Origin: Apostichopus japonicus
Lineage: Eukaryota > Echinodermata > Holothuroidea > Aspidochirotida > Stichopodidae
DNA length: 64,000 nt
Direction of reading: 5' to 3'
NCBI RefSeq assembly: GCF_037975245.1
Contig: NC_092579.1
Span: 14,368,678-14,432,677, forward strand
Shown here: piece by piece, positions 1 to 64,000 of the stretch
Layout: every line of letters begins with the position of its first letter
Position numbering within the stretch: the stretch's first letter is position 1
The notes under the pieces: model-generated
Told to the model about the DNA's origin: nothing
Databases searched by the model: none
What the model saw: only the letters and a program-made list of their open reading frames with translations
Program-made: the position numbers and the translations under genes

Positions 1-222
1 ACATTGGTTTCAAGTGGTACCTCGTTCGTTTGATCAGATGCATTTTTGGGCCCCCTTTAACCGGCCCCAGGGGCCACATGCAGCAGAGGGACCACGGCAG
101 ACATCCACTTTTGGATATACTGGGTTTTTCCACAAATGTTCTAATACTCAGCTATTGGTACCTCGTTCGTTTGATCAAAGTGCACTGGGCTGCCGGGCTA
201 ATACGGTTAAAAGAAACACAAG
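1..222. other. Single-copy left flank with a direct repeat
   Basis: This stretch has no counterpart elsewhere in the window. Homology to the array begins near 223, where the sequence joins a block also seen from 44636. The 20-mer GGTACCTCGTTCGTTTGATC occurs at 16-35 and again at 157-176. I see no convincing gene. Confidence 0.5.
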
Positions 223-757
223 TGTCACATTTACTTAAAAGTGCGGATCACAAAAGCGAAACGTCAGTGTTCCGTCGAAATGTTAACATGTTCGTTTACT
301 TCAATTCATCAATATTTTGTACAATTTTTAATTACCGGCAATACCAGATGGCGACAAATTTAAGTCACGAACTAATTTACTTACTACAGAATTATCAACT
401 GTAATTCGACAGCAGTTTGTTACTATCATGAGCCGTTGGACGCTTTGCCATTGCCCCTACCTCTTGCCCGATTCAAGACCCTTGCGGAAATACCTGAACT
501 GTAAGAGGAAGATGTGTTTACTCTCAATCTTGCAAATATTGCATGTTACATTTGGACGGTTCCTCCAAAAATGTGACAACTACTTAACACAAAATTAATG
601 CAGTCATACTAGATTCTGCATCATTAAACTCGAGAGTACGACACAATAGCTTTGGGTTTGCCATGGAGCTAATTAGTGGTAAGCAAAAATTTACAGTATT
701 GTCAACGAATGTTAACTCCAACCGGTTTAATCATTTCAGATGTGACTGTCATTAGTT
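223..757. repeat. Block S, 3' flank of A1
   Basis: One of the recurring 3'-flank blocks; relatives lie at 7139-7614, 38165-38662 and 44636-45170 and, in part, at 11201-11701 and 29890-30388. Short plus-strand frames here exist only because the block is duplicated. On the minus strand an ATTAAA (plus TTTAAT near 725-731) lies about 30 nt after the A1 stop and could be a polyadenylation signal. Confidence 0.7.
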
Positions 758-2848
758 TTAATTCATCACAACATGCTGAGTATCTGTTGCAATATTCTGA
801 CTTGGAACGAGGTAGCATTCTTTGTCGTAGATGAATTGTAAATCCCCTGGAATCTCTATGTGTTCTTCGTCCTCTTTTTCCTTGTATGTGATCTGTTGAT
901 AATGTTCTGGAGATTCGTTAGGTTGGTGTTCATTTCCCGACACATTCAGTGTATATTGATTCTGTGAGTTTATTAATGATTTCTTTGTCTCGTAACAACA
1001 ATAAATCATTAAACAAAGGACAACTACAACAAAGGCAAAGAAGAATGCGAAATATAAGTATGATATCAAGTCCATCTGTGATCCTAAAATGTAAGCTTGC
1101 AGGAACAAAACTGCTTTTGCATCCGCGGACTGACTTCTAATCACGCCGAGGCACTCAGCATAAATAGATGTAGTTTCGATATGTATGGGAGTATCCATAC
1201 CGAAAATCAAGCGATCGCAGTTAACTAGCAACGAAATACTGCTTTTTGGAAACTCCAATGTAATTTTCCAAGTTACATTATTTAGAGGTCCTGCGTTGCT
1301 TGAGCAGGTGAAAGTAATGTTACCTGAGTCAGTCATGGTATTCACTGATGGTGTTATCCAAGGGCGGCGGAACCGGGGGGGCACAGGGGGCACGTGCCCC
1401 CCCACTTTTCCTCAGGTTAAAAATGTGCCCTTTTTCTACCAAAAAATTTCTAAATAAAAAAAGAGTTAACAAAGCGAAACCCACGTCGAATGAAATATTT
1501 CGGGAATTTTTAAATGTTTACTACCACAGGCGTAGGAGCCCAATTTGAATTGGGGAGGCTGTAACGACTTGCCCGAAAAACATTACCAAAATTTTTCGCG
1601 CGCTACGCGCGCGTTCAACATGTTAATGTGCATATCATATAGGCATGCGTTGGTTATTACATCGCATGCCAATAACATACAATCATTTGCCGTGTTACAA
1701 CCCTTCCAAATTGGTTATAATTATTCGGAAAGTCGTTACAATAATAATGATCATAATAATATCAGTTTAACCATTGAAAAACACATTGAAAATTATTTTT
1801 CTTTCAGTATTTTCACATATTTCATTTGCTTTCATGCATGTATCCATCGCGTGTGCAGGGACTTGGACTTTATAATGATTTCACCTCATTTTGTCTTTTT
1901 CCTTGTTTCCCAATTTGCATAGATATTGCAGTGATAATATGCATTGTTTCCTTGAAGGGGGGGGGGTGGTGGCGTTGATGGAGTGATGTGTATACGCAAA
2001 TAAGATAACACAATAAGAGTTATAAAGGGTACTAAATATCAGGCTGCATCAGTCCAATCGAATTTCTGCTACTAGTGCCCTTCGACGTTGGTGCCCCCCC
2101 AGATTGAAAGTGCTTCCGCCGCCCTTGGTGTTATCATTACTTGAAGCTCTTCCATGTAAACACTTGGTGGAAATGAACAAAACTCAAAAGGTGTTATGTT
2201 CATTGATGAGGAAACTTCCTGACGAACAATGCATGAAATTTTCGTATTATTGAAATGTTCAGGGGGCACAAATGAAATCATTTTCTCGAAAATATTTTCA
2301 GATTTCGAAAAAGTAGTATTCACTGTCAATTTTTTAGAAAAGTGGATGAAAAAAATAGGCTCTTGTCGTCCAACGTCTGATATGTTACACCGTAAGACAA
2401 CTGTGTTGTTGATCACATCATCTGTAAAGAAAGAGAGTTTCTGGGAACTTGAACAGACGGGTTTTGAGGGTATGTAGTTGACCACTACGGTGAAAGATTG
2501 CAAGTCAGACGGTGTCAGTTGTAAAATGTTGTATTCACCAGCTTCATTTCTAGAAATGTTCTTTATAACTAATGTATGATTCCACCCAGATTGACTTACT
2601 GTGAACCAGTCATCATATTTTATCGGATTCCCTTCCAGTCTCCCGTTTCTTACGATGATGTGATTGCTGTCTTCGACGCGATATATCCCAACAGAGCCAT
2701 TACTCTTATACACTAGTTTTACATCATCACCTTCCATGACAATGTATTCCTTGATAGCTATCGTGGCTGTAGCGTATTGAAAGAACAACAAGATGAACAT
2801 AAAGCAATACATTTGTTGTATACTTCTAAAAGCAAACAAGTTTTCCAT
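758..2848 (-). pseudogene. A1: A-type Ig receptor gene split by a hAT insertion
   Basis: A-type receptor reading from ATG at 2848 (context GACATGG, the start conserved in all A copies) to TAA at 758. The frame covers signal peptide, Ig1, Ig2 and the start of Ig3, then enters an inserted element at 2127. Past the element (below 1358) the rest of Ig3, the membrane segment and the tail follow without further damage, and the two halves keep register apart from the element and its 8-bp target duplication. One Glu codon is missing in the Ig2-Ig3 linker relative to A2 (FEFC for FEEFC). The last tail tyrosine is replaced by His (TQHVVM), as in A2. As it stands the 5' half would give a 258-residue product: 241 native residues plus 17 from the element, with no membrane anchor. 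The lack of other lesions suggests recent inactivation, or a polymorphic insertion. Confidence 0.9.
1359..2127. mobile_element. Non-autonomous hAT-type element (769 bp)
   Basis: The ends are perfect 14-bp inverted repeats: CAAGGGCGGCGGAA at 1359-1372 and its complement at 2114-2127. The element is flanked by an 8-bp direct duplication GTGTTATC at 1351-1358 and 2128-2135. The uninterrupted sequence is present once in A2 at the same codon. An 8-bp duplication and ends fitting YARNG are hallmarks of the hAT superfamily. Poly-G runs follow both termini. An internal CG-rich palindrome (CGCGCGCTACGCGCGCG) lies near 1598-1614. There is no transposase frame, so it would need a transposase supplied elsewhere. 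Confidence 0.9.
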
Positions 2849-5335
2849 GTCTTTGCTATATTATTATTGAAACTTATTTCAATTGTATCCTATTCTTTTA
2901 GATTCGCTTCCACTGTTGACTTTGAAACCTTTGCGCTTAGGGGTGAACTTAATAATCGCTTAATCCCTTGCAGTTGATAGGAACCTATCGAGAGTTTAGT
3001 AAGGTCTCTGAATACGTAATCCGTTCATTATTTGAGAGAGATTCCCTTTCGGAATGAACAAACTTTAAAAAATAAATTGATCATTAATTTCCTAAATGTA
3101 TGATTTCTTCACGTAATACAGATCTTTTGCTGATGGTAGAGAGAAGGTATACAAAGATCCTCAATTGTTAAACACTATGACAAAATGTGTAACAGTTTTT
3201 TGTATAATTTTTGTTAGTGCACTGGTAATAGCTCACCACAACTAAGATAACGTAACTGATAAAATGAGACTATGGAGTCCGACATGAAAAACAGACACAC
3301 TTCCTTGTTTCAATTCATTGTGCCGTGCCCAATCATGCAAAAAGAATTATCAATCCGTAAGAATAGACTTATGAGAACCACTGGCATGCAACCATCAAAA
3401 AAGACAGTTACTGATACAGCTTAAGCATTCAATAAGAACTGTGTTTGGTTCATAACTCCCCATAATATGATCGTAATGGATCTCTATTTCCTTTTAACGA
3501 TTGAAGTGGCGTTCAACCATGTAGAGTGATAGGTTAGTTCAGAAAAAGAAAAGAAAAACAAAGCCTTTCTGTTTGTTTCACATGTCAGATATCACCTGTT
3601 TAGTCAATCGCAAGGATCGCCGTTAAGTTGTTTTCATTCCATAAAGCTTCAAGTTACCATTTTATATTTAATGGTCAACATAAACAATATCAAATGCAAT
3701 CATTACGTTGTCGTTGAATGCATCGGTGAAGCTCAAGGAAAATTTACTGCGAACAGCAATGGAGCATTGGGGAGTGGTGGCTCCGTGGCCTTGGCTGGCT
3801 TTAAGATGATCGCCTCGCATGTAGCTGCAATGGACGGTTATATTTCGATAAGTGATAGAATATATCTATAATATTACTCAAACCTGTTCATTAGGTGGTC
3901 ACCGTACTTGAAGTAAACTTAGCCATAGAGAACATTTCCGGTGTGGCAGAAAGTGTAGAATTACAATGGGGTGTTTAATGTTATAAACTAATTTAAGTGA
4001 AACTTTTTACACTAGTGCAGAACGTCCCAGTCAGTATATTGTACTATTGTACTAGTTCTTGTCCCGGCTCTGAAAACCGGTTTCGTCTTTCTGCGTTATT
4101 AATACACGCCTGGCATCACAACACTGAATTTTCGACAGACCTCCGATCATCTAAGGGGCAATAGCCAACTCATTTTATTCGAGATCTCGCGAACCAAGTT
4201 AATCCGCCAGAGAATCTCGAGGATCAAGTTAGACAACGTGGGTTCGCGAGAGCTCCATCATTCAGCCAATGCTGAAATTCATCTAAAAAATGCTTATAAT
4301 CGAAGTCGTACATGGGTAAATAATTTCCAATGTACACTCGGCAAATTGCATAAAATCTCATCAAGTTGCCAAGGACACTTTGAAAATCAAATGTTGAACC
4401 GCGTCATTTTCAGTTGATAAAATGAAATAAGTTTCTTCAACAATCATGTAATTATTGTATATAGGCCTAAGTGCAAATTTCGTGAAACAGGTACATAACT
4501 CATAAATCAGGCAATTGAAGTTCGGATAGCTTCAGAAATATCGCGGGTAGAAAAAAAAAGATTCACAAATGGTTTTGAAATATAACTGTAACAACAGCAA
4601 TATATTTTTGGAGCAGGAAACAAGTTTATATATTTAACGTATTAAATTTCACAGGCAATGCAAACTTTGCTCACACATCAATCTGTACAAGTAGTACATT
4701 GTGGATGACGTGACTGCCGCTTTCGATTCATGAACAATTTAGCATCCTTCGAGCTTAAATACAGTATTGGAAAATACTTAGATATTTCCCTACCGTGTAT
4801 CACGCCTTTAGTAATTCAACACGATAAATGTGCAATCCTGACAGGCCCCTTTGTCGTATTAAAGAATTTGGCATTTTCAAATCAATCTAAATAATTTTAT
4901 TCTGCAAATTTCCAATAACGTAATTGCTTTAATTTGAATGTTCAGCCACGATAGACAACTCGATAGCCTTTTGAAGAATTTACACAGGGAGTGGTAATAT
5001 GAGAACGAAAGTGATAGCAATAACGTGTTCAACAACAGGATGTGTGCATATGATTAAGCGAAACATATAAGTGTCGCATTATAGCTAGAAGTGAGGATAA
5101 CATCAGGGAAACGTTAATGTTCAGTTGAAATGTTACAACATGTTCGCGTTACCTCACTTCAACAACACAATACCAGATGGCAAAAAAAAATTAAGTCATG
5201 AACTAATTTACTTGCTACAGATTTATAAACTGTATTCGACAGCAGTTTTAAACTTGAGAGCACGACACAATAGCTGTGGGTTTGCCATTGAGCTATTACA
5301 TGGGTAAGCAAAAATTTACAGTATTGTCAACGAAT
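2849..5335. repeat. Block U, upstream of A1, with terminal S-like piece
   Basis: This spacer recurs upstream of A2 (8932-11200), at 14265-16310 without its gene, upstream of A3 (27624-29880), upstream of A4 (48371-50890) and, decayed, upstream of A5. The first 150 bp next to the ATG are the most constant and probably hold the 5' UTR and core promoter. The last 240 bp (from about 5100) match block S. No coding sequence is supported. Confidence 0.75.
4181..4255. repeat. Conserved inverted repeat inside block U
   Basis: Arms GAGATCTCGCGAACC (4181-4195) and GGTTCGCGAGAGCTC (4241-4255) are complementary at 14 of 15 positions, around a 45-bp loop that itself contains CGAGA/TCTCG pieces. Equivalents lie at 10254-10329, 15101-15175, 28938-29012 and 49707-49781. 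The copy near 41308 is eroded. Function unknown; it could be a structured RNA, a binding site or an old foldback element. Confidence 0.6.
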
Positions 5336-7138
5336 GTAAGTTTAGAGCCGAAAAATTTGTAAATATGATTGAAATTTTATTAAATGAATGGGCAATTAAA
5401 CAATATATTGCATTCAATGTCTGACAAAGCAAACGAGAGGTAAATTCAGGCGTAGAGCGATAATTCGGTTAATATATAATTAAAGATTGCAAATGCCAGC
5501 CTCTCCCTATATATCATGAAACACCCGAATGATGATAGGGTGAAGGAGAGCGGGGGGGGGGGGGGGTGAAAATAATGTAGCCTTAAATATATAACTTACC
5601 TTAATTGTTTGCCCTTGAAATTGGAAAAACTCTAGAAACCCACACTACCGCGTGAGTAACCAATTAAGGATCAAGACGAAACATAACCGTGTCAATTTCC
5701 ACCTTCGCTAAGCGAAAAAATATGTGCGTTCAGTTTTTACACAATCTCACGTTGTATTATAAACAGGTAAATGTTGAGTCGTTGTATGGGTATAGTTCGT
5801 CGCCACTTACATAGGTTACTTGAAACCATGATTGGTCTCCCAAGACTCACTACCTTACCCCCACCCCTCATGTGTGATGTTCTGGATCCTGCCATTGGCT
5901 CACAACTCTGACTTGATTTCCTTCAAGGGACTTTCCTATACAAACAACGATTATAAAATTTCTCTTATTATTTTTCCAGTGTTCCCTTCATGAAGTTGAG
6001 CTAAGCTCACGCCCAAAAATGAAGAATAGCAATGACTGATTTTTGTGAAATCCGGACTTAACTCTAGTTACCAATTTCATGTTTTCCACGCAATATTTCA
6101 ATATTACATTCAAAATTTCAAGTCAAGACAACAACAACAAAAACATTGTAAAAGATTTTATTTTTAAAATGTAAGATATCTTCAATTCATGAATGAAAAT
6201 GAAACAGCTTGCCATACGTGTATAAAAAAGGCGTTGAAAGTGAAAGTGAGGAAGGTTGGAGCATTCTGCACATGACTTTTCATTACAAACAAGATCATTA
6301 TCACCCAATAGTTGTTCTACCTAGCTCTAATTAACTCTAAGTTATCAGTTAATATAAGTTAATGCTCCTGAGAACAAGTTTCCTGCACCTCATAAAACCC
6401 TAAAAATTGAAATATGAATTATCACAGCTTTAAAAAAGTGGCCAGCACCCAGATTAGTAAACCAAGTGCCGGAATACAGTACGATAAAGCAGCAATCTGT
6501 TTTTGTAAGGTACATAGGTCTACAACTACATTAACACACTTCCCTGTATAATAATCGGTGCCTTCATTCGTAATATTTAATAGAAAAGATATGACATTAC
6601 GTTTCATTTTGTATAAATTTTGCTTCTTTGGCACCTCTTTCGATCAATTTCTTTTACAACTATTTAGCTGTTATTGTTGTAATAAAGCTGTCTTCGCGTT
6701 CTCAGGTTGTTGAATGATGTATATTTCTATTAAATATACCCACTTGTGATCGGTAGTAACTGTCTACTAACAAGCTTTACACTTCACAAAGACAGTTAAC
6801 ACTGTAACAGGCAATCAAATAATTAATATTTCGTTTATATATATCATAATCCGTAAATTTTTTCCACTTAGTGTCTCAAACTTCCGATATAAAGTCAAAT
6901 TATTGAACATGAAAAGTCACAAGTTCATTGGTCCTACAAAACATATATATTTAATGTGTGGAACTGTCTTCAACACAGAGACATTGTTAATAAAATTCCA
7001 AAGTAAAAAGTCAGTGATTACTATATATATCACTTAAATTGGAAAAAAAAGTCGCAATTTCGAGAAAAAAAAGACCACGAAAAGGAATCGTCCATATTTA
7101 CATGTAGAAAATAAATGTATAGTTTCCCATTAGATGAA
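5336..7138. repeat. Block D without its B gene
   Basis: Homologous to the 3' flanks of B1, B2, B5 and B6, but here it runs straight into block S of A2 at 7139, so the expected B gene is missing. It contains a 15-G run at 5552-5566 and an IRF-like motif cluster at 6195-6253. No coding sequence is supported. Confidence 0.75.
6195..6253. promoter_or_regulatory. IRF/ISRE-like motif cluster in block D
   Basis: GAAAATGAAAC (6195-6205) is followed 30 bp later by GAAAGTGAAAGTGAGGAA (6236-6253). Both fit GAAANNGAAA, and the second contains the AAGTGA hexamer in tandem, a known IRF-responsive arrangement. It lies about 3.4 kb upstream of the A1 start. Regulatory function is inferred from motif and conservation only. 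Confidence 0.45.
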
Positions 7139-7614
7139 ATGTTAACATGTTCGTTTACTTCAATTCACCAATACTATGTACAATTTTTAATTACCGGCAA
7201 TACCAGATGGCGACAACTTTAAGTCACGAACTAATTTACTTGCTACAGAATTATCAACTGTATTCGACAGCAGTTTGTAACTCTCATGAGCCGTTGGACG
7301 CTGTTCCATTGCCCCTACTTCTGCATGATTCAAGGCCCCTGCGGAAGTACCAGAATTGTAAGAGGAAGATACGTTTACCCACAATCTTGCAAATATTGCA
7401 TGTTCAATTTGAACTGTTCCTCCAAAAATGTGACAACTACTTAACACAAAATTAATGCAGTCATACTAGATTCTGCATCATTAAACTCGAGAGTACGACA
7501 CAATAGCTTTGGGTTTGCCATGGAGCTAATTAGTGGTAAGCAAAACTTTACAGTATTGTCAACGAATGTTAACTCCAACCGGTTTAATCATTTCAGATGT
7601 GGCTCTCATTATTT
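7139..7614. repeat. Block S, 3' flank of A2
   Basis: Joined directly to block D at the sequence CCATTAGAT. The same D/S junction recurs at about 38160. A plus-strand frame at 7147-7455 is mirrored in other copies but shows no protein-like constraint. An ATTAAA on the minus strand (plus TTTAAT near 7583) lies about 30 nt after the A2 stop. Confidence 0.7.
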
Positions 7615-8931
7615 TTAATTCATCACAACATGCTGAGTATCTGTTGCAATATTCTGACTTGGAACGAGGTAGCATTCTTTGTCGTAGATGAATTGTAAAT
7701 CCCCTGGAATCTCTATGTGTTCTTCGTCCTCTTTTTCCTTGTATGTGATCTGTTGATAATGTTCTGGAGATTCGTTAGGTTGGTGTTCATTTCCCGACAC
7801 ATTCAGTGTATATTGATTCTGTGAGTTTATTAATGATTTCTTTGTCTCGTAACAACAATAAATCATTAAACAAAGGACAACGACAACAAGGGCAAAGAAG
7901 AATGCGAAATATAAGTATGATATCAAGTCCATCTGTGATCCTAAAATGTAAGCTTGCAGGAACAGAACTGCTTTTGCATCCGCTGACTGACTTCTAATCA
8001 CGCCGAGGCACTCAGCATAAATCGATGTATTATCGATATGTATGGGAGTATCCAGACCGAAAATCAAGCGATCGCAGTTAACTAGCAACGAAATACTGCT
8101 TTTTGGAAACTCCAATGTAATTTTCCAAGTTACATTATTTAGAGGTCCTGCGTTGCTTGAGCAGGTGAAAGTAATGTTACCTGAGTCAGTCATGGTATTC
8201 ACTGATGGTGTTATCATTACTTGAAGCTCTTCCATGTAAACACTTGGTGGAAATGAACAAAACTCTTCAAAAAGTGTTATGTTCATTGATGAGGAAACTT
8301 CCTGACGAACAATGCATGAAATTTTCGTATTATTGAAATGTTCAGGGGGCACAAATGAAATCATTTTCTCGAAAATATTTTCAGATTTCGAAAAAGTAGT
8401 ATTCACTGTAAATTTGTTAGAAAAGTGGATGAAAAAATTAGGGTCTTGTCGTCTAACGTCTGATATGTTACACCATAAGACAACTGTGTTTTTGATCACA
8501 TCATCTGTAAAGAAAGAGAGTTTCTGGGAACTTGAACAGACGGGTTTTGAGGGCATGTAGTTGACCACTACGGTGAAAGATTGCAAGTCAGACGGTGTCA
8601 GTTGTAAAATGTTGTATTCACCAGCTTCATTTCTGGAAATGTTCTTTATAACTAATGTAGGATTCCACCCAGATTGACTTACTGTGAACCAGTCATCATA
8701 TATCATCGGATTCCCTTCCAGGCTCCCGTTTCTTACGATGATGTGATTGCTGTCTTCGACGCGATATATCCCAATAGAGCCATTACTCTTATACACTAGT
8801 TTTACATCATCACCTCCCATGACACCGTACTCGTTGATAGCTGTCGTGGCTGTAGCGTATTGAAAGAACAACAAGATGGACAATGAGCAATACATTTTTT
8901 GTATACTTCTAAAAGCAAACAAGTTTTCCAT
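7615..8931 (-). CDS. A2: A-type three-Ig transmembrane receptor, intact (438 aa)
   Basis: Complete single-exon frame. Residues 1 to about 29 form a signal peptide. Ig1 (about 33-124) has the strand-F motif NEAGEY (101-106) but no Cys pair. Ig2 has C154/C206, with extra C132 and C225 at its borders that may form a second bridge. Ig3 has C257/C308 and W269. The membrane helix spans about 336-360 with no charged residue. The tail holds Y374 (YTLN), Y392 (YQQI), Y397, Y416 and Y421 (YLVP, a YxxP SH2-ligand form). The terminal YAVM seen in A4 reads HVVM here, losing the YxxM site. NxS/T sequons are frequent. The start is set by homology to all A copies and by a good context (GACATGG). Role inferred: surface receptor with its own tyrosine-based signalling; ligand unknown. 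Lineage-specific adhesion protein is the main alternative. Confidence 0.9.
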   Translation of the reverse strand: MENLFAFRSIQKMYCSLSILLFFQYATATTAINEYGVMGGDDVKLVYKSNGSIGIYRVEDSNHIIVRNGSLEGNPMIYDDWFTVSQSGWNPTLVIKNISRNEAGEYNILQLTPSDLQSFTVVVNYMPSKPVCSSSQKLSFFTDDVIKNTVVLWCNISDVRRQDPNFFIHFSNKFTVNTTFSKSENIFEKMISFVPPEHFNNTKISCIVRQEVSSSMNITLFEEFCSFPPSVYMEELQVMITPSVNTMTDSGNITFTCSSNAGPLNNVTWKITLEFPKSSISLLVNCDRLIFGLDTPIHIDNTSIYAECLGVIRSQSADAKAVLFLQAYILGSQMDLISYLYFAFFFALVVVVLCLMIYCCYETKKSLINSQNQYTLNVSGNEHQPNESPEHYQQITYKEKEDEEHIEIPGDLQFIYDKECYLVPSQNIATDTQHVVMN

Positions 8932-11200
8932 GTCTTACCTATATTATTATTGAAACTTATTTCAATTGTATCCTATTCCTTTAGATTCGCTTCCACTGTT
9001 GACTTTGAAACCTTTGCGCTTAGGGGTGAACTTAATAATCGCTTAATCCCTTGCAGTTGATAAGACCTTATCGAGAGTTTAGTAAGGTCTCTGAATACGT
9101 AATCCGTTCATTATTTGAGAAAGATTTCCTTTTGGAATGAACAAACTTTAAAAAATAAATTGATCATTCATTTCCTAAATGTATGATTTCTTCACGTAAT
9201 ACAGGTCTTTCGCTGATGGTAGAGAGAAGGTAAAAGATCCTCAATTGTTTAACACTATGACAAAATGTGTAACAGTTTTTTGTATAAGTTTTGCTAGTGC
9301 ACTGGTAATAGCTCACCACAACTAAGATAAAGTCACTGATAAAATGAGAATATGGACAGATGAAAAACAGACACACTTCCTTGTTTCAATTCATTGTGCC
9401 GTGCTCCAGTCATGCAAAAGAATTATCAATCCGTAAGATGAGACTAACCACTGGCATGCAACCTTCAAAAAAGACAGTTACTGATACAGCTTAAGCATTC
9501 AACTAACTAGATAAGAACTCTGTTTGGTTCATAACTCCCCATAATATTATTGTAATGGATCTCAATTTCCTTTTAACGATTGAAGTGGCGTTCAACCATG
9601 TAGAGTGATAGGTTAGTTCAGAAAAAGAAAAGAAAAACAAAGACTTTCTGTTTGTTTCGTAGTCAGATATCACCTGTGTAGTAAATCGCAAGAACCGCCG
9701 TTTAGTTGTTTTCATTCCAAAAAGCTTCAAGTTACCATTTTATATTTAATGGTCAACATAAACAATATCTAATGCAATCATTACGTTGTCGTTGAATGCA
9801 TCGGTGAAGCTCAAGGAACATTTACTGCGAACAGCAATGGAGCATTGGGGGAGTGGTGGCTTCATGGCCTTGGCTGGCTTTAAGAAGATCGCCTCGCATG
9901 TAGCTGCAATGGACGGTTTCGATAAGTGATAGAATAAATCTAACATTACTCAAACCTGTTCATTAGGTGGTTACCGTACTTGAAGTAAACTTAGCCATAG
10001 AGAGCATTTCCGGTGTGGCAGAAAGTGTAGAATTACAATGGGGTGTTTAATGTTATAAACTAATTTAAGTGAAACTTTTTACACTAGTGCAGAACGTCCC
10101 CCGTCAGTATATTGTACTATTGTACTAGTTCTTGTCCCCCTCTGAAAACCGGTTTTGTCTTTCTGTGTTATAAATTCACGTCTGGCATCACAACACTGAA
10201 TTTTCGACAGACTCTCCGATCATCTAATGGGCAATAGCCAACTCATTTTATTCGAGATCTCGCGAACCAAGTTAATCCGCCAGAGAATCTCGAGGATCAA
10301 TTTACGCAACGTGGGTTTCGCGAGAGCTCCATCATTCAGCCAATGCTGAAATTCATCTAAAAAATGCTTATAATCGAAGTCGTACATGGGTAAATAATTT
10401 CCAATGTACACTCGGCAAATTGCATAAAATCTCATCAAGTTGCCAAGGACACTTTGACATCAAATGTTGAACCGCGTCACTTTCAGTTGTGAAATGAAAT
10501 AAGTTTCTTTAACAATCATGTAATTATTGTATATAGGCTTAAGTGCAAATTTCGTGAAACGGGTACATTACTCATAAATCAGGCAATTGAAGTCGGATAG
10601 CCTCAGAAATATCGTGGGTAGAAAAAAAAAAGATTCACAAATGGTTTTGAAATATAACTGTAACAACAGCAATTTATTTTTGGAGCAGGAATTTTTTTTG
10701 TATATTTAACGTATTAAATTTCACAGGCAACGCAAACTTTGCTCACACATCAATCTGTACAAGTAGTACATTGTGGATGACGTGACTGCCGCTTTCGATT
10801 CATGAACAATTTAGCATCCTTCAAGCCCAAATACAGTATTGGAAAATACTTAGATATTTCCCTACCGTGTATCACGCCTTTAGTAATTCAACACAATAAA
10901 TGTGCAATCCTGACATGCCCCTTTGTCGTATTAAAGAAATTGGCATTTTTCAAATCAATCTAAATAATTTTATTCTGCAAATTTTCCATAACGTAATTGC
11001 TTTAATTTGAATGTTCAGCCACGATAGACAAATCGATAGCCTTTTGAAGAATTTACACAGGAAGGGGTAATATAAAAACGAAACTGAGTAGAGTGATAAT
11101 AATAACGTGTTCAACAACAGTATGTGTGCATATGATTAAGCGAAACATATAAGTGTCACATTATAGCTAGGAGTGAGGATAATAACAGGGAAACGTTAAT
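8932..11200. repeat. Block U upstream of A2
   Basis: Nearly the same as 27624-29880, especially from about 9830. Short frames such as 9503-9730 and 9746-9946 on the minus strand recur only through duplication. The conserved inverted repeat is at 10254-10329. No gene is supported. Confidence 0.75.
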
Positions 11201-11701
11201 GTTCAGTTGAAATGTTACAACATGTTCGCGTTACTTCAATTCAACAATACTTTATGTACAATTTTTAATTACCGGCAATACCAGATGGCCAAACATTTAA
11301 GTCACGAACTAATTTACTTGCTACAGATTTATAAACTGTATTCGACAGCAGTTTGTAACTCTCCTGTGCCTTTGGACGCTGTTCCAATGTCCCCACTCCT
11401 TGCCCGAGTCAATACCACCTGTGTGTGGAATACCAGAACGGTAAGTAGAAGATACGTTTACCCTCAATCTTGTAATTATCCCCTGTTACATTAGAACGGT
11501 TCCTCGAAATATGTGACAACTACTTATCACAAAATTATTGCACTCAGACTAACAACTCCATCATTATACTTGAGAGTACGACACAATAGCTGTGAGTTTC
11601 ACATTGAGCTATTACGTGGGTACAAGCAAAAAATGTACAGTATTGTCAACGAATGTATAACCCAACCAGTTTAATCATTTCAGATGTTACTGTCATTAGT
11701 T
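11201..11701. repeat. Block S, 3' of tail C1
   Basis: Relative of 7139-7614. A plus-strand frame 11207-11494 has a near twin at 29894-30181, explained by recent segmental duplication. A donor-like CGGTAAGTAG lies on the plus strand near 11439-11448 but no partner exon is evident. Confidence 0.6.
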
Positions 11702-11850
11702 TTACTTCATTACAGCATACTGAGCATCTGCTTCATCCTTCTGACTTGGAACGAGGTAGCAGTCTTTGTCGTAGCTGAATTCTAAATCCCCTGGAATCTC
11801 TATGTGTTCTTTGTCCTCCCTTTCCTTGCCTGTGATCTGTTGATAATGTT
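11702..11850 (-). pseudogene. C1: orphan A-like cytoplasmic tail exon
   Basis: Read on the minus strand from 11850, it encodes about 49 residues clearly homologous to the end of A-type tails, with YQQI, a YDKDCYLVP segment and terminal YAVM (YxxM, the PI3K p85 SH2-ligand form). Homology starts abruptly after TTTGTATTATTTTCCAG, a strong splice-acceptor-like sequence, at the point where intact A genes read through (TCTCCAG then AACATTATC). It therefore looks like the terminal exon of an intron-containing relative, or what remains of one. No Ig or signal exons lie next to it, so expression is doubtful. Confidence 0.6.
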
Positions 11851-12350
11851 CTGGAAAATAATACAAAGAAAAAAGAACGGAGCAAGAAAAATAACATGGT
11901 ACACAATATGGCAGAAACATTAAAACCAATGTGGGTGCGCAGTTTCGGAAACTCGTAGACAAGCATTTCCCTTGTGATCATGCCTACGCAAGAACAACGT
12001 ACATCAAAATTGGCTACAGCTATATGGAGTATGCTGCAAATAATAGCAAACCCGAAGACCAGGAAATTCACTTGCAACTGTAGAAAAAAAAGGAGCGAAC
12101 TGCCCCCTGTCCGGGGAATGTCTCGCCAGCGATGTAATCTAAAAAGCAAAGGTCACTACTGGTCAAGAGACAGCCGTATATATCGGTCTACAAGCTAGTG
12201 GAAGCTTCAAGGCAAGCACAACTTGGTGTAGGACTTGTTATAGGCTTAAACTTTGCAACTGCTCAAAAATATACTTCAAAATCAAAGTCAATCAAAATCA
12301 AATGTAAATTAAAAGTGAAATGTACAGATGTTTTATCTCTCAATGTCTGA
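11851..12350. other. Sequence preceding tail C1; possible degenerate upstream exon
   Basis: Duplicated at 30538-31037 and, more diverged, at 35890-36420. On the minus strand it translates to hydrophobic stretches in one frame (11733-12149), but that frame is broken in the third copy and does not match the tail frame. I cannot define an exon here; it may be intron plus decayed exon. Confidence 0.35.
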
Positions 12351-13208
12351 TGCATGGTTAAGTTTAAAGTCGAAATTCTTGTAAATATGATTGAAATTTT
12401 ATTAAATGAATGGGCAATTAAACAACATATTGCATTCAATATCTGACAAAGCAAACGAGAGGTAAATTCAGGCGTAGAGCGATAATTCGGTTAATATATA
12501 ATTAAAGATTGCAAATGCCAGCCTCTCCCTATATATCATGTAACACCCAAATGATGATAGGGTGAAGGAGGGTGGGGGTGGGGGGGGAGGATGAAGAAAA
12601 TATAGCTTTAAATGTAATTTCCTTTTTTGTTTGCCCTTGAAATTGGATAAACTCCAGAAACCTATACACTACCGAGTGAGTAACCAATTAAGGAGCAAGA
12701 CGAAACCTAACAGTGTCATTATCCACCTTCACCTAAGCGAAAATATATGTGCGTTCATTTTCTTCACATTCTCACGTTGTATTATAAACAGGTAAATGTT
12801 GAGTCGTTGTATGGGTATAGTTTTTCGCCACTTACAGAGGTTACTTGCAACCATGATTGGTCTCCCAAGACTCACTACCTTACCCCCACCCTTCACGTTT
12901 AATGTTCTGGATCATGCCATTCACATTTGGTTCACGACTGTGACTTGATTTCCTTCAAGGGACTTCCCTATACAAACAACAATTATAAAAATTCTCTTAT
13001 TATTTTTCCAGTGTTCCCTTCATGAGGTAGAGCTAAGCTGCCGCCCAAAAATGAAGGAATAGCAATGACTGATTTTTGCGATATCCTGACTTAACTCTAG
13101 TTACCAATTTCATGTTTTCCACCCAATATTTTAATGTTACCTTCAAAATTTCAAGTAAAGACAACAAAAACAGTGTAAAAGCATTTTTGAAACATGTAAG
13201 ATATCTTC
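12351..13208. repeat. Block D, distal part
   Basis: Homologous to the B 3'-flank, including a G-rich tract at 12566-12590. Homology stops at about 13208, where an unrelated 730-bp segment replaces roughly 300 bp of block D, including the position of the IRF-like cluster. Confidence 0.7.
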
Positions 13209-13937
13209 TTTTACGAGTTACGATACTAGGTTTGGTGTAAACAATAAGGGGTTAATCAACGGTCTAGCGTGCGTTACTCACAGGATTAATGCACGATCGG
13301 GGGATAATGCAAGCGATGCACGAGGGCGGGGCGTAGCGGAGCCCGAGTGCATCCAGCGATAGCATTAACACCCGGAGTGCATTAATCATGTGAGTAACGT
13401 ACGCTAGACCGTTAATTAACCCCGTTCATTCATACACTTCCATTCGTGTGGGGGGAAAATCATAAAACAAAACATTTTTGGTTACATATAACCAAAGATT
13501 TGTTAAAGTGATGCCCCGTAATTTTACCGTGCGTTACTCACAGGATTAACCACGGTCAGCTGACCTGAATGGACCTATAGGATTTAGGAATCTTTACTAA
13601 GTATAAATGAATTAGCGTTCAGGTCGTCGTATAGAACATTTTATATGTGGATGGCAGTGTTGCATCGAAGGACATAGGTCTAGTGCAGTTCGCATATAGA
13701 TCCTGGTCTAATACCGAAATACGTGATGTTCCCCGACCACTCGGTCGAGTTCGAGACCAGCCACAATTGGTTTCATAGCACAATTGTACATTTGTTTAAG
13801 GCGTCCATTCACACACACGCGTTATGATAGACCATATATAGTATATATATATATATATATATATTCCCCCCTCTTTTTTCCTTTTCTCTTCTCTCCTCTT
13901 TTTTCTACCCCGGGCGCGCCCCCCCCCCAACGCCCCC
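13209..13937. mobile_element. Inserted/replacement segment with hairpin and TA microsatellite
   Basis: Absent from the block D copies at 5.3, 16.3, 22.4, 36.4, 50.9 and 58.7 kb but present in the duplicate at about 31.9-32.64 kb. It holds a long inverted repeat (13248-13423), a further GTGCGTTACTCACAGGATTAA (split here: GTGCGTTACT near 13530, then CACAGGATTAA), a TA repeat (about 13841-13862), a polypyrimidine run and a poly-C run at its right edge. No coding frame. It could be a foldback or MITE-type insertion with adjacent deletion; flanking duplications are not evident. Confidence 0.45.
13248..13423. repeat. Long inverted repeat (about 47-bp arms)
   Basis: The left arm begins GGGGTTAATCAACGG and the right arm ends TAATTAACCCC. 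The arms are complementary with few mismatches and surround a GC-richer centre that includes the palindrome-like GGGCGGGGCGTAGCGGAGCCC. It would form a large cruciform or hairpin. A copy is at 31938-32112. Confidence 0.75.
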
Positions 13938-14100
13938 CGGAATACAGCATGATAAGCAGCAAGCTGTTTTTGTAATGTACATAGGTCCACAACTACATTA
14001 ACACACTTCCCTGTAATGATTGGTGCCTTCATTCGTAATATTTAATATATAGAAAAGATATGACATTACGTTCATTGTGTGTAAATATTTCTTCTTTGAA
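13938..14100. repeat. Block D resumes before stub B0
   Basis: Sequence from GGAATACAGCATGATAAGCA onward matches block D. At 14100 the alignment to block D stops (GAAACC) and coding sequence of a B gene begins, marking a deletion junction. Confidence 0.65.
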
Positions 14101-14253
14101 ACCAAAGCCATCACTATGATACACCAGTTCTACATCCTCACCCTCCAGTGCAATATATTCGTTGGTAGGCGTAATGGCTACAGCGCAAGTGAAGCACAAT
14201 AACACGAACATGTAGAAGTTATGTATACTTCCATAGATGAACAAGTTTTCCAT
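14101..14253 (-). pseudogene. B0: N-terminal stub of a B-type receptor
   Basis: From ATG at 14253 it encodes the B signal peptide and the first strand of Ig1 (through HSDGFG), about 51 residues. It then runs directly into non-coding block D, terminating after 74 codons at 14029. Everything from mid-Ig1 to the stop of a normal B gene (about 1.7 kb coding) plus the first part of the 3' flank is missing. Immediately upstream of its ATG the sequence is block U (from about 14265), the A-gene upstream region, instead of block P. Both ends of this locus are therefore rearranged. A functional product is unlikely. Confidence 0.85.
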
Positions 14254-16310
14254 TTTTTAAAACGGAATAACTGATAAAATGAGAATATGGACAGATGAAA
14301 AACAGACACACTTCCTTGTTTCAATTCATTGTGCCGTGCCCCAATCATGCAAAAAGAATTATCAATCCGTACGATGAGACTTATGAGAACCACTGGCATG
14401 CAACCTTCATAAAAGACATTTACTGATACAGCTTAAGCATTCAACTAACTAGATAAGAACGCTGTTTGGTTCATAACTCCCCGTAATATGATCGTAATGG
14501 GTCTCAATTTCCTTTTAGCGATTGAAGTGGCGTTTAACCATTTAGAGTGATAGGTTAGTTCAGAAAAAGAAAAGAAAAACGAAGACTTTCTGTTTGTTTC
14601 GTAGTCAGATATCACCTGTTTAGTAAATCGCAAGGATCGCCGTTTAGTTGTTTTCATTCCAAAAAGCTTCAAGTTACCATTTTATATTTAATGGTCAACA
14701 TAAACAATATCTAATGCAATCATTACGTTGTCGTTGAATGCATCGGTGAAGCTCAAGAACATTTACTGCGAACAGCAATGGAGCATTGGGGAGTGGTGGC
14801 TCCATGGCCTTGGCTGGCTTTAAGAAGATCGCCTCGCATGTAGCTGCAATGGACGGTTATATTTCGATAAGTGATAGAATTACAATGGGGTGTTTAATGT
14901 TATAAACTAATCTAAGTGAAACTTTTTACACTAGTGCAGAAGGTCCCCCGTCAGTATATTGTACTATTGTACTAGTTCTTGTCCGGGCTCTGAAAACCGG
15001 TTTTGTCTTTCTGCGTTATTAATACACGTCTGGCATCACAACAGTGAATTTTCGACAGACCTCCGATCATCTAAGAGGCAATAGCCAACTCATTTTATTC
15101 GAGATCTCGCGAACCAAGTTAATCCGCGAGAGAATCTCGAGGATCAATTTAGGCAACGTGGGTTCGCGAGAGCTCCATCATTCAGCCAATGCTGAAATTC
15201 CTCTAAAAAATGCTTATAATCGAAGTCGTACATGGGTAAATAATTTCCAATGTACACTCGGCAAATTGCATAAAATCTCATCAAGTTGCCAAGGACACTT
15301 TGAAAATAAAATGTTGAACCGCGTCATTTTCAGTTGATGAAATGAAATAAGTTTCTTCAACAATCATGTAATTATTGTATATAGGCCTAAGTGCAAATTT
15401 CGTGAAACAGGTACATTACTCAAAAATCAGGCAATTGAAGTCGGATAGCTTCAGAAATATCGCGGGTAGAAAAGAAAAAGATTCACAAATGGTTTTGAGA
15501 TATAACTGTAACAACAGCAATTTATTTTTGGAGCAGGAAACAATTTTATATATTTAATGTATTAAATTTCACAGGCAATGCAAAACTTTGCTCACACATC
15601 AATCTGTACAAGTAGTACATTGTGGCTGACGTGACTGCAGCTTTCGATTCATGAACAATTTAGCATCCTTCAAGCCCAAATACCGTATTAGAAAATACTT
15701 AGATATTTCCCTACCTTGTATCACACCTTTAGTAATTCAACACGATAATTGGGCAATCCTGACAGGCCCCTTTGTCGTATTAAAGAATTTGGCATTTTTC
15801 AAATCAATCTAAATAATTTTATTCTGCAAATTTTCCATAACGTAATTGCTTTAAGTTGAATGTTCAGCCACGATAGACAGCTCGATAGCCTTTTGAAGAA
15901 TTTACACAGGGAGGGGTAATACTGAACGAAACTGAGTAGAGTGATAACAATAACGTGTTCAACAACAGGATGTGTGCTGTGCATATGATTAAGCGAAACA
16001 TATAAGTGTCACATTATAGCTAGAAGTGAGGATAACAACAGGGAAACGTTAATGTTCAGTGGGAATGTTACAACATGTTCGCGTTACCTCACTTCAACAA
16101 CACTTTATGTACAATTTTTAAATACCGGCAATACCAGATGGCAAAAGATAATTAAGTCATGAACTAATTTACTTGCTACAGATTTATAAACTGTATTCGA
16201 CAGCAGTTTTAAACTTGAGAGCACGACACAATAGCTGTGGGTTTGCTATTGAGCTATTACATGGGTAAGCAAAAATTTACAGTATTGTCAACGAATGTAA
16301 GTTTAGAGCC
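14254..16310. repeat. Block U without an A gene
   Basis: Matches block U of A1/A2 starting inside it at about 14265 (CTGATAAAATGAG). The roughly 400 bp normally nearest the A gene, and the A gene itself, are missing and replaced by stub B0. The inverted repeat is kept at 15101-15175. No gene is supported. Confidence 0.7.
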
Positions 16311-18198
16311 GAAATATTTGTAAATATGATTGAAATTTTATTAAATGAATAGGCAATTAAACAATATATTGCATTCAATATCTGACAAAGCAAACGAGAG
16401 GTAAATTCAGGCGTAGAGCGATAACTCGGTTAATATATAATTAAAGATTGCAAATGCCAGCCTCTCCCTATATATCATGAAACACCCGAATGATGATAGG
16501 GTGAAGGAGAGCGGGGGAGGGGGGGGGGGTGGAAATAATGTAGCCTTAAATGTATAAGTTACCTTAATTGTTTGCCCTTGAAATTGGAAAAACTCCAGAA
16601 ACCTACACTACCGAGTGAGTAACCAATTAAGGATCAAGACGAAACATAACCGTGTCAATTTCCACCTTCGCTAAGTGAAAAAATATGTGCGTTCAGTTTT
16701 TACACAATCTCACGTTGTATTATAAACAGGTAAATGTTGAGTCGTTGTATGGGTATAGTTCGTCGCCACTTACACAGGTTACTTGAAACCATGATTGGTC
16801 TCCCAAGACTCACTACCTAAACCCCACCCCTCACGTGTAATGTTCTTGATCATGCCATTGGTTCACAACTCTGACTTGATTTCCTTCAAGGAAATTTCCT
16901 ATACAAACAACGATTATAAAATTTCTCTTATTATTTTTCCAGTGTTCCCTTCATGAGGTAGAGCTAAGTTGATGCCCAAAAATGAAAGAATAGCAATGAC
17001 TGATTTTTGTGCGAAATCCGGACTTAACTCTAGTTACCAATTTTATGTTTTCCACGCAATATTTCAATATTGCATTCAAAATTTCAAGTCAAGACAACAA
17101 CAACAAAAGCAGTGTAAAAGATGTAACAAGATAAAACATGTAAGATATCTTCAATACATGAATGAAAATGAAACAGCTTGCCATACGTGTATAATATAGC
17201 GTTGAAAGTGAAAGTGAGGAAGGTTGGAGCATTCTGCACATGACTTTTCATTACAAACAAGATCTTTATCAACCAAATAGTTGTTCCACCTAGCTCTAAT
17301 TAACTCTAAGTTATCATCGTAATGCTCCTGTGAAAAACTTTTCTGCACCTTCAGTGAATATATTGTTCATAAAACTCTAAAGATTGAAATATGAATTATT
17401 ACAGCATTAAAAAAGTGGCCAGCACCCAGATTAGTAAACCAAGTGCCGGAACACAGCATGATCAAGCAGCAAGCTGTTTTTGTAAGGTACATAGGCCCAC
17501 AATTACATTAACACACTTCCCTGTATAATGATTGGTGCCTTCATTCGTAATATTTAATATATAGAAAAGATATGACATTACGTTCATTGTGTGTAAATAT
17601 TTCTTCTTTGAAACCTCTTTCGATCAATTTCTTTACTATTAAGATGTTATTGTTGTAATAGAGCTGTCTTCGCGTTCTCAGGTTGTTGAATGATGTATAT
17701 TTCTATTAAAGATACCCACTTGTGATCGGTAGTAACTGTCTACTAACAAGCTTTACACTTCACAAAGACAGTTAACACAGTAACAGGCAATCAAATAATT
17801 AATATTTCTTTTTTATATATCATAATCCGTAAAAAAAATTCCACTTAGTGTCTCAAACTTCCGATAGAAAGTCAAATTATTGAACATGAAAAGTCACAAG
17901 TTCATTGGACCTACAAAAGATATGTGTTTACAGTGTGGAACTGTCTTCAACACAGCGACATTGTTAATAAAACTCCAAAGTAAAAAGTCAGTGATTACTA
18001 TATATATCACTTACATTGGAAAAAAAGTCGCAATTTCGAGAAAAAAGTACCACGAGAAGGAATCGTCCATATTTACATGTAGAAAATAAATGTATAGTTT
18101 CCCATTAGATCAAATAAGCTCAAAAATCTTTACAGTTAACGTTAACATCAAAAAATAAGATACCGCGATAAAAATGAATAGGAAATGCGCCCTTTCCA
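16311..18198. repeat. Block D, 3' flank of B1
   Basis: Full-length copy of the B 3'-flank. It contains a G-rich run (16511-16532) and the IRF-like cluster at 17164-17221. Small frames on either strand recur in other copies without signs of coding constraint. Confidence 0.75.
17164..17221. promoter_or_regulatory. IRF/ISRE-like motif cluster
   Basis: GAAAATGAAAC at 17164-17174 and GAAAGTGAAAGTGAGGAA at 17204-17221, in the same order and spacing as at 6195-6253. About 1 kb beyond the 3' end of B1. Confidence 0.45.
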
Positions 18199-19527
18199 TC
18201 AAATTTCACTGTTGTATTTTTTCAATTTATCAATTTTGGCATACAAAACATTATCCGCATCCATATTAGGTTTCACTTCAATCTCTTCGTTGCTAGACTT
18301 GTCCATTACTCTAGGCGAGGGAACAGCTTGAAAGCAATTATCTCCGTCATCACATTTTCTTGGTGGAGTGTGTGAAACATTTCTACCATTTTCATCATTC
18401 TTCTTCGAGTCTGTCGGACTTTCGTCATCTCGCAAGTCCAGTTTTCTTGTCCGTCTAAGAAAACTATATGCTATGGTTACACAGCAAAGGACAATCACAA
18501 GCAAAGCAACGCACAATGAGTACAGCATCGAGTCCAAATTTGATTCTGACGAGGAATGTTGCAAGACTAGATCTGCGTTTGCACTCCCGGTATGATTCCG
18601 TACCTTACCGAAGCACTCAAAAACTATCGATGCACTATTGGACATTTTGGAGTTGTTCACTTGAAAGGTTATCTGGTCATGCTTAGCAAACTTCGTGACA
18701 CTATTTGGGACTTCGGGTGTTATCTTCCAAGTAACATTATCTAGAGGTCCTGCGTTACTTGAGCAGGTGAAAGTAATGTTACCTGAGTCATTCATGGCAT
18801 ACATTGATGGTGTTATCATTACTTGAAGCTCTTCCAAAAACAAGATCGGTGGAAATGAACAAGAATCTTCAAATGATGTAATGCTCATTGATGATGGAAT
18901 ATCCTGACGAACAATGCAGGAAATATAGCTGTTGTTCATACGCACAGAGGGTAAAATTGAGATGGCTGCCTCAAGACCATTTCCGGATATGATCACACTA
19001 GAATTCACTGATGATCCGTTTTGAAATTGGAAGGAAAGTGTAGATTTTGGTCGTCCTCTGTCACCAAGGCTGCACTGTAAAACGGCTGTCGCATTTGTCA
19101 CATCATCTTTGAAGAAAATGAGCTTCTGGGAACTCGAGCAGATGGGATTTGACGGTCTGTAGTTGACCAATACGGTCACAGATATTAATCTGAACGGGCT
19201 TTCCTGCATAAACCTGTATTCACCAGCTTCGTTTCTATCAATGTTCTTTATAGTGAGTGTATGCTTTCTTCCAGAATCACTAACTGTCGACGAATAGTCA
19301 TATTTGTTTGGATTCCCTTCCAGGTGTCCGTTATTTATGATGGTACTGTTTTCCCCTGTGTCTTTAAATATTCTACCAAAGTCATCACTACGATACACCA
19401 GTTCTACATCCTCACCCTCCAGTGCAATATATTCGTTGGTAGGCGTAATGGCTACAGCGCAAGTAAAGCACAATAACACGAACAAGTAGAAGTTATGTAT
19501 GCTTCCATAGATGAACAAGTTTTCCAT
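18199..19527 (-). CDS. B1: B-type three-Ig receptor with short tail, intact (442 aa)
   Basis: Complete single-exon frame from the conserved ATG (context AAAATGG). Signal peptide 1 to about 26. Ig1 (about 30-122) lacks the Cys pair but keeps NEAGEY (99-104). Ig2 has C152/C204, with flanking C130 and C223. Ig3 has C255/C305 and W267. Membrane helix about 334-356, then an Arg/Lys stop-transfer run. The tail is only about 86 residues: against B6 an in-frame deletion removes about 159 residues between KCDD (391-394) and DNCFQA (396-401), including five of the tail tyrosines of B6. The end VLYAKI (427-432) fits the ITIM consensus (V at -2, I at +3), whereas B6 has G at -2. The last residues (KLKKYNSEI) extend past the B6 stop. 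Inferred role: surface receptor, possibly inhibitory; ligand unknown. Confidence 0.9.
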   Translation of the reverse strand: MENLFIYGSIHNFYLFVLLCFTCAVAITPTNEYIALEGEDVELVYRSDDFGRIFKDTGENSTIINNGHLEGNPNKYDYSSTVSDSGRKHTLTIKNIDRNEAGEYRFMQESPFRLISVTVLVNYRPSNPICSSSQKLIFFKDDVTNATAVLQCSLGDRGRPKSTLSFQFQNGSSVNSSVIISGNGLEAAISILPSVRMNNSYISCIVRQDIPSSMSITSFEDSCSFPPILFLEELQVMITPSMYAMNDSGNITFTCSSNAGPLDNVTWKITPEVPNSVTKFAKHDQITFQVNNSKMSNSASIVFECFGKVRNHTGSANADLVLQHSSSESNLDSMLYSLCVALLVIVLCCVTIAYSFLRRTRKLDLRDDESPTDSKKNDENGRNVSHTPPRKCDDGDNCFQAVPSPRVMDKSSNEEIEVKPNMDADNVLYAKIDKLKKYNSEI

Positions 19528-19589
19528 TTTTTACCACGGAATGATGAAACGTATTTCAAGTTTGCATGTGTTTTATCTTCTAAACGGCT

Positions 19590-19700
19590 GTGATTTTAGA
19601 CGAGATGAGAGTAACGCGATGTCTTGCCAGCTGATAAAAGCATTCACAACGGCGATATGAATAATATATATTACATATATGTAGACAATTTACTTACAGT
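19590..19700 (-). promoter_or_regulatory. Candidate B core promoter or short 5'-UTR intron
   Basis: On the minus strand a donor-like ACACTGTAAGTAAATTG (GT at 19697-19696) is followed by an AT-rich ATATAATATATATTATTCATA-type run (split: TAATATATATTATT) and, about 108 nt later, an acceptor-like AAAATCACAG (AG at 19589-19588), with the ATG 60 nt further. The donor is kept upstream of B2, AB, B5 and B6, and altered in B3. The AT-rich run could equally be a TATA box. The two readings conflict, and only transcript data can decide. Confidence 0.3.
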
Positions 19701-20008
19701 GTTTGATAATGGATTCCTCGTCGAAGAACAATTGAAACGTTCAATTTTGATAGTTTTCCAAAGTGCAATTATTTTCTCATGTGGTAGATATCGCTAGTTT
19801 ATTAGTGGGACAGACATTAACATCTGCAGGCTTAAGTAAATATGTTAATTACCTTTAAGACCATTAGAAAGTTGTCATGATTATGTTTGTATACAATTAA
19901 GACTATACAGTCATTTTGCAAACTTCACCGAATGAAACCTTTATTAAAAGTATAGATTAAATAAAATGAAACAGTACTTACAGTACTTGTTTCGTATCCG
20001 ATAATTGT

Positions 20009-20018
20009 GAAAGTGACT
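20009..20018. promoter_or_regulatory. IRF-like half-conserved site upstream of B1
   Basis: GAAAGTGACT, aligned with GAAAGTGAAA upstream of B2 (26222-26231), B3 (35673-35682) and AB (46975-46984). About 480 bp upstream of the start codon. Confidence 0.3.
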
Positions 20019-22362
20019 TTATTGATTCATAGAATAGCTGGAGACCCGCTGCTTTACAAACTTTTCCCTAAAGAGCCGATTATAACCTACAAAAAGCACA
20101 CAATTTAGAGGACTTTCTTGTTAAGTCAATATTTCGATCGACTTAAGAAAGAGACGGATATAGTTGCAAGCAGATGCTATATGCAGAAATGAAAGAACCT
20201 TCCATGAAAGTAGTTATCCAAGTGTGAACTATTGATTACCCGGTACAAACTCTCAGCATGATATCAGAAATCGATCTACAGATGGTATTGAACCAATACG
20301 TCAATCCCCACCCAAACCCTTGCCTTGTATACATGCCTTGTTTTAGATAACTGGTTGAAATGACCAAACATTTTCTATAAAGAAAAAAGAAAGAAATAAA
20401 ACTTGCGATTATTGTGCCAAACTCACTTTCCACAGTCTTGCACAACTTGAGTTATAGTGTACAGACTAATGTTTTAGTCACGCAGTGGCCAGCACCTCCC
20501 CCTCCCCCCGCCCCCCTTCCCTCCGACCCCATCTCCTTATCAATCGGTAAGGAAAATCCGTTCAATCGGGGATTTTTTTCCATTCCTTTTCCTTTTCACA
20601 GCCTTACATGTAGACCTAATTTATATTCTGAATATGCATCAGAATGCACAAGTTGACGTACAAACTTCTTTTTTGGGTTGGGAGGGCCATTATACCCCAC
20701 TCTACATGGGGAGTCACATTCAACAACCACCCACAGCGACACCCCTATTTCGCTGCAGCCGGTCCATAAAGGTTCATCCCTACCAAAACGGCAGTAGGTG
20801 GAATCCCCCTCAACCCCCACCCGTGTAACTACTACTACCACATTCCTCATTAAAAACACCTTAATGACTTATTGACTATAAGATATATAATAATATAGCA
20901 TCTTTAATTTATTTTCTTCTAATCAACCATATCAACCAAGCGAGAGAAAGTCATCAAAATGTATTAATTATTAAATTAATTATTAGAAGGAAATAGAACA
21001 TTAATGTTGACAGAAAACAGTTTGAACAAGACTATAGGCAATGAAATGAGTTGCAGATCTCATCTCAAAATTTGAATATGTGACCAGTCATCACTCTAGC
21101 TTACAGAGTTGAAGTACAAGAGCCTTGGATTTTACTTACCTCATTACATGTGATAGTCAATGTTAAAAGATATGACATTCGTACTAAAAATTCATTCAAA
21201 CAGTCATTACTTCATGTATGGGTATGACACTTATTAATATTTTGTCATTTTTTGGCATGGGCACAATAGCCAAAATAACACCTTTTTACCAAGTAATGCA
21301 GTAGCTTTGTTTCAGTTGACAAACAATTTCAGCCACTGGACTTTTATTTTTCGTGTATTTGTCGTATCAACACTTGATCGAGTTTGGCCAAGTTCGACTC
21401 GGTGACCTCCGTTGACCATGTCACCTTAGGGGCTTGATATAATCAATACAAAGTAATATTTCAGAGGATGGCTATATGATACGCACAACTGAAACACGCT
21501 TCTCCACACAATTGTTTTGCATAATTTTAACTTTGATCAAGTAACCGTTGGTATTTCACTTGAATAAATGCACTGTAGACAGATAGTATGTGATATGACT
21601 ATTGTGTTTGAAGGTTTGGGCCGTATATATATTTTGATCACTCCCCCACACAAGTGCACACTATACACACACCTCATGTTTTATCGTTGTATCAATTTTT
21701 AATTTATGACAACTTACTTTTTACATGGATTTCAAATTTCTGACAAATATTTAATGTCATCTAACCAGGGTCGTATACATTCACCATTTTTCAAGAGGCC
21801 GATTGATCGATTTCGAGACCGGCTCCATGCTTTTTTAGGACCAACTGCAGTGACTAGCTTAAGCAGCGGTTCGAAAATTTACCACCAAAAGCGGCCAATT
21901 GATTTATAACTTTATAATTACAACTGTATACTATTGTTGGCCGGAGTGCAGGGCACTTATAAGCTAAAGCACCTTTAGATAGCTTTTGTTCACTTCAATG
22001 GCGATTCTGTCAAATTAAGGAATTACACTTACTTAGTTTCTCTGCAAAGTATATCTCGGGGCTCCAGTGGGGGGGGGGGGTCAAGGAGGACCTAGTGGGG
22101 ATATTCTTTGTTCTCTCGTAGCGAATTCGAAGTACAAAGTACATGTGAGAGAGAGACAGAGAGAACGAGAAAGGTCAATGGAATTCAATTCAAAGCCCAA
22201 ATGGAGGTGTACGGAGCGCCCCCCCCCCCGGAAGTTCAAGCGTTTTCATATACTCCTTGTGTTTTCGAAGCGAGTACATAATGCATGTGAGAAAAGAAAT
22301 TCAATATCTATGGAATTTATTTCCAAGCCCTCAGAATTTGGTGGGTTTTGAGATATTACACT

Positions 22363-23955
22363 ACCGAGTGAGTATCATATTAAGGAGCAAGACGAAACCT
22401 AACAGTGTCATTTCCCACCTTCCCTAAGTGAAAAAATATGTGCGTTCAGTTTCTGCACATTCTCACGTTGTATTGTAAATGTTTAGTCGTTGTATGGGTA
22501 TAGTTCGTCGCCACTTACACGGGTTACTTGAAACCATGATTGGTCTCCCAAGACTCACTACCTTACCTCCACCCCTCACGTGTAATGTTCTGGATCCTGC
22601 CATTGGTTCACAACTCTGACTTGATTTCCTTCAAGGGACTTTCCTATACAAACAACGATTATAAAATTTCTCTTATTACTTTTCCAATGTTCCCTTCATG
22701 AGGTAGAGCTAAGCTGCCGCCCCAAAATCAAAGAATAGCAATGACTGAGTTTTGTGAAATCCGGACTTAACTATAGTTACCAATTTCATGTTTTCCACGC
22801 AATATTTCAATATTACATTCAAAATGTCAAGTCAAGACAACAACAAAAACATTGTAAAAGAATTATCTTTTTAAACATGTAAGATATCTTCAATTCATGA
22901 ATGAAAGTGAAACAGCTTGCCATACGTGTATACAAAAGCGTTGAAAGTGAAAGTGAGGAAGGTTGGAGCATTCTGCACATGACTTTTCATTACAAACAAG
23001 ATCTTTATCACCCAAATAGTTGTTCTACCTAGCTCTAATTAACTCTAAGTTATCATCGTAATGCTCCTGTGAAAAAGTTTTCTGCACCTTCAGTGAATGT
23101 ATTGTTCATAAAACTCTAAAGATTGAAATATGAATTATTACAGCTTTAAAAAAGTAGGCAGCACCCAGATTAGTAAACCAAGGGCCGGAATACAGCATGA
23201 TAAAGCAGCAAGCTGTTTTTGTAACTGTACATAGGCCCACAATTACATTAACACACTTCCTTGTATAAGGATTGGTGCCTTCATTCGTAGTATTTAATAG
23301 AAAAGGTATAACACGTTTCATTTTGTATAAATTTTGCTTCTTTGAAACCTCTTTCGATCAATTTCTTTTACTATTAAGCTGTTATTGTTGTAATAAAGCT
23401 GTCTTCGCGTTCTCAGGTTGTTGAATGATGTATATTTCTATTAAATATACCCACTTGCGATCGGTAGTAACTGTCTACTAACAAGCTTTACACCTCACAA
23501 AGACAGTTAACACAGTAGCAGGCAATCAAATAAATTAATATTTCGTTTCTTATATATCATAATCCGTTAAAAAAAATCCACTTAGTGTCTCAAACTTCCG
23601 AGAGAAAGTCAAGTTGTTGAACATGAACAGTCACAAGTTCATTGAACCTCCAAAAGATATATAGTTAATGTGTGGAACTGTCTTCGACAAAGAGACAATG
23701 TTAATAAATGTCCGAAGTAAAATTTCAGTGATTACTATATATATCACTTACATTGGAAAAAAAAGTCGCAATTTCGAGAAAAAAGTACCACGAAAAGGAA
23801 TCGTCCATGTTTACATGTTGAAAATAAATGTATAGTTTCCCATTAGATCAAATGTGTTCAAAACTCTTTACTGTTAACTTAGACATCAAAACATAAGATA
23901 CTGCGATAAAAATGAATAGCAAATGCGCCCTTTCTATCAAATTTCACTGTTGTAT
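22363..23955. repeat. Block D, 3' flank of B2
   Basis: Copy of the B 3'-flank directly abutting long block P of B1, with no A gene between. The IRF-like cluster is at 22903-22960 (GAAAGTGAAAC, then GAAAGTGAAAGTGAGGAA). No gene is supported. Confidence 0.75.
22903..22960. promoter_or_regulatory. IRF/ISRE-like motif cluster
   Basis: GAAAGTGAAAC at 22903-22913 and GAAAGTGAAAGTGAGGAA at 22943-22960. Here the first element also carries the AAAGTG form, strengthening the match. Confidence 0.45.
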
Positions 23956-25738
23956 TTAAAAATCAATTTTGGCATACAAACCATTTTCCACATCCGCATT
24001 AGGTGTCAGTTCAATCTCTTCGTTGCTAGACTTGTCCATTACTCTAGGCGAGGGAAGTGCTTGAAAGCAATCATTGGATGCGAAATCATCTTCACGGATA
24101 TCATTGTAAACATCTTCATGTAGATCGACCTCCTCCGTAAGCTGGACTGATATTACTGGATGTGCCTGAGAATCGTCAATATGGGTCTTGTCGCCTTTCC
24201 ATTCTTCATATGATTCATTTGATATCATTGCAATCGGTTCTTCTTTCAATCTGTCTGATTCTTTCAAAGTGTTCGACCATTGGAACTTGTCCAAAGTAAC
24301 GAATCTTCGTGATTTTGCCGAAGTCCCGACCATATTTGATGTCGAAGGTAGTGATAGCCAGCTTGCTAACTTGTTTGCATCATATTCACTAATCTGCTCT
24401 GGATCCTCTTCAAAATGGTCATTGGATGACTCTTTAACATTGTACGACACTTCTGAATTAACTTTTAGCTTGGTATGGCGTCTTTTGCCACCCTCACATC
24501 GAAGCTGATGAACATTCTGGGAGAGCTGGGTAGAATTTACGACTGACATCTTGTCGTCATCACATATTCTTGGTGGAATATGTGAAACATTTCTACCATT
24601 TTCATCATTCTTCTTCGAGTCTGTCGGACATTCGTCAGCTCGCAAGTCCATTCGTGGTTTTCTTGTCCGTTTAAGAAAACTGTATACTATGATTACACAG
24701 AAAAGGACAATCACAAGCAACGTAAAATAAGTGCAGCATCGAGTCCATATTTGATTCTGACGAGGAATGTTGCAAGACTAGCAGTGCGTTTGCACTCCCG
24801 ATATGATTCCGTACCTTACCGAAGCACTCAAAAACTATCGATGCATTATTGGACATTTTGGAGTTGTTCACTTGAAAGGTTATCTGGTCATGTTTAGCAA
24901 AATTCGTGACACTATTTGGGACTTCGGATTTGATCTTCCAAGTAACATTATCTAGAGGTCCTGCGTTACTTGAGCAGGTGAAAGTAATGTTACCTGAGTC
25001 ATTCATGGCATACATTGATGGTGTTATCATTACTTGAAGCTCTTCCAAAAACAAGATCGGTGGAAATGAACAAGAATCTTCAAATGATGTAGTGCTCATT
25101 GATGATGGAATATCCTGACGAACAATGCAGGAAATATAGCTGTTGTTCATACGCACAGAGGGTAAAATTGAGATGGAAGCCTCAAGACCATTTCCGGATA
25201 TGATCACACTAGAATTCACTGATGATCCGTTTTGAAATTGGAAGGAAAGTGTAGATTTTGGTAGTCCTATGTCACCAAGGCTGCACTGTAAAACGGCTGT
25301 CGCATTTGTCACATCATCTTTGAAGAAAATGAGCTTCTGGGAACTCGAGCAGATGGGATTTGACGGTCTGTAGTTGACCAATACGGTCACAGATATTAAT
25401 TTGAACGGTTTCTCCTGCATAAAACTGTAAACTCCAGCTTCGTTTCTATCAATGTTCTTTATAATGAGTGTATGCTTCCTTCCAGAATCACTAACTGTCG
25501 ACGAATAGCCATATTTGTTTGGATTCCCTTCCAGGTGTCCGTTATTTATGATGAAACTGTCTTCCCCTGTGTCTTTAAATATTCTACCAAAGCCATCACT
25601 ATGATACACCAGTCTTACATCCTCACCCTCCAGTGCTATATATTTGTTGGTAGGCGTAATGGCTACAGCGCAAGTAAAGCACAATAACACGAACATGTAG
25701 AAGTTATGTATACATCCATAGATGAACAAGTTTTCCAT
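23956..25738 (-). pseudogene. B2: B-type receptor with a frameshift in the membrane segment
   Basis: The frame is open from ATG at 25738 through signal peptide, three Ig modules and the first turn of the membrane helix. A 5-bp loss in the CAATCACAAGCAAAGCAACG region (about 24713-24721) then shifts the frame, and the first frame ends at 24671 after CNHSIQFS (355 residues). The original frame resumes at once and continues through the whole long tail to TAA at 23956, ending GLYAKIDF, with no other lesion. B6 carries a 6-bp in-frame loss in the same short repeat, so the site is slippage-prone. The truncated protein would keep all Ig modules but lack most of the helix, so it could be secreted. An assembly error or a recent mutation is possible. 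Confidence 0.85.
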
Positions 25739-26289
25739 TTCTTACCACGGAATGATGAAACGTATTTCAAGTTTGCATGTGATTTATCTTCTAAACGGCT
25801 GTGATTTTAGACGAGATCATAGTAACGCGATGTCTTGCCAGCTGATAAAAGCATTCACAACGGAGATATGAATAATATATATTTTATATATGTAGACAAT
25901 TTACTTACAGTATTTGATAATGGATTCCTCTTCGAAGAACAATTGAAACGTTCAATTTTGATAGTTTTCCAAAGTGCAATTATTTTCTCATGTGGTAGAT
26001 ACCGCTAGTTTATTAGTGGGACAGACATTAACAACTCCAGGCCTAAGTACATATGACATCGACGTTCGTATTAACTAATATGTTAATTACATTTATGACA
26101 ATTAGAAAATTGTCATGATTATGTTTGTATACAATTAAGACTATACAATCAGTTTGCAAAGTTCACCAAGTGAAGCCTTTACTAAAATTTAATGTTACAA
26201 TTAAATGCCAATTATAATTGTGAAAGTGAAATGTTATTGATCACATGTGAAGTCCGTAGAGAAACTCTCAGATGTTACTGTCATTAGTT
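25739..26289. repeat. Short block P between B2 and A3
   Basis: Upstream region of B2, ending at the stop codon of A3, so the genes are only about 550 bp apart. It contains the donor-like site (25903-25908) and GAAAGTGAAA at 26222-26231. Confidence 0.7.
26222..26231. promoter_or_regulatory. IRF-like site upstream of B2
   Basis: GAAAGTGAAA, exact match to GAAANNGAAA, 484 bp upstream of the B2 ATG. Same position relative to the start as in B3 and AB. Confidence 0.4.
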
Positions 26290-27623
26290 TTACTTCATTA
26301 CAGCATACTGAGCATCTGCATCCTTCTCACTTGGAACGAGGTAGCATTCTTTGTCGTAGATGAATTGTAAATCCCCTGGAATCTCTATGTGTTCTTGGTC
26401 CTCTTTTGCCTTGCCTTTGATCCGTTGATAATGTCCTGGAATATCATAAATTTGTAAATTATCTTCGTTAGGTTGGTGTTCATTTCCCGACACATTCAGT
26501 GTATATTGATTCTGTGAGTTTATTAATGATTTCTTTGTCTCGTAACAACAATAAATCATTAAACAAAGGACAACGACAACAAAGGCAAAGAAGAATGCGA
26601 AATAAAAGTATGATATCAAGTCCATCTGTGATCCTAAAATGGAAGCTTGCAGGAACAGAACTGCTTTTGCATCCGCGGACTGACTTCTTATCACGCCGAG
26701 GCACTCAACATAAATCGATGTATTATCGATATTTTTGGGAGTATACAGACGGAAATTCAAGCGATCGCAGTTACTAGCAACGAAATACTGCTTTTTGGAA
26801 ACTCCAACGTAATTTTCCAAGTTAAATTATTTAGAGGTCCTGCGTTGCTTGAGCAGGTGAAAGTAATGTTACCTGAGTCAGTCATGATATACACTGATGG
26901 TGATATCATTACTTGAAGCTCTTCCATGTAAACACTTGGAGGAAATTAACAAAACTCTTCAAAAGGTGTCATGTTCATTGATGAGGAAACTTCCTGACGA
27001 ACAATGCATGAAATTTTTGTATTATTGAAATGTTCAGGGGGTACAAATGAAATCGATTTCTCGAAACTATTTTCAGATTTCGAAAAAGTAGTATTCATTG
27101 TAAATTTGTTAGAAAAGTGGATGAAAATATTAGGCTCTTGTCGTCCAACGTCTGATATGTTACACCATAAGACAACTGTGTTGTTGATCACATCATCTGT
27201 AAAGAAGGAGAGTTTCTAGGAACTTGAACAGACGGGTTTTGAGGGTATGTAGTTGACCACTACGGTGAAAGATTGCAGGTCAAACTGTGTCAGTTGTAAA
27301 ATGTTGTATTCACCAGCTTCATTTCTAGAAATGTTCTTTATAACTAATGTATGATTCCACCCAGATTGACGTACTGTGAACCAGTCATCATATTTCATCG
27401 GTTTCCCTTCCAGTCTCCCGTTTCTTACGATGATGTGATTGCTGTCTTCGACGCGATATATCCCAACAGAGCCATTACTCTTATACACTAATTTTACATC
27501 ATCACCTTCCATGACAATGTACTCGTTGATAGCGATCGTGACTGTAGCGTATTGAAAGAACAACAAGATGGACATAGAGCAATACATTTTTTGTATTCTT
27601 CTAAAAGCAAACAAGTTTTCCAT
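26290..27623 (-). pseudogene. A3: A-type receptor with two nonsense codons and a frameshift
   Basis: A-type gene from ATG at 27623 to the stop at 26290. Three lesions are visible: a Gln codon to TAG at 27216-27218 (start of Ig2), a Ser codon to TAA at 26946-26948 (Ig2-Ig3 linker), and loss of one A in GCAGTTAACTAGC at about 26773 (Ig3). The membrane segment and tail remain open. The tail has the longer form, with inserted IYDIP before YQRI, then YLVP and terminal YAVM, as in A4. The product would stop after 135 residues, so this is a pseudogene. Its tail may still donate sequence by gene conversion. Confidence 0.9.
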
Positions 27624-30388
27624 GTCTTTGCTATATCATTATCGAAACTTATTTCAATTGTATCCTATTCTTTTAGATTCGCTTCCACTGTTGACTTTGA
27701 AACCTTTGCGCTTAGGGGTGAACTTAATAATCGCTTAATCCCTTGCAGTTGATAAGACCCTATCGAGAGTTTAGTAAGGTCTCTGAATACGTAATCCGTT
27801 CATTATTTGAGAGAGATTTCCTTTCGGAATGAACAAACTTTAAAAAATAAATTGATCATTAATTTCCTAAATGTCTGATTTCTTCACGTAATACAGATCT
27901 TTCGCTGATGGTAGAGAGAAGGTAAAAGATCCTCAATTGTTAATGTGTAACAGTTTTGTATAAGTTTTGCTAGTGCACTGGTAATAGCTCACCACAACTA
28001 AGATAAAGTAACTGATAAAATGAGAATATGGACAGATGAAAAACAGACACACTTCCTTGTTTCAAGTCATTGTGCCGTGCCCCAATCGTGCAAAAAGAAT
28101 TATCAATCCGTAAGATGCGACTTATGAGAACCACTGGCATGCAACCTTCAAAAAATACAGTTACTGATACAGCTTAAGCATTCAACTAACTAGATAAGAA
28201 CTCTGTTTTGTTCATAACTCCCCATAATATGATCGTAATGGATCTCTATTTCCTTTTAACGATTGAAGTGGCGTTCAACCATGTAGAGTGATAGGTTAGT
28301 TCAGAAAAAGAAAAGAAAAACAAAGACTTTCTGTTTGTTTCACATGTCAGATATCACCTGTTTAGTAAATCGCAAGGATCGCCGTTTAGTTGTTTTCATT
28401 CCAAAAAGCTTCAAGTTACCATTTTATATTTAATGGTCAACATAAAGAATATCTAATGCAATCATTACGTTGTCGTTAAATGCATCTGTTAAGCTCAAGG
28501 AACATTTACTGCGAACAGCAATGGAGCATTGGGGGAGTGGTGGCTTCATGGCCTTGGCTGGCTTTAAGAAGATCGCCTCGCATGTAGCTGCAATGGACGG
28601 TTTCGATAAGTGATAGAATAAATCTAACATTACTCAAACCTGTTCATTAGGTGGTCACCGTACTTGAAGTAAACTTAGCCATAGAGAGCATTTCCGGTTT
28701 GGCAGAAAGTGTAGAATTACAATGGGGTGTTTAATGTTATAAACTAATTTAAGTGAAACTTTTTACACTAGTGCAGAACGTCCCCCGTCAGTATATTGTA
28801 CTATTGTACTAGTTCTTGTCCCCCTCTGAAAACCGGTTTTGTCTTTCTGTGTTATAAATTCACGTCTGGCATCACAACACTGAATTTTCGACAGACTCTC
28901 CGATCATCTAAGGGGCAATAGCCAACTCATTTTATTCGAGATCTCGCGAACCAAGTTAATCCGCGAGAGAATCTCGAGGATCAATTTAGGCAACGTGGGT
29001 TCGCGAGAGCTCCATCATTCAGCCAATGCTGAAATTCTTCTAAAAAATGCTTATAATCGAAATCGTACATGGGTAAATAATTTCCAATGTACACTCGGCA
29101 AATTGCATAAAATCTCATCAAGTTGCCAAGGACACTTTGACATCAAATGTTGAACCGCGTCATTTTCAGTTGTGAAATGAAATAAGTTTCTTTAACAATC
29201 ATGTAATTATTGTATATAGGCTTAAGTGCAAATTTCGTGAAACGGGTACATTACTCATAAATCAGGCAATTGCAGTCGGATAGCCTCAGAAATATCGTGG
29301 GTAGAAAAAAAAAGATTCACAAATGGTTTTGAAATATAACTGTAACAACAGCAATTTATTTTTGGAGCAGTAAACAATTTTGTATATTTAACGTAGGCTA
29401 TTAAATTTCACAGGCAATGCAAACTTTGCTCACACATCAATCTGTACAAGTAGTACATTGTGGATGATGTGACTGCCGCTTTCGATTCATGAACAATTTA
29501 GCATCCTTCAAGCCCAAATACAGTATTGGAAAATACTTAGATATTTCCCTACCGTGTATCACGCCTTTAGTAATTCAACACAATAAATGTGCAATCCTGA
29601 CAGGCCCCTTTGTCGTATTAAAGAATTTGGCATTTTTCAAATCAATCTAAATAATTTTATTCTGCAAATTTCCAATAACGTAATTGCTTTAATTTGAATG
29701 TTCAGCCACGATAGACAAATCGATAGCCTTTTGAAGAATTTACACAGGAAGGGGTAATATTAAAACGAAACTGAGTAGAGTGATAACAATAACGTGTTCA
29801 ACAACAGGATGTGTGCATATGATTAAGCGAAACATATAAGTGTCACATTATAGCTAGGAGTGAGGATAATAACAGGAAAAGGTTAATGTTCAGTTGAAAT
29901 GTTACAACATGTTCGCGTTACTTCAATTCAACAATACTTTATGTACAATTTTTAATTACCGGCAATACCAGATGGCCAAACATTTAAGTCACGAACTAAT
30001 TTACTTGCTACAGATTTATAAACTGTATTCGACAGCAGTTTGTAACTCTCCTGAGCCTTTGGACGCTGTTCCAATGTCCCCACTCCTTGCCCGAGTCAAT
30101 ACCACCTGTGTGTGGAATACCAGAACGGTAAGTAGAAGATACGTTTACCCTCAATCTTGTAATTATCCCCTGTTACATTAGAACGGTTCCTCGAAATATG
30201 TGACAACTACTTATCACAAAATTATTGCACTCAGACTAACAACTCCATCATTATACTTGAGAGTACGACACAATAGCTGTGGGTTTCACATTGAGCTATT
30301 ACGAGGGTACAAGCAAAAAATGTACAGTATTGTCAACGAATGTATAACCCAACCAGTTTAATCATTTCAGATGTTACTGTCATTAGTT
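27624..30388. repeat. Blocks U and S upstream of A3
   Basis: Copy of 8932-11701, with block S from about 29890. The inverted repeat is at 28938-29012. Identity to the other copy is near complete from about 28515 onward. No gene is supported. Confidence 0.75.
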
Positions 30389-30537
30389 TTACTTCATTAC
30401 AGCATACTGAGCATCTGCTTCATCCTTCTGACTTGGAACGAGGTAGCATTCTTTGTCGTAGCTGAATTCTAAATCCCCTGGAATCTCTATGTGTTCTTTG
30501 TCCTCCTTTTCCTTGTCTGTGATCTGTTGATAATGTT
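30389..30537 (-). pseudogene. C2: orphan A-like tail exon
   Basis: Near-identical to C1, 18687 bp away. Encodes the YQQI, YDKECYLVP and YAVM motifs behind the same acceptor-like TATTATTTTCCAG. It arose by the segmental duplication described in the findings. Confidence 0.6.
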
Positions 30538-31037
30538 CTGGAAAATAATACAAAGAAAAAAGAACGGAGCAAGAAAAATAACATGGTACACAATATGGCA
30601 GAAACATTAAAACCAATGTGGGTGCGCAGTTTCGGAAACTCGTAGACAAGCATTTCCCTTGTGATCATGCCTACGCAAGAACAACGTACATCAAAATTGG
30701 CTACAGCTATATGGAGTATGCTGCAAATAATAGCAAACCCGAAGACCAGGAAATTAACTTGCAACTGTAGAAAAAAAAGGAGCGAACTGCCCCCTGTCCG
30801 GGGAATGTCTCGCCAGCGATGTAATCTAAAAAGCAAAGGTCACTACTGGTCAAGAGACAGCCGTATATATCGGTCTACAAGCTAGTGGAAGCTTCAAGGC
30901 AAGCACAATTTGGTGTAGGACTTGTTATAGGCTTAAACTTTGCAACTGCTCAAAAATATACTTCAAAATCAAAGTCAATCAAAATCAAATGTAAATTAAA
31001 AGTGAAATGTACAGATGTTTTATTTCTCAATGTCTGA
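30538..31037. other. Sequence preceding tail C2
   Basis: Almost the same as 11851-12350. No exon can be defined; the open 138-codon frame at 30420-30836 is shared with the first copy only because of recent duplication. Confidence 0.35.
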
Positions 31038-31900
31038 TGCATGGTTAAGTTTAAAGTCGAAATTCTTGTAAATATGATTGAAATTTTATTAAATGAATGG
31101 GCAATTAAACAACATATTGCATTCAATATCTGACAAAGCAAACGAGAGGTAAATTCAGGCGTAGAGCGATAATTCGGTTAATATATAATTAAAGATTGCA
31201 AATGCCAGCCTCTCCCTATATATCATGTAACACCCAAATGATGATAGGGTGAAGGAGGGCGGGGGTGGGGGGGGGGAGGATGAAGAAAATATAGCTTTAA
31301 ATGTAATTTCCTTTTTTGTTTGCCCTTGAAATTGGATAAACTCCAGAAACCTATACACTACCGAGTGAGTAACCAATTAAGGAGCAAGACGAAACCTAAC
31401 AGTGTCATTATCCACCTTCACCTAAGCGAAAATATATGTGCGTTCATTTTCTTCACATTCTCACGTTGTATTATAAACAGGTAAATGTTGAGTCGTTGTA
31501 TGGGTATAGTTTTTCGCCACTTACAGAGGTTACTTGAAACCATGATTGGTCTCCCAAGACTCACTACCTTACCCCCACCCTTCACGCTTAATGTTCTGGA
31601 TCATGCCATTCACATTTGGTTCACGACTGTGACTTGATATCCTTCAAGGGACTTCCCTATACAAACAACAATTATAAAAATTCTCTTATTACTTTTCCAG
31701 TGTTCCCTTCATGAGGTAGAGCTAAGCTGCCGCCCAAAAATGAAGGAATAGCAATGACTGATTTTTGCGATATCCTGACTTAACTCTAGTTACCAATTTC
31801 ATGTTTTCCACCCAATATTTTAATGTTACCTTCAAAATTTCAAGTAAAGACAACAAAAACAGTGTAAAAACATTTTTTTAAACATGTAAGATATCTTCTT
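31038..31900. repeat. Block D, distal part, second hairpin unit
   Basis: Twin of 12351-13208. The poly-G stretch (31251-31280) differs in length and composition from the first copy. Confidence 0.7.
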
Positions 31901-32529
31901 TTACGAGTTACGATACTAGGTTTGGTGTAAACAATAAGGGGTTAATCAACGGTCTAGCGTGCGTTACTCACAGGATTAATGCACGATCGGGGATAATGCA
32001 AGCGATGCACGAGGGCGGGGCGTAGCGGAGCCCGAGTGCATCCAGCGATAGCATTAACACCCGGAGTGCATTAATCATGTGAGTAACGTACGCTAGACCG
32101 TTAATTAACCCCGTTCATTCATACACTACCATTCGTGTGGGGGGAAAATCATCAAGCAAAACATTTTTGGTTACATATAACCAAAGATTTGTTAAAGTGA
32201 TGCCCCGTAATTTTACCGTGCGTTACTCACAGGATTAACCACGGTCAGCTGACCTGAATGGACCTATAGGATTTAGGAATCTTTACTAAGTATAAATGAA
32301 TTAGCGTTCAGGTCGTCGTATAGAACATTTTATATGTGGATGGCAGTGTTGCATCGAAGGACATAGGTCTAGTGCAGTTCGCATATAGATCCTGGTCTAA
32401 TACCGAAATACGTGATGTTCCCCGACCACTCGGTCGAGTTCGAGACCAGCCACAATTGGTTTCATAGCACAATTGTACATTTGTTTAAGGCGTCCATTCA
32501 CACACACGCGTTATGATAGACCATATATA

Positions 32530-32567
<38 letters not shown>

Positions 32568-32640
32568 CCCCCTCTTTTTTCCTTTTTTCTTCTCTCCTCT
32601 TTTTTCTACCCGGGGCGCGCCCCCCCCCCAACGCCCCCCG
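31901..32640. mobile_element. Second copy of the hairpin insert
   Basis: Same content and same junctions as 13209-13937. The inverted repeat spans 31938-32112. The TA microsatellite is longer here (about 32531-32565). Identical junctions show that the two copies come from duplication of the whole region, not from two insertions. Confidence 0.5.
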
Positions 32641-33395
32641 GAATACAGCATGATAAGCAGCAAGCTGTTTTTGTAATGTACATAGGTCCACAACTACATT
32701 AACACACTTCCCTGTAATGATTGGTGCCTTCATTCGTAATATTTAATATATAGAAAAGATATGACATTACGTTCATTGTGTGTAAATATTTCTTCTTTGA
32801 AACCTCTTTCGATCAATTTCTTTACTATTAAGATGTTATTGTTGTAATAGAGCTGTCTTCGCGTTCTCAGGTTGTTGAATGATGTATATTTCTATTAAAG
32901 ATACCCACTTGTGATCGGTAGTAACTGTCTACTAACAAGCTTTACACCTCACAAAGACAGTTAACACAGTAACAGACAATCAAATAATTAATTTTCCGTT
33001 TCTTTTATGTCATAATCCGTAAAAAAAATTCCACTTAGTGTCTCAAACTTCCGATAGAAAGTCAAATTGATGAACATGAAAAGTCACAATTTCATTGGAC
33101 CTCCAAAAGATATACAATTAATGTGTGGACCCGTCTTCAACAAAGAGACAGTGTAAATAAAACTACGAAGTAAAAGTCTATGATTACTATAGATCACCTA
33201 ACTTGGATAAAAAAAGTCGCAATTTCGAGAAACAAGCACCACGAAAAGGAATCGTCCATATTTACATGTAGAAAATAAATGTATAGTTTCCCATTTGATC
33301 AAATGTGCTCAAAAATCTTTACTGTTAACGTAAACATCAAAACATAAGATACTGCGATAAAAATTTAATGGCAAATGCGCCCTATCCATCAAATT
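32641..33395. repeat. Block D proximal part, 3' flank of B3
   Basis: Continues past the point where the first copy is cut by the B0 deletion (32802 corresponds to 14100), giving the intact arrangement from which B0 was derived. No gene is supported. Confidence 0.7.
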
Positions 33396-35196
33396 TCACT
33401 TTTGTATAGAAAAATCAATTTTGGCATACAAACCATTATCCACATCCTCATTAGGTGTCAGTTCAATCTCTTCGTTGCTAGACTTGTCCATTACTCTAGG
33501 CGAGGGAAATGCTTGAAAGCAATCAATTGCTGTGAAATAATCTTCACATATATCAAGGTAGACAGGTTGGTGTAGATCGACCTCCTCCGTAAGCTGGACA
33601 GATATTACTGGATGTGCCTGAGAATCGTCAATAGAGGTCTTGTCGCCTTTCCTTTTTTGATATGGTTCATTTGATATCATTTCAATCGGTTCTTCTTTAC
33701 ATCTTTCTGATTCTTTCAAAGTGTTCGACCATTGGAACTTGTCCAAGGTAACGAATCTTTGTGATTTTGCCGATGTCCCGACCATATTTGATGTCGAAGG
33801 TAGTTTTAGCCAGCTTGCTAGTTTGTTTGCATCATATTCACTCATTTGCTCTGGATCCTCTTCAAAATGGTCATTGGATGACTGTTCAACTTTGTACGAC
33901 TTTTCTGAACTAACTTTTAGCTTGGTATGGCGTCTTTTGCCACCCTCACAACGAAGCTGATGAACATTCTTGGAGAGCTGGGTAGAATTAACGACTGACA
34001 TCTTGTCGTCATCACACTTTCTTGGTGGAATGTGTGAAACATTTCTACCATTTTCATCATTCTTCTTCGAGTCTGTCGGACATTTGTCAGCTCGCAAGTC
34101 CATTCGTGGTTTTCTTGTCCGTCTAAAAAAAACTATATGCTATGATTACACAGAAAAGGACAATCACAAGCAAAGCAACGTAAAATAAGTACAGCATTGA
34201 GTCCAAATTTGATTCTGACGAGGAATGTTGCAAGACTAGATCTGCGTTTGCACTCCCGGAATGACTCTCTACTTTACCGAAGCACTCAAAAACTATCGAT
34301 GCATTATTGGACCTTTAGGAGTTGTTCACTTGAAAGGTTATCTGGTCATAATTAGGAAAATTCGTGACACTATTTTGGACTTCGGGTTTTATCTTCCAAG
34401 TCACATAATCTAGAGGTCCTGCGTTACTTGAGCAGGTGAAAGTAATGTTACCTGAATCAGTCAAGGTATACATTGATGGTGTTATCGTTACTTGAAGCTC
34501 TTCCAAAAACAAGATCGGTGGAAATGAACAAGAATCTTCAAATGACGTAATGCTCATTGATGATGGAATATCCTGACGAACAATGCAGGAAATATAGCTG
34601 TTGTTCATACGCACAGAGGGTAAAATTGTGATGGATGCCTCAAGACCATTTCCGAATATGATCACACTAGAATTCACTAATGATCTGTTTTGAACTTGGA
34701 AGAAAAGTGTAGATTTTGGTCGTCCAATGTCACCAAGGCTGCACTGTAAAACGGCTGTCGCGTTTGTCACCTCATCTTTAAAGAAAATGAGCTTCTGGGA
34801 ACTCGAGCAGATGGGATTTGACGGTCTGTAGTTGACCAATACGGTCACAGATATTAATTTGAACGGTTTCTTCTGCATAAACCTGTATTCACCAGCTTCG
34901 TTTCTATCAATGTTCTTTATAATAAGTGTATGCTTTCTTCCAGAATCACTAACTGTCGACGAATAGCCATATTTGTTTGGATTCCCTTCCAGGTGTCCGT
35001 TATTTATGATGGTACTGTTTTCCCCTGTGTCTTTAAATATTATACCAAAGCCATCACTATGATATACCAGTTCTACATCCTCACCCTCCAGTGCAATATA
35101 TTCGTTGGTAGGCGTAATGGCTACAGCGCAAGTAAAGCACAATAACATGACCATGTAGAAGTTATGTATACTTCCATAGATGAACAAGTTTGCCAT
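33396..35196 (-). pseudogene. B3: B-type receptor with nonsense codon and frameshift
   Basis: Start ATG at 35196 (MANLFIYG; second residue Ala instead of Glu). Open through Ig1, Ig2 and most of Ig3, then a Lys codon has become TAA at 34315-34317 (after FQVNNS, 293 residues). A +1 slip in the A-run at 34125-34132, just after the membrane helix, separates the tail frame (34103 down to 33396). The tail is otherwise intact and ends GLYAKIDFSIQK. Two independent lesions make it a pseudogene. A product, if made, would be a soluble fragment with an incomplete Ig3. Confidence 0.88.
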
Positions 35197-35740
35197 TTCC
35201 TTACAACGGAATGATGAAACGTATTTTGCATGTGTTTTATTTTCTAAACGGCTGTGATTTTAGACGAGATGAGAGTAACGCGATGTCTTGCCAGCTGATA
35301 AAAGCATTCACAACGGCGATATGAATAATATATTATATATATGTAGACAATTTTCTTACAGTATTTGATAATGGATTCCTCTTCGAAAAACAATTGAAAC
35401 GTTTAATTTTGATAGTTTTCCAAAGTGCAATTATTTTCTCATGTGGTAGATATCACTAGTTTTTTAGTGGGACAGACATTAACAACTACAGGTCTAAGTA
35501 CATATGACATCGACTTTCGTATTAACTATTTTTTTAATTACCTTTATGACTATTAGAAACTTGTCATGACTATGTTTGTATACAATTAAGACTATACAAT
35601 CAGTTTGAAAAGTTCACCGAATGAAGCTTTTACTAAAATTTAATATTACAATTAAATGCCAATTATAATTGTGAAAGTGAAATGTTATTGATCACATGTG
35701 AAGTCCGTAGAGAAACTCTCAGATGTAACTGTCATTAGTT
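35197..35740. repeat. Short block P upstream of B3
   Basis: Joins tail C3 at its far end, as short block P joins A3 and A4 elsewhere. Contains GAAAGTGAAA at 35673-35682. The donor-like site is altered (GTAAGA). Confidence 0.7.
35673..35682. promoter_or_regulatory. IRF-like site upstream of B3
   Basis: Exact GAAAGTGAAA, 477 bp upstream of the start of this now broken gene. Confidence 0.35.
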
Positions 35741-35889
35741 TTAATTCATAACAGCATATTGAGCTTCTGCTGCATCCTTCTGACTTGGAACGAGGTAGCA
35801 TTCTTTGTCGTAGCTGAATTCTAAATCCTCTAGAATCTCTATGTGTTCTTGGTCCTCTTTTGCCTTGTCTTTGATATGTTGATAATGTA
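35741..35889 (-). pseudogene. C3: orphan A-like tail exon, diverged
   Basis: Encodes HYQHIKDKAKEDQEH, then a YDKECYLVPS segment and terminal YAVM, with a stop at 35741-35743. It follows GTATTGTTATCCAG, a weaker acceptor-like sequence than in C1 and C2. The residue pattern (KDKAKEDQEH) is closer to A3/A4 tails than to A1/A2. It sits where a full A gene would be expected upstream of the next block D. Confidence 0.55.
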
Positions 35890-36420
35890 CTGGATAACAA
35901 TACAAAGAACGGAGCTAGAAAAAATCATATGGTACGCCATATAGCAGAAACATTAAAACCAATGTGGGTGCGCAGTTTCTGAAACTCGTAGACAAGCATT
36001 TCCCTTGTGATCATGCCTTGCGCAAGATATTTGACAAGAACAACGTGCATCAAAATTTGCTACAGCTGTATGGAGTATGCTGCAAAAATAATAGCAGCCG
36101 CAATAACAAGATCATATCGTAAGCAAACCCGAAGACCAGGGAAAAAACTTGCAACTGCAGAAAAAAAAGAGCGACTGTCCCCTGTCCGGGGAATGTCTCG
36201 CCAGCGATATAATCTACAAAGCAAAAGTCACTACTTGTCAAGAGACAGCCGTATATATCGGTCTAGCTAGTGGAAGCTTCAAGGCAAGGTACAACTTGGT
36301 ATAGGACTTGTTATTGGCTTGAACTTTGCAACTGCTCAAAGTTATACATCAAAATCAAAGTCAATCAAAATCAAATGTAAATTAAAAGTGAAATGTACAG
36401 ATCTTTTATTTCTCAATTTC
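35890..36420. other. Sequence preceding tail C3; membrane-helix-like frame
   Basis: Counterpart of 11851-12350 with about 30 additional bases. On the minus strand near 36061-36130 one frame reads LVIAAAIIFAAYSI, a plausible membrane helix, followed by a stop, and is preceded by the acceptor-like CTTTTTTTTCTGCAG. In the C1 and C2 copies this segment is shortened and out of frame. It may be a degenerate transmembrane exon; evidence is thin. Confidence 0.3.
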
Positions 36421-38160
36421 TGATGCATTGTTCAGTTTAAAGTCGAAAAACTTGTAAATATGATTGAAATTATATTAAAAGAATGGCAACTACACAATAT
36501 ATTGCATTCAATTTCTGATAAACAAACGGGAGGTAAATTCAGGCGTAGAGCGATAATTCGGTTAGTATATAATTAAAGATTGCAAATGCCAGCCTCTTCC
36601 TATATATCATGAAACACCCAAATGATGATAGGGTGAAGGAGGATTTAAATGTAATTTACTTTTCATTTTGCCCTTGAAATTGGATAAACTCCAGAAACCT
36701 ACACTACCAAGTGAGTAACCAATTAAGGAGCAAGATGAAACTTAACAGTGTCATTTCCCACCTTCCCTAAGTGAAAAAGTATGTGCGTTCATTTTGTACA
36801 CATTCTCACGTTGTATTATAAACAGGTTAATGTTGAGTCGTTGTATTGGTATAGTTCGTTGCCACTTACACCGGTTACTTGAAACCATGATTGGTCTCCC
36901 AAGACTCACTACCTTACCCCCACCCTCACGTGTAATGATCTGGATCCTGCCATTGGCTCACAACTCTGACTTGATTTCCTTCAAGGGACTTTCCTATACA
37001 AACAACGATTATAAAATTTCTCTTATTATTTTTCCAGTGTTCCCTTCATGAGGTAGAGCTAAGCTCACGCCCAAAAATGAAGGAATAGCAATGACTGCTT
37101 TTTGTGAAATCCGGACTTAACTCTAGTTACCAATTTCATGTTTTCCACGCAATATTTCAATATTACATTCAAAATTTCAAGTCAAGACAACAACAACAAA
37201 AACAATGTAAAAGATTTTTTTTAAAAACATGTAAGATATCTTCAATTCATGAATGAAGTGAAACAGCTTGCCATACGTGCATACAAAAGCGTTGAAAGTG
37301 AAAGCGTGGAAGGTTGGAGCATTCTGGGCACATGACTTTTCATTACGAACAAGATCTTTTTCACCCCAATAGTTATTATATCTAACTCTAATTAACTCTA
37401 AGTTACTTTCGTCATCCTCCTGTGAAAAACTTTCTGCACCTTCACTAAATGTATTGTTAATAAAACTCTAAAGATTGGAATATGAATTATTACAGCATTA
37501 AAAAAGTGGCCAATACGCAGATTAGTAAACCAAGTGCCGGAATACATCATGATAAGGCAGCAAGCTGTTTTTGTAAGGTACATAGGTCCACAATTACATT
37601 AACACACTTCCCTGTGTAATGATTGGTGCCTTCATTCGTAATATTTAATAGAAAAGATATGACATTACGTTTCATTTTGTATAAATTTTGCTTCTTTGAC
37701 ACCTCTTTCGATCAATTTCTTTTACAACTATTAAGCTGTTATTGTTGTAATAAAGCTGTCTTCGCGTCCTCAGGTTGTTGAATGATGTATATTTCTATTA
37801 AATATACCCACTTGTGATCGGTAGTAACTCGGCTTTACACTTCACAAAGACAGTTAACACAGTAACAGGCAATCAAATCATTAATACTTCGTTTTTATAT
37901 ATCATAATCCGTAAATTTTTTCCACTTAGTGTCTCCAACTTCCAATAGAAAGTCAAATTATTGAACATGAAAAGTCACAAGTTCATTGGACCTACAAAAG
38001 ATATGTATTTAATGTGTGGAACTGTCTTCAACACATTGTTAATAAAATTCCAAAGTAAAAAGTCAGTGATTACTATATATATCACTTAAATTGGAAAAAA
38101 AGTCGCAATTTCGAGAGAAGTTCCACGAAAAGGAATCGACCATATTTACATGTAGAAAAT
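36421..38160. repeat. Block D lacking a B gene
   Basis: Homologous to 5336-7138, with the same direct junction to block S, so the B gene was missing before this unit was copied. The poly-G run is absent here. The IRF-like cluster is degraded (GAAAGTGAAAGCGTGGAA at 37294-37311). Confidence 0.7.
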
Positions 38161-38662
38161 AAATGTATAGTTTCCCATTAGATGAAATGTTAACATGTTC
38201 GTTTACTTCAACTCACCAATACTATGTACAATTTTTAATTACCGGCAATACCAGATGGCGACAACTTTAAGTCACGAACTAATTTACTTGCTACAGATTT
38301 ATAAACTGTATTCGACAGCAGTTTGTAACTCTCATGAGCCGTTGGACGCTGTTCCATTGCCCCTACTTCTGCACGATTCAAGACCCCTGAGGAAGTACCA
38401 GAACTGTAAGAGGAAGATACTTTTACCCACAATCTTGCAAATATTGCATGTTCAATTTGAACGGTTCCTCCAAAACTGTGACAACTACTTAACACAAAAT
38501 TAATGCAGTCATACTAGATTCTGCATCATTAAACTTGAGAGTACGACACAATAGCTTTGGGTTTGCCATGTAGCTAATTAGTGGTAAGCAAAACTTTACA
38601 GTATTGTCAACGAATGTAAAATCCAACCGGTTTAATCATTTCAGATGTGGCTGTCATTGGTT
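38161..38662. repeat. Block S, 3' flank of A5
   Basis: Close to 7139-7614. The plus-strand frame 38195-38503 and its antisense partner are duplicated spacer, not genes. Confidence 0.7.
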
Positions 38663-39907
38663 TTAATTCATCACAACATACTGAGTATCTGTTGCATCCT
38701 TCTGACTTGGAACGAGGTAGCATTCATTGTCGTAGATGAATTATAAATCCCCTGGAATCTCTATGTGTTCTTCGTCCTCTTTTTCCTTGTATGTGATCTG
38801 TTGATAATGTTCTGGAGATTCGTCAGGTTGGTGTTCATTTCCCGACACATTCAGTTCGTATTGATTTTGTGAGTTTATTAATGATTTCTTTGTCTCGTAA
38901 CAACAATAAATCATTAAACAAAGGACAACGACAACAAAAGCAAAGAAGAATGCGAAATATAAGTATGATACCAAGTCCATCTGTGATCCTGAAATGGAAG
39001 CTTGCAGAAACAGAACTGCTTTTGCATCCGCGGACTGATTTCTTATGAGGCCGAGGCACTCAAAATAAATCGTTATATTATTGATAAGTATGGGAGTATA
39101 CAGACGGAAATTCAAGCGATCGTAGTTAACTAGCAACGAAATACTGCTTTTTGGAACCTCCGATGTAATTTTCCAAGTTACATTATCTAGAGGTCCTGCG
39201 TTACTTGAGCAGGTGAAAGTAATGTTACCTGAGTCAATCATGGTATACATTGATGGTGATATCATTACTTGAAGCTATTCCAAAAACAAAATTGGTGGAA
39301 ATGAACAAAAATCTTCAAAGGGTGACAGGTTCATTGATGACGAAACTTCCTGACGAACAATGCATGAAATGTTCGTATTATTAAAATGTTCAGAGGGTAC
39401 AAATGAAATCGATTTCTCGAGAATATTTTCAGATTTCGAAAAAGTAGAGTTCACTGAAAAATTGTTAGAAAAGTGGTTAAAAAATTAGGCTCTTGTCGTC
39501 CAACGTCGTAAATATTACACCGTAAGACAACTGTGTTATTGATTACAACATCTGGAAAGAAAGAGAGTTTCTGTGAACTTGAACAGACGGGTTTTGAGGG
39601 TATGTAATTGACCACTACGGTGAAAGATTGCAGGTCAAACGGTGTCAGTTTTACAAAGCTGTATTCACCAGCTTCATTTCTAGAAATGTTCTTTATAACT
39701 AGTGTATGATTCCACCCAGATTGACTGACTGTAAACCAGTAATCATATTTCATCGGAGCCATTACTCTTATACACCAGATTCACATCATCACCTTCCATG
39801 ACAATGTATTCGTTGATAGCAGTCGTGGTTGTAGCGTTTTGAAAGAACAACAAGATTGACAGAGAAAAGCATTTTTTTATACTTCTAAAACTAAACTAGT
39901 TTTCCAT
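38663..39907 (-). pseudogene. A5: decayed mosaic A-type receptor
   Basis: Recognisable from ATG at 39907 to the former stop at 38663. Lesions include TAG at codon 4 (39896-39898), a 68-bp deletion in Ig1 near 39757, a 1-bp loss near 39481 in Ig2, and TAA at 38741-38743 in the tail (after EIPGDL). The Ig2-Ig3 linker and first half of Ig3 (about 39160-39310) resemble B genes (CCAAAAACAA linker, SMYTM, GPLDNVTW), while both sides are A-like, so it is an A/B mosaic. The part after SEVP is closest to the chimera AB (FECLGLIRNQSADAK). Clearly non-functional. Confidence 0.85.
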
Positions 39908-41400
39908 GTCTTTGCTATATATTATTATTGTAGTGTTTTATTCAATTGTATCTAATTCCTTTATATTCGCTTCCACTGTTGACTTTGACACTTTTGCGCT
40001 CAGAGGTGAACTTAATCGGATGTAATCGCACAATCCCTTTCAGTTGATAGAACCATATCAAGAGTTTAGTAAGGTATCTGTATACGTAATCCGTTCATTA
40101 TTTGCAAGAGATTTCCTTTTAGAAAGAACAGACTTTAGAAGATAAATTTATTCTTCCTAATGAATGATTTCTTCACGGAAAACAGATCTTGCACTGATGG
40201 TAGAGAGACTTCAAGGTAGAAGATCCTCAGTTGTTAAACAATATGACAAAATGTGTAACAGTTGTTTTTAATAATTTTGTATCCCTTTGGTTATTACACT
40301 GGTAACAGCCCACCACAACTTAGATAAAGTGACTGATAACAAGAAAATATAGACAGATGTAAAACCGACACACTTCTTTGTTTCAATTCACTGTGCAGTG
40401 CCCCAATCATGCAAAAAGAATGATCGATCCGTAAGATTTGCTTCCACCTGTTGACTTTGACAAGTTTCTAACATTTTTTTTGTATAATTTTGTATCCTTT
40501 TTGTTAGTGCACTGGTAACAGATCGCCACAACTTAGATAAAGTTACTTATAACAAGAAAATATAACAGATGAAAAACAGACACACTTCCTTGTTTCAATT
40601 AATATCATTAATATCCGAAGAACCATTGAGTGCAACCTCATAACGAAAGTTACTGATCAGTTCAGAAAGATAAACAAGGGCTTTTTGTTTGGTTCACAGG
40701 TCAGATATCACCCGCTTAGTATATCACATGTATATCGCCATTAGGTAGTTCTCATGCCAAAGAGCAGTAAGTTACCATTTTATATTTGACGGTCAACACA
40801 AAATAATTCAATCGAATCCTTATACGTTTAAAGCATCGGCTAGGGCGTAGGAACATTTGCTGCGAACATCAATGAAACATTGGGGCAATGGTGGCTCCAT
40901 AGCCTTGCCTGGCTCAAAAAGATCGCATCACAGGTAGCAGCAATGGACGGTTATATTTCAATAAGTGATAGAATTAATCTAATATAACTGAAACCTGTTA
41001 AGTAGGTGGTCACCCCATTTGAAGTACACTTAGCCATAGAATTATTTCCGGGTGTGAAAGACAGTAGAGAATTACACTTGGGTGATTAATCCGGAAAGTG
41101 TTAAAAACTGATTTAAGTGAAACTTTTTTACACTCTTGTAGAATTTCCCCTGCCATCAGTATATTAAAATATCGTACTGGTTCTTAGCCCGGATCTGATA
41201 ATCGGTCTTATCTATTTTGTGTTATTAATACACGTTTGGCATCCCAACACTTAATTTTCGGCAAACGTCCGATCAGCTAAGGGGCAATAGCCAACTCATT
41301 TTATTTGAGATCTTGCGAACCAAGTTAATCCGAGAGAATCTCGAGGATCAATTTAGGCAACGTGGGTTCGCGAGAGCTCCATCATACAGCCTATGCAGAA
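39908..41400. repeat. Decayed block U upstream of A5
   Basis: Still alignable to block U but with many substitutions and an internal duplicated patch (the TTTGTATCC/GTGCACTGGTAACAG area near 40285 and 40495). It ends shortly after the eroded inverted repeat near 41308. It is the oldest-looking spacer in the array. Confidence 0.6.
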
Positions 41401-42821
41401 ATACCTCTAAAATATAACTGTTTATAAAGGAAACAGTCATATATTTAACGAACGAATATACTAAACTATACCATATTTGCGATTTCTTGTGCAAAACACA
41501 TTAACGGACGAACGGACGAGTCAAAAAGAGGTATTATTTTGAAACGCGTTGTTATGTGAGCATCACTGGCACGTGCACATGATGGGGGTTATGAGCCAAC
41601 TGAAAAGCCTCTAGTCTATAAGTTGAGGCATTTTCAGATAGGCCTATCATTACACAACAACTGCATCTGAAATAAGAGGAAGAAAGACTTGGGATAGTCC
41701 TTAAGAGTTGGAGTTCAACATGTATGGTTTCTTTTCTGTTTGAGAGGGGGGTGGTTCAAATTTCTAAGGAGGTCCTTTTTGCGACCACAATTTTGGGGGT
41801 CCGACGGTGGTGAAAGTTTGTTTTGATTTTTCAAGATTCGACTGGGGAAAAGGAGGGTGGGGGGGGGATTCGTGGAATATAACGCTCGCCACCATGCACC
41901 CCGATATGCTGCTACCGTACTTAGATATTCCGTCATAGTGAAATCTTGTTTCTACCTCCTTGTTAAACTCATCATAAAGTTAAACAAAATACAACAAACT
42001 GACTTTAAAATTGTCTGGATACGGCCAATTGGCGTTCGATTTAGCACCTTAGCATATAACCATAAGTACCCGGTATAGCATAGTTAAAAGTACAACGAGT
42101 TGACAACCCACTCGTGTATGCTGCTGAAAATTTCGAACTTGCGGTACGGCACCTCTCCTTACGAATCCACCCAGTTGGAAAATATGATTCCAGTTGAAAT
42201 ACTATGATTGTACACCCCTCTAATCACGTCTCCCTAGCAACGTCCCTTCTGCACGGGGTTCAAAAACAAGCGGCGAACAATTTTATGCTACAAATATCTG
42301 ACAAAATTGTCCGATAATTTGATTGGCTATTAACGGTGGAAGGAACTTTTACAACTTCGTTGTGGCGTCTTCCGTATTCATTGTGCACAAAATTCATATT
42401 CAACTCCGAAAACTGGAAACGTTGTTTTAATGTGTAAAAGAGCGTAATTTTTGAACGATGGGCTCCCATATACAAATCGTGTAAGAGCGCTTCAAGACTT
42501 AAAGGGTGTGAAGACTCGCGCAAAAAGAAACGTCTAATGCCGGTAATCTGACCTAGTTTCGAATGAGGTGTAGCAGAAGTGTTAGACACCACCATCGATC
42601 CCAGAAAATACACACACAGCTTGCTACCGTCGGTAATTAGGCACTAGTGTACAGTCAGTACATACAGCTGCGGTCTATACCCAGATCACAGTGTACACAC
42701 GATACAGTTATTGACATCTAAGTTCCAGCTAAATATAACAAGGTATCACGTTTCATTACTGTCTGCATTTTGTAGCGACAAGAGAAAAACTTCACTTGCA
42801 GGCAACGGAAAGTAAACTTTT

Positions 42822-42910
42822 TAAAGATGGCGGCACGCTGTTTGGGGCGAGTTTTTAATGCCTTTAATCACTGAAAGTTAGCTAAGGTTTTGTTTTCTGC
42901 TTACCTGGAG
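42822..42910. promoter_or_regulatory. YY1/Kozak-like element and donor-like site
   Basis: Plus strand AAGATGGCGGC fits both a YY1 site and a start context; the frame from that ATG reads MAARCLGRVFNAFNH then stops. On the minus strand CTCCAGGTAAGCAG near 42899-42912 is a good splice-donor match, downstream of the 93-codon frame 42936-43217. This could be a promoter or first-exon region of an unrelated gene. Weak. Confidence 0.25.
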
Positions 42911-43694
42911 TGCATGTTTTGTTATGTACCTCTCCTTAGTTTCTCAAGTTTTGGATTACGAACTCCCGATTTACTTCAATATGTTTTTGTATTACTGACT
43001 TGCATGAACCCAATATTTTATCTTTTGCCTGACAAAACAGTTTCTGAATAAAAGTCCGTAATTGTTCAGCTGTAAGCCCCTCTGAGATTCGTTGAACGAA
43101 ATTGGGGCCTGAGTTAATATTGAATAACGCTAAATGTTGATAGTATAGTATTGTGTTGCAGACCGTAGAAATAGTTGTGTATGTCTGGTAAGGAACATTA
43201 TACACTAATGTATACAACTTTGTACTTTATAGTGGAATCCAGATTGATCAACATATTTCACAGTTGGTGTATATCTGACAGGTCCTAGCCTGTATGTTAA
43301 TATTCTATTGATCACGTTGTTTTCTTCCATCTATTTGCTTGCGACCCATCATTATGGCCCCTGGAACAGATCATTTGACCCAAGGGTGGACACGACCCTG
43401 ACTACTAGGAGCGGAGATTGGAAACTCCAGAGATTACAGCTGATGTCAATCAAAGTTATCATTTTAATTGTTTAACTTCCTACCTTAACATATATTAAAA
43501 CTACACATTATTATATGCAGAGTATTCAGAGCAACAGGTAAAGATCATATGAAACATAAATTCTCGAAAATATTAACTTTATCTAAATTTCCGTCCTTTG
43601 ATCAAGACAACCGTGATCTACGTATCGTAGTCTACGTAGATACCTGGAAGCAAACTATCTGCGAAAATATCTTTCAAAACTATTTGCAAAAGCT

Positions 43695-44079
43695 AGAATA
43701 GACAGTTAACTCATGTGATTTGACACTGTAATGTGACAATCTCGTGATACTTTGCCAACTTCAGGTGATAGTGGCAATCCTGAGTAGTGCTCATGCTAGC
43801 TTGAGCGGTAGTTCATCGTGGGAGACTTGGATCTGTTCCGGATCTACAGGAAAATAGAACGACTAGTTTCCTAGATATAAAACAGATTAGAATAGACAGA
43901 TAACTCATGTGATTTGACACTGTAATGTGACAATCTCGTGATACTTTGCCAACTTCAGGTGATAGTGGCAATCTTGAGTAGTTCTCATGCTAGCTTGAGC
44001 GGTAGTTCATCGTGGGAGACTTGGATCTGTTCCGGATCTACATGAAAATAGAACGACTAGTTTCCTATTTAAAACAGAT
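43695..44079. repeat. 194-bp tandem duplication
   Basis: Copy 1 is 43695-43888 and copy 2 is 43889-44079, about 95% alike by eye, both beginning AGAATAGACAG and both containing GGATCTGTTCCGGATCTACA. No coding frame. Recent local duplication. Confidence 0.85.
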
Positions 44080-44635
44080 GTCCATGGTTCGTGTTTCGAT
44101 GCGTTTCGACGTTATCATACGATAACCGAAGTTGAATCCGACTGATGGATGACAGTTTAGCACGGTTTCACAATGCCAGGAAAGGATATCCGTATGTAAG
44201 GACAACTGGCCATGTTAAGTTTATATCATCAGCCAATATTAAATACAATATGTAATGCTTCAGTATCAGTTTATATAACAGAAATCGAAAATTAATATAT
44301 TAAAGGTCAATATCAGCATGTTTACGACAAAACGATCAGTGACATTGGCCGGTGCCATTTGTTTCAAAATTTCAGAATTGCTATCCACATATTATCATGA
44401 AAAATTATTATACTGCAATTTGATATCAGCCTATTGCACTTCGACTCAAAGAAGGTTCTTTTAGGTAAATTTGACAGAAATCGATCTATTCATCATTCGA
44501 AGTTAATAAAGAACAACCCGGTAGATTAGGTAACTTGGTAGTGGAATTATAGTAAAATGTAACAACGGTATAAGGTTAGAAATGAAACTTCACAGGGCTT
44601 AAGTATGTCATACGTTGTGATATATAATTTATGCA

Positions 44636-45170
44636 GTGTCACATTTACTTAAAAGTGCGGATCACAAAAGCAAAACGTTAGTGTTCCGTTGAAATGTTAA
44701 CATGTTCGTTTACTTCAATTCATCAATATTTTGTACAATTTTTAATTACCGGCAATACCAGATGGTAAAAAATTTAAGTCACGAACTAATTTACTTGCTA
44801 CAGAATTATCAACTGTATTCGACAGCAGTTTGTAACTATCATGAGTAGTTGGACGCTGTTCCATTGCCCCTACCTCTTGCCCGATTCAAGACCCTTGCGG
44901 AAATACCTGAACTGTAAGAGGAAGATGTGTTTACTCTCAATCTTGCAAATATTGCATGTTACATTTGAACGGTTCATAGAAATATGTGACAACTACTCAA
45001 CACAATATTAATGCAGTCATACTAGAATCTCCATCATTACACATTAGAGTACGACACAATAGCTTCGGGTTTGCCATGGAGCTAATTAGTGGTAAGCAAA
45101 ACTATACAGTATTGTCAACGAATGTAAAATCCAACCGGTTTAATAATTTCAGATGTGGCTGTCATTAGTT
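44636..45170. repeat. Block S, 3' flank of the AB chimera
   Basis: Closest to 223-757, sharing the extra leading part (CAGTGTCACATTTACTTAAA). ATTAAA on the minus strand lies shortly after the AB stop. No gene is supported. Confidence 0.7.
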
Positions 45171-46481
45171 TTAATTCTTCACAGCATACTGAGCATCTGT
45201 TGTATCCTTCTGACTTGGAACGAGGTAGCATTCTTTGTCGTAGATGAATTGTAAATCCCCTGGAATCTCTACGTGTTCTTCGTCCTCTTTTTCCTTGTAT
45301 GTGACCTGTTGATAATGTTCTGGAGATTCGTTAGGTTGGTGCTCATTTCCCGACACATTCAGTTCGTATTGATTTTGTGAGTTTATTAATGATTTCTTTG
45401 TCTCGTAACAACAATAAATCATTAAACAAAGGACAACGACAACAAAAGCAAAGAAGAATGCGAAATATAAGTATGATACCAAGTCCATCTGTGATCCTGA
45501 AATGGAAGCTTGCAGAAACAGAACTGCTTTTGCATCCGCGGACTGATTTCTTATGAGGCCGAGGCACTCAAAATAAATCGTTATATTATTGATAAATATG
45601 GGTGTATACAGACGGAAATTCAAGCGATCGTAGTTAACTAGCAACGAAAAACTGTTTTTTGGAACCTCCGATGTAATTTTCCAAGTTACATTATCTAGAG
45701 GTCCTGCGTTACTTGAGCAGGTGAAAGTAATGCTACCTGAGTCATTCATGGTATACATTGATGGTGATATCATTACTTGAAGCTCTTCCAAAAACAAGAT
45801 CGGTGGAAATGAACAACAATCTTCAAATGATGTAATGCTCATTGATGATGGAATATCCTGACGAACAATGCAGGAAATAAAGCTGTTGTTCATACGCACA
45901 GAGGGTAACATTGAGATGGATGCCTCAAGACCATTTCCGGATATGATCACACTAGAACTCACTAATGATCTGTTTTGAAATTGGAAGAAAAGTGTAGACT
46001 TTGGTCGTCCTATGTCACCAAGGCTGCACTGTAAAACGGCTGTCGCATTTGTCACATCATCTTTAAAGAAGATGAGCTTCTGGGAACTCGAGCAGATGGG
46101 ATCTGACGGTCTGTAGTTGACCAATACGGTCATAGATATTAATTTGAACGGTTTCTCCTGCATAAACCTGTATTCGCCAGCTTCGTTTCTAGAAATGTTC
46201 TTTACAATGAGTGTATGATTTCTTCCAGAATCACTAACTGTCGACGAATAGCCATATTTGTTTGGATTCCCTTCCAGGTGTCCGTTATTTATGATGGTAC
46301 TGTTTTCCCCTGTGTCTTTAAATATTATACCAAAGCCATCACTATGATACACCAGTCTTACATCCTCACCCTCCAGTGCAATATATTCGTTGGTAGGCGT
46401 AATGGCTACAGCGCAAGTAAAGCACAATAACACGAACATGTAGAAGTTATGTATACTTCCATAGATGAACAAGTTTTCCAT
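45171..46481 (-). CDS. AB: chimeric receptor, B ectodomain with A membrane/tail, intact (436 aa)
   Basis: Residues 1 to about 274 are B-type: signal peptide 1 to about 26, Ig1 with NEAGEY but no Cys pair, Ig2 C152/C204 with extra C130, C222 and C223, and the first half of Ig3 with C255 and W267. From about residue 275 (after SEVP) the sequence is A-type: second half of Ig3 with C306, membrane helix about 335-357, and a tail with Y372 (YELN), Y390 (YQQV), Y395, Y414 and Y419 (YLVP). The terminal motif reads YAVK, losing the YxxM of A4. The frame is perfect across the switch, inside the Ig3 fold near 45655-45670. Upstream DNA is block P (B-like) and downstream DNA is block S (A-like), so the fusion includes the flanks. 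Inferred role: B-like recognition coupled to A-like signalling. Confidence 0.92.
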   Translation of the reverse strand: MENLFIYGSIHNFYMFVLLCFTCAVAITPTNEYIALEGEDVRLVYHSDGFGIIFKDTGENSTIINNGHLEGNPNKYGYSSTVSDSGRNHTLIVKNISRNEAGEYRFMQEKPFKLISMTVLVNYRPSDPICSSSQKLIFFKDDVTNATAVLQCSLGDIGRPKSTLFFQFQNRSLVSSSVIISGNGLEASISMLPSVRMNNSFISCIVRQDIPSSMSITSFEDCCSFPPILFLEELQVMISPSMYTMNDSGSITFTCSSNAGPLDNVTWKITSEVPKNSFSLLVNYDRLNFRLYTPIFINNITIYFECLGLIRNQSADAKAVLFLQASISGSQMDLVSYLYFAFFFAFVVVVLCLMIYCCYETKKSLINSQNQYELNVSGNEHQPNESPEHYQQVTYKEKEDEEHVEIPGDLQFIYDKECYLVPSQKDTTDAQYAVKN

Positions 46482-47032
46482 TTTTTACCACGGAATGATG
46501 AAAGGTATTTCAAGTTTGCATGTGATTTATCTTCTAAACCGCTGTGATTTTAGACGAGATGATAGTAACGCGATGTCTTGCCAGCTGATAAAAGCATTCA
46601 CAACGGAGATATGAATAATATATATTATATATATGTAGACAATTTACTTACAGTATTTGATAATGGATTCCTCTTCGAAGAACAGTTGAAACGTTTAATT
46701 TTTATAGTTTTCCAAAGCGCAATTATTTTCTCATATGGAACATATCGCTAGTTTATTAGTGGGACAGACATTAACAACTACAGGCCTAAGTACATATGAC
46801 ATCGACGTTCGTATTAACTAATATGTTAATTACCTTTATGACTATTAGAAAATTGTCATGATTATGTTTGTATACAATTAAGAATATACAATCAGTTTGC
46901 AAAGTTCACCAAATGAAGCCTTTACTAAAATTTAGTATTACAATTAAATGCCAATTATAATTGTGAAAGTGAAATGTTATTGATCACATGTGAAGTCCGT
47001 AGAGAAACTCTCAGATGTTACTGTCATTAGTT
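46482..47032. repeat. Short block P between AB and A4
   Basis: B-type upstream region, confirming that AB uses a B promoter. Contains GAAAGTGAAA (46975-46984) and the donor-like GTAAGT site. It ends at the A4 stop. Confidence 0.7.
46975..46984. promoter_or_regulatory. IRF-like site upstream of AB
   Basis: Exact GAAAGTGAAA, 494 bp upstream of the AB start codon and about 50 bp upstream in coordinate from the A4 stop. Confidence 0.4.
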
Positions 47033-48370
47033 TTAATTCATTACAGCATACTGAGCATCTGCTGCATCCTTCTGACTTGGAACGAGGTAGCATTCTTTGT
47101 CGTAGATGAATTGTAAATCCCCTGGAATCTCTATGTGTTCTTGGTCTTCTTTTGCCTTGTCTTTGATCCGTTGATATTGTCCTGGAATATCATAAATTTG
47201 TAAATTATCTTCGTTAGGTTGGTGTTCATTTCCCGACACATTCAGTGTATATTGATTCTGTGAGTTTATTAATGATTTCTTTGTCTCGTAACAACAATAA
47301 ATCATTAAACAAAGGACAACGACAACAAAGGCAAAGAAGAATGCGAAATAAAAGTATGATATCAAGTCCATCTGTGATCCTAAAATGGAAGCTTGCAGGA
47401 ACAGAACTGCTTTTGCATCCGCGGACTGACTTCTTATCACGCCGAGGCACTCAACATAAATCGCTGTATTATCGATATGTATGGGAGTATACAGACGGAA
47501 ATTCAAGCGATCGCAGTTAACTAGCAACGAAATACTGCTTTTTGGAAACTCCAAAGTAATTTTCCAAGTTACATTATTTAGAGGTCCTGCGTTTCTTGAG
47601 CAGGTGAAAGTAATGTTACCTGGGTCAGTCATGGTATTCACTGATGGTGATATCATTACTTGAAGCTCTTCCATGTAAGCACTTGGTGGAAATGAACAAA
47701 ACTCTTCAAAAAGTGTTATGTTCATTGATGAGGAAACTTCCTGACGAACAATGCATGAAATTTTCGTATTATTGAAATGTTCAGGGGGCACAAATGAAAT
47801 CATTTTCTCGAAAATATTTTCAGATTTCGAAAAAGTAGTATTCATTGTAAATTTGTTAGAAAAGTGGATGAAAAAATTAGGCTCTTGTCGTCCAACGTCT
47901 GATATGTTACACCATAAGACAACTATGTTGTTGATCACATCATCTGTAAAGAAAGAGAGTTTCTGGGAACTTGAACAGACGGGTTTTGAGGGTATGTAGT
48001 TGACCACTATGGTGAAAGATTGCAGGTCAAACGGTGTCAGTTGTAAAATGTTGTATTCACCAGCTTCATTTCTAGAAATGTTCTTTATAACTAATGTATG
48101 ATTCCACCCAGATTGACTTACTGTGAACCTGTCATCATATTTCATCGGATTCCCTTCCAGTTTCCAGTTTATTACGATGATGTGATTGCTGTCTTCGACG
48201 CGATATATCCCAACAGAGCCATTACTCTTATACACTAGTTTAACATCATCACCTTCCATGACAATGTATTCGTTGATAGCTGTCGTGGCTGTAGCGTATT
48301 GAAAGAACAACAACATGGACATAGAGCAATACATTTTTTGTATTCTTCTAAAAGCAAACAAGTTTTCCAT
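47033..48370 (-). CDS. A4: A-type three-Ig receptor, intact (445 aa)
   Basis: Complete single-exon frame. Signal peptide 1 to about 29. Ig1 lacks the Cys pair (NEAGEY 101-106). Ig2 has C154/C206 plus C132 and C225. Ig3 has C257/C308 and W269. Membrane helix about 336-360, uncharged. The tail is the richest among the A genes: Y374 (YTLN), Y393 (YDIP), Y399 (YQRI), Y423, Y428 (YLVP) and Y441 (YAVM). YDIP and YLVP are YxxP forms bound by Crk/Nck-type SH2 domains. YAVM is the YxxM form bound by the PI3K p85 SH2 domain. Relative to A2 the tail has an inserted NLQIYDIPG-type segment before YQRI. The start fits all A copies (GACATGG). Inferred role: activating-type surface receptor; ligand unknown. 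It lies about 550 bp upstream of AB, in the same orientation. Confidence 0.92.
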   Translation of the reverse strand: MENLFAFRRIQKMYCSMSMLLFFQYATATTAINEYIVMEGDDVKLVYKSNGSVGIYRVEDSNHIIVINWKLEGNPMKYDDRFTVSQSGWNHTLVIKNISRNEAGEYNILQLTPFDLQSFTIVVNYIPSKPVCSSSQKLSFFTDDVINNIVVLWCNISDVGRQEPNFFIHFSNKFTMNTTFSKSENIFEKMISFVPPEHFNNTKISCIVRQEVSSSMNITLFEEFCSFPPSAYMEELQVMISPSVNTMTDPGNITFTCSRNAGPLNNVTWKITLEFPKSSISLLVNCDRLNFRLYTPIHIDNTAIYVECLGVIRSQSADAKAVLFLQASILGSQMDLISYFYFAFFFAFVVVVLCLMIYCCYETKKSLINSQNQYTLNVSGNEHQPNEDNLQIYDIPGQYQRIKDKAKEDQEHIEIPGDLQFIYDKECYLVPSQKDAADAQYAVMN

Positions 48371-50890
48371 GTCTTTCCTATATTATTATTGACACTTATT
48401 TCAATTGTATCCTATTCCTTTAGATTCGCTTCCACTGTTGACTTTGAAACCTTTGCGCTTAAAGGTGGATTTAATAATCGCTTAATCCCTTGCATTTGAT
48501 AAGACCCTATCGAGAGTTTAGTAAGGTCTCTGAATACGTAATCCGTTCATTATTTGAGAGAGATTTCCTTTTGGAATGAACAAACTTTAAAAAATAAATT
48601 GAGCATTAATTTCCGAAATGTATGATTTCTTCACGTAATACAGATCTTTCGCTGATGGTAGAGAGAAGGTAAAGATCCTCAATTGTTAAACACTATGACA
48701 AAATGTTTAACAGTTTTTTGTATAATTTTTGCTAGTGCACTGGTAATAGCTCACCACAACTAAGATAAAGTAACTGATAAAATGAGACTATGGAGTCCGA
48801 CATGAAAAACAGACACACTTCCTTGTTTCAATTCATTCTGCCGTGCCCCAATCATGCAAAAAGAATTATCAATCCGTAAGATGAGACTTATGAGAACCAC
48901 TGGCATGCAACCTTCAAAAAAGACAGTTACTGATACAGCTTAAGCATTCAACTAACTAGATAAGAACTCTGTTTGGTTCATAACTCCCCATAATATGATC
49001 GTAATGGATCTCTATTACCTTTTAACGATTGAAGTGGCGTTCAACCATGTAGAGTGATAGGTTAGTTCAGAAAAAGAAAAGAAAAACAAAGACTTTCTGT
49101 TTGTTGCACATGTCAGATATCACCTGTTTAGTAAATCGCAAGGATCGCCGTTTAGTTGTTTTCATTCCAAAAAGCTTCAAGTTACCATTTTATATTTAAT
49201 GGTCAACATAAGCAATATCAAATGTAATCATTACGGTTGTCGTTGAATGCATCGGTTAAGCTCAAGGAACATTTACTGCGAACAGCAATGGAGCATTGGG
49301 GAGTGGTGGCTCCATGGTCTTGGCTGGCTTTAAGAAGATCGCCTCGCATGTAGCTGCATTGGACCGTTATATTTCGATAAGTGATAGAATAAATCTAATA
49401 TTACTCAAACCTGTTCATTAGGTGGTCACCGTACTTGAAGTAAACTTAGCCATAGAGAACATTTCCGGTGTGGCAGAAAGTGTAGAATTACAATGGGGTG
49501 TTTAATGTTATAAACTCATTTAAGTGAAACTTTTTACACTAGTGCAGAACGTCCCCGTCAGTATATTGTACTATTGTACCAGTTCTTGTCCCGGCTCTGA
49601 AACCGGTTTTGTCTTTCTGCGTTATTAATACACGTCTGGCATCACAACACTTAATTTTCGACAGACCTCCGATCATCTAAGGGGCAATAACCAACTCATT
49701 TTATTCGAGATCTCGCGAACCAAGTTAATCCGCGAGAGAATCTCGAGGATCAATTTAGGCAACGTGGGTTCGCGAGAGCTCCATCATTCAGCCAATGCTG
49801 AAATTCCTCTAAAAAATGCTTATAATCGAAGTCGTACATGGGTTAATAATTTCCAATGTACACTCGGCAAATTGCATAAAATCTCATCAAGTTGCCAAGG
49901 ACACTTTGAAAATAAAATGTTGAACCGCGTCACTTTCAGTTGATGAAATGAAATAAGTTTCTTCAACGATCATGTAATTGTTGTATATAGGCCTAAGTGC
50001 AAATTTCGTGAAACGGGTACATTACTCATAAATCAGGCAATTGAAGTCGGATAGCTTCAGAAATATCGCGGGTAGAAAAAAAGATTTAACAAATGGTTTT
50101 GAGATATAACTTGTAACAACAGCAATTTATTTTTGGAGCAGGAAACAGTTTTACATATTTAACGTATTAAATTTCACAGGCAACGCAAACTTTGCTCACA
50201 CATCAATCTGTACAAGTAGTACATTGTGGATGACGTGATTGCAGCTCTCGATTCATGAACAATTCAGCATCCTTCAAGCCCAAATACCGTATTGGAAAAT
50301 ACTTAGATATTTCCCTACCGTGTATCACACCTTTAGTAATTCAACACGATAAATGTGCAATCCTGACAGGCCCCTTTCTCGTATTAAAGAATTTGGCATT
50401 TTTCAAATCAATCTAAATCATTTTATTCTGCAAATTTCCAATAACGTGATTGCTTTAATTTAAATGTTCAGCCACGATAGACAACTCGATAGCCTTTTGA
50501 AGAATTTACACAGGGAGGGGTAATATAAAAACGAAACTGAGTAGAGTGATAACAATAACGTGTTCAACAACAGGATGTGTGCATATGATTAAGCGAAACA
50601 TATAAGTGTCACATTATAGCTAGAAGTGAGGATAACAACAGGGAAACGTTAATGTTCCGTTGAAATGTTACAACATGTTCGCGTTACTTCAATTCAACAA
50701 TACTTTATGTACAACTTTTAAATACCGGCGATACCAGATGGCCAAACAAATTAAGTCATGAACTAATTTACTTGCTACAGATTTATAAACTGTATTCGAC
50801 AGCAGTTTTAATCTTGAGAGCAAGACACAATAGCTGTGGGTTTGCCATTGAGCTATTACACGGGTAAGCAAAAATTTACAGTATTGTCAA
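48371..50890. repeat. Block U upstream of A4, with terminal S-like piece
   Basis: Well-conserved copy; inverted repeat at 49707-49781. The final 200 bp match block S, then block D follows, as in unit 1. No gene is supported. Confidence 0.75.
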
Positions 50891-52756
50891 CGAATGTAAG
50901 TTTAGAGCGGAAATATTTGTAAATATGATTGAAACTTTATTAAATGAATAGGCAATTAAACAATATATTGCATTCAATATCTGACAAAGCAAACGAGAGG
51001 TAAATTCAGGCGTAATTCGGTTAATATATAATTCAAAATTGCAAATGCCAGCCTCTCCCTATATATCATGAAACACCCAAATGATGATAAGGGGAAGGAG
51101 GGCGGGGTTTGGGGGGGATGAAAATAATGTAACCTTAAATGTATAAGTTACTTTAACTGTTTGCCCTTGAAATTGGAAAACTCCAGAAACCGAGTGAGTA
51201 ACCAATTAAGGATCAAGACGAAACATAACCGTGTCAATTTCCACCTTCGCTAAATGAAAAAATATGTGCGTTCAGTTTCTACACAATCTTACGTTGTATT
51301 ATAAACAGGTAAATGTTGAGTCGTTGTATGGGTATAGTTCGTCGCCACTTACACAGGTTACTTGAAACCATGATTGGTCTCCCAAGACTCACTACCTTAA
51401 TAACCCCATCCCACACGTGTAATGTTCTTGATCATGCCATTGGTTCACAACTCTGACTTAATTTCCTTCAAGGGAATTTCCTATACAAACAATCATTATA
51501 AAATTTCTTTTAATTTTTTTCAAGTGTTCACTTCATGAGGTAGAGCTAGGCTGCCGCCCAAAAATGAAAGAATAGCAATGACTGATTTTTGTGAAATCCG
51601 GACTTAACTCTAGTTACCAATTTCATGTTTTCCACGCAAAATTTCAATATTACATTCAAAATTTCAAGTCACGACAACAACAACAAAAACAGTGTGAAAG
51701 AATTTGATTTTTTAAACATGTAAGATATCTTAAAATCATCAATGAAAATGAAACAGCTTGCCATACGTGTATACAAAAACGTTGAAAGTGAAAGTGAGGA
51801 AGGTTGGAGCATTCTGCACATGACTTTTCATTACAAACAAGATCTTTATCAACAGTTGTTCTAGCTAGCTCTAATTAACTCTAAGTTATCATCGTAATGC
51901 TCCTGTGAAAAAGTTTTCTGCACCTTCAGTGAATATATTGTTCATAAAACTATAAAGATTGAAATATGAATTATTACAGCTTTAAAAAAGTGGCCAGCAC
52001 CCAGATTAGTAAACCAAGTGCCGGAATACAGCATGATAAAGCAGCAAGCTGTTTTTGTAAAGTACATAGGTCACAATTACATTAACACACTTCCTTGTAT
52101 AATGATTGGTGCCTTCATTCGTAATATTTAATAGAAAAGATATGACATTACGTTTCATTTTGAATAAATTTTGCTTCTTTGAAACCTCTTTCGATCAATT
52201 TCTTGTACTATTAAGCTATTGTTGTAATAGAGATGTATTCACGTTCTCAGGTTGTTGAATGATGTATATTTCCCACTTGTGATCGGTAGTAACTGTCTAC
52301 TAACGAGCTTTACACCTCACAAAGACAGTCACACAGTAACAGGCAATCAAATAAATTAATATTTCGTTTCTTATATATCATAATCCGTAAATTTTTTCCA
52401 CTTAGTGTTTCAAACTTCCGAGAGAAAATCAAATTGTTGAATATGAAAAGTCACAAGTTCATTAAACCTCCAAAAGATATATAGTTAATGTGTGGTCAAC
52501 AAAGAGACAATGTTAATAAAACTCCGAAGTAAAAAGTCAGTGATTACTTTATATATATATATATCACTTAAATTGGATGAAAAGCTGCAATTTTGAGGGG
52601 AAAAAACACCACGAAAAGGAATCGTCCATATTTACATGTAGAAAATAAATGTATAGTTTCCCATTAGATCAAATAAGCTCAAAAATCTTTTCTGTTAACG
52701 TTAGCATCAAAACATAAATACCGCGATAAAAATGAATAGCAAATGCGCCCTTTCCA
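50891..52756. repeat. Block D, 3' flank of B5
   Basis: Full copy with the IRF-like cluster at 51744-51801. The G-rich tract (51091-51118) is interrupted by TTT. No gene is supported. Confidence 0.75.
51744..51801. promoter_or_regulatory. IRF/ISRE-like motif cluster
   Basis: GAAAATGAAAC at 51744-51754 and GAAAGTGAAAGTGAGGAA at 51784-51801. Confidence 0.45.
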
Positions 52757-54514
52757 TCAAATTTCACTGTTGTATAGAAAATCAATTTCGGCATACAAAC
52801 CATTTTCAACATCCGCATTAGGTATCAGTTCAATCTCTTCGTTGCTAGACTTTTCCATTACTCTAGGCGAGGGAAATGCTTGAAAGCAATCATTGGATGT
52901 GAAATAATCTTCACGGATATCATTATAAACATCTTCATGTAGATCGACCTCCTCCGTAAGCTGGACAGATATTACTGGATGTGCCTGAGAATCGTCAATA
53001 TGGGTCTTGTCGCCTTTCCATTCTTCATATGATTCATTTGATATCATTGCATTCGGTTCTTTTCTCAATCTTTCTGATTCTTTCAAAGTGTTCGACCATT
53101 GGAACTTGTCCAAAGTAACGAATCTTTGTGATTTTGCCGATGTCTCGACCATATTTGATGTCGAAGGTAGTGATAGCCAGCTTGCTAATTTGTTTGCATC
53201 ATATTCACTAATCTGCTCTGGATCCACTTCAAAATGGTCATTGAATGACTGAATGACTTTGCCACCCTCACATCTAAGCTGATGAACATTCTGGGAGAGC
53301 TGGGTAGAATTAACGACTGAAGTCTTGTCGTCATCACATTTTCTTGGTGGAATGTGTGAAACATTTCTACCATTTTCATCATTCTTCTTCGAGTCTGTCG
53401 GACTTTCGTCATTTCGCAAGTCCATTCGTGGTTTTCTTGTCCGTCTAAGAAAACTATATACTATGATTACACAGAAAAGGACAATCACAAGCAAAGCAAC
53501 GTACAATGAGTACATCATCGAGTCCAAATTTGATTCTGACGAGGAATGTTGCAAGACTAGCTGTGCGTTTGCACTCCCGGAATGATTCCGTACCTTACCG
53601 AAGCACTCAAAAACTATCGATGCATTATTGGACCTTTTGGAGATGTTCACTTGAAAGGTTATCTGGTCATGCTTAGCAAACTTCGTGACACTATTTGGGA
53701 CTTCGGGTGTTATCTTCCAAGTTACATTATCTAGAGGTCCTGCGTTACTTGAGCAGGTGAAAGTAATGTTACCTGAGTCATTCATGGCATACATTGATGG
53801 TGTTATCATAACTTGAAGCTCTTCCAAAAACAAGATCGGTGGAAATGAACAAGAATCTTCAAATGATGTAGTGCTTGATGATTGAATATCCTGACGAACA
53901 ATGCAGGAAATATAGCTGTTGTTCATACGCACAGAGGGTAAAATTGAGATGGATGCCTCAAGACCATTTCCGGATATGATCACACTAGAATTCACTAATG
54001 ATCTGTTTTGAACTTGGAAGAAAAGTGTAGACTTTGGTCGTCCTATGTCACCAAGGCTGCACTGTAAAACGGCTGTCGCATTTGTCACCTCATCTTTGAA
54101 GAAAATGAGCTTCTGGGAACTCGAGCATATGGGATTTGATGGTCTGTAGTTGACCAATACGGTCACAGATATTATTTTGAACGGTTTCTCCTGCAAAAAA
54201 CTGTATTCTCCAGCTTCGTTTCTAGAAATGTTCTTTATAATGAGTGTATGCTTTCTTCCAGAATCACTAACTGTCGACGAATAGCCATATTTGTTTGGAT
54301 TCCCTTCCAGGTGTCCGTTATTAAGGATGGTACTGTTTTCCCCTGTGTCTTTAAATATTCTACCAAAGCCATCACTATGATACACCAGTCTTGCATCCTC
54401 ACCCTCCAGTGCAATATATTCGTTGGTAGGCGTAATGGCTACAGCGCAAGTAAAGCACAATAACATGAACATGTAGAAGTTATGTATACTTCCATAGATG
54501 AACAAGTTTTCCAT
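52757..54514 (-). CDS. B5: B-type three-Ig receptor with long tail, intact (585 aa)
   Basis: Start chosen at 54514 (MENLFIYG), the position conserved in the family; an in-frame ATG three codons upstream (54523) is possible. Signal peptide 1 to about 26. Ig1 lacks the Cys pair. Ig2 has C152/C204 with flanking C130 and C222, and is one residue shorter than in B6 before DSC. Ig3 has two Cys and WKI. The membrane helix is followed by RRTRKPR. The tail (about 230 residues) has acidic and Ser-rich stretches and tyrosines in EYDAN, SYEEW, VYNDI, DYFTS, LYAEI and LYNSEI contexts. An in-frame loss of about 15 residues after CEGGK removes the SYNV tyrosine present in B6. VYNDI and LYAEI are too far apart for an ITAM. 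Inferred surface receptor; ligand unknown. Confidence 0.92.
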   Translation of the reverse strand: MENLFIYGSIHNFYMFMLLCFTCAVAITPTNEYIALEGEDARLVYHSDGFGRIFKDTGENSTILNNGHLEGNPNKYGYSSTVSDSGRKHTLIIKNISRNEAGEYSFLQEKPFKIISVTVLVNYRPSNPICSSSQKLIFFKDEVTNATAVLQCSLGDIGRPKSTLFFQVQNRSLVNSSVIISGNGLEASISILPSVRMNNSYISCIVRQDIQSSSTTSFEDSCSFPPILFLEELQVMITPSMYAMNDSGNITFTCSSNAGPLDNVTWKITPEVPNSVTKFAKHDQITFQVNISKRSNNASIVFECFGKVRNHSGSANAQLVLQHSSSESNLDSMMYSLYVALLVIVLFCVIIVYSFLRRTRKPRMDLRNDESPTDSKKNDENGRNVSHIPPRKCDDDKTSVVNSTQLSQNVHQLRCEGGKVIQSFNDHFEVDPEQISEYDANKLASWLSLPSTSNMVETSAKSQRFVTLDKFQWSNTLKESERLRKEPNAMISNESYEEWKGDKTHIDDSQAHPVISVQLTEEVDLHEDVYNDIREDYFTSNDCFQAFPSPRVMEKSSNEEIELIPNADVENGLYAEIDFLYNSEI

Positions 54515-57500
54515 TTTTACCACGGAATGATGAAACGTATTTCAAGTTTGCATGTGATTTATCTTCTAAACGGCTGTGATTTTAGACGAGATGAGAGTAA
54601 CGCGATGACTTCGACCAGCTGATAAAAGCATTCACAACGGCGATATGAATAATATATTATATATATATATGTAGACAATTTACTTACAGTATTTGATAAT
54701 GGATTCCTCGTCGAAGACCAGTTGAAACGTTTAATTTTGATAGTTTGCCAAAGTGCAAATATTTTCGCATGTGGTATATATCGCTAGTTTACTTGGGATT
54801 GACATTAACAACTGCAGGCTAAAGTACATATGACATCCACGTTTCGTATTAACTAATATTTAATTACCTTTATGCCTATTTGACAGTTGCTATGATTATG
54901 TTGTATACAATTAAGACTATAAAATAATTTTGCTAAGATTCACACAATGAAACCTTTATTAAAAGTATAGATTAAATTAAATGCAACAGTACTTACAGTA
55001 CTTGTTTCGTATTCGATAATTGTGAAAGTGACATGTAATTGATTACATCTGAACGAATGGTTGGGAGATAATACAGTGCATACAAAAAGCGAACTTCTGC
55101 AACGCCCACGGAAACATATCAATACTTATTGGAACTATGCAGATGCTATGCCTCCTGTAAAAGTCTTCATTAAAATCCTTAAGGCCGTTTGTGCAATAAT
55201 CAAGAAAAGTCCGTAGAGAAACTCTTAGAACGGAATTATTCTTTAGAATAGATTGATTCTTCGAATAAAGGCGACCCCAAGAGCCACCCGTTATTTTTTA
55301 AACTGACATATACTCCACAAATCGAACATCCGACATAAATAAAGCATTCTTGAAACAGAATAGCTGGAGACCCGCTGCTTTCCAAACTTTTCCCTAAAGA
55401 GCCGATTATTACCTACAAAAAGCACATAATTTAAAGGACTTTCTTGTTAAGTCAATATTTCGATCGGCTAAGGAAGAGACGAATGAAGTTGCAGACAGTT
55501 TAAACTTGCAAGCTATATGCAGAAATTAAAGCACCTTCCATGAAAGTAGTTATCCAAGTGTGAACTATTGATTACCCGGTACAAACTCTCAGCATGATAT
55601 CAGAAATCGATCTATAGATGGTATTGAACCAATACGTCAACCCCCACCCCAACCCTTGCCTAATATACATGCCTTGTTTTAGATAACTGGTTGAAATGAC
55701 CAAACATTTTCTAAACAGAAAAAAGAAAGAAATAAACTTGCGATTATTGTGACAAAACTAGTCACTTTACACAGTCTTGCACAACTTGAGTAATAGTGTA
55801 CAGACTAATTTTGTACTCACGCAGTGGCCATCACCTCATCGACCCCCTCCCCATCCCTCCGACCCCATCTCCTTGTCAGTCGGTAAGGGAAATCCGTTCA
55901 ATCGGGAATTTTCCCTTCTCCTTTCCTTTTCCTTTTCACAATACGTTCAATCGGGGATTTTCCCTTCTCCTTTCCTTTTCCTTTTCACAGTCTTACATGT
56001 AGACCTAACTATAGACATAATTTATAGTCTGAACATGCCTCAGAATGCACACGTTGACGTTCAAACTTCTTTTTTAGTCGGGAGGACCACCTTACCCCCA
56101 TCCCACATGGGGAGTCGCATTCAGCAACCACCCACAGCGACACCCCTAATACGTCAATTTTTCGTTCAGCCTACAGCCGGTCCATAAAGGTTCATCCCCT
56201 ACCAAAAACGGCAGTAGGTGGAACCGCCACCCCCACCCCCGCCCGCGAATTTTTTTTTTTCCAAACAGGTTTGCAATTGTGTGTAAATAGTGGCTCATGA
56301 TTGGTCGGAGAAGTTACGTCATCACAATGGAAACCTTCACTTCGAGGTTATCAAAATGTCTGCATCCATTCGTTGCAACGAAGATATACCCGTTCAAAAT
56401 TACCCGCAGCTTATCGTAAATATACGTAGATGTGTTTGGAATTGGTTTAGACATATTGAGCACACTAGTATTGTATGATCTACTTTGATCGAAGATTTCT
56501 GTGCAGGCATTAATCGATAACATCGCACAGTGAAAGTTTCGTACAGGGGTACATAACACATATGTATTAAAACTGTGTAGTAAAGGCTTCATAATTGACG
56601 CACCTTCAATTATTACTAGCAACGACACAGCAGGCCACTTAAACTTTTTGCAGTCTAGCAGAATTAGATATTTCATGAGTTTGAATCCATTTCAGCTATT
56701 TGCTGACCAAATTGTGGCACTTTTTAAGCTTTTAAAACCTCGATCCCCCTAGTTTTGCACGTTTTTTGGGCATTTGGAAATCTTACACCCTAAAAATAAC
56801 CAACATTACCTCAATATGATAACCCTACTCTCTGGGAACTGACCTGTCTGAGCTTAGATGCTCAGAGCATAGCAAACAGCATCTAAAGTCAATGGATGTA
56901 TACTAAGGCCTACACTACAGTTAGCTTATCGACGAATGTGTCAATTTAGGGGTATGAAAGAACTTGACACGGCAGACATTTTGTGGTCACATTCTGCTGA
57001 AGTGTACGGTGCATAAGCACAGAACCTTAAATATTTTGAGATTATAACATTTCTGAGGAACTACACATATGAAAAACACATACAGTTGAGTGATTTGGAT
57101 TTTTCCTTGATAGACATCGTTGATCAAATCCTTAAGTGCGTCAATTATGAGCCCAACATGCTACACAGTGCAGTGACGGAAATATATCATATTGTACACT
57201 ATACTGTTTTGCGTATATTCATTCAAGACTGTACTCGCGTCGTGAAGTTGATTTTGGTGTAGGCCTACCCATTCCACGAAACGAATTCTGATTTCAATAG
57301 AACGGCTGACGAATCTTGGATGACGTAAACACGAACCCGATAGAATGTAGCGTATGTATCATAAGTAAGGTCAACATGTTATCCAAGCATTAAAAGTAAA
57401 GTTAGAAGGAAATACAACCTCAATGTTGACAGAAAACAGTTTGAACAAGACTATGGGCAATGAAATGAGTTGCAGATCTCATCTCAAAATTTGAATATGT

Positions 57501-58745
57501 GACCAGTCATCACTCTAGCTTACAGAGTTGAAGTACAAGAGCCTTGAATTTTACTTACCTCATAACATGTGATAGTCAATGTCAAAAGTTATGACATTCG
57601 TACTAAAAATTCATTCAAACAGTCATTACTTCCTATATGGGTATGACACTTATTAATATTTTGTCATTGTTTTGCATGGGCACAATAGCCAAAATTACAC
57701 TTTTATTACCAGAGTAATGCAGTAACTTTGTTTCAGTTGACAATCAATTTCAGCCATTGCAATTTCATTTTTCGTGCATTTGTCGTATCTGCACTTGATC
57801 AAATTTGGCCAAGTTCGACTTGGTGACCTTCGTTGACCATGTCACCCTAGGGGCTTGATATAATCAATGCAAAGTAATATTTCAGAGGATGGCTATACGT
57901 ACAACTGAAACACGCTTCTTCACACAACTTTTGAAATTTTTTTGAACAATTTGAACTTTGATCAAGTGACCGTTGGCATTTCACATTGATAAATGCACTG
58001 TAAACAGATAGTATGTGATATGCCAATTGTGTTTGAAGGTTTGGGCGATATATTTATTTTGATCACTCCCCCACACAAGTGCACACTATACACACACCTC
58101 ACGTTTCATCGGTGTACCAATTTTTAATTTATGACAATTTTACTTTTTACATGCATTTCAAATTTCTGACAAATATTTAATGTCATCTAACCAGGGTCGT
58201 ATACATTCACCGTTTTTCAAGAGGCCGATTTAGTTGATCGATTTCGAGACCGGCTCCGTGCTTTTTGCGACCCGAACTGCAGTGTTTCGAAAAATTTACC
58301 ACCAAAAGCGGTCAATTGATTTTGGCCGGAGTGCAGGGCACTTATAGGCTAAAGCACCTTTAGATAGATTTTGTTCACTTCAATGGCGATTCTGTCAAAT
58401 TAAGGAATTACACTTACTTAGTTTCTCTGTAAAGTATATCTCGGGGCTCCGGTGGGGGAGGGGGGGTCAAGGAGGCCCTAGTGGGGATATTCTTTGTTCT
58501 CTCGTAGCGAATTTGAAGCACAAAGTACATGTGAGAGAGAAAGACAGAGAGAACGAGAAAGGTCAATGGAATTCAATTCAAAGCCCAGATGGGGGTGTAC
58601 GGAGCGCCCCCCCCCCGCCCCCCGGAAGTTCAAGCGTTTTCATATACTCCTTGTGTTTTCGAAGCGAGTACATAATGCATGTGAGAAAAGATATTCAATA
58701 TCTATGGAATTTATTTCCAAGCCCTCAGAATTTGGTGGGTTTTCA
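54515..58745. repeat. Long block P upstream of B5
   Basis: Homologous to 19528-22362, but with 56238-57403 in place of a 165-bp piece and a duplicated TTCAATCGGG(A/G)ATTTT...CCTTTTC stretch (about 55896-55938 and 55945-55988). GAAAGTGACA at 55024-55033 corresponds to the IRF-like site. C-rich tracts generate short proline-rich frames that I do not regard as genes. Confidence 0.65.
56238..57403. other. Segment specific to the B5 upstream region; possible promoter/first exon
   Basis: Missing from the B1 spacer. Near its left edge are ATTGG (56300-56304, inverted CCAAT box) and TTACGTCA (56314-56321, CRE-like), and then an ATG at 56356 opening MSASIRCNEDIPVQNYPQ and continuing for about 40 codons. 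A 120-codon frame runs antisense (56314-56676). I recognise neither. It could be the 5' end of an unrelated gene or an insertion. Confidence 0.3.
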
Positions 58746-60273
58746 GATATTACACTACCGAGTGAGTAACCAATTAAGGATCAAGACGAAACCTAACAGT
58801 GTCATTTCCCACCTTCCCTAAGTGAAAAAAATATGTGCGTTCATTTTCTGCACATTCTCACGTTGTATTATAAACAGGTAAATGTTGAGTCGTTGTATTG
58901 GTATAGTTCGTCGCCACTTACACGGGTTACTTGAAACCATGATTGGTCTCCCAAGACTCACTACCTTACCCCACCCCTCACGTGTAATGTTCTGGATCCT
59001 GCCATTGGTTCACAACTCTGCCTTGATTTCCTTCAAGGGACTTTCCTATACAAACAACGATTATAAAATTTCTCTTATTATTTTTCCAATGTTCCCTTCA
59101 TGAGGTAGAGCTAGGCTGCCGCCCCAAAATCAAGGAATAGCAATGACTGATTTTTGTGAAATCCGGACTTAACTCTAGTTACCAATTTCATGTTTTTCCA
59201 CGCAATATTTCAATATTACATTCAAAATTTCAAGTCACGACAACAACAAAAACAGTGTAAAAGAATTATTTTTTTAAACATGTAAGATATCTTCAATTCA
59301 TGAATGAAAATGAAACAGCTTGCCATACGTGTATACAAAAGCGTTGAAAGTGAAAGTGAGGAAAGTTGGAGCATTCTGCACATGACTTTTTATTACAAAC
59401 AAGATCTTTATCACCCCAATAGTTGTTCTACGTAGCTCTAATTAACTCTATAAGTTATCATCGTAATGCTCCTGTGAAAAAGTTTTCTGCACCTTCAGTG
59501 AATATATTGTTCATAAAACTCTAAAGATTGAAATATGAATTATTACAGCTTTAAAAGAGTGGCCAGCACCCAGATTAGTAAACCAAGTGCCGGAATACAG
59601 CATGATAAAGCAGCAAGCTGTTTTTGTAACTGTACATAGGTCCACAATTACATTAACACACTTCCCTGTATAATGATTGGTGCCTTCATTCGTAATATTA
59701 AATAGAAAAGATATGACACGTTTCATTTTGTATAAATTTTGCTTCTTTGAAACCTCTTTCGATCAATTTCTTTTACTATTAAGCTGTTATTGTTGTAATA
59801 AAGCTGTCTTCGCGTTCTCAGGTTGTTGAATGATGTATATTTCTATTAAATATACCCACTTGCGATCGGTAGTAACTGTCTACTAACAAGCTTTACACCT
59901 CACAAAGACAGTTAACACAGTAGCAGGCAATCAAATAAATTAATATTTCGTTTCTTATATATCATAATCCGTAAAAAAAAAATCCACTGAGTGTCTCAAA
60001 CTTCCGAGAGAAAGTCAAATTGTTGAACATGAAAAGTCACAAGTTCATTAAACCTCCAAAAGATATATAGTTAATGTGTGGAACTGTCTCAATTTCGAGA
60101 AAGTACCACGAAAAGGAATCGTCCATATTTACATGTAGAAAATAAATGTATAGTTTCCCATTAGATCAAATGTGCTCAAAAATCTTTACTGTTAACTTAG
60201 ACATCAAAACATAAGATACTGCGATAAAAAAGAATAGCAAATGCGCCCTTTCCATCAAATTTCACTGTTGTAT
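58746..60273. repeat. Block D, 3' flank of B6
   Basis: Shortened near 60085, where about 85 bp present in other copies are missing (GGAACTGTCT joins CAATTTCGAG). The IRF-like cluster is at 59306-59363, with the final part GAGGAAAG. No gene is supported. Confidence 0.75.
59306..59363. promoter_or_regulatory. IRF/ISRE-like motif cluster
   Basis: GAAAATGAAAC at 59306-59316 and GAAAGTGAAAGTGAGGAA at 59346-59363. Confidence 0.45.
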
Positions 60274-62055
60274 TTAAAAATCAATTTCGGCATACAAACC
60301 ATTTTCCACATCCGCATTAGGTGTCAGTTCAATCTCTTCGTTGCTAGACTTTTCCATTACTCTAGGCGAGGGAAATGCTTGAAAGCAATCATTGGATGTG
60401 AAATAATCTTCACTTATATCATGGTAAACATCTTCATGTAGATCGACCTCCTCCGTAAGCTGGACAGATATTACTGGATGTGCATGAGAATCGTCAATAT
60501 GGGTCTTGTCGCCTTTCCATTCTTCATATGATTCATTTGATATCATTGCAATCGGTTCTTCTTTCAATCTTTCTGATTCTTTCAAAGTGTTCGACCATTG
60601 GAACTTGTCCAAAGTAACGAATCTTTGTGATTTTGCCGAAGTCCCGACCATATTTGATGTCGAAGGTAGTGATAGCCAGCTTGCTAACTTGTTTGCATCA
60701 TATTCACTAATCTGCTCTGGATCCTCTTCAAAATGGTCATTGGATGACTCTTCAACATTGTACGACACTTCTGAATTAACTTTTAGCTTGGTATGGCGTC
60801 TTTTGCCACCCTCACATCGAAGCTGATGAACATTCTGGGAGAGCTGGGTAGAATTTACGACTGACATCTTGTCGTCATCACATTTTCTTGGTGGAATATG
60901 TGAAACATTTCTACCATTTTCATCATTCTTCTTCGAGTCTGTCGGACATTCGTCAGCTCGCAAGTCCATTCGTGGTTTTCTTGTCCGTTTAAGAAAACTG
61001 TATACTATGATTACACAGAAAAGGACAAGCAAAGCAACGTAAAATAAGTGCAGCATCGAGTCCATATTTGATTCTGACGAGGAATATTGCAAGACTAGCT
61101 GTGCGTTTGCACTCCCGATATGATTCCGTACCTTACCGAAGCACTCAAAAACTATCGATGCATTATTGGACCTTTTGGAGTTGTTCACTTGAAAGGTTAT
61201 CTGGTCATGTTTAGCAAAATACGTGACACTATTTGGGACTTCTGATTTTGTCTTCCAAGTAACATTATCTAGAGGTCCTGCGTTACTTGAGCAGGTGAAA
61301 GTTATGTTACCTGAGTCATTCATGGCATACATTGATGGTGTTATCATTACTTGAAGCTCTTCCAAAAACAAGATCGGTGGAAATGAACAAGAATCTTCAA
61401 ATGATGTAATGCTCATTGATGATGGAATATCCTGACGAACAATGCAGGATATATAGCTGTTGTTCATACGCACAGAGGGTAACATTGAGATGGATACCTC
61501 AAGACCATTTCCGGATATGATCACACTAGAACTCACTAATGATCTGTTTTGAACTTGGAAGAAAAGTGTAGACTTTGGTCGTCCAATGTCACCAAGGCTG
61601 CACTGTAAAACGGCTGTCGCATTTGTCACCTCATCTTTGAAGAAAATGAGCTTCTGGGAACTCGAGCAGATGGGATTTGACGGTCTGTAGTTGACCAATA
61701 CGGTCACAGATATTAATTTTAACGGTTTCTCCTGCATAAACCTGTATTCACCAGCTTCGTTTCTAGAGATGTTCTTTATAATGAGTGTATGCTTTGTTCC
61801 AAAATCACTAACTGTCGACGAATAGCCATATTTGTTTGGATTCCCTTCCAGGTGTCCGTTATTTATGATGAAACTGTTTTCCCCTGTGTCTTTAAATATT
61901 ATACCAAAGCCATCACTATGATACACCAGTTCTACATCCTCACCCTCCAGTGCAATATATTCGTTGGTAGGCGTAATGGTTACAGCGCAAGTAAAGCACA
62001 ATAACACGAACATGTAGAAGTTATGTATACTTCCATAGATGAACAAGTTTTCCAT
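60274..62055 (-). CDS. B6: B-type three-Ig receptor with long tail, intact (593 aa)
   Basis: Start placed at 62055 (MENLFIYG) by family conservation; an in-frame ATG at 62088 would add 11 residues that precede the signal peptide and is less likely. Signal peptide 1 to about 26. Ig1 (about 30-122) lacks the Cys pair, with NEAGEY at 99-104. Ig2 has C152/C204, with C130/C223. Ig3 has C255/C305 and W267. Membrane helix about 335-355, two residues shorter than in B5 owing to a 6-bp loss, then KRTRKPR. The tail is about 235 residues with Y432 (SYNV), Y452 (EYDAN), Y510 (SYEEW), Y544 (VYHDI), Y551 and Y588 (LYAEI, a Src-SH2-like form with Gly at -2). Sequons include N145, N170, N198, N250 and N264. 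It is the longest intact copy and a useful reference for the B type. Ligand unknown. Confidence 0.92.
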   Translation of the reverse strand: MENLFIYGSIHNFYMFVLLCFTCAVTITPTNEYIALEGEDVELVYHSDGFGIIFKDTGENSFIINNGHLEGNPNKYGYSSTVSDFGTKHTLIIKNISRNEAGEYRFMQEKPLKLISVTVLVNYRPSNPICSSSQKLIFFKDEVTNATAVLQCSLGDIGRPKSTLFFQVQNRSLVSSSVIISGNGLEVSISMLPSVRMNNSYISCIVRQDIPSSMSITSFEDSCSFPPILFLEELQVMITPSMYAMNDSGNITFTCSSNAGPLDNVTWKTKSEVPNSVTYFAKHDQITFQVNNSKRSNNASIVFECFGKVRNHIGSANAQLVLQYSSSESNMDSMLHLFYVALLVLFCVIIVYSFLKRTRKPRMDLRADECPTDSKKNDENGRNVSHIPPRKCDDDKMSVVNSTQLSQNVHQLRCEGGKRRHTKLKVNSEVSYNVEESSNDHFEEDPEQISEYDANKLASWLSLPSTSNMVGTSAKSQRFVTLDKFQWSNTLKESERLKEEPIAMISNESYEEWKGDKTHIDDSHAHPVISVQLTEEVDLHEDVYHDISEDYFTSNDCFQAFPSPRVMEKSSNEEIELTPNADVENGLYAEIDF

Positions 62056-63205
62056 TTTTGACCACGGAATGATGAAACGTTTTTTCAATTTTGCATGAAA
62101 TTTATCTTCTAAACGGCTGTGATTTTAGACGAGATGAGAGTTACGCGATGTCTTGTCAGCTGATAAAAGCATTCACAACGGCGATATGAATAATATATAT
62201 ATTATATATATGTAGACAATTTACTTACAGTATTTGATAATGGATTCCTCGTCGCAGACCAGTTGAAACGTTTAATTTTGATAGTTTTCCAAAGTGCAAA
62301 TATTTTCGCATGTGGTAGATATCGCTAGTTTATTAGTGGGACAGACATTAACAACTGCAGGCTTACGTACATATGACATCCACGTTTCGTATTAACTATA
62401 ATATGTAATTACCTTTATGCCTATTTGACAGTTGTCATGATTATGTTTGTATACAATAAAGACTATACAATAATTTTCCACGATTCACCTAATGAACCTT
62501 TACTAAAAGTATATATTACAATAAAATGTTTCGTATTCGATAATTGTTAAAGTGAAATGTTATTGATTACATGTGAACGAATGGTTGGGAAATAATACAG
62601 TGCATACAAAAGCGAACTATTGCCATGCCCACGGAAACATATTAATACTGATAGGAACTATGCAGATGCTATGCCTCCTGGACAAGTCTTCATTAAAATC
62701 CGTGAGGCTGTTTGTGCAATAATCAAGAAAAGTCCGTAGAGAAACTCTTAGAACGGAATTATTCTTTAGAATAGATTGATTCTTCGAATAAAGGCTGATT
62801 TTTCTCTCTCAAAGAGGAAAGATAATCTTTCTAAATTGGTCATGACCCCAAGAGCCATCCGCTAGTTTTTAAACTGACATATACTCCACAAATCGAACAT
62901 CAGACATAAATAAAGCATTCTTGAAACAGAATAGCTTGAGACCCGCTGCTTTCCAAACTTTTCCCTAAAGAGCCGATTATTACCTACAAAAAGCACATAA
63001 TTTAAAGGACTTTCTTGTTAAGTCAATATTTCGATCGGCTTAAGGAAAAGACGGATGAAGTTGCAGACAGTTTAAACTTGCAAGCTGTATGCACAAATTA
63101 AAGCGCCTTCCATGATAGTGATTGTCCAAAGGTGAACTATTGATTACCCGGTACAAACTCTAAGCATGATATCAGAAATCGATCTATAGATGGTATTGAA
63201 CCAAT
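62056..63205. repeat. Block P upstream of B6, truncated
   Basis: Matches the B5 upstream region up to GGTATTGAACCAAT at 63205, where homology ends at the transposon-like terminus. The IRF-like site is TAAAGTGAAA (62548-62557). Confidence 0.7.
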
Positions 63206-63420
63206 CAGCGACGTAGCCAGGAATTTGAAAGGGGGGGGGGGAGCACTTTTTGCGATTGATATAGATTTTCAAAGTTGTAGGCACGACTATCTGAGCGGAG
63301 CGCCACCATCGGTTGGCGCGGAGCGTACAAGAAAATTTTTGGTTTTACAAACCCCCCCAGATGGCCGGAAACGGCCCTTCCCGAGTGTTCATTCTGGTTC
63401 CCTGGCCTCTTGCTAACTTG
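63206..63420. mobile_element. Terminus of a transposon-like sequence
   Basis: Begins CAGCGACGTAGCCAGG exactly where homology to the B1 and B5 spacers ends, then a poly-G run (about 63231-63241), GAGCGGAGCGCC...GGCGCGGAGCG half-palindromes (63295-63325) and a C run. The start fits the YARNG end rule of hAT elements. No matching right terminus or target duplication of GAACCAAT is visible before the window ends, so it is either truncated or extends beyond. Confidence 0.45.
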
Positions 63421-64000
63421 AGACACCTCATTCAATATCACTTTAAAACCCAAAAAACAAACGAGTTAAATAGTACGTAGTTCAATACTACATAATGTAT
63501 TAAAATTAGCAAGGTACATGTACAGAGTAGTCTTACTTTTTAACTTCTGATACTTGTAGATACAAAGATAGGCCAGAAATGTCTTTGATACAACTGTAGC
63601 CAGTAGTTGTCTTTGATACAACTGTAGCTAGTAAATGTTTAAGTTAGCCTAAGAAGAGAAGGCGAGAGCTATCCGACGATTGCCATCTGATGCAAATTTC
63701 TCAACTGTTTTCTCAACTGAAATATTATCTGCGTAAACGGGTTCTTAACTAGATGTTAAAAAACTGACAAGATCGGATCCTACTGTCTTTTTCGGCGGGT
63801 AGAGTGTTGAATGAAACGGCTCGCGATAGAAATGACAGCCCAGATGACAGAAGAATAGGTCACCTAATTTAGCCATATTCTTGCTACGTTCATTTCAATA
63901 CTTTTTCCTGTCTATAGACTCTTAAACTCGTCCAGCAAGCTTATCGATTTGAATTATGGGTGTTTTAAAAAAAAAGATAACTTGGCCAAAAAAATGTAGG
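63421..64000. other. Single-copy right end
   Basis: No match to the array. A 28-bp tandem repeat starting GTCTTTGATACAACTGTAGC lies at 63581-63636. No gene is supported. Confidence 0.45.

Follow-up and report, generated by a model that had tools for sequence, protein, structure and literature searches.

The gene AB, which lies in a minus-strand array of single-exon receptors, is an in-frame chimera that joins the leader and first two Ig domains of one receptor type (B) to the third Ig domain, membrane helix and cytoplasmic tail of another (A). The array occupies the window, that is, the whole stretch of 64,000 nucleotides analysed here (C19:14368678-14432677). We read AB as a true germline fusion of neighbouring head-to-tail paralogues, made by unequal crossing-over and representing one case of a recurrent process, and we give this reading a probability of roughly 0.78. 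The layout of the predicted protein is simple, with a hydrophobic leader (recognised by eye), three Ig-like domains, a membrane helix and a cytoplasmic tail. The Pfam model Ig_3 matches AB at residues 236-273 (E 2.9e-07; score 31.3 against a cut-off of 30) and is also over its cut-off in B1, B4 and B5, while I-set is over the cut-off in A4 and all Ig matches of A2 stay below threshold. A hydropathy peak beginning at residue 340 leaves 78 residues downstream. The AlphaFold model, which at a pLDDT of 41.5 gives rough strand positions only, places a helix at 334-370 and the first strand of Ig3 at 234-240. A sequence search of the PDB gave no match up to E 1. AB and the array copies are Ig-superfamily type I membrane receptors, and the features discussed below are collected in Table 1.

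Table 1. Features of AB and of the receptor array (positions are those of the window; residues are those of AB).
Feature	Residues	Position	Strand	Description or basis
AB		45171..46481	(-)	Single-exon ORF, intact, ATG start, 436 aa, no internal stop
B-derived part of AB (leader, Ig1, Ig2)	1-228	45799..46481	(-)	Identity to B1-B5
Crossover interval of AB (Ig3 start)	228-239	45767..45798	(-)	Bounded by the last B-only site (45798) and the first M39-only site (45767)
A-prime-derived part of AB (Ig3, membrane helix, tail)		45171..45766	(-)	Identity to M39 and A1-A4
A/B homology island	221-260	45702..45821	(-)	A-B mean identity 81-91%; M39-B 91-96%
B-type 5′ flank, between A4 and AB, presumed promoter side		46482..47003	(-)	96.2% to B2 flank
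A-type 3′ flank of AB		44635..45170	(-)	A-copy match ends at 44635
A1		760..2848	(-)	A gene, interrupted at codon ~240 by an insert
A2		7615..8931	(-)	A gene, intact
A3		26296..27623	(-)	A gene, frameshifted
A4		47033..48370	(-)	A gene, intact, directly upstream of AB
B1		18199..19527	(-)	B gene, intact, in-frame tail shortening
B2		23956..25738	(-)	B gene, frameshift in membrane segment
B3		33396..35196	(-)	B gene, in-frame stop
B4		52757..54514	(-)	B gene, intact, long tail
B5		60274..62055	(-)	B gene, intact, long tail
M39		38666..39907	(-)	Broken A-prime gene; tblastn pieces in two frames, internal stops

The first-pass annotation had claimed that AB passes from B to A sequence without losing its frame, that its flanks switch with it, and that recombination has coupled one recognition head to a different tail. 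All three claims are borne out, with identity blocks, trees and flanks in agreement. From 46481 to 45799 the DNA of AB is 95.3-96.6% identical to B1-B5, the nearest being B5 (96.6%), against 68-69% to A1-A4 and 71% to M39. The relation is reversed from 45664 to 45171, where identity is 91-92% to A1-A4 and 97.2% to M39 against 50-52% to B1-B5; between these blocks (45798-45665) AB is 97.0% identical to M39. The blastn matches of all five B copies to AB end at 45657/45658. With a single breakpoint, the 343 informative sites split 166:1 on one side against 2:174 on the other (maximum chi-square 331; matched by 0 of 1000 shuffles), and the 436-aa frame is open across it. The trees of the two parts conflict, each at a support of 100/100: the 5′ part separates AB and the B copies from the A copies and M39, and the 3′ part, in an unrooted tree, separates AB, the A copies and M39 from the B copies. 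An AU test rejected a grouping of AB with M39 in the 5′ part (p-AU 3.4e-7). In the 3′ part the test did not confirm an AB-M39 clade (p 0.41) and did not reject a position of AB on the B side of the A and M39 rows (p 0.31); AB may be the outermost A-type row there. Outside the gene, the 5′ flank of AB matches that of B2 over 522 bp and the 3′ flank tracks the A copies to the limit given in Table 1. A short way past this 3′ flank, at 43694-44079, is a 194-bp unit in two head-to-tail copies that are 96% identical.

The position of the switch required revision. It had been placed near residue 275; when AB is compared with M39, the junction lies about 40 residues earlier, at residues 228-239 (45767-45798). 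The apparent switch near residue 275 is an effect of comparing with A1-A4 only, and arises because M39, the nearest relative of the donor, is itself B-like at the start of Ig3. Two other candidate markers were discarded: site 45785, the edge given by the breakpoint scan, is a private stop codon of M39, and the blastn match of A1 begins, at 45771, where A1 carries its insert. With the junction so placed, the earlier description of a B ectodomain is correct for Ig1 and Ig2, but Ig3 sits on the A side. The description of an A tail likewise stands as to type, but the nearest relative of the donor belongs to a separate A-prime lineage, seen in the pseudogene M39, and not to A1-A4.

M39 is the nearest relative of the Ig3-to-tail part of AB, and the two have 22 sites in common that occur in none of A1-A4. 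From 45797 downward, in AB coordinates, M39 shows the same mix of A-like and B-like sites as AB. It is of A type except for its B-like Ig3 start, and it branches outside A1-A4 in both halves (support 99/98 in the 5′ part and 81/100 in the 3′ part). At the Ig3-start sites where A1-A4 and the B copies differ, the outgroup proteins L013-L015 have ILF or LLF and L010-L014 have SEI or SDV. Since the outgroups resemble B at these sites, M39 has probably kept an ancestral Ig3 start. We considered M39 as a three-part A-B-A mosaic and rejected this, as its B-like stretch matches the outgroup state and both of its halves fall outside A1-A4; M39 looks like one coherent older A lineage. On this evidence the tail of AB came from the A-prime lineage, of which the array otherwise has M39, a pseudogene. 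The Ig3-to-tail part of AB is the sole open one of A-prime type among the matches listed for this assembly. Close copies of the A tail were likewise confined to the array among the matches listed, the best match outside having an E of 0.31. Against a member of the family on contig C11 the likeness is weak (47% over 34 residues, E 0.5), and a Y-D-x3-Y-L pattern, found by eye, is common to the A tail and several C11 tails, which suggests that the A tail may be an old tail type.

The array consists of A1-A4, B1-B5, the chimera AB, the broken M39, three A-tail stubs and one B leader fragment. Six copies are open (A2, A4, AB, B1, B4 and B5) and 5 of 11 are broken (A1, A3, B2, B3 and M39). Leaving the stubs and the leader fragment at 14.1 kb out of the count, all five A-headed copies (M39 included) have an A tail and all five B-headed copies have a B tail, with AB as the exception; a reciprocal fusion of an A head to a B tail was found in none of the 11 window copies. 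The assembly searched comprises 671.6 Mb in 35 contigs. The genome search, in which 96 of 103 candidates were scored, listed no further A or B copies for the rest of C19, and the genome-wide protein search outside the window listed nothing above 39% identity. Judged by its mitochondrial genes, the source is most likely an echinoderm. Of six genetic-code tables applied to COX1 on the mitochondrial contig C35, tables 9 and 14, in which AAA stands for Asn, were the ones to yield the asparagines usual in animals (for example STNHKDIG); with table 9, the mitochondrial code of echinoderms and flatworms, the frame closes at 517 aa, and ND4L-like sequence, recognised by eye, follows COX1. A further contig (C29:14745-31219) has five fragments that resemble COX1 and contain TGA codons; these are possibly a second mitochondrial contig or a nuclear copy.

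Several smaller features of the array can be described. The insert in A1 (1359-2125) is about 770 bp long, with GC-rich inverted ends and the flanking repeat GATAACACC; it looks like a DNA transposon, and its site is the Ig3-start island that also holds the junction of AB. The A-tail stubs (11705-11854, 30392-30541 and 35744-35893) open with the acceptor-like TTTTCCAG or TTATCCAG, and those at 11.8 and 30.5 kb lie within blocks that are 98.9% identical over 2.4 kb. The three stubs, at 11.8, 30.5 and 35.8 kb, may be leftovers of A genes or alternative last exons onto which B heads are spliced. As regards splicing, those GTRAG sites in B1, B4 and B5 that are located past Ig2 and in a suitable phase would, by eye, break into Ig3 or introduce a stop. 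The tail of B1, near 18330, is without a stretch found in B4 and B5 (477 alignment columns), with the frame kept.

The crossover of AB falls within the A/B homology island of about 120 bp. Around the island the mean A-B identity is 57-80% at residues 1-220, 69% at 261-280 and 36-63% beyond, and the 60-bp windows beside it stand at 59-79% upstream and 69-47% downstream. Within the island dN is 0.11-0.16 against 0.33-0.42 in Ig1-Ig2, and dS is 0.39-0.45 against 0.59-0.69. A recent A/B homogenisation of the island is unsupported, as dN falls more than dS; protein constraint would in good part account for the high identity. The surroundings of the gene indicate where AB came to lie. The stretch 46480-50808, from A4 to the 5′ flank of AB, matches 25737-30041, from A3 to the 5′ flank of B2, at 95.3% over 4.3 kb, so AB occupies the slot of a B gene.

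In the event that we propose, a B gene, the second of an A-B pair, would have recombined out of register with an A-prime gene, the exchange point being the short stretch common to A and B at the Ig2/Ig3 border. The product would carry a B 5′ flank with B Ig1-Ig2, followed by Ig3, membrane helix, tail and 3′ flank from the A side, and the unequal crossing-over that we infer, in preference to conversion, would have deleted the B tail, the spacer and the A-prime head. The 3′ side of AB bears on this preference. Past AB, the A flank runs to 44635 and is followed by sequence that is unmatched in the array and then by the upstream flank of M39; the 3′ flank of B4 has no match (at least 80 bp, E 1e-10) between 38188 and 50897. 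Unequal crossing-over with deletion fits better than conversion because there is no B 3′ flank after AB before M39. The history was probably not a single event, as AB has been touched by more than one exchange: its 3′ flank at 44874-44973 is 99% identical to A1 against 87% to M39. The copies nearest to AB also differ by part, B5 for the head and B2 for the 5′ flank. Past A2 and M39 (about 7135-7140 and 38183-38188) an A-type 3′ flank changes to a B-type 3′ flank at corresponding positions, and no B gene intervenes; these changes indicate that other exchanges touched the array.

Such patchiness speaks for gene conversion or a double exchange, in which the 3′ half of a B gene would have been overwritten by A-type sequence with no simple deletion involved. 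The tail of AB is like M39 and part of its 3′ flank is like A1, so that patchy exchange did take place; within-type blocks are mostly 91-95% alike, and A tails precede B flanks elsewhere in the array (A2 at about 7140, M39 at 38188). We nevertheless hold this account to be unlikely, since the A-type stretch at AB never reverts to B sequence. An error of assembly, by which two gene copies or haplotypes were joined within a shared stretch, is very improbable, even though the array is repetitive. Each half of AB differs by about 3% from its nearest window copy (identity is at most 96.6% to a B gene for the head and 97.2% to M39 for the tail), and the reading frame is preserved across a joint that falls on a domain border. 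The shared stretch, about 120 bp at 81-96%, is judged too short and too divergent for a long-read join. A misjoin specifically at 45650-45670 is unlikely because M39 has nearly the same sequence across that stretch.

With the germline fusion by unequal crossing-over as the preferred history, AB should display the B recognition tip under B-type control and signal through an A-type tail instead of the B tail. Its head would recognise what B heads do, if Ig1-Ig2 carry the specificity. A rewired output, as first proposed, is plausible, and ligand binding may have been kept; it is also plausible that A-type and B tails use different adaptors. In the tail of AB the single YxxPhi motif is YQQV, and there is no strict ITIM; B4 and B5 have two YxxI each, and B1 has the strict ITIM VLYAKI, the only one in the window, with none in B4, B5, A2, A4 or AB. 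The ITAM pattern is absent from the window tails and has one match in 39 proteins (L018), and none of the window copies has a charged residue in its A or B helix core. AB and B5 are 83% identical in the part before the membrane and 36% in membrane and tail, and thereby appear to present closely similar ligand-binding domains on different tails, a feature of paired receptors.

AB may instead be a neutral by-product that is becoming a pseudogene without a role, an account that is compatible with the fusion history and that we regard as possible, though rather less probable than not. Among the 16 private changes of AB, 13 are replacements and 3 are silent, against about 3.1:1 expected by chance, so that no purifying selection since the fusion is visible in these changes. 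Within-type comparisons often give a dN/dS near or above 1, and 5 of the 11 copies are broken. Against this, all 436 codons of AB are still open while the A-prime line decayed in M39, a weak argument given only 16 private changes. Fast-evolving immune receptors usually show a high dN/dS, and the values found here fit such receptors also.

Mixing of heads and tails is also found in sister arrays of the same genome. A pair of genes was called discordant when the heads were at least 70% and the tails less than 50% identical, or when the heads were less than 60% and the tails at least 75% identical. By this measure the window has 4 discordant pairs out of 15, C11 has 2 out of 6 at 25.9-26.07 Mb and 47 out of 136 at 26.98-27.6 Mb, and C4 has 12 out of 21. 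The head/tail tables hold the 33 of 44 loci (L010-L053) with an ORF of at least 400 aa, 11 being dropped (an earlier cut was at 300 aa); the ORF of L030 exceeds the fetched stretch, and the start position is uncertain in L029, L035 and L038. The table for the type at 27 Mb of C11 holds 23 of 29 loci by the same length limit (22 on C11 and one on C18, 6 dropped). It is a sample, as at least 80 places were listed at E <=1e-10, pieces and other arrays included. In these 23 loci, each of two head types is found with each of three tail types (counts 5, 6, 2 and 5, 3, 2), with no association between head type and tail type (chi-square p 0.73). On the head tree there are 11 changes of tail type, against a mean of 10.4 after shuffling, and 160 of 200 shuffles were as low. 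The tail tree has 5 changes of head type against shuffled means of 7.7 and 7.8, with 20 and 19 of 500 shuffles as low, so head type is still somewhat clustered by tail. The tail types T1-T3 were assigned by eye and checked by identity, and single linkage at 55% merged T1 and T3. T1 shares its last ~35 residues with T2, from which it differs in the membrane segment, and shares the membrane segment with T3, from which it differs beyond; because of this partial sharing, not every swap need change the signal.

The C11 pairs do not support a break at the AB border. In the pairs L034/L030, L022/L023 and L056/L030, near-identity stops at residues 231-241, near the Ig2/Ig3 border, and identity then holds at about 62-90%. 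Their tail types separate further on, from about residue 311 in L022/L023 and about 391 in L034/L030 and L056/L030, which places the switch of type downstream of the Ig2/Ig3 border. Identity falls at 341-351, the membrane border, on C4, from about 271-281 in L058/L055, and within the tail in L012/L010. Since the pairwise breakpoints differ, the AB border is not a demonstrated common hot spot. The C4 set consists of seven loci (L019, L043-L045, L048, L049 and L051), three further C4 loci being too short to use. Its discordant pairs have heads that are 83-89% identical and tails that are 16-29% identical; LDYEEI is present in 4 of 4 tails of one type, and 3 of 3 of the other type are short and without a strict ITIM, which resembles the paired-receptor pattern. 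Two observations were made by eye on other contigs. L017 (C23) and L018 (C11) are closely similar members on two contigs, a sign of movement between chromosomes, and L059 on C18, which resembles the C11 array, is a single open frame with a repeated Ig3-like segment.

Because other arrays mix heads and tails repeatedly, the idea of a fusion at AB gains weight. We further put forward, tentatively and as a reading that falls somewhat short of an even chance, a germline combinatorial system in which single-exon Ig heads and tails are reshuffled by recombination, at conserved stretches from Ig2 to the membrane. Under such a system head and tail types would no longer be associated, the same kind of head would occur with ITIM-bearing and ITIM-less tails, and AB would be a recent product in which the donor lineage is still visible. 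If expressed, the arrays would let one test in nature whether selection acts on recognition and signalling separately, and whether recombination by itself can build a repertoire of innate receptors. AB lends itself to such work, because relatives close to either parent are known, as are its two flanks and a junction of ~30 bp.

The open-licence, top-ranked part of the literature that was searched named no study of an echinoderm Ig receptor array of this kind, a weak negative result. The nearest echinoderm likeness is to the sea urchin SpTransformer (Sp185/333) genes, which in the source text available are also tightly clustered immune genes with mosaic sequences. They are described there with two exons and internal repeats, whereas AB has one exon with Ig domains. 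SpTransformer proteins are not known to have Ig domains or membrane tails. The teleost leukocyte immune-type receptors are a vertebrate family with multi-exon genes. In the excerpted text on that family, modular signalling motifs are thought to be altered by recombination, deletion or insertion (PMC4810170), and its members, likened here by description, resemble the array in being Ig receptors with tyrosine-bearing tails. The fester co-receptors (FcoR) of Botryllus, as far as the available part of the source goes, swap ITIM and hemITAM by allele or splice form, so that the link between binding and output is described as plastic (PMC12065747). Like the array they are invertebrate Ig receptors in a gene cluster, but their swap is allelic or by alternative splicing, and that of AB is built into the gene; this likeness too is one of description.

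The principle has parallels in mammals. According to the portions of the sources at hand, CEACAM1 and its ITAM-bearing relatives reflect recombination by which Ig receptors have traded their cytoplasmic parts (PMC2832619), and the ectodomains of Siglec-11/16 are kept alike by gene conversion (PMC5701461). AB and the sister arrays are like these paired receptors in having similar recognition domains with different signalling tails. In the same partial texts, the mammalian CEACAM and Siglec genes are multi-exon, with known ITIM/ITAM or adaptor signalling, whereas the array coding regions have one exon each and the tails of A and B do not form a canonical ITIM/ITAM pair. Tail swapping as a principle is thus known in mammals, and it is the single-exon setting and the extent of the swapping that look new. 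Besides the restriction to one exon, what is new is that the fusion keeps the frame and lies on a domain border, and that heads and tails are not associated in the sampled loci.
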